A stretch of 56,640 nucleotides of DNA from Bacillota bacterium (GTDB taxonomy: Bacteria; Bacillota; Negativicutes; CTSoil-072). The stretch's first letter is position 1. Each line of letters opens with the position of its first letter. The stretch lies in NCBI GenBank assembly GCA_017889545.1, contig JAGFZV010000019.1:1-56640 (forward strand), given 5' to 3'. The notes under the pieces are model-generated. The model worked only from the letters and a program-made list of their open reading frames with translations, was not told the DNA's origin and did no database searches. Made by a program: the position numbers and the translations under genes. This document shows, piece after piece, positions 1-56,640 of the stretch.

Positions 1-39
1 GATAAGGCCTATGAAGCTGGCCGGAAGGAGGGAAAATGA
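1..39 (+). CDS. C-terminal end of an upstream gene (partial)
   Basis: The window opens inside an open frame reading DKAYEAGRKEGK and then TGA at 37-39. The stop overlaps the ATG at 36 of the following glcD-like gene (ATGA), the usual sign of translational coupling, and the GGAGGG sequence inside it serves as the ribosome binding site of the next gene. Only 12 residues are visible, so no function can be assigned. Its real existence is inferred from the coupling. Confidence 0.4.
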   Translation, partial: DKAYEAGRKEGK

Positions 40-677
40 TGAATGCAAGCATCCTCAATGAACTCCGGAACATAGTCGGCAAGGACTATGTCATGAGCGA
101 AAAAGAAGACATGATTATTTATGCCAGCGATGCGACGATGTTCGATCATTGGCCGGACGCCGTCGTACAGCCGGCCAGCCGCGACGAAGTCGTAGGCATT
201 GTCAAAGTGGCTGCAAAAAACAATATCCCTCTGACCGGACGAGGAGCCGGAACCTGCCTGTCGGGCGGAGCGATCCCACTGAAGGGTGGAATCGTTGTGG
301 ATATGGCACGGATGGACCGGATCCGCAAAATCGATGCAGCGAACAAAATTGCCATTGTCGAGCCGGGGGTCATTACCTTCGAATTGGCATCGCAAGCCGC
401 GAAATTGGGACTGTTGTATCCGCCGGATCCGTCGAGCTGGAAAGAATCCACCTTGGGCGGAAACGTGGCCGAATGTGCCGGCGGGCCTAAAGGAGTTAAA
501 TACGGGATCACCCGCAATTTCGTACTGGGATTGGAAGTTGTATTGCCGGATGGCAGCGTGATCGAAACCGGCAATGCGGTGGACGGAGAGATGTGCGGAC
601 CGGACTGGACCGCAAGTAAAAAAGACAATACTGGCTATTTACGCGAATTTGGAAGATGCTGCGAATACAGTAAGTAA
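36..677 (+). pseudogene. FAD-linked oxidase (GlcD-type), N-terminal fragment
   Basis: This is the FAD-binding half (PCMH/VAO fold) of a glycolate/D-lactate oxidase GlcD-type protein. Residues 40-190 carry the recognisable flavin-binding stretches: QPASRDEVVGIVKVAAKN, TGRGAGTCLSGGAIP, a VVDMARMDRI strand and STLGGNVAECAGGPKGVKYG. Similarity stops near base 605 (residue 190). The frame then runs on through unrelated residues to a stop at 675-677, while the C-terminal half of the same family continues in another frame (next entry). Intact GlcD proteins are about 460 residues; the segment with the GSEGTLG motif is missing between the halves. By eye the DNA up to about base 600 is clearly richer in G+C than bases 610-1060. 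The gene looks broken, either by deletion plus recombination between paralogues or by a false assembly join. Confidence 0.8.
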
Positions 678-1359
678 AACCATGGCAGTTGGAATTATTC
701 CAGCAACTTTGGAGATTATGAATGATCAGACAATCGTTGCTGTGGAAAAATATTTACATATTGGGCTTCCTGTTGGAGCAGGAGGGCTTTTGCTGGTTGA
801 AGTTGATGGAATGGTTTCAACAGTAGAAGAAAACACCAAGCGTATTGAAAAAATTTGCAAAGAATGTGGAGCTACGGAAGTTAAAATTGCACAAACAGTT
901 GATGAAGTTGAAGGCTTGTGGAAAGCTCGAAGGGCTGTTGGAGCAGCCTTTGGGCAAGTGGCGCCAAATAAATTTTCAGAAGATTCGACTGTTCCACGCA
1001 GTCTTGTCCCGCAATTGGTAAAACACATAATGACGATACAAACAAAATACGATGTACCGATTTTTATGTGTGGTCATGCCGGCGATGGGAACATGCATCC
1101 AACCATCTTGTTTGACAAACGGGACAAGGATGCTGCGGCGCGGGCGGAACAGGCACTGGATGAGCTGCATTTCATTACGCTTGAACTGGGTGGGACCTTA
1201 AGCGGAGAACATGGGATTGGATTTGCGAAAGCGCCCTATTTAAAGGCGGAAACTGGAAAGGCTGGCTATAAGATGGGGCAAGATATTAAGTCTGTTCTCG
1301 ACCCGCAAAAAATTATGAACCCTGGCAAGATGTTTTTTTATGAAGGTAAGCTGCATTGA
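574..1359 (+). pseudogene. FAD-linked oxidase (GlcD-type), C-terminal fragment
   Basis: This is the C-terminal substrate/cap domain of a GlcD-type FAD oxidase. Family similarity begins around base 610 (PQVKKTILAIYANLEDAA) and continues to the end: PATLEIMND, VGAGGLLLVEVDG, CGHAGDGNMHP (the metal/substrate-binding His region of the FAD-oxidase C domain), GGTLSGEHGIGFAKAPYL and LDPQKIMNPGKMF. The 12 or so residues before base 610 are an out-of-frame reading of the upstream fragment. No ribosome binding site is seen for an independent start, so it is probably not translated efficiently. It complements the N-terminal fragment at 36-677, but roughly 35-45 residues of the intact family are absent between them. 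Confidence 0.8.
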
Positions 1360-1477
1360 TATGCTAGTCATGATCGTTAAGTTAAGTCTATATTGTTGTG
1401 TATTAAAATATGGCGCTATATATGGGTCCACCGCATTATCAAACGAATATTATTAAATTTCGCAATAGCGAAAAATC

Positions 1478-1525
1478 GAAATCCTGTCATATCTTCTGAG
1501 GTTTGGCAGGATTTCTGTTTGCCTT
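1478..1525 (+). terminator. Hairpin after the glcD-like remnant
   Basis: GAAATCCTG (1478-1486) pairs with CAGGATTTC (1507-1515) and is followed by a T-rich but interrupted tract. It is a plausible intrinsic terminator in the 347-base gap between the broken glcD and ptsH. The rest of that gap holds only the ptsH promoter; I see no gene in it. Confidence 0.5.
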
Positions 1526-1610
1526 TCTGCAATATGAAATTTAATAGAATGTTAAATAAGTCGATGAAAATTAAGTTTGGGACATATTTGCGCTACAGTA
1601 AAACCTGCAT

Positions 1611-1639
1611 TTGATCGACACGAAGAATACCTCTATAAT
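1611..1639 (+). promoter_or_regulatory. Sigma-A promoter of ptsHI
   Basis: A -35 box TTGATC (1611-1616) is followed, after exactly 17 bases, by a perfect -10 box TATAAT (1634-1639), about 70 bases upstream of the ptsH ATG. This is a good vegetative promoter for the ptsH-ptsI pair. Confidence 0.65.
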
Positions 1640-1706
1640 GAGTAATGAAGATACGGTCAAAAAATTAAAAAACAAGTGATTTTCAACTGATTGTGAGAGG
1701 TGATCA

Positions 1707-1982
1707 ATGATGCAGCAAGCTGAAGTGAAACTGATGAATCCATCGGGTCTTCATGCTCGGCCGGCAGCACAATTTGTAAAAACTGCCAGTCGATTTAAAG
1801 ATACCAGCATAAAAATGATCAAAGGAGAGCGAGAAATCGATGCCAAAAGTATCATCAGCATTATGAGTTTAGGCGCTTCTCAAGGCACTGTCCTGATAAT
1901 CCGGGCTGAAGGAGTCGGTGAAAGTGAGGCAGTACATGCGTTAGTCGGTTTAATTGAAAGCGGATTTGGCGAAGGGGCGTGA
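1707..1982 (+). CDS. ptsH: Phosphocarrier protein HPr
   Basis: HPr of the sugar phosphotransferase system carries phosphate from Enzyme I to the EIIA domain of sugar permeases in the cytoplasm. The 91-residue protein has the active-site motif SGLHARPAAQF (His near residue 16) and the regulatory serine region AKSIISIMSLG, where HPr kinase phosphorylates low-GC Gram-positive HPr. The length is normal. There are two adjacent ATGs (1707 and 1710) behind GAGAGGTG. It overlaps or abuts ptsI (TGA 1980-1982), so the two general PTS proteins are co-translated. The MurNAc PTS a few genes downstream is the obvious local client. Confidence 0.95.
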   Translation: MMQQAEVKLMNPSGLHARPAAQFVKTASRFKDTSIKMIKGEREIDAKSIISIMSLGASQGTVLIIRAEGVGESEAVHALVGLIESGFGEGA

Positions 1983-1987
1983 ATGAG

Positions 1988-3682
1988 ATGTGGAGCGGGA
2001 TTGCCGCCTCTCCTGGAATTGCCATTGGGAAGATTCTGCTTCTTCCGAATAAAATTGTGCCGGAAGAGAAACAAAAAAAACATGATGATCCGCAGCGCGC
2101 GTTTGAGCAGGCTCTCCTTGCCAGTAAAGAAGAACTTATCACTCTGCGTGAACAAGTGGCGCGAACGAATGGGGAAGAAATGGCGGCGGTATTTGATGCT
2201 CACTTATTAATGCTCGACGACCCAAGTCTGATTGAAACCGTAAATCAGGCCATGCGAGACGGGGCCGATGTAGTGACGGCGGTTCAAGAAACGATTCAGA
2301 ATTTGTCATTGATGTTTTCAGGGTTAGAAGACGAATACATGCAGGAACGGGCGGCCGACGTTCGAGATATCGGTCAGCGCTTGCTCGGACATTTGACCGG
2401 TGCTTCTGCTATGGATTGGAGTGCATTAACGGAACCAGTCATTGTTATTGCGCATGATTTGACTCCCTCTGATACGGCTCAATTTAATCCCGAAATGATC
2501 TATGGCTTTGCTACTGAAATAGGCGGGAAAACTTCTCATAGCGCAATCGCAGCGCGAATGATGGGGATACCGGCCGTAGTTGGAATAAAAGAATTATTGA
2601 AGGGTGCTCGAAGCGGTGAACTTGCCATTGTTGATGGTGAGGCGGGACAGTTGATTGTAAATCCGACGCAGCAGCAGCTTGTTCAGTATGAAGCAAAATT
2701 TCGGCAGAGCAGGGATTTTTGTGCTGGAATGGATAGCTTCCAAGAACTCCCGGCGGTAACGGTGGATCGTCAACGGATTGGAATTGCTGCCAATATCGGC
2801 TGGGTGCGTGATGTGGAATCCGCTTTGCAGTACGGCGCCGAGGGCATAGGATTGTACCGTACTGAGTTTTTATTTATGAACCGGGAAACAGCGCCGACGG
2901 AAGAAGAACAATATATTGCCTATAAAACAGTTCTTGAGAATATGGCAGGAAGGCCGGTTGTCATTCGGACCCTGGATGTTGGGGGCGATAAACAGATTGG
3001 GTACTTGAACATGCCGGCGGAGAAGAATCCTTTTCTCGGCTGGCGGGCTATTCGGATGTGTTTAGACCGGCCGGAGTTATTCAAAATTCAATTGCGCGCA
3101 TTATGGCGGGCGGGCCGTTATGGTGATTTGAAAATCATGTTTCCCATGATCAGTAATCTGGATGAACTGCGGCGGGCAAAAGAGCTGCTTCTCCAGGCGC
3201 GGGAAGAATTAGTGGCGGAAGGGAAAATGGTCGCCGGCTCGATTTCTGTTGGCATGATGATTGAAATTCCGTCAGCCGCCCTCATCGCTGACCAACTCGC
3301 ACCGGAAGTCGACTTTTTTAGTATTGGCAGTAATGACTTAATCCAGTATACAATGGGTGTAGACCGGATGAATGAAAGTATCAATCACTTATATCAACCG
3401 CTGCATCCCGCTATTCTTAGGCTGATTTCCATGGTGATCGATGCAGCGCATCGGCAGGGGAAATGGGTAGGAATGTGCGGGGAGATGGCAGGAGATTTAA
3501 CCTGTGTACCGGTTCTCGTTGGTTTAGGACTGGATGAATTCAGTATCAGTGCCAGCGATATTCCCGGCGTGAAAAAGCTTGTACGTACTTTGTCAGGGCG
3601 GAAATGCCGTGAAGTGGCTGCAAAATGTTTAGCGGCAGGAACTGCCGCTGATATCCGTGCGCTCATTGCAGATTTGAGCTAA
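1988..3682 (+). CDS. ptsI: PTS Enzyme I (phosphoenolpyruvate-protein phosphotransferase)
   Basis: Enzyme I transfers phosphate from phosphoenolpyruvate to HPr. The order of domains is normal: N-terminal helical and phosphohistidine domain with the active His in GGKTSHSAIAAR (about residue 190), then the PEP-binding barrel with GIGLYRTEFLFM, TLDVGGDKQIGYL, IGSNDLIQYTMGVDRMNE and the catalytic Cys in GMCGEMAGD. The length of about 564 matches the family. I chose ATG 1988, which is 11 bases from AAGGGG; a GTG at 1979, inside the end of ptsH, would add three residues but has no room for a ribosome binding site. Its last 54 bases overlap the end of the convergent kinase gene. Confidence 0.95.
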   Translation: MWSGIAASPGIAIGKILLLPNKIVPEEKQKKHDDPQRAFEQALLASKEELITLREQVARTNGEEMAAVFDAHLLMLDDPSLIETVNQAMRDGADVVTAVQETIQNLSLMFSGLEDEYMQERAADVRDIGQRLLGHLTGASAMDWSALTEPVIVIAHDLTPSDTAQFNPEMIYGFATEIGGKTSHSAIAARMMGIPAVVGIKELLKGARSGELAIVDGEAGQLIVNPTQQQLVQYEAKFRQSRDFCAGMDSFQELPAVTVDRQRIGIAANIGWVRDVESALQYGAEGIGLYRTEFLFMNRETAPTEEEQYIAYKTVLENMAGRPVVIRTLDVGGDKQIGYLNMPAEKNPFLGWRAIRMCLDRPELFKIQLRALWRAGRYGDLKIMFPMISNLDELRRAKELLLQAREELVAEGKMVAGSISVGMMIEIPSAALIADQLAPEVDFFSIGSNDLIQYTMGVDRMNESINHLYQPLHPAILRLISMVIDAAHRQGKWVGMCGEMAGDLTCVPVLVGLGLDEFSISASDIPGVKKLVRTLSGRKCREVAAKCLAAGTAADIRALIADLS

Positions 3683-4648
3683 TTGCAGGGAAAGTTGGTT
3701 TAGCGATGTAGGATTGTCAAATCCCAGCGTCATAAGGCCATACCGGAGGCCGGCGCAGATGGGCTGGCCGCTAGGTGAAACTACCTGTAATCCCGGGCAG
3801 GTACCGGTTAGCAGCTGAATAACCGGGCGGCGGACAAACGGGTTTTTTAGTACTCCGCCCGATAGAACGAGGCTGAATTCTGCGCCAAGCAGGTCTAGTT
3901 TTCGAACGACTGTCAATGCCATGTCGACGAGGTCTTGACAAGCGCGCTGGATAATCTTGTTCCCTTGCCAGTCGCCGTCCTCGGCCAATCTGATGATGAC
4001 GGGTGTTAAAGCGGCAACCTGTGCAACGGAAAAACGGGAACTATAAACCCAATGAATCAAATCCTCTTCATTGGCAAAGGACATTGCACTTAATATTGCT
4101 GCTGAAATGCCAGAAGGCTTTTTCCGGCCATCATAACTTTTCAGAACATGGGCAATTGCGGCTTTGCCAATTGAATAGCCGCTGCCTTCATCACCGACTC
4201 GATGTCCCCAGCCACCAACGCGAGTCTCCAGACCTTCTTTTGTGACGCCGCAGGCAATGGAACCGGTGCCGGCGGCGATTAGCACACCGTTGGTTTGGCC
4301 CACCGTACCCTTTAAGGTCAGTATGGCGTCATTACAGAGATAAATGGTATCGGTCGCTATATTTGCGGCAGTCAATGCTTGATTTGCGATCAATGTCAAG
4401 ATCGCTTCATCTTTTGTTGTGTCCAGGCCAGCCAAACCAAACACCACGCAATTGATGTGCAAAGCCTGTTTTTTACTAAGAGCGGTTAATAACACAATCA
4501 AACTCTCAGCGGCCTTTTCGATGCCAATGTTGTGATAGTTGCAGGAATTGCCTTGGGCAAAGCCCAGTAGTTGTCCGTCCTGATTGCAAAGTGCGGCCCG
4601 GCAGCCTGTGCCGCCTGCATCTACAGCTAATACTGCTGCTTCCTTCAT
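3629..4648 (-). CDS. BadF/BadG-family N-acetyl-amino-sugar kinase (GlcNAc/MurNAc kinase type)
   Basis: This is an ASKHA-fold ATPase of the BadF/BadG/BcrA family. It has the phosphate-1 loop LAVDAGGTGCRAALC near the N-terminus, GVLIAAGTGSIACG (phosphate-2/adenosine region), GGWGHRVGDEGSGYSIG and SLVLSGGVLKNP. This signature is that of eukaryotic-type N-acetylglucosamine kinases and bacterial MurK-type kinases acting on free GlcNAc or MurNAc. It diverges from the MurNAc PTS operon, so phosphorylation of amino sugars that arrive unphosphorylated or are released inside the cell is a fitting role. ATG 4648 follows AGGTGG with 8 bases spacing, preferred over GTG 4660. Its 3' end overlaps ptsI tail to tail. 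GlcNAc and MurNAc specificity cannot be separated from sequence alone. Confidence 0.8.
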   Translation of the reverse strand: MKEAAVLAVDAGGTGCRAALCNQDGQLLGFAQGNSCNYHNIGIEKAAESLIVLLTALSKKQALHINCVVFGLAGLDTTKDEAILTLIANQALTAANIATDTIYLCNDAILTLKGTVGQTNGVLIAAGTGSIACGVTKEGLETRVGGWGHRVGDEGSGYSIGKAAIAHVLKSYDGRKKPSGISAAILSAMSFANEEDLIHWVYSSRFSVAQVAALTPVIIRLAEDGDWQGNKIIQRACQDLVDMALTVVRKLDLLGAEFSLVLSGGVLKNPFVRRPVIQLLTGTCPGLQVVSPSGQPICAGLRYGLMTLGFDNPTSLNQLSLQLAQICNERTDISGSSCR

Positions 4649-4773
4649 ATCGATTGCCACCTTTTGACTCGTTTTTTTCTTATATCATAATATTAGTAAG
4701 GTTAAGTTGCAAGGCTCCGGATCGTCTAAGCTATTTTGGCAACCGATGAATCATCACAATGGGGTGTGAAACC

Positions 4774-6138
4774 GTGAAAAAAGAACAAGAACTCGCGACG
4801 CAAATTAACCGAATTATTGGCGGCAGGGAGAATATTCATGCGGCAACGTATTGCATGACTCGCCTGCGGCTTACTGTAATTGACAAGTCTAAAATCGATT
4901 TGGCCGCCTTGAAAAAACTCGACGGGGTGCTTGGCGTTGTTGAAGCGCCAGACCAGCTGCAAATTATCCTTGGCCCCGGTGTTGTTGGCAGGGTAGCCGC
5001 AGAAGTAACTGCGTTGACGGGAGTGCAGATGGGAGAAGTCCAGGATTTAAAAAGCCAGATTAAGGATAAAAATCGTACGCCGCTCAAAATGCTCTTAGGT
5101 AAACTGGCTGCGATCTTTGTCCCTTTGATTCCGGCCATTGTCGGCTCGGGTATGATGGCCGGCTTAACCAATATTGCCGTTCAATCGGGTGCTGATCCGC
5201 AAGGGACTTTTATTACGAGCTTGAATGTAATCGGCTGGGGCTTTTTTTCTTACCTGGGTATTTTTGTTGGGATCAATACAGCGAAAGAGTTTGGAGGCAC
5301 ACCGGCGATCGGCGGACTGGCAGGGATATTGATTATCAATCCCGCCATTGCTTCCATAACCATTAATGGAATGTCTCTCGTTCCCGGCAGGGGAGGATTA
5401 TTTGGCGTGATCCTTGTCGCTTGGTTTATGACCATGATAGAAAAACAAGTGCGTCGAATCGTGCCCAATGCGCTGGATATTGTGGTTACACCTCTGGTTA
5501 CCCTGCTGATTGGCGGGTTTGCCAGTTTCTACGTATTGCAGCCGATCGGCGGTCTATTATCGGACGGCGTTATCAATCTATTTAAAAATCTGCTGGATAT
5601 GGGCGGAGCTGTGGTAGGGTTTCTTCTGGCGGGAACGTTTCTGCCTATCGTCATGACCGGTCTCCACCAGGGCCTCATGCCTGTTCACATGGAGTTTTTA
5701 AATATACTGAAGGCTAATCCGCTCTTGCCCATCCTTGCCATGGCCGGTGCCGGACAAGTGGGAGCTGCGGCCGCAGTATACCTGAAAACGAAAAACAGCA
5801 AGTTGAAGAAAATCATCAAAGGCGCACTGCCGGTGGGTATTCTTGGCATTGGTGAGCCGCTGATCTTCGGTGTTACATTGCCGCTGGGCCGACCTTTTAT
5901 TACGGCTTGTGTTGGCGCCGGTTTTGGCGGAGCTGTTCAAGCGGCTATGCACGTAAATGCGATTTCACTCGGGTTATCGGGATTGCCGCTGGCTTTTTTG
6001 ATTCAACCTGGCCATATCGCGTATTATTTCGCGGGAGTTCTGGTTGCTTATGCGGCGGGTTTTAGCATTACCTGGCTAGTTGGTTTTGACGATCCGGCCG
6101 AAGAGGAATATGAGCAGCCGGCCAAAGGGGGCGCATGA
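4774..6138 (+). CDS. murP: PTS EIIBC permease, N-acetylmuramic acid type
   Basis: This membrane permease imports and phosphorylates its sugar. An N-terminal EIIB domain (about residues 1-90) has the phosphorylation cysteine in ATYCMTRLRLTV, and an EIIC domain with many hydrophobic helices runs from about residue 105, including GLHQGLMPVHMEFLN and GIGEPLIFGVTLPLG. No EIIA domain is fused, and a separate EIIA lies three genes downstream. It belongs to the glucose/sucrose superfamily; MurNAc (MurP) specificity is inferred from its position directly before MupG and MurQ genes. The preferred start is GTG 4774, 7-8 bases after GGGGTG; an ATG at 4759 lacks a ribosome binding site. It overlaps mupG by 4 bases. 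Confidence 0.85.
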   Translation: MKKEQELATQINRIIGGRENIHAATYCMTRLRLTVIDKSKIDLAALKKLDGVLGVVEAPDQLQIILGPGVVGRVAAEVTALTGVQMGEVQDLKSQIKDKNRTPLKMLLGKLAAIFVPLIPAIVGSGMMAGLTNIAVQSGADPQGTFITSLNVIGWGFFSYLGIFVGINTAKEFGGTPAIGGLAGILIINPAIASITINGMSLVPGRGGLFGVILVAWFMTMIEKQVRRIVPNALDIVVTPLVTLLIGGFASFYVLQPIGGLLSDGVINLFKNLLDMGGAVVGFLLAGTFLPIVMTGLHQGLMPVHMEFLNILKANPLLPILAMAGAGQVGAAAAVYLKTKNSKLKKIIKGALPVGILGIGEPLIFGVTLPLGRPFITACVGAGFGGAVQAAMHVNAISLGLSGLPLAFLIQPGHIAYYFAGVLVAYAAGFSITWLVGFDDPAEEEYEQPAKGGA

Positions 6139-7232
6139 GAATGTGGGAAAAAGGAATATCGGCCTATGTGGGTATGGGACATTCGCTTGAAAGGATCCAG
6201 CGTTATTTGGAACTTGCCAAAACGTATGGCTATACGCGTTTGTTTACATCAGTGCAGATACCGGAAGCAGATGCGGCGGGTCTGGTAAATGACTTTCGCA
6301 AGTTTGCCGCGCAGGCAGTGAAGTTAGGTTACTCGATTACTGCGGATATTTGTCCCCAGGCTTGTGCGATGCTTGGAACCAATCTGTCGGATTTTTCCGC
6401 ATTGAAAAAACTGGGGGTAGCGGCAATCCGTCTGGATGACGGCTTTTCGCCGGAACAAATTGCAGCTTTAAGTGTGACGAGCGGATTGGATATTGAAATC
6501 AATGCCAGTGCGATCACTCCGAGTATTTTGCAGCAAATCTGTACGGCCAAAGCCGACGTATCCCGGCTGCGGGCTTGTCATAATTACTATCCTCGTCCGG
6601 AAACAGGGTTGTCGTTTTCGTTGTTTTCCGAGCGGGGTCAATTGCTGCGTGATTATAAGATACCGGTGCTTGCGTTAATTCCGTCCCGGAGTTGCCCGCG
6701 CGGGCCTATTTTTGCTGGGCTGCCTACTTTGGAAAAGCATCGGTTGGTTTCTCCACAGCTAGCTGCCAAAGAGTTGTTGGCTTCCCAATTGGTCGACGGA
6801 ATAATCTTTGGAGATCCGCTGGCAGCGGAAGCGGAATTGGCTTCTGTGGCTAGTCTTGATCTTAGTCATATTGAACTGCAGGTAATTGTCGAGGCGGACA
6901 CTTCGGCCGTAGAGAGAAAAATTTTATTTGCTGCCCATACCAATCGTATTGACCCCGGGGAATGGGTCATTCGCTCGCAAGAAGCCCGCAGATTGTGCCA
7001 AGCTGCCATTCCGGCCCGTACCGGCAGGCCGCGCAAGATCGGCGCTATCACCATCGACAACCAGGACTACCTGCGCTATATGGGGGAAATGCAAGTGCTT
7101 CGATCCCCCATGCCCGCGGATCCACGCGTCAATGTAGTGGCTCACATTATTCCGGAAGAACTTTTTCTGTTGGATTATATCAAGCCGGGCGGGAGTTTCC
7201 GGCTAAAGGAGTTTATTGCCCATGAAGCTTGA
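6135..7232 (+). CDS. mupG: 6-phospho-N-acetylmuramidase (DUF871 family)
   Basis: The 365-residue protein belongs to the DUF871 family, whose characterised member MupG of Staphylococcus aureus hydrolyses MurNAc-6-phosphate-GlcNAc to MurNAc-6P and GlcNAc in the cytoplasm. The N-terminal TIM-barrel part reads GISAYVGMGHSLERIQRYL, then YTRLFTSVQIPE and LGVAAIRLDDGFS, with HNYYPRPETGLS in the active-site region. A C-terminal cyclophilin-like domain contains TGRPRKIGAITIDNQDYLRY. It starts at an ATG overlapping the murP stop (ATGA) and overlaps murQ by 11 bases, so the operon is translationally coupled. The product would supply MurNAc-6P to MurQ and GlcNAc to the neighbouring kinase. Confidence 0.9.
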   Translation: MRMWEKGISAYVGMGHSLERIQRYLELAKTYGYTRLFTSVQIPEADAAGLVNDFRKFAAQAVKLGYSITADICPQACAMLGTNLSDFSALKKLGVAAIRLDDGFSPEQIAALSVTSGLDIEINASAITPSILQQICTAKADVSRLRACHNYYPRPETGLSFSLFSERGQLLRDYKIPVLALIPSRSCPRGPIFAGLPTLEKHRLVSPQLAAKELLASQLVDGIIFGDPLAAEAELASVASLDLSHIELQVIVEADTSAVERKILFAAHTNRIDPGEWVIRSQEARRLCQAAIPARTGRPRKIGAITIDNQDYLRYMGEMQVLRSPMPADPRVNVVAHIIPEELFLLDYIKPGGSFRLKEFIAHEA

Positions 7233-8133
7233 GAAACTAGTGACGGAAGCGCGTAATCCCGATACCATCGACATTGACAAGCAATCCAGTCTGGAGATTG
7301 TAGAATTGATTAACCGGGAAGACCAAAAAGTGGCTGCGGCCATTCAAACGATTTTGCCGGATATTGCCAAGGTTGTTGACGCTATTGTTGCAGCGATCCA
7401 GGCGGGAGGCCGTCTCTTTTACCTTGGCGCTGGGACAAGCGGGCGGATTGGCATTCTGGACGCATCGGAGTGCCCGCCTACTTACGGTACCGATCCCGAA
7501 CTGGTACAGGGACTCATCGCCGGAGGCGCGCAAGCCATTTGGCGGGCGGTAGAAGGCGCTGAGGATTCGGATATCTTGGCAGCGGAAGATTTAAAAAGCA
7601 AACAACTGAATGCGGCGGATATCGTAATTGGTATTGCGGCCAGCGGCCGAACGCCTTATGTAACCGGTGGGTTGCGTTACGCAAAATCAATGGGCTGTAA
7701 AACCATATCCTTAACCTGCAGTCCGGAGTCCGAGATGGGCAGAATCGCTGATCACAGTCTAATGGTAGTAACGGGACCAGAAGTCATTATGGGATCGACA
7801 CGGATGAAAGCGGGCACAGCTCAGAAAATGGTACTCAATATGCTGACAACCGCCACGATGATTAGACTGGGAAAAGTCTATAGTAACTTGATGGTCGATG
7901 TACAGGCTACGAATCGAAAGCTGCAGGAACGGGCCAAACGCATTGTTTCCCTGGCTGCGGGAGTCAGTCAGAGCGAAGCCGAAAAAACATTACATGCTGC
8001 GAGCGGATCGGCAAAACTGGCGATTGTCATGATCTTGGCCGGGGCGTCGGCTGCAGAAGCCGCTCAACTGTTACAGGCTGGTAACGGCTTTGTCGCAAAG
8101 GCATTAACGCTGCGTGGCGGCAAAACTAACTAA
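7222..8133 (+). CDS. murQ: N-acetylmuramic acid 6-phosphate etherase
   Basis: MurQ cleaves the lactyl ether of MurNAc-6-phosphate, giving GlcNAc-6-phosphate and D-lactate. The protein has one SIS domain with the phospho-sugar-binding loops GAGTSGRIGILDASECPPTY and GIAASGRTPYVTGGL, the family signature GPEVIMGSTRMKAGTAQK, and VDVQATNRKLQERAKRIV near the C-terminus. The 303-residue length matches MurQ. ATG 7222 follows AAAGGAG by 10 bases; an upstream TTG in the same frame is less likely. It lies between mupG and the EIIA gene. Confidence 0.95.
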   Translation: MKLEKLVTEARNPDTIDIDKQSSLEIVELINREDQKVAAAIQTILPDIAKVVDAIVAAIQAGGRLFYLGAGTSGRIGILDASECPPTYGTDPELVQGLIAGGAQAIWRAVEGAEDSDILAAEDLKSKQLNAADIVIGIAASGRTPYVTGGLRYAKSMGCKTISLTCSPESEMGRIADHSLMVVTGPEVIMGSTRMKAGTAQKMVLNMLTTATMIRLGKVYSNLMVDVQATNRKLQERAKRIVSLAAGVSQSEAEKTLHAASGSAKLAIVMILAGASAAEAAQLLQAGNGFVAKALTLRGGKTN

Positions 8134-8170
8134 TTGCATTACTATTGCATTACTAAAGAGAGGGATTGTT

Positions 8171-8698
8171 ATGTTCAATAAAATCTCCACATGGTTTTCG
8201 GGCGACAAGGCAGCAGATACAGCCGCCGTCGGTAAAGACGTAATTGTCTACGCGCCCCTGGACGGACGAATCATTTCCCTGGAGGAAGTTCCTGACCCGG
8301 TTTTCGCGCAAAAAATGCTCGGCGATGGAATGGCTATTGAGCCGACTTCGGCAAAAGTACTCGCTCCTTTTGCGGGCAAGGTCGTTGCGGCCTTTCCTAC
8401 TCAGCATGCCATCGGTCTTCGCTCTGCAGCAGGTTTGGAATGTTTGATCCATGTTGGCATCGATACCGTAACTCTAAATGGCCGGGGTTTCCGTCTTCTG
8501 GTTGCGGAGGGGCAGGTGGTGCAGCAAGGCAATCCGCTCATCGAGCTGGATCTGGATGTACTGCGTTCGTCAGGTAAAGAGCTGAGTACTCCGGTTGTCA
8601 TCACCAACAGTGAATGCTGGCAAATCAAACAGCGATCAGAAGAACAAATTATTTCAGCCGGAAACGGGATCTTATTCATCGCTCAAAGCGTTGACTGA
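8171..8698 (+). CDS. crr: PTS EIIA component, glucose type
   Basis: This soluble EIIA-Glc domain of about 175 residues accepts phosphate from HPr at the His in GLECLIHVGIDTVTLNG; a second conserved His lies in FPTQHAIGLRS. The surrounding motifs PLDGRIISLEEVPDPVFAQKM and GDGMAIEPTS are typical. The adjacent EIIBC (murP) lacks its own EIIA domain, so this protein completes the MurNAc PTS. Start ATG 8171 follows AGAGAGGG. Whether it also has regulatory roles like enterobacterial Crr is unknown. Confidence 0.9.
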   Translation: MFNKISTWFSGDKAADTAAVGKDVIVYAPLDGRIISLEEVPDPVFAQKMLGDGMAIEPTSAKVLAPFAGKVVAAFPTQHAIGLRSAAGLECLIHVGIDTVTLNGRGFRLLVAEGQVVQQGNPLIELDLDVLRSSGKELSTPVVITNSECWQIKQRSEEQIISAGNGILFIAQSVD

Positions 8699-8746
8699 AG
8701 ATCCGAACTCGTTAACAGTAAGGTGTACTCGCAAGGAGGGATGCAC

Positions 8747-9931
8747 TTGAAACAATTGATTCGTCACGCGGCCATTGTTTTTCCGGATCACGTTGCTGTC
8801 GATTGTGATATGTTGATTATTGATGGGGTAATCGGCGCCGTTGGCCGCAATCTTCCTGATGATCGGGATGCGGATCGCTGCGATTTTTCCGGCGATATGA
8901 TGATCCCCGGTCTCATTGATACCCATGTACATGGCGCCGGTGGCAGTGATATCATGGATGGTACTGCCGAAAGTTTAGCTACCCTCCGGCAGGCTCTCTT
9001 TCGGGAAGGAACTACCGCTTTTCTCGGTACGACCTTATCGAGTTCTGCCGAGCAATTACTAGCCGTTCTCAAAAACATTGATTCCGGGCGAAAAGAAGCA
9101 AGTTATTCAGGTCAAGCGGAACTGTTAGGAGTTCATTTGGAAGGCCCTTTCTTAAACGCGGAATATAAAGGGGCTCATGTTGCTGAGTATATTCCGCCGT
9201 CGATTCCGGGCGGCGATATTGCGCTGCTAACGCAATTAGTGAATGCCTATCCCGGCCTCATTCGGATCCTCACTTTTGCCGTTGAACGGATGGATACGGC
9301 AGAGTTGATTGACTTTTGCCAGCGTCATGGCATTATTGCGTCAGCGGGCCATACGGATGCCGATTATATGACGATGTCTCAGGCAGCGGAAGCCGGAATC
9401 CTGCGCATCACGCATGCCTTTAATGCGATGCCGGGCATTCATCATCGCAAGCCGGGTCCGATGACGGAAGGTTTGCTTAATGCGGATATTGAACTAGAAT
9501 TGATTGCCGATGGCGTTCATGTTCATCCCGCGATCCTGGAAATGGCCTTTCGCCTTAAGCCACAGGATAAAGTGATTCTAGTGTCGGACGGCACGCGCTC
9601 TGTGGGGATGCCGGAAGGCGAATATGAACTGGGAGGACTGATGACGACGGTGAAAAATGGCATCGCTCGTTTAGCGGATGGTACCATTGCCGGCAGCGCC
9701 TATCCACTATTGCAGGGTATCCGGACACTGGTCCAGGTGCTGAAACGCCCAGTGCAGGAAGCCGTTCGTTTCGCCTCGCTCAATCCCGCCCGCGCCTTAG
9801 GCGTTGACCATCGGCTGGGCAGCTTAGAGGCGGGAAAAGACGCAACCTTCGTGCGGTTAAATTCGGATCTGACGGTAAAGCAGGTGTGGGTTCAGGGGGA
9901 ATTGGCGGCCGAGGAAAATGGGCAGAAATAA
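8747..9931 (+). CDS. nagA: N-acetylglucosamine-6-phosphate deacetylase
   Basis: NagA removes acetate from GlcNAc-6-phosphate, the product of MurQ. The amidohydrolase fold shows the metal site DTHVHGAGGSDIMDG, HLEGPFLN, a conserved His in SAGHTDADY, THAFNAMPGIHHRKPG, the catalytic Asp in LVSDGTRSVGMPEG, and C-terminal ASLNPARALGVDHRLGSL. The length of about 394 is normal. The start is probably TTG 8747, 7 bases after AAGGAGG; ATG 8741 is only one base from that site. It is the last gene of the MurNAc operon, followed by a terminator. No nagB (glucosamine-6P deaminase) is present in the window. Confidence 0.93.
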   Translation: MKQLIRHAAIVFPDHVAVDCDMLIIDGVIGAVGRNLPDDRDADRCDFSGDMMIPGLIDTHVHGAGGSDIMDGTAESLATLRQALFREGTTAFLGTTLSSSAEQLLAVLKNIDSGRKEASYSGQAELLGVHLEGPFLNAEYKGAHVAEYIPPSIPGGDIALLTQLVNAYPGLIRILTFAVERMDTAELIDFCQRHGIIASAGHTDADYMTMSQAAEAGILRITHAFNAMPGIHHRKPGPMTEGLLNADIELELIADGVHVHPAILEMAFRLKPQDKVILVSDGTRSVGMPEGEYELGGLMTTVKNGIARLADGTIAGSAYPLLQGIRTLVQVLKRPVQEAVRFASLNPARALGVDHRLGSLEAGKDATFVRLNSDLTVKQVWVQGELAAEENGQK

Positions 9932-9940
9932 AAATTTCAA

Positions 9941-9987
9941 TGAACCTTAACCTATGCGAAATTGCTGGGTTGAGGTTCAGCTTTTTT
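9941..9987 (+). terminator. Terminator of the MurNAc operon
   Basis: TGAACCTTAACC (9941-9952) pairs with GGTTGAGGTTCA (9968-9979), with one G-T pair, and is followed by a run of six T. It is a typical intrinsic terminator directly after nagA. Confidence 0.85.
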
Positions 9988-10027
9988 ACAAGAGCAGGGA
10001 CCTTATTTTTTCTTCTGCAAAAACTGC

Positions 10028-10073
10028 TTGACATTAATAGTTGTTGCACATATTATTAGTATAACAACTATTA
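10028..10073 (+). promoter_or_regulatory. Promoter with MarR-type operator
   Basis: A -35 TTGACA (10028-10033) and a -10 TATTAT (10051-10056) are separated by 17 bases. An 11-base inverted repeat brackets this promoter: TAATAGTTGTT at 10035-10045 and AACAACTATTA at 10063-10073. Its position over the core promoter of the marR gene argues for autorepression by that protein. Confidence 0.65.
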
Positions 10074-10157
10074 GCAAAACAATTATATTCTGAATCGACA
10101 GATGCAAACTTCGTTCAAAATGATGAAGGATAAAATAATTTTTGGAGGTGAAATAGT

Positions 10158-10610
10158 TTGACCATCTCCTTTTCTTTCGATGAATCTATTGGAATTCTGA
10201 CCAATGAAACAAGCCGGAAAATAGTTCACTTTTTAGCAGTGCACCTTGAAAGTCATAATATTACTCCTGCACAATGGATTGTATTACTCCGGTTATCCCA
10301 GCAAGAACCCCTTTCTCAAAGTGAGTTGTCTAAAAAAGTGAATAAGGATCAGCCTACGTTGGCACGGATATTGGATATTTTAGAACATAAAAAATTGATC
10401 GAAAGACAAGCAAGCAAAGAAGACCGGCGGTCCTTTGTGATCCTGCTAACCGGAAAGGGCGCTTTATTAGTACAGGAGCTGGCCCCTTATGTTGAAAGCA
10501 TATACGGTAAAATGTTACGAGGCATCCCCAAAGAACATTTAAATATATATAGCCAAACGCTCAATGCGATTAAGGAAAACATCCTTGCTGATGATGAAAA
10601 GATGCAGTAA
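10158..10610 (+). CDS. MarR-family transcriptional regulator
   Basis: This 150-residue winged-helix regulator dimerises and usually represses its own operon until a small ligand binds. The DNA-binding core is LSQSELSKKVNKDQPTLARILDILEHKKLIER, followed by the wing KEDRRSFVILLTGKGALL (conserved D-R-R in the MarR wing). It starts at TTG 10158, 8-9 bases after TTGGAGGTG. It lies just ahead of an acetate-transporter-like gene with a gap of only 32 bases, so it probably controls that gene. A palindrome over its promoter (10035-10073) is the likely operator. The ligand is unknown. Confidence 0.88.
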   Translation: MTISFSFDESIGILTNETSRKIVHFLAVHLESHNITPAQWIVLLRLSQQEPLSQSELSKKVNKDQPTLARILDILEHKKLIERQASKEDRRSFVILLTGKGALLVQELAPYVESIYGKMLRGIPKEHLNIYSQTLNAIKENILADDEKMQ

Positions 10611-10642
10611 AAAATGAAATGATCGATGAGGAGGAAGATTTG

Positions 10643-11266
10643 ATGTCCAAGAGTGAACATCCCTTTGCCCCTGCGGCGCCAGCCGGCCTGATGGTATTAA
10701 CTTTTTACCTAAGCTGTTTATTTCCGGTTCTTATTGGTACTGCGCCGGAAGAAATGATTTATGTACTAATTCCTCTTGGTTTAGCCGGCGGAATTGTCCA
10801 GCTTTCCAGCGGTATTATGGAACTTCGCTGTGGAATGATCGTACCCGGAAATATTATGTGCGGGTTTAGTGCATTTATGTTTCTTGGAATGGGGGAAAAT
10901 ATCTTAAAACTGTTTAAGTTGATCCCAGCCCATACGGCGGCTGTTGATGGCTATGTTTTTATGGTCATGGGACTTTATATGGTCGGCTTTACACTTCCTT
11001 TTTTGCATAAAAACCTGGTTGCCGGAATTTTCATGATCACAACGGATATCTTTTTCTGCGGTTGCGGTATTTCCTGGCTGTTTGGACTTCCTATCTTCTT
11101 TAAAATTGCCACCTGGTCTTTGGTGCCCATCGTCATAACGGCGATGTGGCAAGCGATAGCCGAAGTATTGAACCACAGTATGGGGCGCGAAATCGTTAAG
11201 ATGGGAGCTCCGCTGCTAAAAGGGACCGGACAGCTAAAACCCGCTGATGCTTTACAGATTCACTAA
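10643..11266 (+). CDS. GPR1/FUN34/YaaH-family acetate transporter-like protein
   Basis: This inner-membrane protein of about 207 residues has six predicted hydrophobic helices. The N-terminal motif FAPAAPAGLMVLTFYL corresponds to the NPAPLGL signature of SatP/YaaH acetate uptake proteins, and PLGLAGGIVQLSSGIMELRCG and TAFMFLGMG-like segments follow the family pattern. The predicted role is uptake or release of acetate or another short carboxylate. ATG 10643 follows GAGGAGGAAGA. It is the second gene of the marR operon and is followed by a terminator. The relation to the MFS gene downstream is unclear. Confidence 0.8.
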   Translation: MSKSEHPFAPAAPAGLMVLTFYLSCLFPVLIGTAPEEMIYVLIPLGLAGGIVQLSSGIMELRCGMIVPGNIMCGFSAFMFLGMGENILKLFKLIPAHTAAVDGYVFMVMGLYMVGFTLPFLHKNLVAGIFMITTDIFFCGCGISWLFGLPIFFKIATWSLVPIVITAMWQAIAEVLNHSMGREIVKMGAPLLKGTGQLKPADALQIH

Positions 11267-11287
11267 TGCAACATGGACAGTAACAAG

Positions 11288-11320
11288 AACCGTCTGCCTT
11301 TGGGTAGACGGTTTTCTATT
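11288..11320 (+). terminator. Terminator after the YaaH-like gene
   Basis: AACCGTCT (11288-11295) pairs with AGACGGTT (11306-11313), followed by TTTTCTATTT. It separates the marR operon from the MFS gene. Confidence 0.8.
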
Positions 11321-11463
11321 TGCCGCCATCGATCCGATAGAATGTTCCGCTGTTTTGTGAAAGAAATGCCTGTGTTATAATAAGCTGAAGGTTTTCATTA
11401 TGTGGAAAGTGTGGTTGTTTTTGTAGTATAGGTGTAGTAAAAGTATCAGCACATAGGAGAATA

Positions 11464-12732
11464 ATGATGCAGAAAAAGAACCAAATTTTAGTATGGATGG
11501 CCATTGCCATGATTATCAGCTATCTGCCGTGGTACAATTTCTCCGCAGTCCTCAAATATATATCCGCCGAATTTTCCTTGACCGCCTCTGATACGGGACA
11601 TATTATCGCAGCGTTTCAAGCCGGTTACGTAATCATCGTGTTAATTACGGGTTGGTTGGCAGATAAGGTAGGCGCTAAACGGGTAGTGATGTATGCGACT
11701 TTTTTAACAGCACTATTTTCCACCGCATTTGTGTTCGTCGCTCAAGACAAAGAAACAGTATTATTGATGAGGCTGCTGACTGGGTGCGCTGCAGGAGCTA
11801 TTTACGCTCCCGGCATGGCGTTGATTTCGAACTGGTTTCCTCCAAATGAACGCGGCAATGCATTGGGCGCGTATACGGCTGCATTGACCGTAGCTTCTGC
11901 AGGCGGCTATTTCGTAGCCGGGCCCATAGCGGCGGAAGCAGGTTGGCGGATCGGGATGCTTTGGACATCGGTACCTGTTTTCGCCGCGTTTATCATTATA
12001 TGGTTATTTATTCAAGAAAAACCGGTTAGTGCGGTTCAATTTGATGGACCTCCGTCAATGGCTCCTCAAGCGGCGCCTTTGGCCGCTCCGGAAGGCGGTT
12101 ATGCGGGCCCTGCAATGATTACGGGGGCTTATATGGGTCATATGTGGGAACTGCACGCTTTTTGGGCCTGGATCGGACCATTTATGGTCGCTTGTGCCAG
12201 CGTGTCCGGCATGCAAACAGTCGAAGCGGTAAAATGGGGCGGGTTGATGGCCGCAGCGATTACTCTCGCGGGTGCTCCTGCGGTATGGCTTATGGGGAAA
12301 GTGGCCGATAAGATGGGACGCACCAAGACGATTATCCTGTGTGCCACCGCTAGCCTTGCTGCCGAATTTGTCTTCGGGTTCCTCATTGGGCAGCCTCTTG
12401 CGATCATAGTTGCTTGTGGAGTATGGTTAGGTTTCTGGGTGATTTCAGATTCTGCCATTTATAAAGCTGGTTTAACCGACATGTGTACGCCAAAGGTCCG
12501 GGCCACCATGCTGGGACTGCAGTCGGCAATCGGTTTTTCTATGACGATTATTGCGCCAATAGCCTTTGGCAAAATACTTCAGGCGTATAACTCTACTAAT
12601 GATCCTACAGCGGCTGTCGTATGGGGCCCATCATTTATCGCTTTGGGCCTGGGCGCTATTCTGACCCCAGTAGCGGCATTGGTTTTACGCAATCTTTCGC
12701 AAGCGAGTCTCATGGCAGGGGGGAAAAGGTAG
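11464..12732 (+). CDS. MFS transporter
   Basis: This 422-residue major facilitator has about twelve hydrophobic helices. The loop-2 motif GWLADKVGAKRVVMYATF and its repeat GKVADKMGRTKTIILCA mark the two six-helix halves. ERGNALGAYTAALTVASAGGYF corresponds to the helix 4-5 region. A central hydrophilic loop carries a Pro/Ala-rich stretch (residues about 195-215). The substrate cannot be named; the fold resembles organic anion/nitrate-type MFS carriers. Start ATG 11464 (or 11467) follows AGGAGA. Only 5 bases separate its stop from the archaemetzincin start, so the two are probably co-transcribed. Confidence 0.85.
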   Translation: MMQKKNQILVWMAIAMIISYLPWYNFSAVLKYISAEFSLTASDTGHIIAAFQAGYVIIVLITGWLADKVGAKRVVMYATFLTALFSTAFVFVAQDKETVLLMRLLTGCAAGAIYAPGMALISNWFPPNERGNALGAYTAALTVASAGGYFVAGPIAAEAGWRIGMLWTSVPVFAAFIIIWLFIQEKPVSAVQFDGPPSMAPQAAPLAAPEGGYAGPAMITGAYMGHMWELHAFWAWIGPFMVACASVSGMQTVEAVKWGGLMAAAITLAGAPAVWLMGKVADKMGRTKTIILCATASLAAEFVFGFLIGQPLAIIVACGVWLGFWVISDSAIYKAGLTDMCTPKVRATMLGLQSAIGFSMTIIAPIAFGKILQAYNSTNDPTAAVVWGPSFIALGLGAILTPVAALVLRNLSQASLMAGGKR

Positions 12733-12737
12733 ATTAT

Positions 12738-13241
12738 ATGAACCAATCACTTGGCCTGTATTACCAGCCTGGTTTGGATGAGCAGATCCAGAAAATCAAG
12801 AAACAAATTGAAACAGTCTTTCCACAGCTTGCCGTTGCTATTCTTGGGCCGCTTGCAATCTTTCCGGAGGCATGGGATACGGCAGCGAAGCATTATGATG
12901 TGCGTTATCTGATCGCCCGTTCACCGGTTCCGGAAAGGAATGCGTATTCTTTGTGGGTTGTAACGAGTGAAATCGGGGATGTTTGGCACAGCTTTTTGTT
13001 TGGTGCAGTTGATGGCGCCAAGGCGGTTGTTTCAACAGCCCGCTTAGAAGATATTGAGGATATTGGCAAAGAAGCTTGCCACGAAGTAGGCCATTTGCTT
13101 GGCTTGGGCCATTGTCCGGAGAATTGTTTAATGGGTACATCATGGACGGTGCACTCGGTAAGCCGCAAGTCTGGAGATTTGTGCAGGGAGTGCCGCGAGA
13201 AATTGGCTGGAGAATTCCAGCATGATAAAAGCATACAATGA
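12738..13241 (+). CDS. Archaemetzincin family zinc metalloprotease
   Basis: The 167-residue protein contains the archaemetzincin signature HEVGHLLGLGHC, a zinc-binding HExxHxxGxxH with the adjoining Cys, followed by CLMGTSW (the Met-turn) and the C-terminal CRECREK pair of cysteines that bind a second structural zinc. The protein is predicted to be cytoplasmic, since no signal peptide is seen. Archaemetzincins are common in archaea and scattered in bacteria; their substrates are largely unknown. ATG 12738 follows GGGGAAAAGG at the end of the MFS gene. A bidirectional hairpin follows at 13247-13280. Confidence 0.88.
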   Translation: MNQSLGLYYQPGLDEQIQKIKKQIETVFPQLAVAILGPLAIFPEAWDTAAKHYDVRYLIARSPVPERNAYSLWVVTSEIGDVWHSFLFGAVDGAKAVVSTARLEDIEDIGKEACHEVGHLLGLGHCPENCLMGTSWTVHSVSRKSGDLCRECREKLAGEFQHDKSIQ

Positions 13242-13246
13242 GACAG

Positions 13247-13280
13247 AAAAGGGGCCGTGTTTTCACACGGCCCCTTAAAA
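13247..13280. terminator. Bidirectional terminator between archaemetzincin and porin genes
   Basis: A 12-base GC-rich stem, AAGGGGCCGTGT (13249-13260) with ACACGGCCCCTT (13265-13276), has a TTTC loop and A/T runs on both sides. It lies between two convergent genes and should end both transcripts. Confidence 0.85.
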
Positions 13281-13282
13281 TA

Positions 13283-14281
13283 TTAAAATTTATAAGTCAC
13301 AGTACTGCGGAAAGAAGTATAATGGGCGCCTGCGGGAGTTGCTCCTACGGTTTCGATTTTCTGCATATCGCTGTAGAAGAGACTGAAAGTGGTCGATTGA
13401 TCAAATTTATGGCTGAACCCATAGTACATTCCTTTTCCGTTATTATCATACGTGGTGGTTGACCAGTTATCGACAATATTACCGTCTCTTTCGACATTCG
13501 AGTAGCAGGTCCAGAAGGAATTCTTCTTGTCGACATCATAGTTAAGGCCAACGACGTAGGCTTTGTTGTACGAGGAAGCGTCGGATTGGGCATACTCACC
13601 GTAGATATTCAGTTTGGAGTTAATCGTATAGCTGGTGTTTACATCCCAGAATTTCTTGTCCGCAATAAAGTTTTCCCCATTTAATTTAACAAGTGTAGTT
13701 CCCAGGGTGAGATCTTTACTGGGATTGTAAGAAGCGGCGACGGCAAAAATTTTAGGGTCTTTTGGCCCGTATTGATCAAGTTCAAGGGCCGTAGCGGAGA
13801 CATTTGTCACACCGCTTTTCCCTGTAATCGTAATGCCATCAGCGAAGATATGCTTGCCGACGCCGTACGTGCTGTCGTAGATCAATCCATTCGCGCCGAT
13901 GAAAGCGTCTTGGCGGCCAATTTTGTAGTTCCAATTGCCATTTTTAACTTCTACGCCGAATTGATCAAAAAAGCCGATCACATTTCGCACATCATCGCCC
14001 TGGCCGGGGAAAGAATTAAAGTCGCGGGCAGATTGCGTATCGCCATTAATTGATTCAGCGCTGATACGGAAGTATAAGTCCGTATTCTTTGCAAACGATT
14101 CCGCTGTGCCATTCAGTATGAATTTCCATCTATTTTCAATGGCGTCCGAAGTATTGTCTTTCGTGTTCATGCGATGCTGGTATTGTACTTTTCCATCAAA
14201 TTCAACCGGGTTGGCTAAAACGGTGCTGCCTGCAGCAAGGACGAAGGTTAATGTAAGAGCAGTAGCGAGAGATTTTTTCAT
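13283..14281 (-). CDS. Outer-membrane beta-barrel protein (putative porin)
   Basis: The 332-residue protein has a clear Sec signal peptide (MKKSLATALTLTFVLAAG, cleavage near SVLA-NP or TVLA-NP around residue 24). The rest is rich in alternating strands with many Tyr, Asn, Asp and Thr and ends in TVTYKF, with the C-terminal Phe recognised by the BAM machinery. Segments such as NWNYKIGRQDAFIGANGLIYD resemble porins of Negativicutes. It would form a channel in the outer membrane, which makes the organism diderm. ATG follows GAGGAGGAAAACAA. It lies downstream of the thioredoxin gene on the same strand. The solute is unknown. Confidence 0.85.
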   Translation of the reverse strand: MKKSLATALTLTFVLAAGSTVLANPVEFDGKVQYQHRMNTKDNTSDAIENRWKFILNGTAESFAKNTDLYFRISAESINGDTQSARDFNSFPGQGDDVRNVIGFFDQFGVEVKNGNWNYKIGRQDAFIGANGLIYDSTYGVGKHIFADGITITGKSGVTNVSATALELDQYGPKDPKIFAVAASYNPSKDLTLGTTLVKLNGENFIADKKFWDVNTSYTINSKLNIYGEYAQSDASSYNKAYVVGLNYDVDKKNSFWTCYSNVERDGNIVDNWSTTTYDNNGKGMYYGFSHKFDQSTTFSLFYSDMQKIETVGATPAGAHYTSFRSTVTYKF

Positions 14282-14409
14282 TTGTTTTCCTCCTCAGGAT
14301 TATCACGTTTTTATCTGTTGACCAAGGTCATCACGCCGTCCAACTTCCACTGAGAAATTTTTAGCACAATCACATAGTTTGATTTGATACCGCTTTCATT
14401 CTTAAAATT

Positions 14410-14733
14410 TTATTCCAGAACTTCCGAAATTTTTTCTTCGACTTGTTCATCCTCGACATTGCCGGCAAGTTTTCCCCGAAGCTCACCTTCCTTGAAAAAA
14501 ACGATGGACGGAACTCCTTTTAAGGAAAATCTTTGTGTCAGGTTTTTATCTTCTTCAACATCAACGGAATAGAAGCCGAATTTACCTTCGTATTGAGGCT
14601 GCATTTCTTCCAGCATAGGCACGACTTCTTTGCATACGTGACAGTTCTTTCGTGAAAAAATCACCAAACAAGGGTCCCCGTTATCATAAATAATTTCTTC
14701 GAACCGGGTTGAATCTAGTTGTTGCAACGACAT
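14410..14733 (-). CDS. trxA: Thioredoxin-like protein with a CHVC active site
   Basis: This small thioredoxin-fold protein (107 residues) has the redox motif CHVC in IFSRKNCHVCKEVVPML instead of the common CGPC, and a cis-proline loop GVPSIVFFKEG. It should shuttle electrons from a thioredoxin reductase to target disulfides. ATG 14733 is 8 bases after AAGGAG; GTG 14742 is a weaker alternative. It follows the phosphodiesterase gene but is separated from it by a terminator-like hairpin. A thioredoxin reductase lies 4 kb away under the shared LysR-type element. The unusual dipeptide between the cysteines should alter redox potential and partner choice, which is inference. Confidence 0.88.
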   Translation of the reverse strand: MSLQQLDSTRFEEIIYDNGDPCLVIFSRKNCHVCKEVVPMLEEMQPQYEGKFGFYSVDVEEDKNLTQRFSLKGVPSIVFFKEGELRGKLAGNVEDEQVEEKISEVLE

Positions 14734-14789
14734 TATTTTCACTCCTTAAAATTGTAATGTACTGCAATTCTGTTATCGTTTCCATTCCC

Positions 14790-14829
14790 ATTAAAAGCAG
14801 CTATCAGAGTGTTGTTTCTGACAGCTGCT
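14790..14829 (-). terminator. Terminator after the phosphodiesterase gene
   Basis: On the minus strand AGCAGCTGTCAGA (14829-14817) pairs with TCTGATAGCTGCT (14808-14796), with a single mismatch, and is followed by TTTTAAT. It sits in the 110-base gap between the phosphodiesterase stop and the thioredoxin start. Confidence 0.7.
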
Positions 14830-14843
14830 CTTATCGCAATTTA

Positions 14844-16892
14844 TCAAATATCTTCTGAGAAAATCTGATAAATTGGCGCGCCTTCGCATTGCGCCGGGTA
14901 ACGCACGCCAAGCAATGCTGAGACGGAAGGGGCGACATCAACTTGCCGAATAATCCGATCTGTTGCAAATCCGGCCTTAATACCAGGACCTGCCGCTACA
15001 AAGATTGGCGACACGGAGGTGTCAAAATATCCCTCTGAGGTTGAAATGCTGTCACCATGCAATCGGTTATGGCCTTCTTCAATCGAGAAGAAAATATCTC
15101 CGCATTCCGGTCCATGAGTACCGATTAATACGGCATCCTTGTTCCTGAGACAGATGCCGACAATCCGTCTGCCTGACCGGGCATCTCTGTAATTGTACAA
15201 ATCATTGATGATTTGTTCTTCCAGCTCATATTGATCTTTCGGATCGACAATGCCATGTTTGTCACGGCCTTTGATATTCAGATAAATATAGTTGCTGCGG
15301 ATTTGGACCGCTCTGGTTTTCTCCCAATCGACTTCTCTTAGAGAATTGCCGTTTTCATCTTTTTTCAGGACCGTATAGCCCAGTTCTTCCATGATTTTTG
15401 TATTGAGGCCACCATATTCGCCTAAAATCGGCGGTACGTTTTCTCCAACGATGAGGCCATGATCGCTTAACACGAATACAGTCCAGCCGTCATCCAGCAA
15501 ATGCAGGAATTCACCGATATAATCGTCTGTTTGCAGATAGAACTTTTCAATAAACCCTTGATACGTTTTTTCATCCGTATGATCCCATGGAGTCAATGTT
15601 TTAGCCAGGTGCCATAATTGATGCCCTGCGCAGTCAATATTGTGCAGATGAGAAAATACGACTTCATATTCTTTTTCTTTGATGCAATAATTCATACAAT
15701 CCGCTTGCCACTTGTTGTAAAGCACCCAAGAGGGTTCAAAGATTTCGCGCACTAATTCGGCATCTTCTCCGCCGATCAAACTAACAGGAGGAACGACACC
15801 AACATTTTCAACAATTTCATTGAAAAGCGTTTTGGGGTGCCACAGCTGATCGTTGGAAATATCAAGCGCATTGCTGATCCAAAGTCTTACTTTGTTGCCT
15901 GCCGGATCAAGTTCCAGAATTTTCATGGAACGGCAAGCCGGTTTAGTGATTTCTTTTTTTGTAACGTCATCAATAATCCCGGATACCATGCTGTTACCGG
16001 ATAAAGTAACAATCGGAGTTTCTGCTTTTTTATTCTTATAAATCGCTACGCGGTCGTATTCACCGGCTTCGTTTTTAAGGATTAAAGCAGGGCGTCTCAT
16101 GACACCGCCAGAAGTAAGGATAGTGAATTCCTTCGCACCTTCAGGCGCATTTCCCCAACCAGCAGCATCTTTGAGCGGAGAGTTTACGATATCATAAGCC
16201 ACTTTGCTGCCGATGACCACTTCGGTGTCTTCATCGTCCATGACATAAGTGCGAATTTCACCGCCTTGGCGAGCCGTATCACCCCACCAAAGCTCCATCA
16301 TTTCATCATCCACTTCATCATCCAGAGTGTCTTCCAAATCGGTAATGATACAGCCAACGCCTGCCGGCTTATCCACTCTTGGCGCATAACGCACTTCTTT
16401 AATATCAGAGGAAGCGACAATCACTTTTTCCCAATCCAGCTGCGCAACACCCATGTTGACGGAGCCAGGTTGTGTACCATCTACAACGCTTAAATGTTCA
16501 CTTTGAGAGGTTGGAGGCCAGGAACTGCCGGGCCAATGCCAAACGAGTGTCTTTTTACCGGCTTCCGATGTGATATTCCAGATTTGTTCCGCAGTGCAAT
16601 TACGGGAATCCATGTTGTAAACAACAGCATCGAGACTATCCGGTGATTGACGCCAATAACAGGTGATGCCATGAGTTCCCGGGTAAGCGCCGGTCGCAAG
16701 TGTTGTCCAACATGGCGGGGTAATCGTCGGAATTGCCCCCAGTAATTTTAAGTCTTCTCTGGCAGCTCCGCGGTTAATTAATTTCTGTAAGTGCGGCATC
16801 TTCCCTTCAGCCAAGTATTTACGGGTAATTACCGGGTCCATGCCATCGATGCCTAATACTAATAATTTATTAGTAAGGGCTGTTCTTTTCAT
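14844..16892 (-). CDS. Alkaline-phosphatase-superfamily phosphodiesterase (NPP type)
   Basis: The 682-residue protein is a type I phosphodiesterase/nucleotide pyrophosphatase family member. Metal and nucleophile positions are visible: Asp in LVLGIDGMDP, the Thr nucleophile region TPPCWTTLATGAYPGTHGI (the NPP motif), NIDCAGHQLWH (D-x-x-x-H), VLSDHGL and THGPECGD. The sulfatase CxPxR motif is absent. There is no signal peptide, so it acts in the cytoplasm. It has a long middle insertion (about residues 150-330). Start ATG 16892 follows AAGGAG by 11 bases. Its promoter carries the same 28-bp element as the choline microcompartment operon. The likely substrate is therefore a choline-containing phosphodiester or related ester, an inference from regulation only. 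Confidence 0.85.
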   Translation of the reverse strand: MKRTALTNKLLVLGIDGMDPVITRKYLAEGKMPHLQKLINRGAAREDLKLLGAIPTITPPCWTTLATGAYPGTHGITCYWRQSPDSLDAVVYNMDSRNCTAEQIWNITSEAGKKTLVWHWPGSSWPPTSQSEHLSVVDGTQPGSVNMGVAQLDWEKVIVASSDIKEVRYAPRVDKPAGVGCIITDLEDTLDDEVDDEMMELWWGDTARQGGEIRTYVMDDEDTEVVIGSKVAYDIVNSPLKDAAGWGNAPEGAKEFTILTSGGVMRRPALILKNEAGEYDRVAIYKNKKAETPIVTLSGNSMVSGIIDDVTKKEITKPACRSMKILELDPAGNKVRLWISNALDISNDQLWHPKTLFNEIVENVGVVPPVSLIGGEDAELVREIFEPSWVLYNKWQADCMNYCIKEKEYEVVFSHLHNIDCAGHQLWHLAKTLTPWDHTDEKTYQGFIEKFYLQTDDYIGEFLHLLDDGWTVFVLSDHGLIVGENVPPILGEYGGLNTKIMEELGYTVLKKDENGNSLREVDWEKTRAVQIRSNYIYLNIKGRDKHGIVDPKDQYELEEQIINDLYNYRDARSGRRIVGICLRNKDAVLIGTHGPECGDIFFSIEEGHNRLHGDSISTSEGYFDTSVSPIFVAAGPGIKAGFATDRIIRQVDVAPSVSALLGVRYPAQCEGAPIYQIFSEDI

Positions 16893-16949
16893 AGTAATAA
16901 TCTCCTTTCGTTTCCCTTGCGCAAGTTCTGACCTTCACTAATCGTCTTC

Positions 16950-17005
16950 ATTATAAAAATTATGCTGTTTTCTGTAAAATACTCACTGATTATACCTGGT
17001 ATAAA
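16950..17005 (-). promoter_or_regulatory. LysR-type element 1 and promoter of the phosphodiesterase gene
   Basis: Read towards the gene, the element starts with TATACCAGGTATA (part of a 15-base palindrome, 16990-17004) and ends with TATTTT at 16981-16976. The TTTACA -35 box (16978-16973) overlaps that end, and a perfect TATAAT -10 box (16955-16950) follows after exactly 17 bases. The layout matches LysR-type activation: a palindromic recognition site upstream and a second contact beside -35. Three further copies occur at 18718-18745, 18864-18891 and 21366-21393. Confidence 0.8.
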
Positions 17006-17063
17006 CAACAACATTTCAGCTCATGCAGACGCAAGACCTTGACGTTTGCAGTTCCGGAGCATA

Positions 17064-17109
17064 AATTCAGCTCTTGACAGTTCCGATTGGAAGCACCAAG
17101 AGCTGAATT
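17064..17109 (-). terminator. Perfect 13-bp inverted repeat downstream of the MFS gene
   Basis: AATTCAGCTCTTG (17064-17076) and CAAGAGCTGAATT (17097-17109) form a perfect stem with a 20-base loop just after the MFS stop codon. There is no T tract on the minus strand, so it is at best a weak terminator or an RNA-stabilising 3' hairpin. Confidence 0.45.
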
Positions 17110-17128
17110 GTTTCGTCATGAGATTCGG

Positions 17129-18505
17129 TTAAGACGCCCGGTCTTGAGCAATCGCTTCCAAAGAACGTCCTGCGGTGCGTTCGCCCCAGAAATGGGTGAC
17201 TACCGCAACCAGGAAGAACATAAGACCGATTACCGTGAAAAGTACGCTGTAACCGAATTGTTTGAAGATCACCGGTACAATCAGCATCGCGCCGGCTGTC
17301 AGAATACGGCCGGTGCTGTAAATAACGCCGGTACCGCTATTTCTAATATGGGTCGGGTACGCTTCGGCCAGATACGACCACATCAGGACAAAAACTCCGT
17401 CCATGAGCACGCGGATAACAAAGCCGATAAAGACGATCATCATGGGGGCTGTGATGGTGCCGAACATAATTGTCAGAACGCCAACCATGAGGCTGTACAC
17501 AACAATCGGTATTTTACGACCGCCTTTGTCAGTAAAGAAGGCAGCGATATAGTTGCCGATCGGACTTCCAAAAGAGACCAGCGCTGACATCCACAACGAA
17601 TCTTCCATGCTGAAGCCATATTCGTTGAGCAGCGTCGGCATCCAGGCAAAGAACATGAAGTAGCCTACAGTAATACAGCAAACCATATTAATGAGTACCA
17701 GAGTCTTTTTCAGTAAGCTTCCGCTGAAGATTTCTTTCAGGGCAGACAAACCACTTTGTTTTGGTGCTTGAGTCGATGTAGTCTTGGTTCCGAAATCTTT
17801 ATTCAGATCAACAACTTGTCCAGGTACGAAAGCCTGGATGACTTTTGTCGCTTCATCATATCGGCCTTTCGATAAGAGCCAGCGGGGAGATTCTTTTAGC
17901 CAGAAACATCCCAAGACGAGCAGTATCAAACCAGATCCGCCAATGAAGAAAATATAACGCCAGCCATCGGCGCTGCTGGGAATAATTTGTCCGGCAATAT
18001 GTCCTATTAATGGAATGCTCATCAGTCCGGTTGCCAGAGAGATGGCCTGCCATTTTCCACGGGACGCTGCAGGCAGTATTTCTACTATATATACCATTGC
18101 CACAACTACCATCGAGAGGATACCGAAACCGGTCAACGTTCTTGCAACTAAAAACAACTCTTTGTTAGGCGCAAGTCCGTTGCTGATGGAAAATATCGAA
18201 AAGAGGAATACAGAGATTAAAAATGTTTTCTTGCGGCCCGCTACATCGGAGAGCCAGCCGCCAAACCAGCAGCCGAACAGCATTCCAACAAACGTACAGG
18301 AGTTAACCAAACCGATCCATTCCATGGATACGCCCCAGTATTTTGTCAGAGCGGGGGCGACAAAAGAAAATGTAAATAAATCCATTTGATCGAAACAATA
18401 TGCTAATGCCAGGAGCACAAGAAACTTATAATGTTCTTTTCCCATAGGAGCATTATCTAAAATAGTATTGCCTGATGATTGCTTTGAGTCAACAAAACCG
18501 GCCAT
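17129..18505 (-). CDS. MFS transporter, sugar-porter/AAHS-like
   Basis: This 458-residue carrier has twelve predicted transmembrane helices and a central loop around residues 215-245. Loop 2-3 motif GCWFGGWLSDVAGRKKTFLI and the loop 8-9 counterpart AAFFTDKGGRKIPIVVYSL identify the family; LKESPRWLLSKGRYDEA after helix 6 is the sugar-porter/organic-ion PESPRWL motif. The substrate is probably a small organic ion. Start ATG 18505 follows GAGGGGGGAA. Its promoter bears element 2 of the LysR-type motif, so it is probably co-induced with the choline microcompartment and the phosphodiesterase. Import of choline or a choline ester is a reasonable inference, not a demonstrated one. Confidence 0.88.
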   Translation of the reverse strand: MAGFVDSKQSSGNTILDNAPMGKEHYKFLVLLALAYCFDQMDLFTFSFVAPALTKYWGVSMEWIGLVNSCTFVGMLFGCWFGGWLSDVAGRKKTFLISVFLFSIFSISNGLAPNKELFLVARTLTGFGILSMVVVAMVYIVEILPAASRGKWQAISLATGLMSIPLIGHIAGQIIPSSADGWRYIFFIGGSGLILLVLGCFWLKESPRWLLSKGRYDEATKVIQAFVPGQVVDLNKDFGTKTTSTQAPKQSGLSALKEIFSGSLLKKTLVLINMVCCITVGYFMFFAWMPTLLNEYGFSMEDSLWMSALVSFGSPIGNYIAAFFTDKGGRKIPIVVYSLMVGVLTIMFGTITAPMMIVFIGFVIRVLMDGVFVLMWSYLAEAYPTHIRNSGTGVIYSTGRILTAGAMLIVPVIFKQFGYSVLFTVIGLMFFLVAVVTHFWGERTAGRSLEAIAQDRAS

Positions 18506-18691
18506 GTATATTCCCCCTCGTATAATTGATTGGAAATGATTTATTTGCCATGAAATTATTCAAAAGTAGTTTTGATAAGGCTTGTGCTGCACTCCCCCTA
18601 TATAGTTAATTATTACTTAAAATACGCCCCCGGGCAAGCGTATAATTAGTCTTGAGGTTTCGAAAAAGTTCGACTATTCACATTCACCTAA

Positions 18692-18746
18692 AGTATAGAA
18701 ATCCGCCGCATTTTTGTAAAATAGCCGTTGGTTATACCCGGTATAG
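18692..18746 (-). promoter_or_regulatory. LysR-type element 2 and promoter of the MFS gene
   Basis: Read towards the gene, TATACCGGGTATA is a 13-base palindrome (18745-18733) and the element ends in TATTTT (18723-18718). TTTACA (18720-18715) is the -35 box and TATACT (18697-18692) the -10 box, with 17 bases between them. It is the mirror partner of element 4 in the same 483-base divergent gap, which holds no gene. The leader to the ATG at 18505 is about 180 bases. Confidence 0.8.
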
Positions 18747-18863
18747 AAGAAAAACGCCAATACTGCTGCATCTTTCGGTATATTATTTGAAAGACTATTG
18801 ATCTAACTTTGTACGCCAATATCGATGATAAAGAGGAATTTGCAAAAAAAATACAGCAAAACT

Positions 18864-18917
18864 TATACCCCATATAATTGCTAAGTATTTTACAATCGCG
18901 CGGATGCTTTCTATAAT
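18864..18917 (+). promoter_or_regulatory. LysR-type element 4 and promoter of the thioredoxin reductase gene
   Basis: TATACCCCATATA (18864-18876) begins the element and TATTTT (18886-18891) ends it. TTTACA (18889-18894) and TATAAT (18912-18917) are separated by exactly 17 bases. The palindrome is less perfect than in the other copies, but the second half and the promoter geometry are the same. It drives the gene starting at 18989. Confidence 0.75.
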
Positions 18918-18988
18918 TCAAAATATGGAAACCGTGGGACGTGGACAACGCGTCTCCCAAAAAGATGAGAGTCAGTGAGGTGTGTGTA

Positions 18989-20185
18989 TTGTCACAATAC
19001 GATTTACTTATTATCGGTGGCGGACCTGCTGGATTAGCGGCAGGCATATACGGAGCAAGGGCAAGACTGAAGACAGCTATTCTTGAGAAAGGGGCTGTCG
19101 GCGGACAAGCATTTACTACGCGCGAAATGGTGAATTTCCCCGGATTTAAAAGCACCTCCGGTCCGGAATTGATGAAAACATTAGCCGACCATGCGAAAAG
19201 TTTTGGAACCGAAATTATTAAAGAAGACGTTGTCGCTGTTGATCTAAGCAGTGACATAAAGCAAATCCATACAAAGAAAGGCCGGACATACCAAGCGCGA
19301 GCGGTCATTCTTGCACCGGGATCACAGCCCCGTTTGCTGAATGTACCTGGCGAAAGAGCGTTTCGCGGCAATGGCGTCTCGTACTGCGCAACCTGTGATG
19401 CGGAATTTTATCAAGATCAGCATGTGGTTGTTGTGGGAAATGGCGATGCTGCGATTGAAGAAGCGATGTATATTGCTAAATTTGCCACAAAGGTAACTGT
19501 CATTGTGATCCATGATGAAGGCGTGGTCGATTGCAACCGGGCGAGCGCAGAAAAAGCGTTCCGTCATCCTAAAATTGAATTTATCTGGAACTCCGTTTTG
19601 GACGAAATCAAAGGAAACGGCGAAGTGGAAGCAGTTGTACTGAAAAACCTCAAAACCGGTGAGCTAAGAGAAATGGTTGCAAATGGCGTATTCATTTATG
19701 TTGGTATGCTTCCCGGTACAGGATTTCTACAAAATCAGGTTCAACTTGACGAACGCGGGTACATTGTTGCCAATCATTCCATGGAAACATCAGTTGATGG
19801 TGTCTTTGCAGCAGGCGATGCAACCGTCAAATATTTACGGCAAGTGGTGACGGCTGCGAATGATGGGGCAGTAGCCGCAGTTGCAGCGGAACGGTATCTG
19901 GAAGAGGAGCAAAGTTTCCAAGAAGAAATCGTAGATGCGGAGACTCCCGTGCTGTTGGCTTTCTGGAACCCTGCCAACTCGCAGAGCATTACGATGCTGT
20001 CGAAGTTTGAAGGGTTGGATAGCGTGATCAACCAACGGGTGAAGTTGGTAAAAGTCGATGTTTCCCGCAAAAAACGCTTGGCACAAAAGTATAATGTACA
20101 GGAAACTCCAGCGGCATTGATGTTAGATAAGGGGCAACTGATTAAAACGGTTACAAGCGAAGCAGATCTATGTGAAGTCTCCTGA
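18989..20185 (+). CDS. trxB: Thioredoxin reductase with a degenerate C-terminal thioredoxin domain
   Basis: The FAD/NADPH flavoprotein core (residues 1-310) has YDLLIIGGGPAGLAAGIYGAR, the redox motif CATCDAEFY, the NADPH site VVVGNGDAAIEEAMYIAK and VDGVFAAGDATVK. After the normal end of about 310 residues, some 85 extra residues form a thioredoxin-like fold (VLLAFWNPANSQ, VKLVKVDVSRKKRLAQKYNV, ETPAALML). There the WCGPC motif is replaced by NPANSQS, so this domain has no redox cysteines. It probably serves docking. TTG 18989 follows GAGGTG by 7 bases; upstream ATG and GTG lack a site. It is regulated by element 4 and followed by a terminator. The CHVC thioredoxin at 14410-14733 is its likely partner. 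Confidence 0.88.
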   Translation: MSQYDLLIIGGGPAGLAAGIYGARARLKTAILEKGAVGGQAFTTREMVNFPGFKSTSGPELMKTLADHAKSFGTEIIKEDVVAVDLSSDIKQIHTKKGRTYQARAVILAPGSQPRLLNVPGERAFRGNGVSYCATCDAEFYQDQHVVVVGNGDAAIEEAMYIAKFATKVTVIVIHDEGVVDCNRASAEKAFRHPKIEFIWNSVLDEIKGNGEVEAVVLKNLKTGELREMVANGVFIYVGMLPGTGFLQNQVQLDERGYIVANHSMETSVDGVFAAGDATVKYLRQVVTAANDGAVAAVAAERYLEEEQSFQEEIVDAETPVLLAFWNPANSQSITMLSKFEGLDSVINQRVKLVKVDVSRKKRLAQKYNVQETPAALMLDKGQLIKTVTSEADLCEVS

Positions 20186-20239
20186 AATCGAAGAATGGGA
20201 TCGTATTGACTGGGGTGGATAAAGTCAACACGATTGGAT

Positions 20240-20286
20240 AAGACGAGCGACCCTCTTAAGCAACAGAGGGTTGTTCGTCTTATTTT
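20240..20286. terminator. Terminator after thioredoxin reductase
   Basis: AAGACGAGCGACCCTCT pairs with AGAGGGTTGTTCGTCTT (two G-T pairs), followed by ATTTT. It lies between the thioredoxin reductase and the LysR gene. Confidence 0.8.
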
Positions 20287-20378
20287 GGAAAAACCGCATA
20301 GAATAGTGCTATTTCTTTACCGGTTTTCTGTTGTATAATGAAAGTATGATTAAATAAAAAGTGACTGAGGGTGATGCC

Positions 20379-21302
20379 ATGCGCCTGGAACAGTTGAAGT
20401 ATCTTGTCGAGATTTACCGGTCAAAATCGATATCGTTAGCTGCTGAACGAACTCATATTTCTCAACCTGCCCTTAGTTCTGCTATCAGCAAACTGGAGGA
20501 TGAATTAGGAGTTCAGCTCTTGAAGAGAACCAATCAGGGAGTATACCCTACCGAAACCGGAGAATTAGTGATACAGAAATCAATTGAAGTCATTGAAGCG
20601 TTGCAGGATATTGCTTCGATAGCCCGTGTGAATTCAAGCGATTTGCAAGAGGATATATCGCTTGCCGTAGAAATTAATGTCAATATGGCTTTTATGCCGA
20701 AAGTGTTTGCTGAGTTCAAAAAACACTGTCCGAAGGCAAATATATTCCAAAAGGTTGGCGAATCGAATAACATTTTACGTGATGTTAAGTCGGGAAAAGC
20801 CGATTTCGGGATCATCATTGGAACGGATGAGCTGGTTGAAACGAAAGATGTAAGCACAAGAGAATTGATGCATGACAATTTGGTTATACTCACAAGCCGG
20901 AATAACCCTTGGGCCAAGCAAAAAACAATAACTTTGGCGATGGCGTTAGAGCAGCCGATTATTCTCTATAATTCAGAGTATGTGACGGATTGTGGTATTT
21001 CGGCTATTCTCAGAAAATACGGTTCCATTAATGTCAGTTATCGAGTGGATACAATTATTATGCTGGAAAAGCTGCTATTGCAAGACCAGGATAAAAACAT
21101 AGCTTTTGTCCCGAGTTTTGTTGCAGGTGCTTATACTGATAAAAACAAGGGACTCATTGTGCGTCAAATTCAGGATCCCCCGTTGGATATATCGATTGTT
21201 CTTATTTGGTCCAAACGGCATCATTTAAGTTCGACAGAAAAAGAACTAGTGAAAGTCATTCGATCAGTATTTAGTGAACCGATCGTACCCGGCAAAAAAT
21301 AA
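20379..21302 (+). CDS. LysR-family transcriptional regulator
   Basis: The N-terminal winged helix (residues 1-62) reads MRLEQLKYLVEIYRSKSISL, then AAERTHISQPALSSAISKLE and LGVQLLKRTNQGVYPTETG. A periplasmic-binding-protein-like ligand domain follows from about residue 90 and includes SGKADFGIIIGTDEL. At 307 residues its length is standard. ATG 20379 follows GAGGGTG; a GTG 18 bases upstream has no proper site. It stands alone between two terminators, immediately before the choline microcompartment operon. Four copies of a palindromic element at nearby promoters make it the best candidate for their activator. The inducer is unknown; choline or a choline ester would fit the gene content. Confidence 0.92.
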   Translation: MRLEQLKYLVEIYRSKSISLAAERTHISQPALSSAISKLEDELGVQLLKRTNQGVYPTETGELVIQKSIEVIEALQDIASIARVNSSDLQEDISLAVEINVNMAFMPKVFAEFKKHCPKANIFQKVGESNNILRDVKSGKADFGIIIGTDELVETKDVSTRELMHDNLVILTSRNNPWAKQKTITLAMALEQPIILYNSEYVTDCGISAILRKYGSINVSYRVDTIIMLEKLLLQDQDKNIAFVPSFVAGAYTDKNKGLIVRQIQDPPLDISIVLIWSKRHHLSSTEKELVKVIRSVFSEPIVPGKK

Positions 21303-21308
21303 ATAATG

Positions 21309-21359
21309 AAAAATCACTCCTTGCTTTATCGCAAAATAAAGCAAGGAGTGATTTTTTTC
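21309..21359 (+). terminator. Terminator of the LysR gene
   Basis: A perfect 19-base stem (21311-21329 with 21336-21354, loop CGCAAA) is followed by a seven-T run. It insulates the regulator gene from the operon behind it. Confidence 0.95.
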
Positions 21360-21365
21360 TTTATT

Positions 21366-21420
21366 TATATCGGGTATAGTCACTGGATATTGTACAGTTC
21401 ATATCTTGCCACCGTATACT
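21366..21420 (+). promoter_or_regulatory. LysR-type element 3 and promoter of the choline microcompartment operon
   Basis: TATATCGGGTATA (21366-21378) and TATTGT (21388-21393) repeat the layout of the other three elements. The -35 box aligned with theirs is TGTACA (21391-21396), and TATACT (21415-21420) is the -10 box after 18 bases. The weaker -35 and longer spacing suggest stronger dependence on an activator. The first gene starts at 21488. Confidence 0.75.
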
Positions 21421-21487
21421 TTATACTGTGAAACAATTCTCATGTTCCAAGGGGACTTTCGAAATCCGTACGAGGAGATAAGAGTGT

Positions 21488-22483
21488 ATGCAGGGTCAGA
21501 TTGACAAGATATTGCAGCAGCAAGAAGGTTCATTTGCAAAAAAAGGGATTGGTTGGGGCTTGTTAGCTGGATTAGGGTGGGGACTGGACTGTACGCTGAT
21601 GGGTATGGCCTTGGGAATGGCGCCTTTAGCGGGGGGGATCAGTTTATTTGCAGCCCCGCTGGTCGGATCCTGTCTCCACGATGGGTTTGCAGCATTATGG
21701 ATATTTCTTAAAAATTTCGTTGACGGGCGCTGGCGCGATTATCTGCGCACTCTTCGGACGCGGCCGGCGCGCTTCATACTGATTGGATCATTTCTGGGAG
21801 GCCCAATTGGAATGTCCTGCAATCTATTAGCGATCTATTTCGCCGGGGCGTCATACACAACAGCCATAACTGCCGCGTATCCTGCTATTGGCGCGCTGCT
21901 GGGAGCGATCTTTTTAAAAGAAAAAATTTCCCGCCGGGTCTGGGTTGGCATATTTACTGCTATCCTTGGTTCTTTTGTTGTTGGATACGTACCCCCGGCC
22001 GGCGATCAATATCCGCATTTTTATCTGGGCATAGGCTTGGCGGCTGTAGCAGCGCTCGGCTGGGCCATGGAAGGAGTGTTCTCAACTTACGGGATGGACC
22101 TGGTCGATTCAGATATCGCTATCGGAATTCGTCAGCTCGCTTCTTTCATTGTGTATTTTTTCGTTGTGTTGCCAATTGCCGGCAGCGTTGCATATAAAAT
22201 TTTGCTGGAAAGCCTGACCTCGCCGGTATTTCTTTTTATTGCCGGTATCGCAATGGTAGGGAGCATATCTTATACGTCATGGTATCGTGCAATGAATATG
22301 ACAGGTGTTGGAAGGGCTATGGGTTTGAATGTTACCTATGCCCTCTGGTCGGTGTTATTTGGCTGGCTGTTAGTAAATTTAACGATTACGCCAAACTTAT
22401 TAGCCGGCGTAATCCTGATCTGTATCGGTACGATACTAACCATAGGAAGCCCGAAAGATCTGGTTAATTTGAGGAGTAAGTAG
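21488..22483 (+). CDS. EamA/DMT-superfamily transporter
   Basis: This membrane protein of 331 residues has about ten hydrophobic helices in two repeats (AAYPAIGALLGAIFLKEKIS closes the first, LLAGVILICIGTILTIGSPK the second), typical of drug/metabolite transporters. It is the first gene of the choline microcompartment operon, directly behind element 3. Choline gene clusters of other anaerobes carry small multidrug (SMR) transporters of the same superfamily, so this protein may move choline in or trimethylamine out; direction and substrate are inference. ATG follows GAGGAG with 10 bases spacing. Twelve bases separate it from the next gene. Confidence 0.87.
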   Translation: MQGQIDKILQQQEGSFAKKGIGWGLLAGLGWGLDCTLMGMALGMAPLAGGISLFAAPLVGSCLHDGFAALWIFLKNFVDGRWRDYLRTLRTRPARFILIGSFLGGPIGMSCNLLAIYFAGASYTTAITAAYPAIGALLGAIFLKEKISRRVWVGIFTAILGSFVVGYVPPAGDQYPHFYLGIGLAAVAALGWAMEGVFSTYGMDLVDSDIAIGIRQLASFIVYFFVVLPIAGSVAYKILLESLTSPVFLFIAGIAMVGSISYTSWYRAMNMTGVGRAMGLNVTYALWSVLFGWLLVNLTITPNLLAGVILICIGTILTIGSPKDLVNLRSK

Positions 22484-22494
22484 GAGGAAACGGT

Positions 22495-22758
22495 ATGCAA
22501 AAGTTACCGGTTAAATTCCGTGTTTTTCAAATTATTTCGCAATACGAAGACATAGCAAATGAAGAGCTATACAAAATACTAAAACAGGAATATCCGCTTG
22601 ATCGCCATGTGACGCTGCACGGGATAGACAATTATTTAATGTCACTCAAAGCGGTAGGGTTGATTAGGAATTCTCTTACTCTATTGTCTGATACGGGAAC
22701 GATGATACAGAAGTATCAGTTGACGGAGAACGGAGTAAATAAACTGAAATACATCTAG
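22495..22758 (+). CDS. Small winged-helix-like protein of unknown function
   Basis: The 87-residue protein reads as a compact helix-turn-helix with a short wing: FRVFQIISQYEDIANEELYK, then NYLMSLKAVGLIRNS, and a Lys-rich C-terminal strand (KYQLTENGVNKLKYI). It looks like the DNA-binding part of winged-helix regulators without a ligand or dimerisation domain. A good ribosome site (TAGGAGGAAACGGT) precedes ATG 22495, and it lies tightly between the transporter and the first shell gene, so it is a real gene. I do not recognise the family. It may fine-tune the operon or bind the shell; neither can be shown from sequence. Confidence 0.75.
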   Translation: MQKLPVKFRVFQIISQYEDIANEELYKILKQEYPLDRHVTLHGIDNYLMSLKAVGLIRNSLTLLSDTGTMIQKYQLTENGVNKLKYI

Positions 22759-22774
22759 AAAAAGGGGAGTTTCC

Positions 22775-23395
22775 ATGGAATATTTCGGCGAAGAAGCGTT
22801 GGGGCTTGTTGAAACACGTGGGATGGTTCCGGCAATTCAAGCTGCGGACGTCATGTGTAAAACGGCTGATGTTGTTCTTGTTTCGTATGAAAATATGGGC
22901 TCGGGGCTTGTCACGGTTATGGTTAAAGGGGATGTAGCGGCAGTGAGATCAGCTGTAGAAACAGGTGCGGCAGCAGCATCGGCCATTGGCGAAATGACAG
23001 CCGCACACATCATGCCACGTCCTATCAGCAAGGTGGGAAAGATTGTTTCAAAACACGATATTGACGAAAATTCAGTGTTGGCTCCAGAAAAACAAGAAAT
23101 CAGTGTGCGGAAAAATGATGCATTGGGATTCATCGAAACGTATGGGCTGGTTTCAGTGCTGGAAGCCGCTGACGCCATGTGTAAGGCCGCGGATGTAGAA
23201 TTGGTCGGTTATGAGAACGTGGCCTCCGGACTGATTTCCGTTGTAATTAGCGGCGATGTGGGGGCGGTAAAAGCGGCGGTGGAGGCTGGCATCCCCGCAG
23301 CCGGCAAGGTAGGGAATATCTATAGCTCCAATGTCATTGCGCGGCCGCATGCGGACGTAGAAAAGATTATTGCCAAGTACGTTATCGACTGGTAA
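22775..23395 (+). CDS. Tandem-domain microcompartment shell protein (BMC-T type)
   Basis: Two complete BMC domains are joined in 206 residues. Domain 1 (about 7-95) contains EALGLVETRGMVPAIQAADV, GSGLVTVMVKGDVAAVRSAV and HIMPRP; domain 2 (about 115-205) contains [33 protein letters not shown] and NVIARPHADVEKII. Both are canonical (not circularly permuted) and closely resemble PduA/PduJ-type hexamer subunits, linked by about 20 residues. It would form a pseudohexameric trimer in the facets of the shell. Each half carries Cys in ADVMCK/ADAMCK. ATG follows AAAAAGGGGAG. It is the first shell gene of the choline operon. Confidence 0.93.
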   Translation: MEYFGEEALGLVETRGMVPAIQAADVMCKTADVVLVSYENMGSGLVTVMVKGDVAAVRSAVETGAAAASAIGEMTAAHIMPRPISKVGKIVSKHDIDENSVLAPEKQEISVRKNDALGFIETYGLVSVLEAADAMCKAADVELVGYENVASGLISVVISGDVGAVKAAVEAGIPAAGKVGNIYSSNVIARPHADVEKIIAKYVIDW

Positions 23396-23442
23396 AAAGG
23401 ATTTTCCAAGCCATTGATTTTTAAATGGAAGGGGGAAGCGAC

Positions 23443-24951
23443 ATGAACCGAATTGACAATGACTTGCTCTCAGTCCAAGAGGCTCGTATTCTTGTGGAAA
23501 ACGCCCGCGAGGCGCAAAAAACGCTGGCGGCTTTTCCTCAGCAAAAACTGGATAATATTGTCGGGCATATGGCAAACGAAGCTTGCCGATATGCCCGGGA
23601 ATTTGCCATTATGTCCTATGAAGAAACGGGCTTTGGTAAATGGCAGGATAAGTTTATCAAGAATATTTTTGCCAGCGATTTTCTTTATAAAAAAATCAGG
23701 AACATGAAAGTTGTCGGCATTATTGACGAAGACAAAGACAACAAGACCATGGATATTGGCGTGCCTGTCGGAGTGATTGCAGCGTTGCTTCCTTCTACCA
23801 ACCCTGTATCCACCACAATATATAAAATCATGATTGCCATAAAATCCGGTAATGCGATTGTTTTTTCTCCCCATCCCAGGGCAAAAAAAACGACGGGCAA
23901 AGTGATCGATAGCTTGATCCGGACGGCCGAAGCCAATGGATTGCCATCCGGCGCCATCGGCTATTTGCGGACGATGGCCGCTTCCGGTACGGTTGAATTG
24001 ATGAACCATAAAGACACGGCGCTTATTTTGGCTACTGGTGTCCCTAAACTGCTCAAGGCAGCGTATGCATCAGGGAAACCGGTTATTTATGGCGGTCCCG
24101 GTAATGGCCCTGCTTTTATTGAGCGTTCAGCGGATATCAGACAGGCAGTGGCAGACATTATTACTAGCAAAACTTTTGATAACGGAATCGTTTCTGCTTC
24201 AGAACAATCCATTGTAGTTGAGGAATGCATTGCCGATCAAGTAAGGCAAGAACTCAGAAGGATGGGTGCGTATTTCCTCTCCGGAGAGGAAGCTGATCAG
24301 CTCGGCAAGCTTTTTCTACGGCCGGATGGCAGCATGAATCCGGAAATTGTTGGCAAATCCGCTGTCGAATTGGCGTGGAAAATTGATATTCGGCTCCCGG
24401 AAAATACGAAGGTATTGATTTCAGAGCAAAAATATGTTTCTGATACCAATCCGTATTCAAGAGAAAAGCTTTGTCCGGTACTGGCATTTTACGTGGAAAA
24501 GGATTGGATATTCGCCTGTGAAAAATGCATCGAATTACTGGTAAATGAAGGACGGGGCCATACTTTGGTCATTCACTCGAAGAATGAGAAAGTGATCAGA
24601 GAATTTGCTCTAAAAAAACCTGTATCAAGAGTGCTGGTAAACACTCCCGCCGCATTAGGCGGCATTGGAGTGACAACCAATCTCTTTCCGGCATTGACGT
24701 TGGGGTGCGGCGCAGCGGGCGGTAGTTTTACTTCGGATAATGTCTCGCCAATCAACTTAATTAATATTCGCAAAGTCGGTTATGGGGTACGGAAGTTAGA
24801 GGATATAACCACGACCGAGCAGGCGATTGTAAGCGCGAAATCAAGTGGAAGTTGTATTTTGCCAAAACAGCTTTCCCCGGAAAGTACGCGCGATTTGCAG
24901 GCGGTGCTGGAAAAATTGCTTGAGCAGCTTGCACAAGGCACAAAGCCATGA
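23443..24951 (+). CDS. Aldehyde dehydrogenase paralogue lacking the catalytic cysteine
   Basis: The protein is homologous over its full length (502 residues) to CoA-acylating acetaldehyde dehydrogenases EutE/PduP: LLSVQEARILVENAREAQ, VIAALLPSTNPVSTTIYK, VIYGGPGNGPAFIERSA and the C-terminal TTNLFPALTLGCGAAGGS. At the active site the sequence is FDNGIVSASEQS, where EutE/PduP have NGTICASEQ. The codon at 24193-24195 (residue 251) is TCT Ser; the second paralogue here has TGT Cys at the same residue number. It should not form the acyl-thioester intermediate. The last 20 or so residues (RDLQAVLEKLLEQLAQG) form an amphipathic helix like an encapsulation peptide. ATG 23443 follows AAGGGGGAAG. It may be a structural or regulatory partner of the active enzyme. 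Confidence 0.9.
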   Translation: MNRIDNDLLSVQEARILVENAREAQKTLAAFPQQKLDNIVGHMANEACRYAREFAIMSYEETGFGKWQDKFIKNIFASDFLYKKIRNMKVVGIIDEDKDNKTMDIGVPVGVIAALLPSTNPVSTTIYKIMIAIKSGNAIVFSPHPRAKKTTGKVIDSLIRTAEANGLPSGAIGYLRTMAASGTVELMNHKDTALILATGVPKLLKAAYASGKPVIYGGPGNGPAFIERSADIRQAVADIITSKTFDNGIVSASEQSIVVEECIADQVRQELRRMGAYFLSGEEADQLGKLFLRPDGSMNPEIVGKSAVELAWKIDIRLPENTKVLISEQKYVSDTNPYSREKLCPVLAFYVEKDWIFACEKCIELLVNEGRGHTLVIHSKNEKVIREFALKKPVSRVLVNTPAALGGIGVTTNLFPALTLGCGAAGGSFTSDNVSPINLINIRKVGYGVRKLEDITTTEQAIVSAKSSGSCILPKQLSPESTRDLQAVLEKLLEQLAQGTKP

Positions 24952-25035
24952 ATGGCGGCGGAAACGGAATTGCTTCACGAGATAGCAGCACACAAGAAGA
25001 GTATCCTGCTGCATAAGTAAAGGGAGGACTAAAAG

Positions 25036-27579
25036 TTGGATATTAGAGAGTTTTCAAAAAAATTTGCCGATGTAACGAGACATTTGTCTCCGGAAGAAAC
25101 AGCTGTAGTGATGAAATTATTCCAGGGAATTTCCAAAGAACTGTCTGCAACACGGCCTGCAGCATACATAGAGACAAAATCGCCTGTGTACGAGGGGGAA
25201 ATTAACGGATTGACACCGCGGCTGGAGCGGCTGCGCGCAGCATATCTGAAAGCAAAACCCAGCGTCAGCACCTATCGTGCCAGAGCGTTCACGCAGGTGG
25301 CCAAAGAAAATGCAGGCTTGCCGAAAATCCTGCTGCGGGCCAGATGTTTTCAAAAAGCCTGTGAGACAGCTCCGTTGCTGATCCAGAAAGATGAACTGAT
25401 CGTCGGACATCCGTGCGGAAAACCGCGCGCCGGCGCAGTATCTCCAGATATTGCCTGGCGATGGGTTCGTGATGAGTTGGATACCATGGCAACCCGCCAG
25501 CAGGATCCTTTTCAAATTAGCGAAGAAGATAAGCGGATTTTACGGGAAGAGATTTTCCCCTTTTGGGAAGGGAAAAGCCTGGATGAAATTTGTCAGCAGC
25601 AATACGAAGAAGCCGGCGTATGGTCATTTTCCGGGGAAGCGTTTGTCAGCGATCTTTCTTATCATCAGGTCAACGGAGGTGGCGATACCTGCCCCGGTTT
25701 TGATGTCATTTTAATTCAAAAAGGGATAAATGGCGCAAGGCAGGAAGCTATCGACCGGTTAAGCAAATTGTCCATGGAAAATCCGGAGGATCTGGATAAG
25801 ATTTATTTTTATAAAGCGGAAATTGCGACATGCGACGGAATTTTGGCCTATGCCAAGCGGCTTTCTGACTATGCGCGCGATTTGGCTGATCGGGAAGAGG
25901 ATGCTTTTCGCAAGAACGAACTTTACAAAATTTCCTCTATTTTGACTCATGTGCCGGCCAACCCTCCCCGCACTTTCCATGAAGCGCTGCAGTCGGTCTG
26001 GACGCTGGAATCTCTGTTTGTGGTGGAAGAGAACCAAACCGGTATTTCTGTCGGACGGTTGGATCAATATATCTATCCTATGTTTAAGGCCGATATGGAA
26101 GCAGGCCGTTTGAATAAAATCGAAGCATTTGAATTAATCAGCTGTTTTTTAATAAAATGTTCGGAAGTGATGTGGCTATCCAGTGCGTTGGGAGCAAAAT
26201 ATTTTGCCGGTTATCAGCCGTTCATCAATTGCACCGTAGGCGGTCAGAAAAGAACCGGCGGCGATGCTACCAACGATCTGACGTATCTGATTATGGATGC
26301 CGTTCGTTTCACCAAGATGTATCAACCATCTTTGGCTTGCCGGATTCACAACCAGTCACCGCAAAAATATTTGCAGAAAATCGTAGAAGTTGTTAAAGCT
26401 GGGCTGGGTTTCCCTGCCTGTCACTTTGATGACAGTCATATCAAAATGATGCTTGCCAAGGGATTCAGTCTCGAAGATGCAAGGGATTACTGCCTTATGG
26501 GCTGCGTTGAACCGCAAAAATCCGGCCGGATTTACCAATGGACATCCACCGGTTATACGCAATGGCCGATTGCCATTGAGTTTGCCCTGAATCGCGGCAT
26601 GATGAAATGGCGCGGCACTGTGGAGGGGATCGACACCGGAGAACTTGAGAATATCAAGACCTATGAAGAATTTGATGCGGTCTGCAAAAAGCAAATTGAA
26701 AATATTATCCGTTTATCGGCTATTGGAACCATTGTCAGTCAGCGGGTTCACCGAGACCTTGTCCCCAAACCGCTAATGTCGCTGCTTGTAGAAGGATGTA
26801 TGGAAAAAGGCACGGATGTTACAAATGGCGGTGCCATGATCAATTGCGGTCCCGGGTTGATTTTCTCGGGCTTGGGAACCTACGCTGATTCTATGGCGGC
26901 GATTAAAAAGCTGGTTTTTGAAGAAAAAAAATATACTCTGACCCAGATCAGGGATGCATTGAATGCGAACTTTGAAGGCTGGGAAACCCTGCGTACGGAT
27001 TGTATGAATGCGCCGAAGTACGGGAATGACGATGACTATGCTGACTTGATTGCATCCGATATCGTTGCTTGGACCGAACGAATCCACAATTCCTTTAAAA
27101 TGCTGTATTCGCGCTTCACTCATGGGACCTTGTCCATTTCCAACAATACACCGATTGGCGAAATTACGGGTGCGAGCGCGAATGGACGCCTGGCTTGGAC
27201 ACCGTTGTCGGACGGAATCAGTCCGACGCAGGGCGCCGATAAATTAGGGCCGACCGCAATCATCAAATCGGTCAGCAAACTGAGTGTCGAATCGATGAAT
27301 ATTGGCATGGTGCACAATTTCAAACTGCTGCGCGGCATTCTGGAAACGCCGGAAGGCGAAAATGGCCTGATTACCTTGCTGAGAACGGCATCTATTCTTG
27401 GAAATGGTCAGATGCAATTCAGTTACGTTGACAATGAAGTATTGAAGAAAGCTCAGATCGAGCCGGACAAATATAGAGACTTGATCATTCGTGTCGCGGG
27501 TTACAGCGCTTATTTCGTTGAGCTATGCAAAGAAGTACAGGATGAAATTATCAGCAGGACCGTGCTGGAGCATTTTTAA
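25036..27579 (+). CDS. cutC: Choline trimethylamine-lyase (glycyl radical enzyme)
   Basis: CutC splits choline into trimethylamine and acetaldehyde by radical chemistry. The 847-residue length is that of the short (type I) enzyme of Desulfovibrio. Counting gives Tyr209, Asp217 (YHQVNGGGD), Phe396, Cys490 and Glu492 (GCVEPQ), Thr503 and Tyr507 ([11 protein letters not shown]), and the radical Gly822 (RVAGYSAYF). Each is one higher than the choline-site residues recalled for D. alaskensis CutC (208, 216, 395, 489, 491, 502, 506, 821). This constant offset is strong evidence against diol dehydratase, isethionate lyase or pyruvate formate-lyase activity. TTG 25036 lies 8 bases after AGGGAGG. The stop overlaps the cutD ATG (TAATG). 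No N-terminal extension is present. Confidence 0.97.
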
Positions 27580-28562
27580 TGAGTACTGAAATAAACGGCA
27601 TTTTGGAACGAAAAGCGAGAATATTCAATGTCCAGAAATATTCCATCTATGATGGACCGGGCATCAGAACGTTGATTTTTTTCAAAGGCTGCCCGCTGCG
27701 CTGCAAATGGTGTTCTAATCCGGAAGGACTGGAACGAAAATATCAGGTTATGTTCCAAGAAGATTTGTGTATTCACTGCGGCAGTTGTATTCCTGTTTGT
27801 CCTGCCCGAATACATTGCGTATCGGCTGAAATCGGAGATCCGCTGCAATGCAGCAATGAAAAAACCAGGCATCGGGTAAACCGGGATATTGAGTGTGTAG
27901 GTTGCCGGAAATGCGAAGTCATTTGTCCTAAACGGGCGTTGTCTATTGCCGGAATGGACAGAAAAATTTCCGAAGTCCTGGAAATCATCCAACAAGATTC
28001 ACTCTTTTATCTGAGCTCAGGCGGAGGAGTGACTCTTGGTGGCGGGGAAGTGACAGCGCAGCCGGAATTTGCCGCCAATCTGCTGATGGAATGCAAACGA
28101 ATGGGGATTCATACAGCCATAGAAACCTGTGGATATGCAAAACTGGACTCGCTGCTCATGATCGCCCAATTTACTGATTTATTTCTCTATGATCTTAAAC
28201 AAATCGACTCTGATTGTCATTACGAACTTACGGGAGTGCGTAATGAACGCATTTTGGACAATCTAACGGAGCTCATAAGTCGAGGGTTTGCTGTTAAAGT
28301 CAGAATGCCCCTTATCCGGGGATTAAATGACAGCGAAGATATCCTCAGCAGAACCATGGAATTTTTGCTGCCCTTTAAAAGTTATAAAAACTTTCAAGGC
28401 GTCGATTTACTTCCTTATCATAAATTAGGGATTAACAAATACAAGCAATTAGACATGAAATACGCTATCATCGAAGATTTGAGCTTTACAGCAGAAAAAT
28501 TGGATCACATTGCTGAGGTCGTAAAAGATTATGACTTACAGGTTAAAATTATTAAACATTAA
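27579..28562 (+). CDS. cutD: Choline lyase activating enzyme (radical SAM glycyl radical activase)
   Basis: The 327-residue activase generates the glycyl radical on CutC using S-adenosylmethionine. The radical SAM Cys triad is in KGCPLRCKWCSNPEG near residue 35-45, preceded by YSIYDGPGIRTLIFFKG. A ferredoxin-like insert with two 4Fe-4S motifs follows: CIHCGSCIPVCP and CVGCRKCEVICP. The glycine-rich SAM-binding region is SSGGGVTLGGGEVTAQPEF. Its ATG overlaps the cutC stop, the usual pairing of lyase and activase. Electrons probably come from ferredoxin or flavodoxin. Confidence 0.96.
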   Translation: MSTEINGILERKARIFNVQKYSIYDGPGIRTLIFFKGCPLRCKWCSNPEGLERKYQVMFQEDLCIHCGSCIPVCPARIHCVSAEIGDPLQCSNEKTRHRVNRDIECVGCRKCEVICPKRALSIAGMDRKISEVLEIIQQDSLFYLSSGGGVTLGGGEVTAQPEFAANLLMECKRMGIHTAIETCGYAKLDSLLMIAQFTDLFLYDLKQIDSDCHYELTGVRNERILDNLTELISRGFAVKVRMPLIRGLNDSEDILSRTMEFLLPFKSYKNFQGVDLLPYHKLGINKYKQLDMKYAIIEDLSFTAEKLDHIAEVVKDYDLQVKIIKH

Positions 28563-28602
28563 AACTTGTGATACCACACGATAGGAAGGACGATGGTTTT
28601 CT

Positions 28603-28956
28603 ATGAGTACAGCGGATGAATTTGGCAAAAAACGCATTATCCAGGAATATGTGCCTGGCAAGCAGGTCACGCTGGCTCACATCATTGCGTCGCCTGTACA
28701 AGACATATATGAACGGCTGGGGATTGAAGAAAGAGGAGCCATTGGAATTTCAACTCTTACTCCAAGTGAAACGGCCATTATTGCCGCTGATATTGCGACA
28801 AAGGCATCGGACATAGAGATCGGTTTTCTGGATCGCTTTACGGGATCCCTGGTCATATCCGGTGATGTGGCCAGTGTCGAAGCCGCCATGATTGCTATAA
28901 ATGAAACGCTGGAAAAGTTGTTGGGCTTCACACCGGCCAAGATTACACGTACATGA
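28603..28956 (+). CDS. eutS: Shell protein, EutS/PduU type (circularly permuted BMC-H)
   Basis: The 117-residue protein matches EutS/Pdu[20 protein letters not shown] at the N-terminus (the beta-barrel-forming leader), then [41 protein letters not shown] and a C-terminal helix. This permuted hexamer is a minor shell component whose central pore is capped by a small beta barrel. ATG 28603 lies 40 bases after cutD. It overlaps eutP by 4 bases. Confidence 0.92.
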
Positions 28957-29387
28957 AAAAACGCATTATGATTGTCGGATCGACCCAATCTGGTAAAACC
29001 ACCCTGGCAAATGCGTTAAATCATTGCAGCCGGGCATTGAAAAAAACCCAGGATGTGATTTATGGGGATAATGCCATTGACACACCGGGCGCCTATATTG
29101 AAAATGCTGCTATGTACAAATACCTGATAGCGACAGCCCAGACCGCATCCCACGTGCTAATTCTTGTTGATCAATCCAGACCGCAGGAAATATATCCGCC
29201 CAATTTTGCGAAAATATTTACTTGTCCAGTCCTTGGCGTGGTTACTAAGCTGGATATTGCTCCGGAAAATGCCGGTATTTGCATTCGTCAATTGAAAAGA
29301 ATAGGGATTTTTGAACCTTATTTCCGGATATCTTTGCGGGACAATACGGGTGTGGAAGCTTTGGAAAAACATTTACTTGGGAAATAA
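28953..29387 (+). CDS. eutP: EutP/PduV-family P-loop protein (possible acetate kinase)
   Basis: The 144-residue protein has a P-loop [14 protein letters not shown], a Walker B-like IDTPGAYIE and a guanine-recognition-like TKLD, as in EutP/PduV. Salmonella EutP has been reported to act as an acetate kinase in ethanolamine use, while PduV has been tied to compartment movement. With PduL in the same operon and no ackA here, a role in making ATP from acetyl phosphate is attractive, though unproven. It overlaps eutS (ATGA) at its start. Confidence 0.88.
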
Positions 29388-29437
29388 GAACCATCGGCAA
29401 ATGAGATTTTGCCGTGAAAGTGTGTAGGAGAATAGAA

Positions 29438-30280
29438 ATGAAAACCGTAAATTCCGCTTTTCAATATTGTGATCAGCTTGTTCGTGATTTTGAAAAAGTC
29501 ATTGCGCAGCCGATAGTGGGAAAATCATCCGTCTATTACACCGGTATTGATCTGGGGACGGCTTATATTGTCCTGGCAGTTCTTGATGAGAATTATCAGC
29601 CTGTTGCCGGTGCCTACCGTTTTGCCAATGTTGTCAAAGATGGTATGGTAGTCGACTATATCGGCGCCATTCGCATCGTCAAAGAATTAAAACAAGAGCT
29701 TGAAGAGAAACTTGATGCAGAGTTGGTTTATGCTGCAGCGGCACTTCCGCCGGGGACATTTTCTCTCGATTCAGGCGCCATTAAACACGTCGTACAAGGC
29801 GCAGGCTTTGAAATTACCAGTCTGTTGGATGAGCCGACAGCGGCCAATGCAGTGCTTAAGATAAAAGACGGTGTGATTGTCGATGTTGGCGGCGGCACTA
29901 CCGGAATTGCTGTTTTGAAAGATGGTGAAGTGATTTACGTCGCCGATGAACCTACCGGAGGCACGCACTTCTCACTCGTTGTTGCCGGCGCCTATAAACT
30001 GAGTTTTGACGCTGCGGACGAATACAAACGAGATAAGAAAAACCATGCGGAATTGCTTCCCGTATTACGGCCTGTCATTGAGAAAGTTTCATCGATTATT
30101 CGCCGTCATGTGCGTGACTGCCCGGTAAAAGAAATTTACCTGGTCGGCGGGACTTGCTGTCTGAACGGGATCGAAAATATTATCGCCAAGGAAACAAAGC
30201 TGCCGACATATAAACCGCAAAATCCTATGTTTGTAACACCGTTGGGAATTGCCCTGAATTGTACACAGGAAATTCTTTAG
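29438..30280 (+). CDS. eutJ: EutJ-family actin/Hsp70-fold ATPase
   Basis: The 280-residue protein is EutJ-like: YYTGIDLGTAYIVLAVLDE (phosphate-1 loop), VVDVGGGTTGIAVLKDGE as GVIVDVGGGTTGIAVL (phosphate-2) and EIYLVGGTCCLNGIENII (adenosine motif). These define an actin/Hsp70 nucleotide fold with no Hsp70 substrate domain. EutJ proteins accompany microcompartment operons and are thought to be chaperone-like or to reactivate an enzyme; the role is not settled. ATG 29438 follows AGGAG, preferred over an upstream GTG at 29414. Confidence 0.88.
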   Translation: MKTVNSAFQYCDQLVRDFEKVIAQPIVGKSSVYYTGIDLGTAYIVLAVLDENYQPVAGAYRFANVVKDGMVVDYIGAIRIVKELKQELEEKLDAELVYAAAALPPGTFSLDSGAIKHVVQGAGFEITSLLDEPTAANAVLKIKDGVIVDVGGGTTGIAVLKDGEVIYVADEPTGGTHFSLVVAGAYKLSFDAADEYKRDKKNHAELLPVLRPVIEKVSSIIRRHVRDCPVKEIYLVGGTCCLNGIENIIAKETKLPTYKPQNPMFVTPLGIALNCTQEIL

Positions 30281-30299
30281 ACAGGAGTGATTTGGACAC

Positions 30300-30611
30300 A
30301 TGGACTATCGAATCATCAAATCCCCTTCTCAAGGGACAGTGGATATTCTTTTCCGGCGGAAAGGTTCTGCGCCCAGCATTGCGATTAAGAATTATGATGC
30401 TGTCGGTTTGGTTCAAGGCCGGATGATTGATATGGTTTTTGCTGTTGATATCGCCGAAAAAGCGGCCGGAGTAGTCGTGGAAGATATTAAGGGACACTGT
30501 CCGCAGCATCTGATTATGATTGCCATCTTTGGCGACACGGCATCGGTGGAAGCAGCGATTCAAGAGATACAATATAAATTACAAGAAGCAAAAATAGGTG
30601 AGATGCGATGA
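30300..30611 (+). CDS. Divergent single-domain BMC shell protein
   Basis: This 103-residue protein has a BMC-like core, AVGLVQGRMIDMVFAVDIAE followed by VVVEDIKGHCPQHLIMIAIF and GDTASVEAAIQEIQ, preceded by about 30 extra residues (YRIIKSPSQGTVDILFRRKG). Similarity to standard BMC-H proteins is weak in the first helix, where the usual E-x-x-G is changed to QGRMID. The position between eutJ and the pentamer gene supports a shell or shell-linker role. Its stop overlaps the eutN start (ATGA). I do not recognise a named family. Confidence 0.75.
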   Translation: MDYRIIKSPSQGTVDILFRRKGSAPSIAIKNYDAVGLVQGRMIDMVFAVDIAEKAAGVVVEDIKGHCPQHLIMIAIFGDTASVEAAIQEIQYKLQEAKIGEMR

Positions 30612-30868
30612 TAGCAGCAAAAGTAATCGATAAGATATGGGCCACAAGAAAAGCCGATTCCCTTATCGGACTGAAATTTATGTTAGTGGAAGTGATTGGC
30701 GGGATCGATGCCGGTCGTCTTATGATCGCTGCTGACAGCATTGGTGCCGGCATGGGTGAGCGCGTGCTTGTCTGCACCGGCAGTTCGGCCCGAAAAATGC
30801 TGGATCGGAATGATGCTCCCATTGATGCGATTATTATCGGGATCATTGATGAAGATTGCACGTTTTAA
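30608..30868 (+). CDS. eutN: BMC-P pentameric vertex protein (EutN/PduN/CcmL family)
   Basis: The 86-residue EutN-type protein forms the pentamers that cap the shell vertices. It shows AAKVIDKIWATRKADSLIG, GLKFMLVEVI, AADSIGAGMGERVLVCTGSS and DAIIIGIID. One copy in the operon is normal, since vertices are few. It is translationally coupled to the preceding shell gene. Confidence 0.94.
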   Translation: MIAAKVIDKIWATRKADSLIGLKFMLVEVIGGIDAGRLMIAADSIGAGMGERVLVCTGSSARKMLDRNDAPIDAIIIGIIDEDCTF

Positions 30869-30889
30869 GAAACCCGGAGGTGGAAAAAT

Positions 30890-32227
30890 TTGGACTTATT
30901 AACTATGATTCAAGCTGCAGGGGTTATCGGGGCAGGCGGAGCCGGATTTCCAACTCACGCCAAACTCACCGCGAAAGCAGAATATATATTGCTGAATGGA
31001 GCGGAATGCGAACCATTGCTGCGCGTGGATCAGCAATTAATGGATCGGTTTTCTGACGAAATCATCAAAGGCTTGGAAGCTGCGGGACGAACAATTGAAG
31101 CTCGACAAGCAATTATAGGGATCAAGGGCAAACACAAAGAAGTCATTGACCATATGCGCGCAAGAATTGCCGTTCTGGGGCTTTCAAATTATATGGAAAT
31201 TATGGAACTGAAGGATATCTATCCGGCCGGCGATGAACAGGTTCTGGTTCATGAGTTGACGCAAAGAATCGTTCCGGAAGTCTCCATCCCTCTAAAAGTG
31301 GGCTGCGTGGTGATTAACGCCGAAACGGCATTGAATATATACAATGCAATGGGCGGAAAGCCTGTCACCGAAACCTATACCACTGTCGCCGGCGACATCC
31401 CGGGCCGCATGACTGTCAAAGCGCCTGTCGGAGTACCTGTCCGGGATGTAATCAGGCAATGCGGTGTGGAAAATATCGATGATTATGCAGTGATCGACGG
31501 CGGTCCCATGATGGGAACGGTCATGAATAACGTCGATGGGTATGTCACAAAAAAAAGCAAAGGGTATGTGCTGCTCAAAAAAGAACATTTTCTCATCCGC
31601 AAAAAGTCGGTGAATCCGGATCGGGCAAGAGTGATCAGCAGAACCGCCTGTGAACAGTGCCGCATGTGCACCGATTTGTGCCCGCGGTATCTGCTGGGGC
31701 ATAACTTGCAGCCGCATAAAGTGATGCGGGCCCTGAACTACAATATTGAGGACATAAAAGAACAGCAAATTGCACAATTATGCTGCGAATGCAATGCCTG
31801 CGAACTATTCTCTTGCCCGGTTAATCTCCACCCCAAATCAGTCAATCTTCTTTATAAGCAAAAACTTGCGGAGCAAGGGATCAAATATCAACCGGTACAA
31901 ATGGAATTAAAGCCAAGGTCGGCTCGGGAATATCGCTTAATTCCCAGTAAACGTCTGGTCGCAAAAATCGGCTTGACCGCTTTTGATAAACCAGCTCCGC
32001 TGACCGAAGTGGAATTTCGGCCGGAACACATTCGGATTGCGCTGCGCCAGCACATTGGAGCGCCGGCGATACCGGTCGTCTCCGTTGGCGAGCAAGTGCG
32101 AGCGGGGCAGCTGATTGGGAAAATTCCGGACAATAGCCTCGGGGCTGCGGTTCATGCCAGTATGGCTGGTACTGTCCGCGAAATCAAAGAACATTCTATT
32201 GTGATAAAGGTGGATTCATATGTATAG
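30890..32227 (+). CDS. pduS: PduS-like RnfC-related Fe-S flavoprotein
   Basis: The 445-residue protein resembles PduS and RnfC. It has an N-terminal NADH/FMN-binding region (IGAGGAGFPTHAKL, AEYILLNGAECEP), then an SLBB segment (VKAPVGVPVRDVIRQCG), two 4Fe-4S motifs (CEQCRMCTDLCP and CCECNACELFSCP) and a C-terminal barrel-sandwich domain. In Pdu compartments PduS reduces cobalamin and binds the Fe-S shell protein PduT. No B12 enzyme is encoded here, so here it more likely passes electrons from NADH to or through PduT. TTG 30890 follows CGGAGGTGG. Its end overlaps the pduT-like gene by 8 bases. Confidence 0.93.
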   Translation: MDLLTMIQAAGVIGAGGAGFPTHAKLTAKAEYILLNGAECEPLLRVDQQLMDRFSDEIIKGLEAAGRTIEARQAIIGIKGKHKEVIDHMRARIAVLGLSNYMEIMELKDIYPAGDEQVLVHELTQRIVPEVSIPLKVGCVVINAETALNIYNAMGGKPVTETYTTVAGDIPGRMTVKAPVGVPVRDVIRQCGVENIDDYAVIDGGPMMGTVMNNVDGYVTKKSKGYVLLKKEHFLIRKKSVNPDRARVISRTACEQCRMCTDLCPRYLLGHNLQPHKVMRALNYNIEDIKEQQIAQLCCECNACELFSCPVNLHPKSVNLLYKQKLAEQGIKYQPVQMELKPRSAREYRLIPSKRLVAKIGLTAFDKPAPLTEVEFRPEHIRIALRQHIGAPAIPVVSVGEQVRAGQLIGKIPDNSLGAAVHASMAGTVREIKEHSIVIKVDSYV

Positions 32228-32768
32228 AGCGATTGGCATGATTGAACTTACGAGTATTGCAAGAGGAATTTACGCGACAGATCAAATGCTGAAAACAGCG
32301 TACGTTGAAGTGGTCAGTGCAACCCCTGTCTGTCCGGGAAAATATATCGCCATCGTCCAGGGGGACGTAGCCGCTGTAGAAAGTTCAATCAGCACAGGCG
32401 CCGATATAGCCGGAGAATATCTGGTGGACAGCTTTATTCTTCCCAATGTCCATCAGGGCGTTTTTCCAGCCATCACCGCGACAACCATGCCGGATGGAAC
32501 CGGGGCGCTGGGAATTATGGAGTCTTTTGGCCTGGCGACAATGATCATTGCGGCCGATGCAGCACTCAAAGCTGCTGATATTCAGGCGCTGGAACTTCGT
32601 CTGGGCAGCGGATTAGGCGGCAAAGCATACTTTACATTCACCGGGGATGTTGCTGCTGTAGAGGTGGGGATCGAAGCCGGCAAAGCCATTGTCAGCGAGA
32701 AAGGCCTGCTTGTAGATGTCGAGATTATTCCTTCGCCGTCTGACAGATTATGGACAGCGCTATTTTGA
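32220..32768 (+). CDS. pduT: PduT-like Fe-S tandem BMC shell protein
   Basis: Two BMC domains in 182 residues, with the first reading IGMIELTSIARGIYATDQML. Residue 38 is Cys in SATPVCPGKYIAIVQG, the very position whose three copies hold a 4Fe-4S cluster in the pore of PduT trimers. The second domain has GALGIMESFGLATMIIAADA and GDVAAVEVGIEAGKAI. It therefore probably places an iron-sulfur cluster in the shell as an electron conduit. ATG 32220 lies inside the end of pduS, with AAAGGTGG as binding site, which couples the two proteins. Confidence 0.93.
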   Translation: MYRAIGMIELTSIARGIYATDQMLKTAYVEVVSATPVCPGKYIAIVQGDVAAVESSISTGADIAGEYLVDSFILPNVHQGVFPAITATTMPDGTGALGIMESFGLATMIIAADAALKAADIQALELRLGSGLGGKAYFTFTGDVAAVEVGIEAGKAIVSEKGLLVDVEIIPSPSDRLWTALF

Positions 32769-32819
32769 CATAACAAGCATATGCTTTAGACGGATATACG
32801 ATTGAAAGGAGGTGCGATC

Positions 32820-33491
32820 TTGCGAAAACTTGTTTGTGCAGCCGAGGTGAAGGCCGCAGCAGATGATGGACAAAAAATATTCTGCATAGATCGGGGTACG
32901 ATCATTACACCTGCAGCAAAGGATTTGGCCAAAGAATTGGGTGTGGAATTTACACTGGATTCGTATACGCCGGGAAATCACAGCAGTTGTCAGCAGGAGA
33001 CAAGGAATAAAAGCGCGGCGTTGGACAGGGATATCATTTATCATGTGGTAAAAGCGGTATTGACCAACCATCTTTTGGCGGGCGTAGCTGCGCCAGTTCT
33101 CCAAACGCCATTTCATGCTGAGAGCGAGCCCAAAAGCGGACTGAAAATTGTGCGCGGCCGGACCGTGAAATTCGAGGATTTTGATACCGGGACCCCCGGT
33201 GCCAATGTAGCTTATCGTGAAGTGGTCTGCAAGGATGAGTCCAAAATGAGTGCTGGCTTTTTGACGATTGAAAAGTCCAGTTTTGACTGGGAATTATGCT
33301 ATGAAGAAATTGACATCATTCTTGAAGGCAGCTTGTCCATCACTATTAATGGGGAGACGTATGAAGCCTGCCAAGGGGATGTGCTTTTCGTACCGAAGGG
33401 TTCGAAAGTAACCTGGAGCTCTTCCGGGTATGTGAAACTCTTCTATGTAACCTACCCGGCAAACTGGCCTGATCTTATGGCGCAGCAATAG
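32820..33491 (+). CDS. eutQ: EutQ-like protein with C-terminal cupin domain
   Basis: The 223-residue protein has an N-terminal EutQ segment (RKLVCAAEVKAAADDGQKI, then ITPAAKDLAKELGVEF) and, after a linker of about 60 residues, a cupin barrel (CYEEIDIILEGSLSITINGE, GDVLFVPKGSKVTWSSSG). EutQ proteins were linked to acetate kinase activity and compartment assembly in Salmonella; their exact task in choline loci is unknown. TTG 32820 is 5-6 bases after AAAGGAGGTG; an upstream TTG at 32802 would precede that site and is not used. Confidence 0.88.
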   Translation: MRKLVCAAEVKAAADDGQKIFCIDRGTIITPAAKDLAKELGVEFTLDSYTPGNHSSCQQETRNKSAALDRDIIYHVVKAVLTNHLLAGVAAPVLQTPFHAESEPKSGLKIVRGRTVKFEDFDTGTPGANVAYREVVCKDESKMSAGFLTIEKSSFDWELCYEEIDIILEGSLSITINGETYEACQGDVLFVPKGSKVTWSSSGYVKLFYVTYPANWPDLMAQQ

Positions 33492-33502
33492 GAGGATAAG
33501 TG

Positions 33503-34060
33503 ATGCAGGCTCTTGGCTTAATTGAGACGCGGGGTTTTCTTGCCGCTATTGAAGGCGCGGATATTATGCTCAAGACGGCGCAAGTAAAACTTGTGGAAAG
33601 GACTTTTACAGGCGGCGGTCTTGTGACAATTATCATAACGGGTGATGTAGGCGCTGTGAAAGTTGCTGTGGAAGCCGGTGCATCAGCCGTTGGCAAGATT
33701 AGCCATTCGCTCTTGATTTCTCAACATGTAATTCCCAGACCGCATGATACGATTGACAATATCGTAGGCCAGGCAAATTCTGCTGAGGCTTGGGAGACCG
33801 GGGAAGTAGCGGCCATAGCGTTAGATGAAGATCCTGCTCCCACAAGCTTAAAAAACTTTCATAAAGAGGAAATTGATGCATTCGTGCAAAGATTTGGCCT
33901 GGAACACAGCGTAAAGGCCTTGGGATCACTTCCGGTAGTAAAATTGCGAAATCTGGCAAGAGAATACAAAGAACTTGATATAGCCGGAAGAACCATATCC
34001 AAAGCAAATAAAGAATTGCTGCTTCAGACACTAGCGGGATATTACAGGAAGGGGGAGTAA
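33503..34060 (+). CDS. BMC-H shell protein with C-terminal extension
   Basis: Residues 1-90 are a standard hexameric BMC domain (ALGLIETRGFLAAIEGADIM, GDVGAVKVAVEAGASA, HVIPRPHDTID). A further 95 residues follow: an acidic linker, then a helical region (HKEEIDAFVQRFGLEHSVKA, LRNLAREYKELDIAGRTISK, NKELLLQTLAGYYRKGE). Its KxRNLAREY pattern resembles a small SAP/Rho-N-like helical fold, like the extended shell proteins PduK and EutK. The extension may bind cargo or nucleic acid. ATG 33503 is 8 bases after AGGAGG; the in-frame GTG at 33500 is less likely. Confidence 0.9.
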   Translation: MQALGLIETRGFLAAIEGADIMLKTAQVKLVERTFTGGGLVTIIITGDVGAVKVAVEAGASAVGKISHSLLISQHVIPRPHDTIDNIVGQANSAEAWETGEVAAIALDEDPAPTSLKNFHKEEIDAFVQRFGLEHSVKALGSLPVVKLRNLAREYKELDIAGRTISKANKELLLQTLAGYYRKGE

Positions 34061-34145
34061 ATGGCAGCCAGCATGGAAGGTGACGAATGTTTAACTGGTA
34101 TACCTGTACACGCAAGGATACGACAGTGGAGGGAGAAAACGTAAA

Positions 34146-35630
34146 TTGGGGAATTTTGATTATGATTTACAATCTGTGCAAGAAACCAGAAATCTTGCCC
34201 GTCAAGCCAAACAGGCACAAACAGAACTTGCAAAATTCAATAGTGAACAGATTGATAAAATCATCCGTAATATGGTGAAAACGGCAGAAGATAATGCCGT
34301 TTCATTGGCAAAAATGGCGGTGGAAGAAACGGGGTTTGGCAAAGTAGAAGATAAAGTTTTTAAAAACCGGTTCGCTTCTACGGACTTATATGAGTTCATC
34401 AAGCCGATGCAAACTATTGGAGTCATCAAAGAAGACAAACTCAATAAAACCATGGAAATTGCAGAGCCGGTGGGCTTGCTCATGGGAATTATTCCCTCAA
34501 CCAACCCCACTTCTACGGCGATATACAAATCGATTATTGCCATTAAATCGCGTAACGGAATTGTCTTTTCGCCGCATCCTTCGGCTCTGAAATGTACGCT
34601 GCAAGCGGCAAGACTCATGCATGATGCCGCAGTAGCGGCCGGTGCTCCAGTCAATATTATTGGCTGTATCGCAAAACCGTCGATCAATGCAACCAACGAA
34701 CTGATGAAATGCGATGAAGTCGCCATGATTATTGCGACGGGTGGTTCCGCGATGGTAAAGGCGGCCTACAGTGCAGGAAAACCGGCTCTGGGTGTAGGTC
34801 CGGGCAATGTTCCGGCTTACATAGAAAGAACTGCCCAAATTCCACAGGCAGTCAAAAATATTATTGCCAGTAAAACGTTTGACAATGGAACCATCTGTGC
34901 ATCTGAGCAATCGATTATTGTTGAAGAATGCATTCGCGAGCAAGTGATGGAAGAAATTAAACGCCAAGGCGGCTATTTCATGACTCCCGCACAAACAGAC
35001 CTGGTCGCCAAAAAGTTATTTGTTCGCGGCCATGCGATGAATGCGGAAATGGTGGGCAGATCCGCTGAAGTGATTGCAGCCAGTGCCGGAATATCGATCC
35101 CTCCGGGGACAAAGGTTCTGCTGGGTGAACAACAGGGAGTGGGTGAAAAATATCCCCTGTCGTATGAAAAGTTGACGACCGTGTTGGCGTTTTATACCGT
35201 AAAAAATTGGCAGGAAGCCTGTGATTTATGCGTCAAATTACTGAATAATGGCGGTGTTGGTCATAGCCTGTCCATTCATACGGAAAATCCTGAAATGGCC
35301 ATGAAATTCTCTGAAAAACCTGTATTCAGGATCTTGGTCAACACGGCTTCCAGTCAAGGCGGTGTGGGAGCAAGCACCGGACTCGCCCCGGCCTTTACAT
35401 TGGGGTGCGGCACTTGGGGCGGAAGTGCAACCTCCGATAATGTAACGCCTATGCATTTGATCAACATCAAACGCATAGCCTATGGCATCAAAGATTGCAC
35501 TGAACATACAAATCCAGACTATTCCGCTTGCTTGGCAGAGAATGACAGCTCCAGAGAAGTCAGCGAAGATCATATTCTGAAACTCGTAGATGAAGTTATT
35601 TCACTGCTAAGAAAAAAAGGGGAATATTAA
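34146..35630 (+). CDS. CoA-acylating acetaldehyde dehydrogenase (active form)
   Basis: The 494-residue EutE/PduP-type enzyme should oxidise acetaldehyde from CutC to acetyl-CoA with NAD. The catalytic Cys251 is encoded by TGT at 34896-34898 in FDNGTICASEQS. Other motifs are MGIIPSTNPTSTAIYKSIIA, ALGVGPGNVPAYIERTA and the C-terminal LAPAFTLGCGTWGGSAT. It ends in an amphipathic helix, EDHILKLVDEVISLLRKKGE, the type of peptide that targets aldehyde dehydrogenases of glycyl-radical compartments to the shell. The start appears to be TTG 34146, about 10 bases after GGAGGG. The 85 bases before it hold no gene. Confidence 0.94.
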   Translation: MGNFDYDLQSVQETRNLARQAKQAQTELAKFNSEQIDKIIRNMVKTAEDNAVSLAKMAVEETGFGKVEDKVFKNRFASTDLYEFIKPMQTIGVIKEDKLNKTMEIAEPVGLLMGIIPSTNPTSTAIYKSIIAIKSRNGIVFSPHPSALKCTLQAARLMHDAAVAAGAPVNIIGCIAKPSINATNELMKCDEVAMIIATGGSAMVKAAYSAGKPALGVGPGNVPAYIERTAQIPQAVKNIIASKTFDNGTICASEQSIIVEECIREQVMEEIKRQGGYFMTPAQTDLVAKKLFVRGHAMNAEMVGRSAEVIAASAGISIPPGTKVLLGEQQGVGEKYPLSYEKLTTVLAFYTVKNWQEACDLCVKLLNNGGVGHSLSIHTENPEMAMKFSEKPVFRILVNTASSQGGVGASTGLAPAFTLGCGTWGGSATSDNVTPMHLINIKRIAYGIKDCTEHTNPDYSACLAENDSSREVSEDHILKLVDEVISLLRKKGEY

Positions 35631-35631
35631 A

Positions 35632-36276
35632 ATGGGAAAGTATGATGCTTTGGCAGATCTTTTGCTGGAAGTAATCAGAGAAGGGGGAGAAAGACGCAAA
35701 AAGGACACCAACTTTGTGCCTGTAGGAATCTCTAATCGTCATATTCATCTTTCCCAACCAGATTTGGATACCCTGTTTGGCGTTGGGTACCAATTGACAA
35801 AAACCAAGAAGTTATCCCAACCCATGCAATATGCATGCAAGGAAACCTTAACTATAGGCGGACCAAAAGGGGCGATAGAGAAAGTTCGCATCCTTGGGCC
35901 CGCAAGAAGCGAAACACAGGTGGAAATCCTCCAGGCGGATTGTTTCAAACTTGGCACAACAGCACCCGTGAGATTGTCTGGTGAGCTGCAGGGAACGCCG
36001 GGGATCACTCTGATTGGCCCCAAAGGCAGCATTCTTCTTTCCAAAGGTCTAATGATTGCGCAACGCCATATCCATATGAGCCTTCAAGATGCAGAACACT
36101 TTGGCGTGACCGATGGAGAACAAGTAAGCATTCAAATAGACGGACTTCGTGGAGGAACTTATTCGCATGTTGCCATCAGAGCCAATCAGACCTCGGAGCT
36201 TGAATGCCATATCGACACGGAAGAAGCGAATGCTATGAACCTTACAGCAAATTCACAAATAACAATTATAAAATGA
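35632..36276 (+). CDS. pduL: PduL-type phosphate acyltransferase
   Basis: PduL converts acetyl-CoA and phosphate to acetyl phosphate and recycles CoA in the compartment. The 214-residue protein shows the two zinc-binding His motifs VPVGISNRHIHLS and MIAQRHIHMS, plus LTIGGPKGAIEKVRILGP. The N-terminal 20 residues (KYDALADLLLEVIREGGE) form an amphipathic helix that looks like an encapsulation peptide. It starts one base after the aldehyde dehydrogenase stop, so the two consecutive enzymes are made together. Confidence 0.95.
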   Translation: MGKYDALADLLLEVIREGGERRKKDTNFVPVGISNRHIHLSQPDLDTLFGVGYQLTKTKKLSQPMQYACKETLTIGGPKGAIEKVRILGPARSETQVEILQADCFKLGTTAPVRLSGELQGTPGITLIGPKGSILLSKGLMIAQRHIHMSLQDAEHFGVTDGEQVSIQIDGLRGGTYSHVAIRANQTSELECHIDTEEANAMNLTANSQITIIK

Positions 36277-36296
36277 AATTTTAGGAGGAAACAAAA

Positions 36297-36587
36297 ATGA
36301 GTAAAACGGAAGCTTTAGGATTAATTGAAACCAAAGGTCTGGTAGGAGCAATTGAAGCGGCAGATGCCATGGTGAAAGCAGCCAATGTTTATCTGCTTGG
36401 CCGCGAATTAGTCGGCGGTGGTCTGGTAACTGTGATGGTAAGAGGAGACGTTGGCGCCGTAAAAGCCGCAACTGATGCCGGTGCGGCTGCCGCCCAGCGA
36501 GTTGGGGAACTGATTTCGGTTCATGTCATTCCGCGGCCGCATGGCGATGTCGAAATGATTCTTCCTTCAGCCAAGAAAGAGGCATAA
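36297..36587 (+). CDS. BMC-H hexameric shell protein (PduA/PduJ type)
   Basis: This canonical single-domain shell protein of 96 residues includes [30 protein letters not shown]-like strand 2 ([14 protein letters not shown]), [20 protein letters not shown] and [11 protein letters not shown]. Such proteins are the bulk facet tiles, and its place at the end of the operon next to the terminator fits high expression. The ribosome site is strong (TTAGGAGGAAACAAAA). Confidence 0.96.
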
Positions 36588-36605
36588 GTACCAATTATAC
36601 AGAAC

Positions 36606-36653
36606 AAAAAGAAAGGCCAAGACTTCCGTTTGGAGGTCTTGGCCTTTCTTTTT
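36606..36653 (+). terminator. Terminator of the choline microcompartment operon
   Basis: A perfect 18-base stem, AAAAAGAAAGGCCAAGAC (36606-36623) with its complement at 36636-36653, ends in five T. It closes the 15-kb operon. The 193 bases that follow hold the hrpB promoter region and no gene. Confidence 0.95.
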
Positions 36654-36846
36654 GAAACAGTTTTTGCAGCATAGTGGATTAAAACACGCTTTTGCTCGAT
36701 CTGTTTTATGATATAATTGCGGTAGAATTATCTGATTTAAAAGTCAATTCTGTGCAGTCTTGCGAAACAGAAGCGCAGCACAGTTCTGGTACAAGCGGTT
36801 GCATAGAATAAGAAAATTGTGGATGAGTTGAGGTTGTTGTTATTAA

Positions 36847-39354
36847 ATGATAAAGTTACCTATTGAAGCAATTTTGCCCGAATTGAAACAAACGATAGCG
36901 GCCAGTTCCAATGTTGTGCTTGTGGCCCAACCGGGGGCGGGAAAAACGACTCGTGTTCCTCTGGCGCTGATGGAGGAGCCATGGCTTGGCGGGCGAAAAA
37001 TCATTATGCTGGAACCGCGCCGTTTGGCTGCCCGGACAGTCGCCAGATACATGGCGGCTGTTTTGGGCGAGCAGGTGGGGCGTACCGTTGGCTATAGAGT
37101 TCATCGCGACACCTGCGCAACTCCTCAAACGCGGATCGAAGTGGTTACGGAAGGAATCCTGACCCGCATGCTGCAAAACGATCCGGCTTTAGAGAATGTA
37201 GGGCTGGTTATTTTTGACGAATTTCATGAGCGCAGTTTGCAGGCCGATTTAGGTTTGGCTCTGGCTTTGGAATGCCAGGCTGTGCTGCGCGAAGATATAA
37301 AAATAATGGTCATGTCAGCTACGCTGGAAACCGAAAATGTAGCGTCTCTGTTAGGAAACGCTCCGGTGATACGCAGTGAAGGAAAAAACTTCCCGGTTGA
37401 CACCTATCATTTGATACGGCCGGCACAGGAAAAACTGGAAGCAGCAGTCGCGGCTAAAGTACAGGAAGCTTTGAGGCATCAAGAGGGAGATATTCTTGTA
37501 TTTCTGCCTGGAACCGGTGAGATCAAACGAGTAGAACGGCTGCTTCGCGAACGGCTTGCTGCTGACAAGATTAAAATCAGGCCTTTGTATGGAGAACTTT
37601 CGCAAGAACAGCAGGATGCAGCGCTTTTGCCGGCAAATCCCGGGCAGAGAAAAATTGTGCTGGCGACATCAATTGCCCAAACCAGTCTCACGGTTGAAGG
37701 TGTACAGGTAGTCATTGACAGCGGACTGATGCGTGTTTCCCGATTTTCACCTCGTACGGGGATGTCCAGACTGGAAACTGTGAAGGTATCGCGTCACTCG
37801 GCAGATCAGCGTCGAGGCCGGGCCGGGCGGCTTGGACCCGGAAGTTGCTATCGTCTATGGACGAATCTCGAAGACGCCGGATTGGCTTTGCGTAATACGC
37901 CTGAAATACTGGCGGCCGATTTATCAGCACTTTGTCTGGAACTGGCGGCTTGGGGTGTGGCAGATCCGCAGGAACTTAAGTGGATCGATGTTCCGCCTAA
38001 AGCTGCCTGCAGTCAAGCTGTCGAACTGCTGCAGCAATTAGGGGCATTGGACAGTGAAGGAAAAATAACTGCTCACGGGCGGAAAATGAACAAAACAGGA
38101 CTGCATCCCCGATTGGCCCATATGCTGCTAACTGCCGTTCCGATGGGAATGGGCGCAGAGGCATGTTGCCTGGCGGCGTTGTTAAGTGAGCGGGATGTAT
38201 TGCGTAGTGCAGATGGTGCAGAGGATGTAGATTTACGGCTGCGCCTTGAGGTTTTGCAGTTTTGGCGGGAGGCATACGCAAAACGTTATCCCGGTTATAC
38301 AGTTGACCAGAGCCGGATGAAACGTTTAAGGCAGGAAGTTGCTTATTGGCAAAAAACATTTGCTGTTTCTGGAAACAAGGATTTTGACATTCATCAATGT
38401 GGTATTCTATTAGCGTTGGCTTATCCTGACCGGATCGCACAAAATAAAGGGAAGGGACGGTTTTTACTTAGAAACGGCCGGAGAGCAGTGCTAAAAGAGC
38501 AGCAGACTTTGGCCGCAGAACCATTTCTGGTGGCTGCTGATTTATCAGATGCCGGAGTCGACAGCCGCATCTTTTTGGCGGCGCCGGTACAGGAAAAAGA
38601 ATTGCGCCAGTATATGGCTGAACAAATAGAAGATACTCAAATGATCAGCTGGGATGAAAAGTTAAAAGCCGTTCGGGCTGTAAAATACCAGCGACTGGGG
38701 GCATTGACGCTCAAAGAAGAGCTTGTAATTCCAGAGGATAAGGAACTGCTTTTGACAGTCCTGCTGCAAGGAATCCGTATTGAGGGCTTGGGAATATTAC
38801 CGTGGACAAATAGCACAAGACAACTAAAAGCACGAATGCAGTTTATCCATCGCATCGAAGCATCTTGGCCGGATGTTTCGGAAAGCAGTTTATTGGACAC
38901 CTTGGAAGTTTGGCTGGCTCCTTATCTTTATGACGTTAAGAATGCACAGCAGCTTACTAAACTTCGGCTCAGCGAAATTATTGAAGCCATGCTGACATGG
39001 GAGCAGAGGCAAATCTTGAACGAGTGGGCGCCAACTCATTGGAAAGTTCCAAGCGGCCGGAGTATAGCAATTGACTATACCGACCCTGAGGCACCAGTGT
39101 TGGCGGTAAAACTGCAGGAAATGTTCGGGGCTGTCGATACTCCTGTTATTGCCGGCGGCAGGGTTCCGTTAACCATTCACCTGCTGTCCCCTGCGAGCCG
39201 CCCAATACAGGTAACCAAAGATTTGGCCAGTTTTTGGTCTGCGGGCTATTTTGCGGTAAAAAAAGACTTGAAGGGAAAGTATCCTAAACATTACTGGCCG
39301 GAGGATCCTTTCAAGGCAATGCCGACAAGCCGCGTCAGGCCGAGGGAGGGATAA
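36847..39354 (+). CDS. hrpB: ATP-dependent helicase HrpB
   Basis: The 835-residue DEAH/RHA-type helicase has Walker A QPGAGKTTRVPLALM, the box VIFDEFHERSLQADLGLAL, motif III VMSATLE, then motifs V and VI (ATSIAQTSLTVEGVQVVIDS, QRRGRAGRLGPGSCYRLW) and the HrpB-specific C-terminal region. It is a cytoplasmic RNA helicase of uncertain role. The ribosome site before ATG 36847 is weak. Its stop overlaps the start of the arginase-like gene by one base. Confidence 0.95.
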   Translation: MIKLPIEAILPELKQTIAASSNVVLVAQPGAGKTTRVPLALMEEPWLGGRKIIMLEPRRLAARTVARYMAAVLGEQVGRTVGYRVHRDTCATPQTRIEVVTEGILTRMLQNDPALENVGLVIFDEFHERSLQADLGLALALECQAVLREDIKIMVMSATLETENVASLLGNAPVIRSEGKNFPVDTYHLIRPAQEKLEAAVAAKVQEALRHQEGDILVFLPGTGEIKRVERLLRERLAADKIKIRPLYGELSQEQQDAALLPANPGQRKIVLATSIAQTSLTVEGVQVVIDSGLMRVSRFSPRTGMSRLETVKVSRHSADQRRGRAGRLGPGSCYRLWTNLEDAGLALRNTPEILAADLSALCLELAAWGVADPQELKWIDVPPKAACSQAVELLQQLGALDSEGKITAHGRKMNKTGLHPRLAHMLLTAVPMGMGAEACCLAALLSERDVLRSADGAEDVDLRLRLEVLQFWREAYAKRYPGYTVDQSRMKRLRQEVAYWQKTFAVSGNKDFDIHQCGILLALAYPDRIAQNKGKGRFLLRNGRRAVLKEQQTLAAEPFLVAADLSDAGVDSRIFLAAPVQEKELRQYMAEQIEDTQMISWDEKLKAVRAVKYQRLGALTLKEELVIPEDKELLLTVLLQGIRIEGLGILPWTNSTRQLKARMQFIHRIEASWPDVSESSLLDTLEVWLAPYLYDVKNAQQLTKLRLSEIIEAMLTWEQRQILNEWAPTHWKVPSGRSIAIDYTDPEAPVLAVKLQEMFGAVDTPVIAGGRVPLTIHLLSPASRPIQVTKDLASFWSAGYFAVKKDLKGKYPKHYWPEDPFKAMPTSRVRPREG

Positions 39355-40208
39355 TGGTGAAAGAAAGCATGATGATGAAAAAACATGTAAATATTTTCTT
39401 TCCCCAGTGGCAAGGCGGCAAAAATAAATTAACGTATGAAGGCGCCGTTGAAATCAAAAAAAATTATCTAAGCAAGAAACCGTTTGTTGATGTAGAGGTA
39501 ACTTTAGAAGATAACGATCCTATTGAAAATGACATTATCGGTTATCAATCCATTGTAAAACAGCTGGAGCAATGCAAGAACTTGATCATAGAGGAGAAGC
39601 CAACAACCATTTTTACTGTTGGCGGTGGTTGTGATATTGTAATTGCTCCTATATCTTATTTGAATAGCAAAACAAACGGCGATCTTACAGTTCTATGGTT
39701 CGATGCCCATGGAGATCTCAATACTCCAGAAACTTCAATGAGTAAAGCTTTCCACGGGATGCCGCTTAGGGTGTTGCTTGGAGAAGGGAATAAAAAAATT
39801 CTGGATCACGCATTTTCCAGATTGCGGCCTTCCCAAATTGTATTATTGGGCACTCGAGATCTTGATGATGCCGAAACTCAATATATAGAAGAAAAAAATA
39901 TTCATTTGGTAAAGGTAGATGATATTGAATCAAATGAAAATAGTGTCTTGGATGCAATTAAATCAAAAGGCTCGGAGAATCTTTATATCCATATCGACTT
40001 GGATGTGATTGATCCGAAAGAGTTTTCTTATGTTCCGATTCCTGTTTTGGGTGGATTAAAAATTCAAACTATTTCCCGTCTTTTGAAAGCATTGGATAAA
40101 GAATTTACTATCTTGGGTTTATCGCTTACTGAATACCAGAGATCAGGAGAACAGACCATCCATATCTTGCAAGAGATTATCGATATGGGGATTGCTATTA
40201 AAGAATGA
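39354..40208 (+). CDS. Arginase/ureohydrolase-family protein with an altered metal site
   Basis: The 284-residue protein has the arginase-family motifs VLWFDAHGDLNTPETSMSK (Asp-x-His-x-Asp ligands), a following FHGMPLRVLLGEG and HIDLDVIDP (Asp-x-Asp ligands). The first family motif, normally GGDHS or GGGHE with a manganese-ligand His, reads VGGGCDIVIAP, with Cys in place of His. It may use one metal, use the Cys as a ligand, or have lost ureohydrolase activity. ATG 39354 follows GAGGGAGGG and overlaps the hrpB stop. The substrate (arginine, agmatine, formiminoglutamate or other) cannot be assigned. Confidence 0.82.
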   Translation: MVKESMMMKKHVNIFFPQWQGGKNKLTYEGAVEIKKNYLSKKPFVDVEVTLEDNDPIENDIIGYQSIVKQLEQCKNLIIEEKPTTIFTVGGGCDIVIAPISYLNSKTNGDLTVLWFDAHGDLNTPETSMSKAFHGMPLRVLLGEGNKKILDHAFSRLRPSQIVLLGTRDLDDAETQYIEEKNIHLVKVDDIESNENSVLDAIKSKGSENLYIHIDLDVIDPKEFSYVPIPVLGGLKIQTISRLLKALDKEFTILGLSLTEYQRSGEQTIHILQEIIDMGIAIKE

Positions 40209-40328
40209 AAAAGAGCTTATTAAAATATTCTTCTTTATAAGATTATTTCAATAATGTTACGCAAAGTGCTACAATTGATGGTAGATGTTTTCTATTTGCC
40301 CCTGCAGATTGAATTGAGAGGTGCTTCG

Positions 40329-42956
40329 ATGAACAACATTCGAATTCTGGATTATGTTATTCGCCAGGCAATAAAAAAGCCCGATAGTCCGGCGATTTTT
40401 GCGCCTGATAAGAGTTGTATAACTTACAAGCAGTTAGAAGCCAAAGTGAATAAGCTTTCGGAGTATTTGGTGCAGAACGGATTCGGAAAACAACGTATTG
40501 CTGTTGTTATGCCGAACGGTCCGGAAATGGTGATCACTTTCTACGCCATTTCGAATGTAGCTGTTTTTGTTCCCCTTAATCCGGTGTATTCGGCGGAAGA
40601 ATTTAAAAACTATATGAAGCTGATGCGTGTAGATGCTTTGATGCTGCAGGATGGGACTTATCCGTCGGCGAAGCTGGCTGCGCTCGATCTTGCAATCCCT
40701 TTAATTCTTTTGCATCCGAGCAAAACCGGTGCTTTCAGTGACTTTCGGATAAGCTGTGAAGAAAATTCCAGACCGGCAAACCAGTGGCAGATTTCTCGCG
40801 GTAACGATATAGCAGTTGTTCTTCATACCTCGGGCACAACGGGATCACCTAGAATTGTCCCATTGTCACACGCCAATCTGAATAGCTTCATCGAAAATGC
40901 TCCTTGCTTTGATCTAACGGAACGCGACCGTTGCATACATGTCACCCCGTTATTCCACATTGGCGGTATTGTGGGGCCCGTATTGTCTTCTGCAGTAATA
41001 GGAGGAAGCCTAATCAGCATTGCATCTTTTGCGCCTAGAGAGTTTTTGCGGTTAATCGATGAACTTTCGCCAACCTGGTATGCAGGAAGTCCTGCAATAC
41101 ATCAAGCCATTATACGATATATTGAAAGCGAAGGCATTATGCCATTGCGCTATTCTCTTAGGTATATCCGCTCCAGCGGAGCACCTTTACCTGTACAACT
41201 AGAAGAAAAACTGGCCAAGTATTTTGGGGGCATTGTAGTAAAAGTCTATGGGCTTACAGAAACCGGCGGTACGGGAACGTTTACTCCGCCTATGTCGGGG
41301 AAAAACAAAAAAAATTCAGTAGGGATAGCCGGTGGATGTGAAGTAGGCATCATGGATGATGGCGGTTCTTTTTTACCGCCTGGCAAAGCAGGGGCGATTT
41401 TCATCAAGGGCCCCGGTGTAACGAAGGGTTACGAAAACAATGATTTTGCCAATGCCCGTTCTTTTCGGAATGGATGGTTTGCCACAGGAGATCAAGGCTA
41501 TTTTGATGAGGATGGCTGTCTTTTTATAACTGGCCGCACAAAAGAGATTATCAACCGCGGGGGAGTGAAAATTTCTCCGTATGAAGTTGAAAATATTCTC
41601 AGTCAGCATTCAGATATCTTGGAAACTGCCGTATTTGCTGTTCCTCACCCGGTTTTCGGAGAAGCCCCTGCAGCGATGGTGGTGTTGAAACCTGGCACGA
41701 ATGCAATGCCCCGGCAATTAAAACTCTTTTTAAGAGATAAAATCGCCCAGTATAAAATACCGGAGCAAATCATTATTGTTGACAAGATCCCCAGAGGCGC
41801 TACCGGTAAAGTACAGAGAAGCAAGCTCTATGAACATGTCGCTGAAACAATTCAATCGAATCCACAATGGAATGACTGCCGGACGACTGACTTTTTGCCG
41901 CCAGGGACCGAGATGGAGAAGATGGTGGCGGATATTTGGCGAAAACTGTTGAAGATAGAAGAAATCGGCGTGCAAGATGATTTCGTCGAATTGGGCGGAG
42001 ACTCACTGGCAGCAGCGGTTCTTTTTGCGGAAATAGAACAAGTGTTGGGCAAAAAACTTTCCATCAACACCATTTTGGAATACAGGACGATCGAACAATT
42101 AGCCTCCCTGCTTGAAAATGAGGCGAATAGCCAGGCCTTACAGTCATTGGTGACAATCAAAGCGGAAGGAACCCGTTCGCCTTTATTTTGCATTCATGCT
42201 GTGGATGGAGATGTCCTTTCATACCGGAAATTAGCTACATATCTGGGGAATGATCAGCCTGTTTATGGATTTTGGTTTAATAAATTCGCTGAAGGGCTAA
42301 GGCATCCCGTGGAAATTTCCGACTTGGCTTCTTGTTATATCGGTGAGATGCGGGCTTTGCAGCCAACAGGACCTTATTTTATTGTTGGGCATTCTATGGG
42401 CGGTTTAATCGCGTATGAAATGGCCAGACAACTACGTTCACAGAACCAGCAAGTAGCCTTGCTGGCTATGTTGGATACGTGGCTAATACACAAAAGAGAC
42501 CGGAAAAAACTGGCAGAAAAGGTGAATAAGAGTTGGAAAAAGTCTTCTTCTGTTTCTGTCACACAAACTCCTCATTATTTGTTTGCGAAGATAGCAAAAG
42601 AAATAGGCCGGTTTAGGCAAAAGCTGCTTGCGCGGAAATATCGTATGAATTTCATAAATAATGCCGAATTGAATGAGTTGCGGACGCCAACTATTCTTAA
42701 GTCTGCGCTTAGAAAGTATCGCCCTGGTTCCTATGACGGGACAATTATGTACTTTAAATCGGAAGAAGATCCTGATGGATATTCAAGCGAAGCAGTGGTG
42801 GAATGGTCTAAATTGGCCAACCACATTCAGACAGTGCAAATAGCCGGCGACCACGGAAGTATGATTATTGAGCCCCATGTAAAAGAACTGGCGGATAAGG
42901 TTCGATATGCTGTACAAACTGCGGCTCATCAAGCCGATAGGGTTTGCATGAAATAA
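40329..42956 (+). CDS. One-module A-T-TE synthetase (AMP-ligase, carrier protein, thioesterase)
   Basis: Three domains fit in 875 residues. The adenylation domain (1-510) has LHTSGTTGSPRIVPLSHANL, VYGLTETGGTG, FATGDQGYFDEDG, GRTKEIINRGGVKISPYEVE and the terminal Lys region RGATGKVQRSKL. The carrier domain (about 545-620) has DDFVELGGDSLAAAVLF with the phosphopantetheine Ser. The thioesterase domain (about 635-870) has GHSMGGLIAYEMARQL (catalytic Ser) and GDHGSMIIEP (His). No condensation domain or partner is near, so it probably activates one acid and releases or transfers it. ATG 40329 follows GAGAGGTG and fits the family start; an upstream ATG at 40254 is less likely. The product is unknown. 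Confidence 0.9.
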   Translation: MNNIRILDYVIRQAIKKPDSPAIFAPDKSCITYKQLEAKVNKLSEYLVQNGFGKQRIAVVMPNGPEMVITFYAISNVAVFVPLNPVYSAEEFKNYMKLMRVDALMLQDGTYPSAKLAALDLAIPLILLHPSKTGAFSDFRISCEENSRPANQWQISRGNDIAVVLHTSGTTGSPRIVPLSHANLNSFIENAPCFDLTERDRCIHVTPLFHIGGIVGPVLSSAVIGGSLISIASFAPREFLRLIDELSPTWYAGSPAIHQAIIRYIESEGIMPLRYSLRYIRSSGAPLPVQLEEKLAKYFGGIVVKVYGLTETGGTGTFTPPMSGKNKKNSVGIAGGCEVGIMDDGGSFLPPGKAGAIFIKGPGVTKGYENNDFANARSFRNGWFATGDQGYFDEDGCLFITGRTKEIINRGGVKISPYEVENILSQHSDILETAVFAVPHPVFGEAPAAMVVLKPGTNAMPRQLKLFLRDKIAQYKIPEQIIIVDKIPRGATGKVQRSKLYEHVAETIQSNPQWNDCRTTDFLPPGTEMEKMVADIWRKLLKIEEIGVQDDFVELGGDSLAAAVLFAEIEQVLGKKLSINTILEYRTIEQLASLLENEANSQALQSLVTIKAEGTRSPLFCIHAVDGDVLSYRKLATYLGNDQPVYGFWFNKFAEGLRHPVEISDLASCYIGEMRALQPTGPYFIVGHSMGGLIAYEMARQLRSQNQQVALLAMLDTWLIHKRDRKKLAEKVNKSWKKSSSVSVTQTPHYLFAKIAKEIGRFRQKLLARKYRMNFINNAELNELRTPTILKSALRKYRPGSYDGTIMYFKSEEDPDGYSSEAVVEWSKLANHIQTVQIAGDHGSMIIEPHVKELADKVRYAVQTAAHQADRVCMK

Positions 42957-43048
42957 TGAACCGGTTTCTTGTTTCTGCAGCAAGTTAAATCTTTAACTAA
43001 ATGAAAACCGCTTGATATTATTGTTGTTATTATGTACCATATAAATAA

Positions 43049-43140
43049 TTGCATGATAAATGGGCAAACTTATCGAAAGGTAAGGACGCAAAACCATGGG
43101 TCTACAGACTAGGGTCTATGATTGCCAGGTTGCTGATCCG
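43049..43140 (+). ncRNA. Cyclic di-GMP-I (GEMM) riboswitch aptamer
   Basis: The conserved GEMM core is present: GGGCAAAC, a short stem capped by a GAAA tetraloop (TTATCGAAAGGTAA, i.e. TTAT-CGAAAG-GTAA), GGACGCAAAACC, then a second stem GGGTCTA(C)AGACTAGGGTCTATG and the closing ATTGCCAGGTTGC. A terminator-like hairpin lies directly downstream, before a chemoreceptor gene, so c-di-GMP binding should switch premature termination. The boundaries of the outer stem are approximate. Confidence 0.9.
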
Positions 43141-43178
43141 CTAGCATCTGTCTGACATTGACCGGTGCTGGCTTTTTT
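43140..43178 (+). terminator. Expression-platform terminator of the c-di-GMP riboswitch
   Basis: GCTAGCA (43140-43146) pairs with TGCTGGC (43166-43172), with one G-T pair, followed by six T (43173-43178). It begins where the aptamer ends, so aptamer folding can compete with it. Confidence 0.75.
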
Positions 43179-43288
43179 ATTCACTTTACCAGGGAAAGGA
43201 GCAAATTTTAATCGATTAACCGATGGCAAACTAATTAGCAATCGCAGTTAACAACGGTAAAATTAATTTGATTAGGAAGTGTGCAACA

Positions 43289-45322
43289 ATGAACATGAAA
43301 AACATTCAGACCAAACTGCTAATTATTCTCTTGCCCCTTGTTCTTTTGATCTTAGGCGCATTGTCGGGGTCAAGCTATTATCTTTCACAGCAATCTTTGG
43401 CGAAAAGCATCGACCAAACAGCCATTGCGGTGGGAACCGATTATGGCCACCGGGTGCAGGATGACATGAAACTCATGATATCGAAACTAGAAGACTTGGC
43501 CAGTATACAGCGTGTGCGCACAGGCGGCGATAAGGTACAACTTGTCGAAGCATTGGCAGAAGCGCAAAAAAGGCTGGGCGTTTTTGATGCCATTGTTTTT
43601 ATTACGCCTGAGGGTGCGGGCTTTACCAATATGGGGACAACAGCCTCCTATGGTGAGCGTGATTATTTCAAGAAAGTAATTGCCACACAAAAAGCCGCTG
43701 TTTCAGATCCGGTGATTTCTAAGTCAACCGGGAAATTGGCAGTAGTTTTAGCCGTACCGGTGATGAATAACGGCAATTTGACCGGAGTGCTTGTTGGCAC
43801 ATTTTCTGTGGAAAGATTGACCGCTATGATAAAGGATTCAAAATTTTTGGATACCGGGTATGGTCAGATTACAGACAAGACGGGCGTTGTGATTGCTAAT
43901 CCGATCAATACGGAAGTCATTGGTAAATTAAGCCTTCTCGAGAAAAAAATTAATCCGGCATTGAAAATGCAACAGACGGAGTTGGATGATCGTTTGATCA
44001 ATATGGTCAAGATGACAACCGAAGCGGGAAAACAGACACAGGGAGAATTTGTTTTTGTGGATGGAGTGCCCAAAGTCGCTGTATTTACTCCTATCGATCT
44101 GCCCGGTGACCAGCGTTGGGTGATGTCGGTGGCAGCGCCTAAGGCGGAGGCCGCCAAAGAAACCAATGCATTAGCGCAAATGATGCTTGTTGTCTGTATT
44201 GTATGCTTGATTGTCGTTGTAGCCGCTATTATCGGCATAGCGAAATGGTTTGCCAAGCCGATTTCAATGATCCGGGATGAGTGTCTGCTTTTGGCTCAAG
44301 GCGATTTGCGGGAACTGGAAGCAAAGATTTCTTCAGAAGATGAGATCGGTCAACTGGCAAAGGGTTTTCGTGAGATGCGGGCAAATTTGCGCGAACTTGT
44401 TGGCAAAGTGCATTCGCAATCGGAACAACTTGCGGCTTCCTCAGAAGAACTTACTGCGAGCGCTGAACAATCATCCCAAGTCGCAAGCCAGATAGCGATA
44501 TCGATCAACGAAGTGGCCAGCGGTGCGGAAAAACAGGTTCATGCGATCAACGAAACATCGGCAGTAATGGAGCATATGTCTGCAGGCATCCAACAAGTTG
44601 CCGCCAATGCCAATCTTGTAGCGGAAAAATCGTCTCAAGCTGCCGAAACGGCCAAAGAAGGCGGAAAATCAGTAGAAAAGGCTGTCAGTCAAATGCTGCA
44701 AATTGAACAAACAGTCAATAACTCGGCACAAGTTGTGGCCAAGTTGGGTGAGCGTTCCAAGGAAATAGGACAGATTGTTGATACGATATCTGGGATCGCC
44801 GGTCAGACAAATTTGCTGGCATTGAATGCAGCTATTGAGGCGGCAAGAGCGGGCGAGCAGGGACGAGGGTTTGCCGTGGTGGCGGAAGAGGTCCGAAAGC
44901 TTGCGGAACAGTCACAAGATGCGGCGAAACAGATCGCCCAATTAATTAGAGAAATTCAAGGGGATACGGATCATGCGATTGTTGCGATGAATGCGGGAAC
45001 GCAGGAGGTTGCAGTTGGGGCAGAGGTTGTAACCACTGCCGGTCATGCATTCGGGCAGATATCGAATCTGGTCAATGAAGTGTTTAATCAAGTGAAGGAA
45101 ATTTCCGCTGCAATTCAGCAGATGGCGGGCAGCAGTCAACAAATGGTATTATCTGTAAAGGAAATTGATCGTCACAGTAAAAACGCGGCCGGAGAAGCGA
45201 TGACAGTATCGGCGGCTACAGAAGAACAATTGGCGTCTACAGAAGAAATTGTATCTTCCAGCCAGAACCTTGCCCAATTGGCCCAGGATCTTCAGGAAGC
45301 GATTAATAAGTTCTATGTTTGA
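43289..45322 (+). CDS. Methyl-accepting chemotaxis protein with dCache sensor
   Basis: The 677-residue receptor has a first transmembrane helix at residues 10-32 ([18 protein letters not shown]), an extracytoplasmic double-Cache-type sensor (about 35-285, with [14 protein letters not shown] typical of dCache), a second helix ([20 protein letters not shown]), a HAMP domain ([13 protein letters not shown]) and a long signalling coiled coil with the hairpin tip [43 protein letters not shown] 43289 was preferred over GTG/TTG upstream. Its leader contains a c-di-GMP-I riboswitch, so its expression is linked to the motile/sessile switch. The ligand is unknown. Confidence 0.93.
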
Positions 45323-45342
45323 CGTAAGTAAATGATTTATAG

Positions 45343-45364
45343 TCATAAAAGCTATCATTTATGA
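45343..45364. repeat. Inverted repeat after the chemoreceptor gene
   Basis: GTCATAAA and TTTATGAC, eight bases each, surround AGCTATCA. It is a small hairpin just upstream of the stronger terminator at 45373-45416; no function can be claimed. Confidence 0.4.
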
Positions 45365-45372
45365 CCATAGAT

Positions 45373-45416
45373 GATGCCCTTTGCAAAACTCATGCATGAA
45401 TTTTGCAAAGGGCATC
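45373..45416 (+). terminator. Terminator of the chemoreceptor gene
   Basis: A perfect 16-base stem, GATGCCCTTTGCAAAA (45373-45388) with TTTTGCAAAGGGCATC (45401-45416), lies after the receptor stop. The T tract is short (ATCTATT), but the stem is strong. Confidence 0.75.
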
Positions 45417-45551
45417 TATTCATGTATAGGAACTACTATTTTATTGCAATACTTAGTTGTTGAGCCATGATCAGGAGGATTTGAAGCGATGATAGGGTAA
45501 TAGTAATACTGTTAGCATTTAACATAGCCTGAATCCGAAGGAGGAATACAT

Positions 45552-46709
45552 ATGCTTCCAGGGTTAGCTACGAGAACCGGTACGCTTGCGTATGCAAAAC
45601 GTCATCCGGGATTATCCTATCATTCAATGGGAAAAACGGGTTTTTTTTCAAGTGAGGCGGGTTTTGGGGGCTATCGTATTCATGATCAGGTTCCGAAGCA
45701 TTATGGTGCTTTGGTCAAAGCACTGTCGTCGGGAATTAATTTGATTGATACAAGCGCAAACTACACTGACGGAGGATCGGAACGTCTCATCGGCAAAGTG
45801 TTGCAAGATTTGGTAGCTAAAGGAGAAATTCTGAGAGAAGAGATTATAGTTGTATCCAAAGGCGGTTATCTGCAAGGAGAAAACTATCAGTTGAGTCAAC
45901 AACGCAAAACGGATGGGAACCCTTTTTGTGAATTGGTGCAGTATGATGACGGGCTCGAGCATTGTATTCATCCTGAATTTCTATCAGAGCAAATAGGCCG
46001 CAGCTTAGAGAGGTTAGGACTTGAAACGATTGATTGTTATTTGCTTCATAACCCCGAATACTATCTGAAATGGGCGGAAGAACATGACGTTCCCGTTAGG
46101 GAAGCACAAACTGAGTATTTGCACCGTATACGGGAAGCATTTATTTTTCTTGAAGAAGAAGTAGCCAAAGGGCGTATTGGTTGTTATGGGATCAGTTCGA
46201 ATACGTTTGTACTGCCCAAGCGAATCTATACGTTTACTTCATTGGCGCAAATATGGGATATAGCTGAAACTATCAATTCATACAACCATTTCCGGGTAAT
46301 CGAGTTTCCTTGCAATCTTTTAGAAACAAGCGCGATTACAGAAAACAACCAGCCAGACGGAGAGACTGTTTTAGATTTTGCCTATAAGAAAGAGCTGGCA
46401 GTCCTGATTAACCGACCGCTTAACGCAATCCAAGACAACCAACTGATCCGTTTGGCAGAAAAGGCATATGAAGGGGAAGCAGCTCAAGAAGCGGTTGATT
46501 TTTTCAAGCGTGTTTCATCGATTGATCCAGATTGGCATAAAGCCTCTTCGCTTTCACATTTAGCATTGCGGGCGCTTCGCTCCACAACCGGAGTGACTGC
46601 TGTATTGGTCGGCATGCGCCAAGCCGCTTATGTGGAAGATATTCTGGCAGAACTTCGCGAACCCTGTGTGAAGGAAAAACGGCGGGCTTCTTGGGAAAAA
46701 ATAAAGTGA
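45552..46709 (+). CDS. Aldo/keto reductase
   Basis: The 385-residue TIM-barrel oxidoreductase of the aldo/keto reductase superfamily has INLIDTSANYTDGGSE (catalytic Asp and Tyr), VVSKGGYL (Lys) and CYLLHNPEYYLKWAEEHD (His). The C-terminal half includes CYGISSNTFVLPK and the NADPH-site region TTGVTAVLVGMRQAAYVEDI. It is longer than the usual 300-340 residues, with extra residues after the first Lys strand. No 4Fe-4S motif is seen at the C-terminus. ATG 45552 follows AAGGAGGAA. The substrate is unknown. Confidence 0.9.
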   Translation: MLPGLATRTGTLAYAKRHPGLSYHSMGKTGFFSSEAGFGGYRIHDQVPKHYGALVKALSSGINLIDTSANYTDGGSERLIGKVLQDLVAKGEILREEIIVVSKGGYLQGENYQLSQQRKTDGNPFCELVQYDDGLEHCIHPEFLSEQIGRSLERLGLETIDCYLLHNPEYYLKWAEEHDVPVREAQTEYLHRIREAFIFLEEEVAKGRIGCYGISSNTFVLPKRIYTFTSLAQIWDIAETINSYNHFRVIEFPCNLLETSAITENNQPDGETVLDFAYKKELAVLINRPLNAIQDNQLIRLAEKAYEGEAAQEAVDFFKRVSSIDPDWHKASSLSHLALRALRSTTGVTAVLVGMRQAAYVEDILAELREPCVKEKRRASWEKIK

Positions 46710-46762
46710 AGCAAAAAGAACGTCCCCTTGCTTCTATCTAGCCCTTTTTGAAGTGAAGAGGA

Positions 46763-47194
46763 GTGATATATATTCAGGATTTGATCAATACACGAGTGCA
46801 TGATTATTACTGGAAACAGGATTTGAACTGTGCGGTAACAACGCTTAAAATCTTGTCGGAATTATTCCATATAGATATTCATCCTCAAGTGATGGAAGCT
46901 GCGTTCGGATTGAATGCAGGCAGGTCCGCTACTCAATGCGGGCTGATTGAAGGATCCTTGATGTTTATTGGCGTTTATGGGAGCCAAGAACGGATCGAGA
47001 GTGCAAAAATCCAAGAATTATGCCAGAATTTTTCCGAAACATTTCAGCAGAAATTCAATAGTTTATTGTGCAAAGAATTAAGACCGCAGGGATTTTGTTC
47101 CGAGAACCCGCCACACCTTTGCGAGAATTTGACTAAACTTGCGATCCTGTTTTCTGCTGAGTTTATCCTTGGCGCGATGGGGGGATCTCAATGA
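46763..47194 (+). CDS. C_GCAxxG_C_C family redox-cysteine protein
   Basis: The protein of about 143 residues carries the spaced Cys pattern of the C_GCAxxG_C_C family: [35 protein letters not shown] and PPHLCENL. These proteins are suspected to bind a metal or cluster, often near redox genes, but their function is not established. The start is uncertain: AGAGGAG at 46757-46763 overlaps the GTG at 46763, so translation may begin a few codons later (an ATT at 46772 or TTG at 46781 are better spaced). It overlaps the ZIP transporter gene by 4 bases. Confidence 0.8.
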
Positions 47195-48015
47195 TAGGTT
47201 GGATAGAACCGTTTTCGCCGGTGGTGCAAGCATTGATCGGGACAATGTTTACATGGGGGATTACGGCATTAGGCGCCGGTTTGGTTTTTTTCTTCAAAAC
47301 AATTCACCAAAAAGTATTGAAGGGCATGTTGGGTTTTGCCGCCGGGGTGATGATCGCAGCAAGTTTTTGGTCTCTTTTGGCTCCGGCCATTGAAATGGCG
47401 GAGTCTTTCGGTCAAATTGCCTGGTTCACTGCAGCGGCCGGTTTTTTGGCTGGAGGAATGTTTCTTTGGCTTGTGGATATTATTTTGCCGCATTTGCACA
47501 GAGGACTTGAGAAAGATCAGGCGGAAGGAATTAAGACCAACTGGCAAAAAAGCATTCTTTTGGTGCTTGCCATTACGCTTCATAACATACCGGAAGGGTT
47601 AGCAGTAGGAGTGGCTTTTGGAGCAGTTGCGTTTGGTCTGCCTACGGCATCCTTGGCGGGAGCAGTTGTCTTGGCCGTTGGTATAGGGATCCAAAACTTT
47701 CCTGAAGGCGCTGCAGTATCGATCCCGCTTCGAGGAGAAGGGTTGAGCCGGACCAAAGCATTTTTGTACGGTCAGGCATCAGGAATTGTTGAGCCCGTGG
47801 CGGGTGTTATAGGAGCCTTTGCGGTCATATCCATTCAGCCGATGCTGCCTTATGCCTTGGCATTTGCCGCTGGCGCCATGATTTATGTCGTAGTGGAAGA
47901 ATTAATTCCGGAAGCGCAGCACGATGAAGGCGGAAATTCCACGAACATTGCAACGATTGGCTGTATGGCAGGGTTTGTTGTGATGATGATCCTGGATGTT
48001 GCGCTGGGCGGGTGA
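47191..48015 (+). CDS. ZIP-family metal transporter
   Basis: The 274-residue membrane protein has about eight helices. The metal-binding motifs of ZIP carriers are present: [19 protein letters not shown] (His-Asn-x-x-Glu) and [16 protein letters not shown] (helix 5). A His/Glu/Asp loop lies between helices 3 and 4 ([16 protein letters not shown]). It should carry zinc or another divalent metal across the inner membrane. ATG 47191 overlaps the previous stop (ATGA), so the two genes are co-expressed. Confidence 0.93.
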
Positions 48016-48036
48016 AACATCCTCGATTGCAGTTGC

Positions 48037-48855
48037 TTAATGAATAAACATTTCATAGAGTGACAAGATAATTTCAATGACAATGAGTATGATAATGGCC
48101 CATTCTAACCGGGTGCCACGTTTTGCATGCACCAAGTTGGAAAATGCCTCGGTGATATCCATCAGCGTTTCTGTCTTATGGCGAATTTTTTCATAGCGCT
48201 CTTTCAGCTCGAATAATAGTGACAACCGTTCATATAGAGTTGCGGCTTCTTCATGCGTCCATGTGATGTCCGGGTTGTCCAACAACATAATGTATGAAAT
48301 TGTATTCAACTTGAAATTTAATATTTTTGCCAGCATTTTCGCCAGGTCTTCATCCGATACGCCTAGTTCGCCGCGATTCAGGTTATTGACAACATTTTCG
48401 ATGCGGTCAAGCAAAGTATCCACTTCTATTTCATTTTTATCTAACGAGACAGATTTGGCTAAAATTGTAGAAACAATCTCTAATTGATAGTCACTTTGTG
48501 CGCCGACGATCATATAATCGTTATTAATGGCAGGCGGTTGTTCGAGATTAACTTCCAATTTATAGTCATCAGCATAAGTGAAAATATCGGTCTCGCTGAT
48601 TAACGGTTCCAGCTTTTTCATATATTTCACGACATCCATAATTTCATGATGCTGAAAATTAATAAAGACCATGCTGCCAAAATGGAATACATAGACGAAC
48701 TTATTTTTAGCATCATTTACAATGCCTTGCAGATTATCCGCTTTCAAAATCAAAAAATCTTCCCAGCGAAACTTACGGGTGATGCCGAAATGTTCGCCGA
48801 TTTTATTGAGATTTAACTCTTTGCATAAAGCAATTGCTTTAAATTCAGCATACAT
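48037..48855 (-). CDS. RMD1/DUF155-family protein
   Basis: The 272-residue protein matches the RMD1 (DUF155) family: FVYVFHFGSMVFINFQHHEI near residue 60 and a long alpha-helical C-terminal part with LFELKERYEKIRHKTETLMD. It ends in a single transmembrane helix (WAIIILIVIEIILSLYEM). In yeast relatives concern mitochondria and meiosis; the bacterial role is unknown. ATG 48855 follows GGAGGGG by 9 bases. It runs opposite to the ZIP transporter. Confidence 0.85.
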   Translation of the reverse strand: MYAEFKAIALCKELNLNKIGEHFGITRKFRWEDFLILKADNLQGIVNDAKNKFVYVFHFGSMVFINFQHHEIMDVVKYMKKLEPLISETDIFTYADDYKLEVNLEQPPAINNDYMIVGAQSDYQLEIVSTILAKSVSLDKNEIEVDTLLDRIENVVNNLNRGELGVSDEDLAKMLAKILNFKLNTISYIMLLDNPDITWTHEEAATLYERLSLLFELKERYEKIRHKTETLMDITEAFSNLVHAKRGTRLEWAIIILIVIEIILSLYEMFIH

Positions 48856-48887
48856 TGCAGGTTTCCCCTCCAATTAATGATTTTCAT

Positions 48888-49289
48888 TCACTTCTCAACC
48901 GGGCCTTTCCATTGCATCATCCCGCCTGTCACATTGTAGACGTTCGTAAACCCTTTACTTCGCAATAAATTGACAGCTTGGGCACTACGGTTGCCGCTCC
49001 GGCAGATGACATATACTTTTTTTTCTTTGGGAACTTCGTTAAGGCGCTCAGGCAGTTGATCAAGAGGAATAAGCATAGTATTGGGAATGTGGCCATCCGC
49101 ATATTCACCGGGTGTACGCACGTCAAGAATCACAACGGATTTATTTTGCCAGTCGGTCAAGGCTTGATCAATGGATACGTTGTAACTGGGGACGGGGGAA
49201 CTATTATTGGATGCCTGTCCACAGGCGCTCATCAATATAGATAGCAGTATAATGATGGAAACCGACAGGATGGTTTGCAGTTTATGCAT
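48888..49289 (-). CDS. Rhodanese-like lipoprotein
   Basis: The 133-residue protein starts with a lipoprotein signal (TILSVSIIILLSILMSACGQ; lipobox LMSAC) and then one rhodanese domain with ILDVRTPGEYADGHIPNT and the active-site loop VICRSGNRSAQAV. It would sit in the periplasm or on a membrane and transfer sulfur or act in redox control. ATG 49289 follows TAGGAGG. It shares the strand with the RMD1-family gene. Confidence 0.92.
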   Translation of the reverse strand: MHKLQTILSVSIIILLSILMSACGQASNNSSPVPSYNVSIDQALTDWQNKSVVILDVRTPGEYADGHIPNTMLIPLDQLPERLNEVPKEKKVYVICRSGNRSAQAVNLLRSKGFTNVYNVTGGMMQWKGPVEK

Positions 49290-49447
49290 AGAAGCCTCCT
49301 AATAGAAATTTTTGCTGCCGCGGCAGCGGTACAAAAACAAAACCATGTGATAGATAAGTCTATTATATCATCTAGGATGCTCAGTAGTCTTTTTTGCTTG
49401 CAAAACGAGCTTGAGTGAAAATATTAATCAATTCACTATTTATTCTT

Positions 49448-49490
49448 AAAACTTCTGTCAAATTAAAGAGGATTGACAGGAGTTTTGTAT
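49448..49490 (+). other. Hairpin in the gap before the DUF362 gene
   Basis: AAAACTTCTGTCAA (49448-49461) and TTGACAGGAGTTTT (49473-49486) pair over 14 bases with one mismatch, followed by GTATTTT. It lies between divergent genes, in the 263-base gap, about 65 bases before the DUF362 ATG. It could be an attenuator in a leader RNA; the rest of the gap shows no gene. Confidence 0.45.
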
Positions 49491-49552
49491 TTTCGTGGGA
49501 ATATTAACCTAATGAAAGAATATACATGTTTCATAGTTGCGAGGTAATTTTT

Positions 49553-50671
49553 ATGAAAGTAGCAGGAGTCAAAGTCGATACGTATTCTTATCGGGAAATA
49601 GAGCAAGGGCTTGATCAAGCGCTGGGACTTTTGGGTGATATGTCAGATTGGATAAAGCCCGGAGATAAGGTGCTCATTAAACCGAATATGTTGGATGGGC
49701 TGCCGGCGGAAAAAGCGGTAACAACCCACCCGGAATTAATCCGGGCGATCATTCGCAAGGTGAAGAAACACGGGGCTGTTCCAATGGTTGGGGATTCGCC
49801 CGGAGTAACCAGTACGCTAAAGGCCGCTGAGAAGTGCGGGATTTTAGCGGTATGCCATGAAGAGAGGACAGAATTGCTGCCTTTTGACACGACTGTTTCG
49901 ATCTCCTGCCCGGATGGCTTGACGGTAAAAAAGTTTCTTCTCGCCAGCCCCTTGACGGAAGTCGACAAGGTCATCTCGGCAGCAAAAATGAAAACCCATA
50001 CTTTCATGGGCGTAACCGGACCAACCAAGAATTTGTTTGGCTGTATTGTCGGTATGCAAAAAGCGCAATTTCATTTACGTATGCAAAGAAGACAGGAATT
50101 TGCCGGAATGCTGCTTGATTTGGCAAGAGCAGTGAAACCTGTGTTATCGATTGTTGACGGAATCGTCGGCATGGAAGGCGATGGACCGCGCAATGGATAT
50201 CCGGTAAAAGCCGGTATACTGTTGGCGGGGACAAATTGTTTTGCGGTGGATGTTGTGATGGCGGAAATAATGGGATTCGACCCGTTGTTATTGCCGGTAA
50301 CTGCGCTGGCTATTGAAAAACAATTGACACCGGCCTTGGCGAATATTCATCTTGTTGGTGATGCGCAAGCGCTGCGTCTGCACTTTATTGAACCGAGGAG
50401 TATGCAGTCATTGGAGGACCGTTTGCCAAAGTGGATTGCTGAACTTGGTCACAGCCAACTAACTGCCAAACCTTCAATAACAACTCATTGTATCGCTTGC
50501 GGGAGGTGCGTTGATCACTGCCCGCCTCAGGCAATGCGAATGATTGGTGGCCGAATATTGATAGATTATGACAAGTGCATCCGCTGCTATTGCTGCCAGG
50601 AACTTTGTCCGGAAAATGCGGTGCAGGTAACGGAAGGACTTTTACTTAAAATCGTGCAGCATTTCTTGTGA
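49553..50671 (+). CDS. DUF362 protein with C-terminal 2[4Fe-4S] ferredoxin domain
   Basis: The protein of 372 residues has a DUF362 domain (about 1-290: GDKVLIKPNMLDGLPAEKAV, SAAKMKTHTFMGVTGPTKNL, VDGIVGMEGDGPRNG) and two 4Fe-4S motifs at the C-terminus (CIACGRCVDHCP, CIRCYCCQELCP). DUF362 proteins occur in many anaerobes and their reaction is unknown; an electron-transfer role is implied. ATG 49553 follows GAGGTAA; an upstream ATG at 49526 is poorly served. It precedes the pyruvate:ferredoxin oxidoreductase gene by about 100 bases. Confidence 0.9.
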   Translation: MKVAGVKVDTYSYREIEQGLDQALGLLGDMSDWIKPGDKVLIKPNMLDGLPAEKAVTTHPELIRAIIRKVKKHGAVPMVGDSPGVTSTLKAAEKCGILAVCHEERTELLPFDTTVSISCPDGLTVKKFLLASPLTEVDKVISAAKMKTHTFMGVTGPTKNLFGCIVGMQKAQFHLRMQRRQEFAGMLLDLARAVKPVLSIVDGIVGMEGDGPRNGYPVKAGILLAGTNCFAVDVVMAEIMGFDPLLLPVTALAIEKQLTPALANIHLVGDAQALRLHFIEPRSMQSLEDRLPKWIAELGHSQLTAKPSITTHCIACGRCVDHCPPQAMRMIGGRILIDYDKCIRCYCCQELCPENAVQVTEGLLLKIVQHFL

Positions 50672-50770
50672 GTGATGCACGAGGAAATACGCGGCTGAAA
50701 TTAGTGCTATTGGCAGGAGGCTGCCTAATCATACAAGGTAAAATTAACAGAGTGTGGGGAGGTCTATGTT

Positions 50771-53700
50771 GTGTTAAAACGCAAAATGAAGACGATGGAC
50801 GGGAATACCGCCGCTGCGTATGTATCATACGCATTTACCGAAGTCGCAGCTATTTACCCAATTACTCCTTCGTCACAGATGGCAGAAGTTGTGGATGAGT
50901 GGTCTTCTCAAGGCAAGAAAAACATTTTCGGTCAGCCTGTCAGGGTGATTGAAATGCAATCGGAAGGCGGCGCGGCAGGAACACTTCATGGGAGTTTGCA
51001 GGCCGGCGCCTTGTCGGCAACGTACACTGCATCCCAGGGGCTGCTGTTGATGATCCCTAACATGTATAAAATTGCCGGAGAACTTTTGCCGGCGGTGTTT
51101 CATGTGAGTGCACGGGCTTTGGCGGCGAATGCGCTTAGTATTTTTGGCGATCATCAAGATGTTATGGCCACTCGGCAAACGGGTTTTGCGTTATTGGCCT
51201 CCGGCAGTGTGCAAGAAGCTATGGACATGGCGGCGGTTGCGCACTTATCGGCGATTAAGAGCCGGATCCCTTTTCTGCATTTTTTTGACGGCTTTAGAAC
51301 CTCGCATGAGGTGCAAAAGATCGAAATCCTGGAATACGATGAATTAGCTGATTTGCTGGATATGGCAGCGGTCAAGGAATTTCGCCGCCATGCGCTGAAC
51401 CCGGAGCATCCGGTCGTTCGCGGCACCACACAAAACCCGGATATTTACTTTCAAACCCGCGAGGCAGTGAATAAGTTTTATCTTACTCTTCCAGACATCG
51501 TTGAAGATTATATGCAGAAAATCAATGCATTGACGGGGCGAAACTATCAACTTTTCAATTATTATGGTGATCCTGAGGCGCAGCGCGTTATTGTTGCCAT
51601 GGGGTCAGGCTGCGATGCAATCAGAGAAACAATGGACACCTTGAATGCACGCGGTGAAAAAGTTGGATTGATTGATGTACACCTGTATCGTCCGTTTTCG
51701 ATCAAACATCTTCTCAAAGCGATTCCTGGAAGCGTAAGGAAAATCGCTGTTCTCGACCGGACAAAAGAACCGGGATCGGCCGGGGAGCCTTTGTATTTGG
51801 ATATCAAGAACGCCTTCTTTGGTCAAGAAGGTGCGCCGATCATTGTCGGCGGGCGATATGGCTTGGGTTCGAAGGATTTTACGCCTGCCCATATTGCAGC
51901 GGTATTTGAAAACCTAAAACTTGAAAAGCCTAAAAATGGTTTTACTGTCAGTATTATCGATGATGTAACGTACGCTTCATTGCCGGAATACCCGGAAGAT
52001 ATTGATACGACTCCGGCTGGAACTACGAATTGTAAGTTCTGGGGGTTGGGTTCGGATGGAACAGTAGGCGCCAATAAGAATAGCATTAAAATTATCGGTG
52101 ATCATACTGATTTGTATGCGCAGGCGTATTTTGTCTATGATGCGAAGAAATCCGGCGGATTGACCATTTCTCACTTGCGGTTTGGAAAACAGCCCATTCA
52201 ATCTTCTTATCTTATCACGAAGGCGGATTTTGTAGCTTGCCACAATCAAGCATATGTGCGTCAATATGATGTATTGGCGGGGTTAAAACCAGGCGGCAAA
52301 TTTTTGCTGAACTGTTTGTGGGGTCCGGAAGAGCTGGAAACGAATATTCCCCCAGCGATGAAACGCTATATTTCTGCAAACCATATTGAATTTTATACGG
52401 TGAATGCGATTGAAATTGCGCAAAAACTTGACCTTGGCGGCCGTATTAACAGTGTCATGCAAGCCGCGTTTTTCAAGTTGGCAAATATTATTTCTCAGGA
52501 AGATGCTATTCGCTATTTAAGAGATGCAGTTGTAGAATCGTATGGAAAACAAGGTCAGGCCACGATTGAAAAGAATTATTCCGCAATTGACGAAGGAATC
52601 CGCGGTTTGGTTCGAGTTGAGATACCGGACGCCTGGAAGAATTCGCTGGATGAAGAAATTGGCGATGCCGGCCAAATCCCCGAATTCATTAAAACAGTGA
52701 TGGTCCCCATGAACCGGCAGGAAGGAGACAAACTACCGGTAAGTACGTTTAATGGAAGGGAAGATGGAACATTTCCACTGGGCGTGACCGCTTGGGAAAA
52801 AAGGGGCGTTGCGATTCATACTCCGGAATGGCAGGCGGAACATTGCATTCAGTGCAATCAGTGCGCTTTTGTCTGTCCCCATGCAGTCATCCGGCCTTTA
52901 TTGGCAAATGAGGAAGAACTTAAAAATTCTCCATCTGGTTTTGCAGCGAAACCGGCGACCGGGTTTCCGGGTTTGCAGTTCCATCTGGCTATTTCGGCAT
53001 TGGACTGCACCGGCTGCGGCAGCTGCGTCGATATTTGTCCGGCGAAAGAAAAAGCATTACTCATGAAGCCTTTGGCCGAACAACGGCCGCAATGCGAAGA
53101 ATGGTGGGCTTTTGCCGGATCTATTTCAAGCAAACCAATTCCGGAAAAACAAAAATTAACGGTGAAAGGCAGCCAGTTTGCCCAACCGCTGCAAGAATTC
53201 TCCGGCGCTTGCGCCGGTTGTGGAGAAACGCCGTATGCCAAGCTGGTTACCCAGCTGGTTGGTGATCGCATGATGATTTCCAATGCGGCCGGCTGTTCGA
53301 CCGTATGGGGAGCCAGTGCGCCGTCTATTTCGTATACGACAAATTTGCGGGGCTGTGGGCCTGCCTGGGGGTTCTCATTGTTTGAAGATAATGCCGAATA
53401 TGGGTTTGGCATGCATATGGGAGTTCTTCAAGTTCGAAAGACACTGGCAGGATTAGCAGAACAAGCAATGCAGCTGGACGTTGGTCAAAATACAAAAGCC
53501 GCGATGCAAGATTGGCTGACGAATTTAAATAATGGGGAAGGAACGCGTGAACGGGCTGATCGTCTGATTGAAGCGTTGGAAACTGTGAAAGGCGAAAATC
53601 CGCTTTTGAACCAAATTTATGATCAGCGCGATTTCTTTGTTAAGCGCTCTCAATGGGTCTTTGGCGGCGATGGTTGGGCGTATGATATTGGCTTCGGCGG

Positions 53701-54289
53701 GTTGGATCATGTCTTGGCCTCTGGAGAAGATGTGAATGTTCTTGTGTTTGATACAGAAGTATATTCCAATACCGGCGGCCAGTCTTCGAAAGCGACACCG
53801 ACGGCTGCGATTGCGCAATTTGCCGCCGGTGGCAAAGCAACACGTAAAAAAGACCTGGGTGTTATGATGATGTCTTATGGATATGTTTATATAGCGCAAA
53901 TTGCCATGGGAGCGGATAAAAACCAAACCCTCAAGGCGCTTGCCGAAGCGGAAGCATACCCTGGGCCATCCCTCATTATTGCCTATGCGCCTTGCGTGAA
54001 CCATGGGATCCAGGGGGGGCTGAAAAGCCAGTTGCAGGCCAAAAAGGCGGTAGAAGCGGGATATTGGTCATTGTATCGCTACAATCCTCTGTTGAAAAAA
54101 CAAGGAAAAAATCCTTTCCAATTGGATTCAAAAGAGCCAACGGCAAGTTTCCAGGAATTTTTGAAGAGCGAAGTGCGTTATTCAGCGCTTTTGCGGCAGT
54201 TTCCGGATAAGGCGCAAGCATTGTTTGATAAGGCGGAACAGGATGCTAAAGATCGATTGGCTACATACAAATGGTTGGCTTCTAAATAG
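50771..54289 (+). CDS. nifJ: Pyruvate:ferredoxin (flavodoxin) oxidoreductase
   Basis: The 1172-residue single-chain enzyme oxidises pyruvate and CoA to acetyl-CoA, CO2 and reduced ferredoxin. Domains in order: TPP-pyrimidine domain I (MDGNTAAAYVSYAFTEVAAI, YPITPSSQMAE), domain II-III with gamma-subunit features (KFWGLGSDGTVGANKNSIKI), a 2[4Fe-4S] domain (CIQCNQCAFVCPH, CTGCGSCVDICP) and the TPP-diphosphate domain (FSGACAGCGETPYAKL, GGDGWAYDIGFGGLDH, TEVYSNTGGQSSKATP). The length is normal. GTG 50771 lies 8 bases after GGGAGG. It is a central enzyme of anaerobic metabolism and would use the acetyl-CoA pool in either direction. Confidence 0.96.
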   Translation: MLKRKMKTMDGNTAAAYVSYAFTEVAAIYPITPSSQMAEVVDEWSSQGKKNIFGQPVRVIEMQSEGGAAGTLHGSLQAGALSATYTASQGLLLMIPNMYKIAGELLPAVFHVSARALAANALSIFGDHQDVMATRQTGFALLASGSVQEAMDMAAVAHLSAIKSRIPFLHFFDGFRTSHEVQKIEILEYDELADLLDMAAVKEFRRHALNPEHPVVRGTTQNPDIYFQTREAVNKFYLTLPDIVEDYMQKINALTGRNYQLFNYYGDPEAQRVIVAMGSGCDAIRETMDTLNARGEKVGLIDVHLYRPFSIKHLLKAIPGSVRKIAVLDRTKEPGSAGEPLYLDIKNAFFGQEGAPIIVGGRYGLGSKDFTPAHIAAVFENLKLEKPKNGFTVSIIDDVTYASLPEYPEDIDTTPAGTTNCKFWGLGSDGTVGANKNSIKIIGDHTDLYAQAYFVYDAKKSGGLTISHLRFGKQPIQSSYLITKADFVACHNQAYVRQYDVLAGLKPGGKFLLNCLWGPEELETNIPPAMKRYISANHIEFYTVNAIEIAQKLDLGGRINSVMQAAFFKLANIISQEDAIRYLRDAVVESYGKQGQATIEKNYSAIDEGIRGLVRVEIPDAWKNSLDEEIGDAGQIPEFIKTVMVPMNRQEGDKLPVSTFNGREDGTFPLGVTAWEKRGVAIHTPEWQAEHCIQCNQCAFVCPHAVIRPLLANEEELKNSPSGFAAKPATGFPGLQFHLAISALDCTGCGSCVDICPAKEKALLMKPLAEQRPQCEEWWAFAGSISSKPIPEKQKLTVKGSQFAQPLQEFSGACAGCGETPYAKLVTQLVGDRMMISNAAGCSTVWGASAPSISYTTNLRGCGPAWGFSLFEDNAEYGFGMHMGVLQVRKTLAGLAEQAMQLDVGQNTKAAMQDWLTNLNNGEGTRERADRLIEALETVKGENPLLNQIYDQRDFFVKRSQWVFGGDGWAYDIGFGGLDHVLASGEDVNVLVFDTEVYSNTGGQSSKATPTAAIAQFAAGGKATRKKDLGVMMMSYGYVYIAQIAMGADKNQTLKALAEAEAYPGPSLIIAYAPCVNHGIQGGLKSQLQAKKAVEAGYWSLYRYNPLLKKQGKNPFQLDSKEPTASFQEFLKSEVRYSALLRQFPDKAQALFDKAEQDAKDRLATYKWLASK

Positions 54290-54316
54290 CAAGAGGGTTG
54301 CTTTTTTTGGCTGTAT

Positions 54317-54347
54317 AAAAAGCTCGGAAATTTTTTCCGGGCTTTTT
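54317..54347 (+). terminator. Terminator of the pyruvate:ferredoxin oxidoreductase gene
   Basis: AAAAAGCTCGGAAA pairs with TTTCCGGGCTTTTT with a tiny loop, followed by T5. The gap after it up to 54846 shows a fair -10 box (TATAAT at about 54479) and a short ATGTGA start-stop, but no gene I can support. Confidence 0.85.
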
Positions 54348-54846
54348 AACTGCATGCAATAATAAAATCTTACCAAGTCTTTTTTGGTACACCAGAACCC
54401 AAGCCAGGTGATCATGTTCAATTCATTGATTAAACATTAGCCGGCTGCAAAGAAGAGTTAGAAGAAAGATTGCTTTTGTATAATATGTATACAGGCATAA
54501 ATATCAATGATAAAATGAGGAGAAGAAACGAATGTGAAGCCGCAGTTGAAATTGGATTGCCGGAGGAAACAAGAGAGCAGGAATATCAGTTTAAAACTCG
54601 AATATTCAAGGGGGAAAGTCACCCTATTCACCTTGCGATATCTCAAGTTAAAAAAGCAACAATTTGGAATAAATTTTGTGTATGCGAACATAAATCATAA
54701 TGGCAGGCTGTATGAGGGATTAAGACCGGCGTAGCCTAAAACATGACCAGAAACATGGAAAAATGGCAAAAATTGAGATGGAATATGCTGACCCATACGA
54801 TATCTCCGTTTTCTAGAAAAGTATAATGCATGTTGGAGGGAAACGC

Positions 54847-56250
54847 GTGAACGAAGAAACGTATACCATCGCCGAAAATGTCCTTAAACCGTGCGATCCA
54901 AAATTACTATTTAAAATATTGGATAACATGCAGGAAGTAGTCATGGTTTTGGACGTGAACACAAAAATTGTCTATGTAAATAAGATATACTCTAAAATTT
55001 TGGGAGTACCGGTAGATAAAATAATGGGACGCAGACTCGATGAAATCGAACCAAAGTCTATTGCGATTGAGACGTTGCGTACCGGAGTGCCTACACACGG
55101 CCGAAGAGATTTTTTGTTTTCAGTTGGAATTGATACTGTAGGGAGTGCGGCTCCTATTATTGAGGACGACAAGATTGTTGGCTGTATTTGTATTTTCTCT
55201 AACGTAAGCGAGTTAGTAAAGTTGGACAAGGAATTACAACGTACCAAAGAGTTGGCAAATTATTTTCGTGACCAATTGAATGAACGGGAAAAACTTCCAC
55301 AATCGTTTAAGGAATATATAGGGGAAAACAAGCAATTAAGAGAAACTTTGAATTTGGCTGCGAAAGTGGCTCGGACGGATAGCACAGTCCTTATTCTTGG
55401 TGAAAGTGGGGTTGGCAAGGGGGTCTTGGCTGGCGCTATCCATAATAGCAGTTCGCGCAAGGACAGGCATTTGATTAAAGTGAATTGTGCGGCCATACCG
55501 GAGAACTTGTTGGAAAGTGAGTTGTTCGGGTATGACGAAGGAGCTTTTTCCGGAGCGAAAAAAGGCGGAAAACTCGGAAAATTTGAATTGGCTCAATATG
55601 GCACCATATTCTTGGATGAAATAGGGGATATGAGCCTTGGCATGCAGGCAAAACTTTTGCGGGTTTTACAGGAACGGGAGATTGAACGGGTTGGAGGCAA
55701 CAAAACCATAAAATTGGATATACGAGTGATTGCCGCTACGAATTGTAATTTGGAAAGTATGGTTGAAAAAGGAACGTTTCGCCGCGACCTGTATTATCGG
55801 CTTAATATTGTACCTATCCATTTGCCGCCTCTGCGCGAACGCAAGGATGATATTCCTCTTATTGCCGACAAATTTCTTGAACTGTTTTCAGAAAAAGCGG
55901 GCGAAAAATTAACGTTATCCTGGCAAGTGACAAAAATCCTTCAGAAATACAAGTGGCCTGGAAATATAAGAGAATTGCAAAATGTATTGGAACATGCCAG
56001 TATTGTCCGGACTGGAACGCAAATTGAAGTGCAGCATTTGCCGGAACATTTACGTCCGGCCGAGAGTGAAGTCAGGCCGGTTCCAAGTAAACCTCATGAT
56101 TTAAAGGAGGCCGTGGCAAATATTGAGCGTGAAATGATCATGACAGCTTTGGCAGAAAGCAATAACAACCGAAGCAATGCAATAAAAGCCCTGGGCATTT
56201 CCCGGCGCGCTTTCTATGAAAAACTGCAAAGGTATAAAATTGACACATAA
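54847..56250 (+). CDS. Sigma-54-dependent transcriptional activator with PAS domain
   Basis: The 467-residue enhancer-binding protein has an N-terminal PAS sensor (about 20-125: LDNMQEVVMVLDVNTKIVYV), a short coiled linker, a central AAA+ domain with Walker A LGESGVGKGVLAGAIH, the sigma-54 contact loop GAFSGAKKGG (a GAFTGA variant), Walker B GTIFLDEIGDMS and the sensor region, and a Fis-type HTH at the C-terminus (SNNNRSNAIKALGISRRAFY). GTG 54847 follows GGAGGG. It is followed by a strong terminator and then by a -24/-12 promoter, so it probably activates the gene starting at 56620. The PAS ligand is unknown. Confidence 0.94.
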   Translation: MNEETYTIAENVLKPCDPKLLFKILDNMQEVVMVLDVNTKIVYVNKIYSKILGVPVDKIMGRRLDEIEPKSIAIETLRTGVPTHGRRDFLFSVGIDTVGSAAPIIEDDKIVGCICIFSNVSELVKLDKELQRTKELANYFRDQLNEREKLPQSFKEYIGENKQLRETLNLAAKVARTDSTVLILGESGVGKGVLAGAIHNSSSRKDRHLIKVNCAAIPENLLESELFGYDEGAFSGAKKGGKLGKFELAQYGTIFLDEIGDMSLGMQAKLLRVLQEREIERVGGNKTIKLDIRVIAATNCNLESMVEKGTFRRDLYYRLNIVPIHLPPLRERKDDIPLIADKFLELFSEKAGEKLTLSWQVTKILQKYKWPGNIRELQNVLEHASIVRTGTQIEVQHLPEHLRPAESEVRPVPSKPHDLKEAVANIEREMIMTALAESNNNRSNAIKALGISRRAFYEKLQRYKIDT

Positions 56251-56289
56251 TTTGATTGAAAATCGTCTGCATTTCTTTTAAACCTTACT

Positions 56290-56342
56290 AAAAAAGCACA
56301 CGATGATTGCAAAGAAAAATTGCAATCATCGTGTGCTTTTTT
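56290..56342. terminator. Terminator of the sigma-54 activator gene
   Basis: A perfect 23-base stem (56290-56312 with 56320-56342) has A6 and T6 ends, so it can work in both directions. Confidence 0.95.
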
Positions 56343-56533
56343 AATTTATACATTTTTGGAAAAGTAAGTACGCCTTAAAGATAACTTATGTGCAAATGAA
56401 ACTGTTTATAATATATATATAATATACAAATGTACGTAATCAAACAATCTAACTGTGCCGAAAATATACAAAACAATTTATGCTGCAAAGCCGTGGCGCC
56501 AATCGCAAGAAGGTTTTTTGAATTGACCGATAG

Positions 56534-56550
56534 TTGGCATGATTTATGCA
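56534..56550 (+). promoter_or_regulatory. Sigma-54 (-24/-12) promoter
   Basis: TTGGCATGATTTATGCA has the invariant GG (56536-56537) and GC (56548-56549) exactly one and a bit helical turns apart, as in the consensus TTGGCAC-N5-TTGCA. It lies about 70 bases before the ATG at 56620. The 280-base stretch upstream, rich in A+T, should hold the activator sites. Confidence 0.8.
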
Positions 56551-56619
56551 ACATATACTATTGAGCGGCAGTCTTTATTGGAGCCCTTAAATAATAAAAC
56601 ATTTTGGAGGTAGGAAAGA

Positions 56620-56640
56620 TGGCAATTAAAGGGTATGAAG
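56620..56640 (+). CDS. Start of a sigma-54-controlled gene (cut by window end)
   Basis: ATG 56620 follows TTTTGGAGGTAGGAAAG, a strong ribosome binding site. Only MAIKGYE is visible, which is too short to identify. The promoter and neighbouring activator say it is regulated by a PAS-domain signal. Confidence 0.7.

Follow-up and report, generated by a model that had tools for sequence, protein, structure and literature searches.

A four-copy promoter-operator predicted to join a phosphodiesterase-thioredoxin gene set and a choline microcompartment in one LysR-type regulon

The window analysed here, a 56,640-nt stretch of a Negativicutes genome (contig JAGFZV010000019.1), holds four copies of one promoter-operator within 4.5 kb. 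We propose, at a probability of about 85%, that these are the promoter-operators of a single LysR-type regulon, which is predicted to join an unstudied phosphodiesterase-thioredoxin gene set with the choline-degrading microcompartment of this genome. The presence of the element, its layout and specificity, and the fact that it co-occurs with a LysR gene were all established computationally. The prediction supplies an operator, a regulator and a set of targets for a circuit that takes in bacterial breakdown of choline to trimethylamine, and the element can be used as a probe for further regulon members in other genomes. The literature searched gave no relevant account of choline TMA-lyase being regulated by a LysR protein.

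An earlier sequence-only reading had described a 28-bp element in four copies, and each was found where, and on the strand on which, it had been placed. Copy A (16950..17003, minus strand; dyad 17003-16991, -35 box TTTACA 16978-16973, -10 box TATAAT 16955-16950) is the putative promoter-operator of the phosphodiesterase-thioredoxin genes, copy B (18692..18745, minus strand; dyad 18745-18733, TTTACA 18720-18715, TATACT 18697-18692) that of an MFS carrier, copy C (18864..18917, plus strand; dyad 18864-18876, TTTACA 18889-18894, TATAAT 18912-18917) that of trxB, and copy D (21366..21420, plus strand; dyad 21366-21378, TGTACA 21391-21396, TATACT 21415-21420) that of a LicB-like gene and the choline microcompartment operon downstream. 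The -35 boxes (three TTTACA, one TGTACA) and the -10 boxes 17 bp further on in A, B and C and 18 bp in D are as that reading claimed. Its agreement at 19 of 28 positions holds for copies A, B and D (the figure for A, B and C is 17 of the same 28, and for all four copies 17 of 31), but the repeating unit proved to be the entire 54-55-bp promoter. The dyad, with the 13-bp consensus TATACCNGGTATA over the four window copies, has as its core the inverted repeat TATAC-CNG-GTATA; its ends are T and A (T-N11-A) in every full copy, and it lies 12 bp from the -35 box in each window copy. Its centre falls at about -54 and a second conserved block at -35, as counted from predicted start sites.

The proposed binder of the element is a LysR-type regulator of 307 aa (20379..21302, plus strand) with a helix-turn-helix domain (PF00126) and a substrate-binding domain (PF03466). 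Its orthologues (45-74% identity) start at the same MRLEQL and are nearly identical in the helix-turn-helix region. An intrinsic terminator (21309..21356, plus strand), a 20-pair stem and then a T run, separates lysR from copy D.

The target of copy A is a phosphodiesterase-like hydrolase of the alkaline phosphatase superfamily (14844..16892, minus strand; 682 aa; type I phosphodiesterase/nucleotide pyrophosphatase domain PF01663, E 1.2e-30), with a thioredoxin bearing a CHVC motif downstream (14410..14742, minus strand; PF00085, E 2e-17). Copy B serves the MFS carrier (17129..18505, minus strand), whose homologues, at 68-74% identity, stand behind the element in genomes G527, G577, G531 and G382, and copy C serves a thioredoxin reductase with a C-terminal thioredoxin-like domain (18941..20185, plus strand; TIGR01292 above cut-off, PF07992 and PF00085). 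The hydrolase is 87-91% identical in seven of eight relatives and 35% identical in the eighth, G318. Its predicted structure has a mean pLDDT of 60, falling below 50 in the active-site region, and Foldseek returned weak matches only (PafA, ENPP7, phosphonoacetate hydrolase and ENPP6; best E 1.1e-3); we therefore draw no substrate from the structure. The company of thioredoxin and choline-type transporters opens the substrate of this uncharacterised hydrolase to testing.

The first gene behind copy D encodes a DMT/EamA transporter (21488..22483, plus strand) whose only PDB match is LicB (7b0k/7paf; E 1.6e-31), covering residues 17-302 of 331. It is accompanied, here and in the neighbourhoods of relatives, by a conserved gene of 87 aa (22495..22758, plus strand), the product of which has no Pfam or NCBIfam match. 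After a 17-bp gap to this preceding gene begins the choline microcompartment (cut) cluster (22775..36587, plus strand), which includes cutC (25036-27579, plus strand; TIGR04394, 1540 bits against a cut-off of 1050), cutD (27579-28562, plus strand; TIGR04395, 515 bits against 360), an aldehyde dehydrogenase gene and shell genes, the later of which have homologues in relatives. The cut genes are probably co-transcribed from copy D, which in this genome would subject this operon, starting after the LicB-like gene, to the same regulation.

The sequence-only reading had proposed one regulon of four units. For the phosphodiesterase, an MFS carrier and TrxB the relatives bear this out, the element recurring upstream of all three; the choline microcompartment stands behind the element only in this genome. 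Genomes G308 and G318 encode CutC proteins 86-88% identical to that of the window, but their cut operons have no element promoter, so the choline part appears to be lineage-specific. The predicted conserved core of the regulon is phosphodiesterase-thioredoxin-TrxB-transporter.

Because the first gene of the copy D operon resembles the choline transporter LicB, the most likely inducer would be choline, another quaternary amine related to it, or an ester of such a compound. It is possible, though we hold it the weaker case, that a LysR-controlled regulon answers instead to a sulfonate, a sulfate ester or a phosphonate, the choline operon having been caught by position. NMT1/SsuA-type ABC genes adjoin LysR in G026 and G318, a sulfatase and TauE-like permeases lie near a paralogous module in the same genome, G026 has the LysR, the phosphodiesterase and the element but lacks CutC, and the hydrolase is weakly similar to phosphonoacetate hydrolase. 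Against such a signal, a LicB-like transporter occurs in the LysR neighbourhood of the window, G026, G527, G531 and G382, a BCCT gene in the operon of G308, and cut genes beside the module in the window, G318, G531 and G382. This alternative concerns the signal alone and is compatible with control by LysR.

A second conserved sequence element, AGTGAAGGTCAGAACTTGCGCA, follows closely on the -10 box of copy A (16918..16939, minus strand), with a weaker form, GTGAATAGTCGAACTT, behind copy B (18666..18681, minus strand); Rfam gave no credible match near the promoters. Tentatively, the phosphodiesterase-thioredoxin-TrxB set might form a catabolic module, so far undescribed, that acts on choline esters or on other quaternary amines; LysR would induce it along with a LicB-type transporter and, in this genome, the choline microcompartment, and the downstream AGTGAA-N6-AAC-NTNCNCA, located immediately after the start site, would exert control of its own.

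The element tracks with the LysR orthologue, as a LysR regulon would have it. Orthologues were found in nine genomes of six families, the window genome included, and the element is present in all nine, while none of the 376 class genomes without this LysR contains the full pattern. Among the 380 class genomes, the full architecture is confined to the four that carry this LysR (control 0), which are also the four that encode the phosphodiesterase. All nine genomes encode the phosphodiesterase, and the element precedes phosphodiesterase, thioredoxin, thioredoxin-reductase or transporter genes; a pattern derived from the window copies even finds the site beside the 57% identical LysR orthologue of G026, from a different family. 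A single LysR search of genome contigs yielded, besides distant homologues (26-34%), nothing but one near-identical MAG contig (L007). The phosphodiesterase genes of G527 and G577, which are unlinked to lysR, still carry the element (control 0), and this position far from lysR points to a trans-acting regulon.

Because the same site precedes the same gene set in eight other LysR-carrying genomes, the neighbouring LysR very probably binds the four sites. A possible objection is that the element serves another regulator, encoded at some other locus, with LysR a neighbour acting on something else; binding by LysR is a prediction, the window lysR gene has no element copy upstream, and about 5.6 kb separate lysR from the copy in G308. 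We judge this improbable, given the joint occurrence in nine of nine genomes, a dyad that is a T-N11-A box, and the place of the element beside lysR in the divergent intergenic region of G026, G531 and G382. LysR was moreover the only regulator gene noticed at every one of the nine loci, and it is the strongest candidate by a wide margin for the trans-acting regulator. The closeness of the four copies and their unusually uniform architecture might also suggest that one promoter cassette was duplicated not long ago and that its copies persist through common descent, with no shared regulator to maintain them. This is very unlikely: the spacers between dyad, -35 and -10 boxes share no sequence relationship, whereas the contact positions have been preserved across six families and also at genes that are unlinked, and in G531 and G382 both half-sites have changed symmetrically, in step.

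The genome-wide tests of specificity were pattern searches. The pattern derived from the four window copies, TATAYCNSRTATAN{8,11}TATTKTACA, matches the 3.27-Mb genome at exactly four places, the window copies themselves (reversed control 0), and full-pattern matches are confined to this gene set rather than scattered over unrelated promoters. A matrix trained on the window copies only gave 24-39 bits to held-out sites in the phylum relatives G496, G527, G577, G531 and G382, against a highest score of 23.5 bits in 20 Mb of simulated sequence; the G318 copy is weak (16.6 bits) and inside the matrix noise. The dyad by itself is non-specific, found with one mismatch allowed at seven places in the genome against nine for the control, and was rejected as a genome-wide marker; what is specific is dyad, spacing and promoter together. 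Four near-dyads elsewhere in the genome lack both the TAT-TTTACA half and a -10 box. Two further hits were treated as chance: a first-pattern match in G253, whose -10 box is not in place and which the full pattern does not match, and a perfect dyad at G308 C15:65749, within coding sequence and without promoter half-sites. Chance resemblance among AT-rich promoters, which the frequency of the bare dyad might suggest, is the least credible explanation, given the held-out scores, the restriction of full-pattern matches to this gene set, the absence of full-pattern control matches and the single first-pattern control match in 380 genomes.

Under the LysR regulon that we favour, a LysR dimer would dock on the dyad TATACCNGGTATA, and the second dimer of the tetramer would contact the conserved GTAT-TTTACA (or GTAT-TGTACA) overlapping the -35 box, some two turns of the helix further downstream. 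Inducer-bound LysR would then recruit RNA polymerase to these imperfect promoters, presumably activating rather than repressing them. The conserved targets would be the phosphodiesterase-like hydrolase, thioredoxin, thioredoxin reductase and small-molecule transporters (MFS, LicB-like, BCCT).

LysR-type operators comprise an RBS with a T-N11-A box, usually near -65, and an ABS at -35 (PMC8407307). Like these, the copies have an upstream T-N11-A dyad, a second conserved block at the -35 box and an adjacent regulator gene, divergently placed in some relatives; by the predicted start sites the dyad centre lies about 10 bp closer to the start than usual, the dyad sequence is unusually strict, and the window's own lysR is without a copy. 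The window cluster resembles choline utilisation clusters (PMC6620236) in its cutC, cutD, aldehyde dehydrogenase and shell genes, and differs from them in being led by a LicB-like gene behind a putative LysR-type operator, which the cut operons of G308 and G318 do not have. That gene's product is related over its full length to the choline transporter LicB, but unlike LicB it belongs to a predicted LysR regulon and has the 87-aa partner. Glycine-betaine reductase operons are gene sets that include thioredoxin, TrxB and BCCT. The loci described here likewise bring together thioredoxin, thioredoxin reductase and a quaternary-amine transporter; in the loci read no such reductase genes were seen, and the enzyme is instead a phosphodiesterase-like hydrolase.

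Comparative genomics gives good support to the LysR-type regulon proposed from the window, of which no description was found in the literature searched. Its four promoter-operator elements, copies A (16950..17003, -), B (18692..18745, -), C (18864..18917, +) and D (21366..21420, +), lie exactly where the sequence-only reading had placed them, and 19 of 28 positions are indeed identical in A, B and D. All four share one layout: a 13-bp dyad (consensus TATACCNGGTATA), 12 bp, TTTACA or TGTACA, 17-18 bp, and TATAAT or TATACT. The pattern built from them matches the 3.27-Mb genome at those four positions only; the reversed control pattern gave no match there. The dyad alone, with one mismatch, is about as frequent in the genome as its control, and the genome's four other near-dyads lack promoter half-sites; we therefore take the whole promoter as the meaningful unit. 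A near-identical 7.7-kb contig (L007) of a separate MAG, CTSoil_071, carries all four copies and a 100% identical LysR.

Close orthologues of the regulator (20379..21302, +), besides that of the window, were found in three of 380 class genomes (G308, G026 and G318) and in five of an even sample of 249 phylum genomes (G496, G527, G577, G531 and G382), which were out of sample. In the class, the window-derived pattern, its gap widened by one base, matched in G026 adjoining the LysR orthologue. It also matched in G253, apparently by accident; a broader pattern matches LysR-bearing genomes only. This broader pattern was composed after the copies in G308, G026 and G318 were known and is fitted to them, so its weight lies in the zero matches elsewhere: among the 380 genomes it is confined to the four with LysR.

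The element also recurs in the phylum when scored with a matrix trained on the four window copies alone, which finds two strong sites in each lysR region of G496, G527 and G577, one in each of those of G531 and G382, and one upstream of the unlinked phosphodiesterase gene in G527 and in G577. The scores of these sites run from 24 to 39 bits, above the maxima in a 20-Mb first-order simulation (23.5) and in control loci (15.8); the best other place within the tested loci reaches 20.8 bits. The G318 site, at 16.6 bits, is within the noise of the matrix and is counted solely because it stands directly before the phosphodiesterase gene with a correctly spaced TATAAT box. Across the five whole phylum genomes, a pattern widened once the G531 and G382 copies were read found ten sites, every one upstream of genes of this set, and its control none. 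G382 also has a tandem partial copy, TATATAGGATATAACTACTAAGTAT (L078:10493-10503), 48 bp upstream of its main element and without a -35 box.

Local duplication or operon inheritance does not account for the phosphodiesterase genes of G527 and G577, which are remote from lysR (on a separate contig; at a distance of about 1.7 Mb) and nevertheless carry the element; a shared regulator accounts for them. The window's own genome contains three further phosphodiesterase-thioredoxin-TrxB modules (L054:7929-11878 on contig C22; L055:7850-11609 and 14516-18336 on contig C18), all of which lack the element, so that it goes with the regulator rather than with the enzyme family. Each of these modules is surrounded by different transporter genes, and the set resembles a reusable catabolic unit.

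That the regulator is this LysR is indicated by several further observations. LysR and the phosphodiesterase occur in the same four of 380 class genomes (chance 1.2e-9, assuming independent genomes), and the five phylum genomes that bear LysR all encode the phosphodiesterase, at 87-91% identity. The dyad has the form of a T-N11-A box, and in G026, G531 and G382 it lies within the divergent intergenic region adjoining lysR. HTH regions are near-identical among the orthologues, while a 28% homologue differs. In G531 and G382 both half-sites change symmetrically, to TATAT..ATATA, and residues just past the HTH are altered from GVYPTE to GAQLTE, a pairing that is suggestive only.

The sequence-only reading had joined the phosphodiesterase, MFS carrier, thioredoxin reductase and choline microcompartment operon in one regulon. 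The first three stand: in relatives the element precedes the phosphodiesterase and its thioredoxin, the thioredoxin reductase, a thioredoxin-like gene and the MFS carrier, as well as a BCCT-TrxB-phosphodiesterase-thioredoxin run in G308 and, in G496, a small transporter gene with lysR behind it. The place of the choline cluster behind the element is lineage-specific. Copy D lies 3' of the lysR terminator and 5' of a LicB-like transporter gene and an 87-aa gene, 17 bp past which the cluster begins; from this spacing, the cut genes would be co-transcribed from copy D. A LicB-like pair occurs in the LysR neighbourhood of G026, G527, G531 and G382, and a more distant one (38% to the window's gene) between cutC and cutD in G308 and G318. 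The simplest reading is that the cut operon joined behind the regulon's own LicB-like gene in the window's lineage. CutC was found in six of 150 sampled class genomes, three of them among the four with LysR, and the window, G318, G531 and G382 have cut genes adjoining their LysR module. G026 bears LysR yet lacks CutC, so the association with choline is real, not absolute.

Two further genes of the window were noted. The 684-aa ORF at 43268-45322 resembles genes adjoining regulon genes in two relatives (L075:9915-11854 in G527; L076:4100-6039 in G577); by eye, these encode putative methyl-accepting chemotaxis proteins, possibly serving chemotaxis toward the regulon's own compound. On the strand of the phosphodiesterase-thioredoxin genes and 3' of them, 13283-14281 (-) encodes a 332-aa protein with a signal-peptide-like start and no Pfam match, which looks like an outer-membrane barrel.

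The likeliest inducer is choline or another quaternary amine related to it, because of the cut neighbourhood, the BCCT gene and the LicB-like protein, whose sole PDB match is LicB (E 1.6e-31). It may instead be a sulfonate or sulfate ester, given that G026 and G318 have NMT1/SsuA-type ABC genes and that a sulfatase lies close to one paralogous module. The phosphodiesterase belongs to PF01663, and its predicted structure is too poor in quality for naming a substrate. The interest of the choline-linked regulon lies in a hydrolase module of unassigned substrate and in the lineage-specific capture of a choline microcompartment.

Just 3' of the -10 box, where the transcript is expected to begin, a second conserved sequence, AGTGAA-N6-AAC-NTNCNCA (AGTGAAGGTAAGAACTTACACA, for instance), is common to many copies. 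It is almost confined to these promoters: in 434 kb of loci its strict form is present at eight places, seven of them behind an intact dyad and one behind a dyad one base shorter. In the window it lies behind copy A (16918-16939, -), with a weaker form at B and no clear form at C and D; elsewhere it follows the element in leaders of L074, L075, L076, L089 and L090. No Rfam family matches it, and it may represent either a second operator or an element of the leader RNA. The dyad itself, taking the start as about 7 bases past the -10 box, is centred near -54, whereas the recognition site of LysR-type regulators is usually placed near -65 (PMC8407307).
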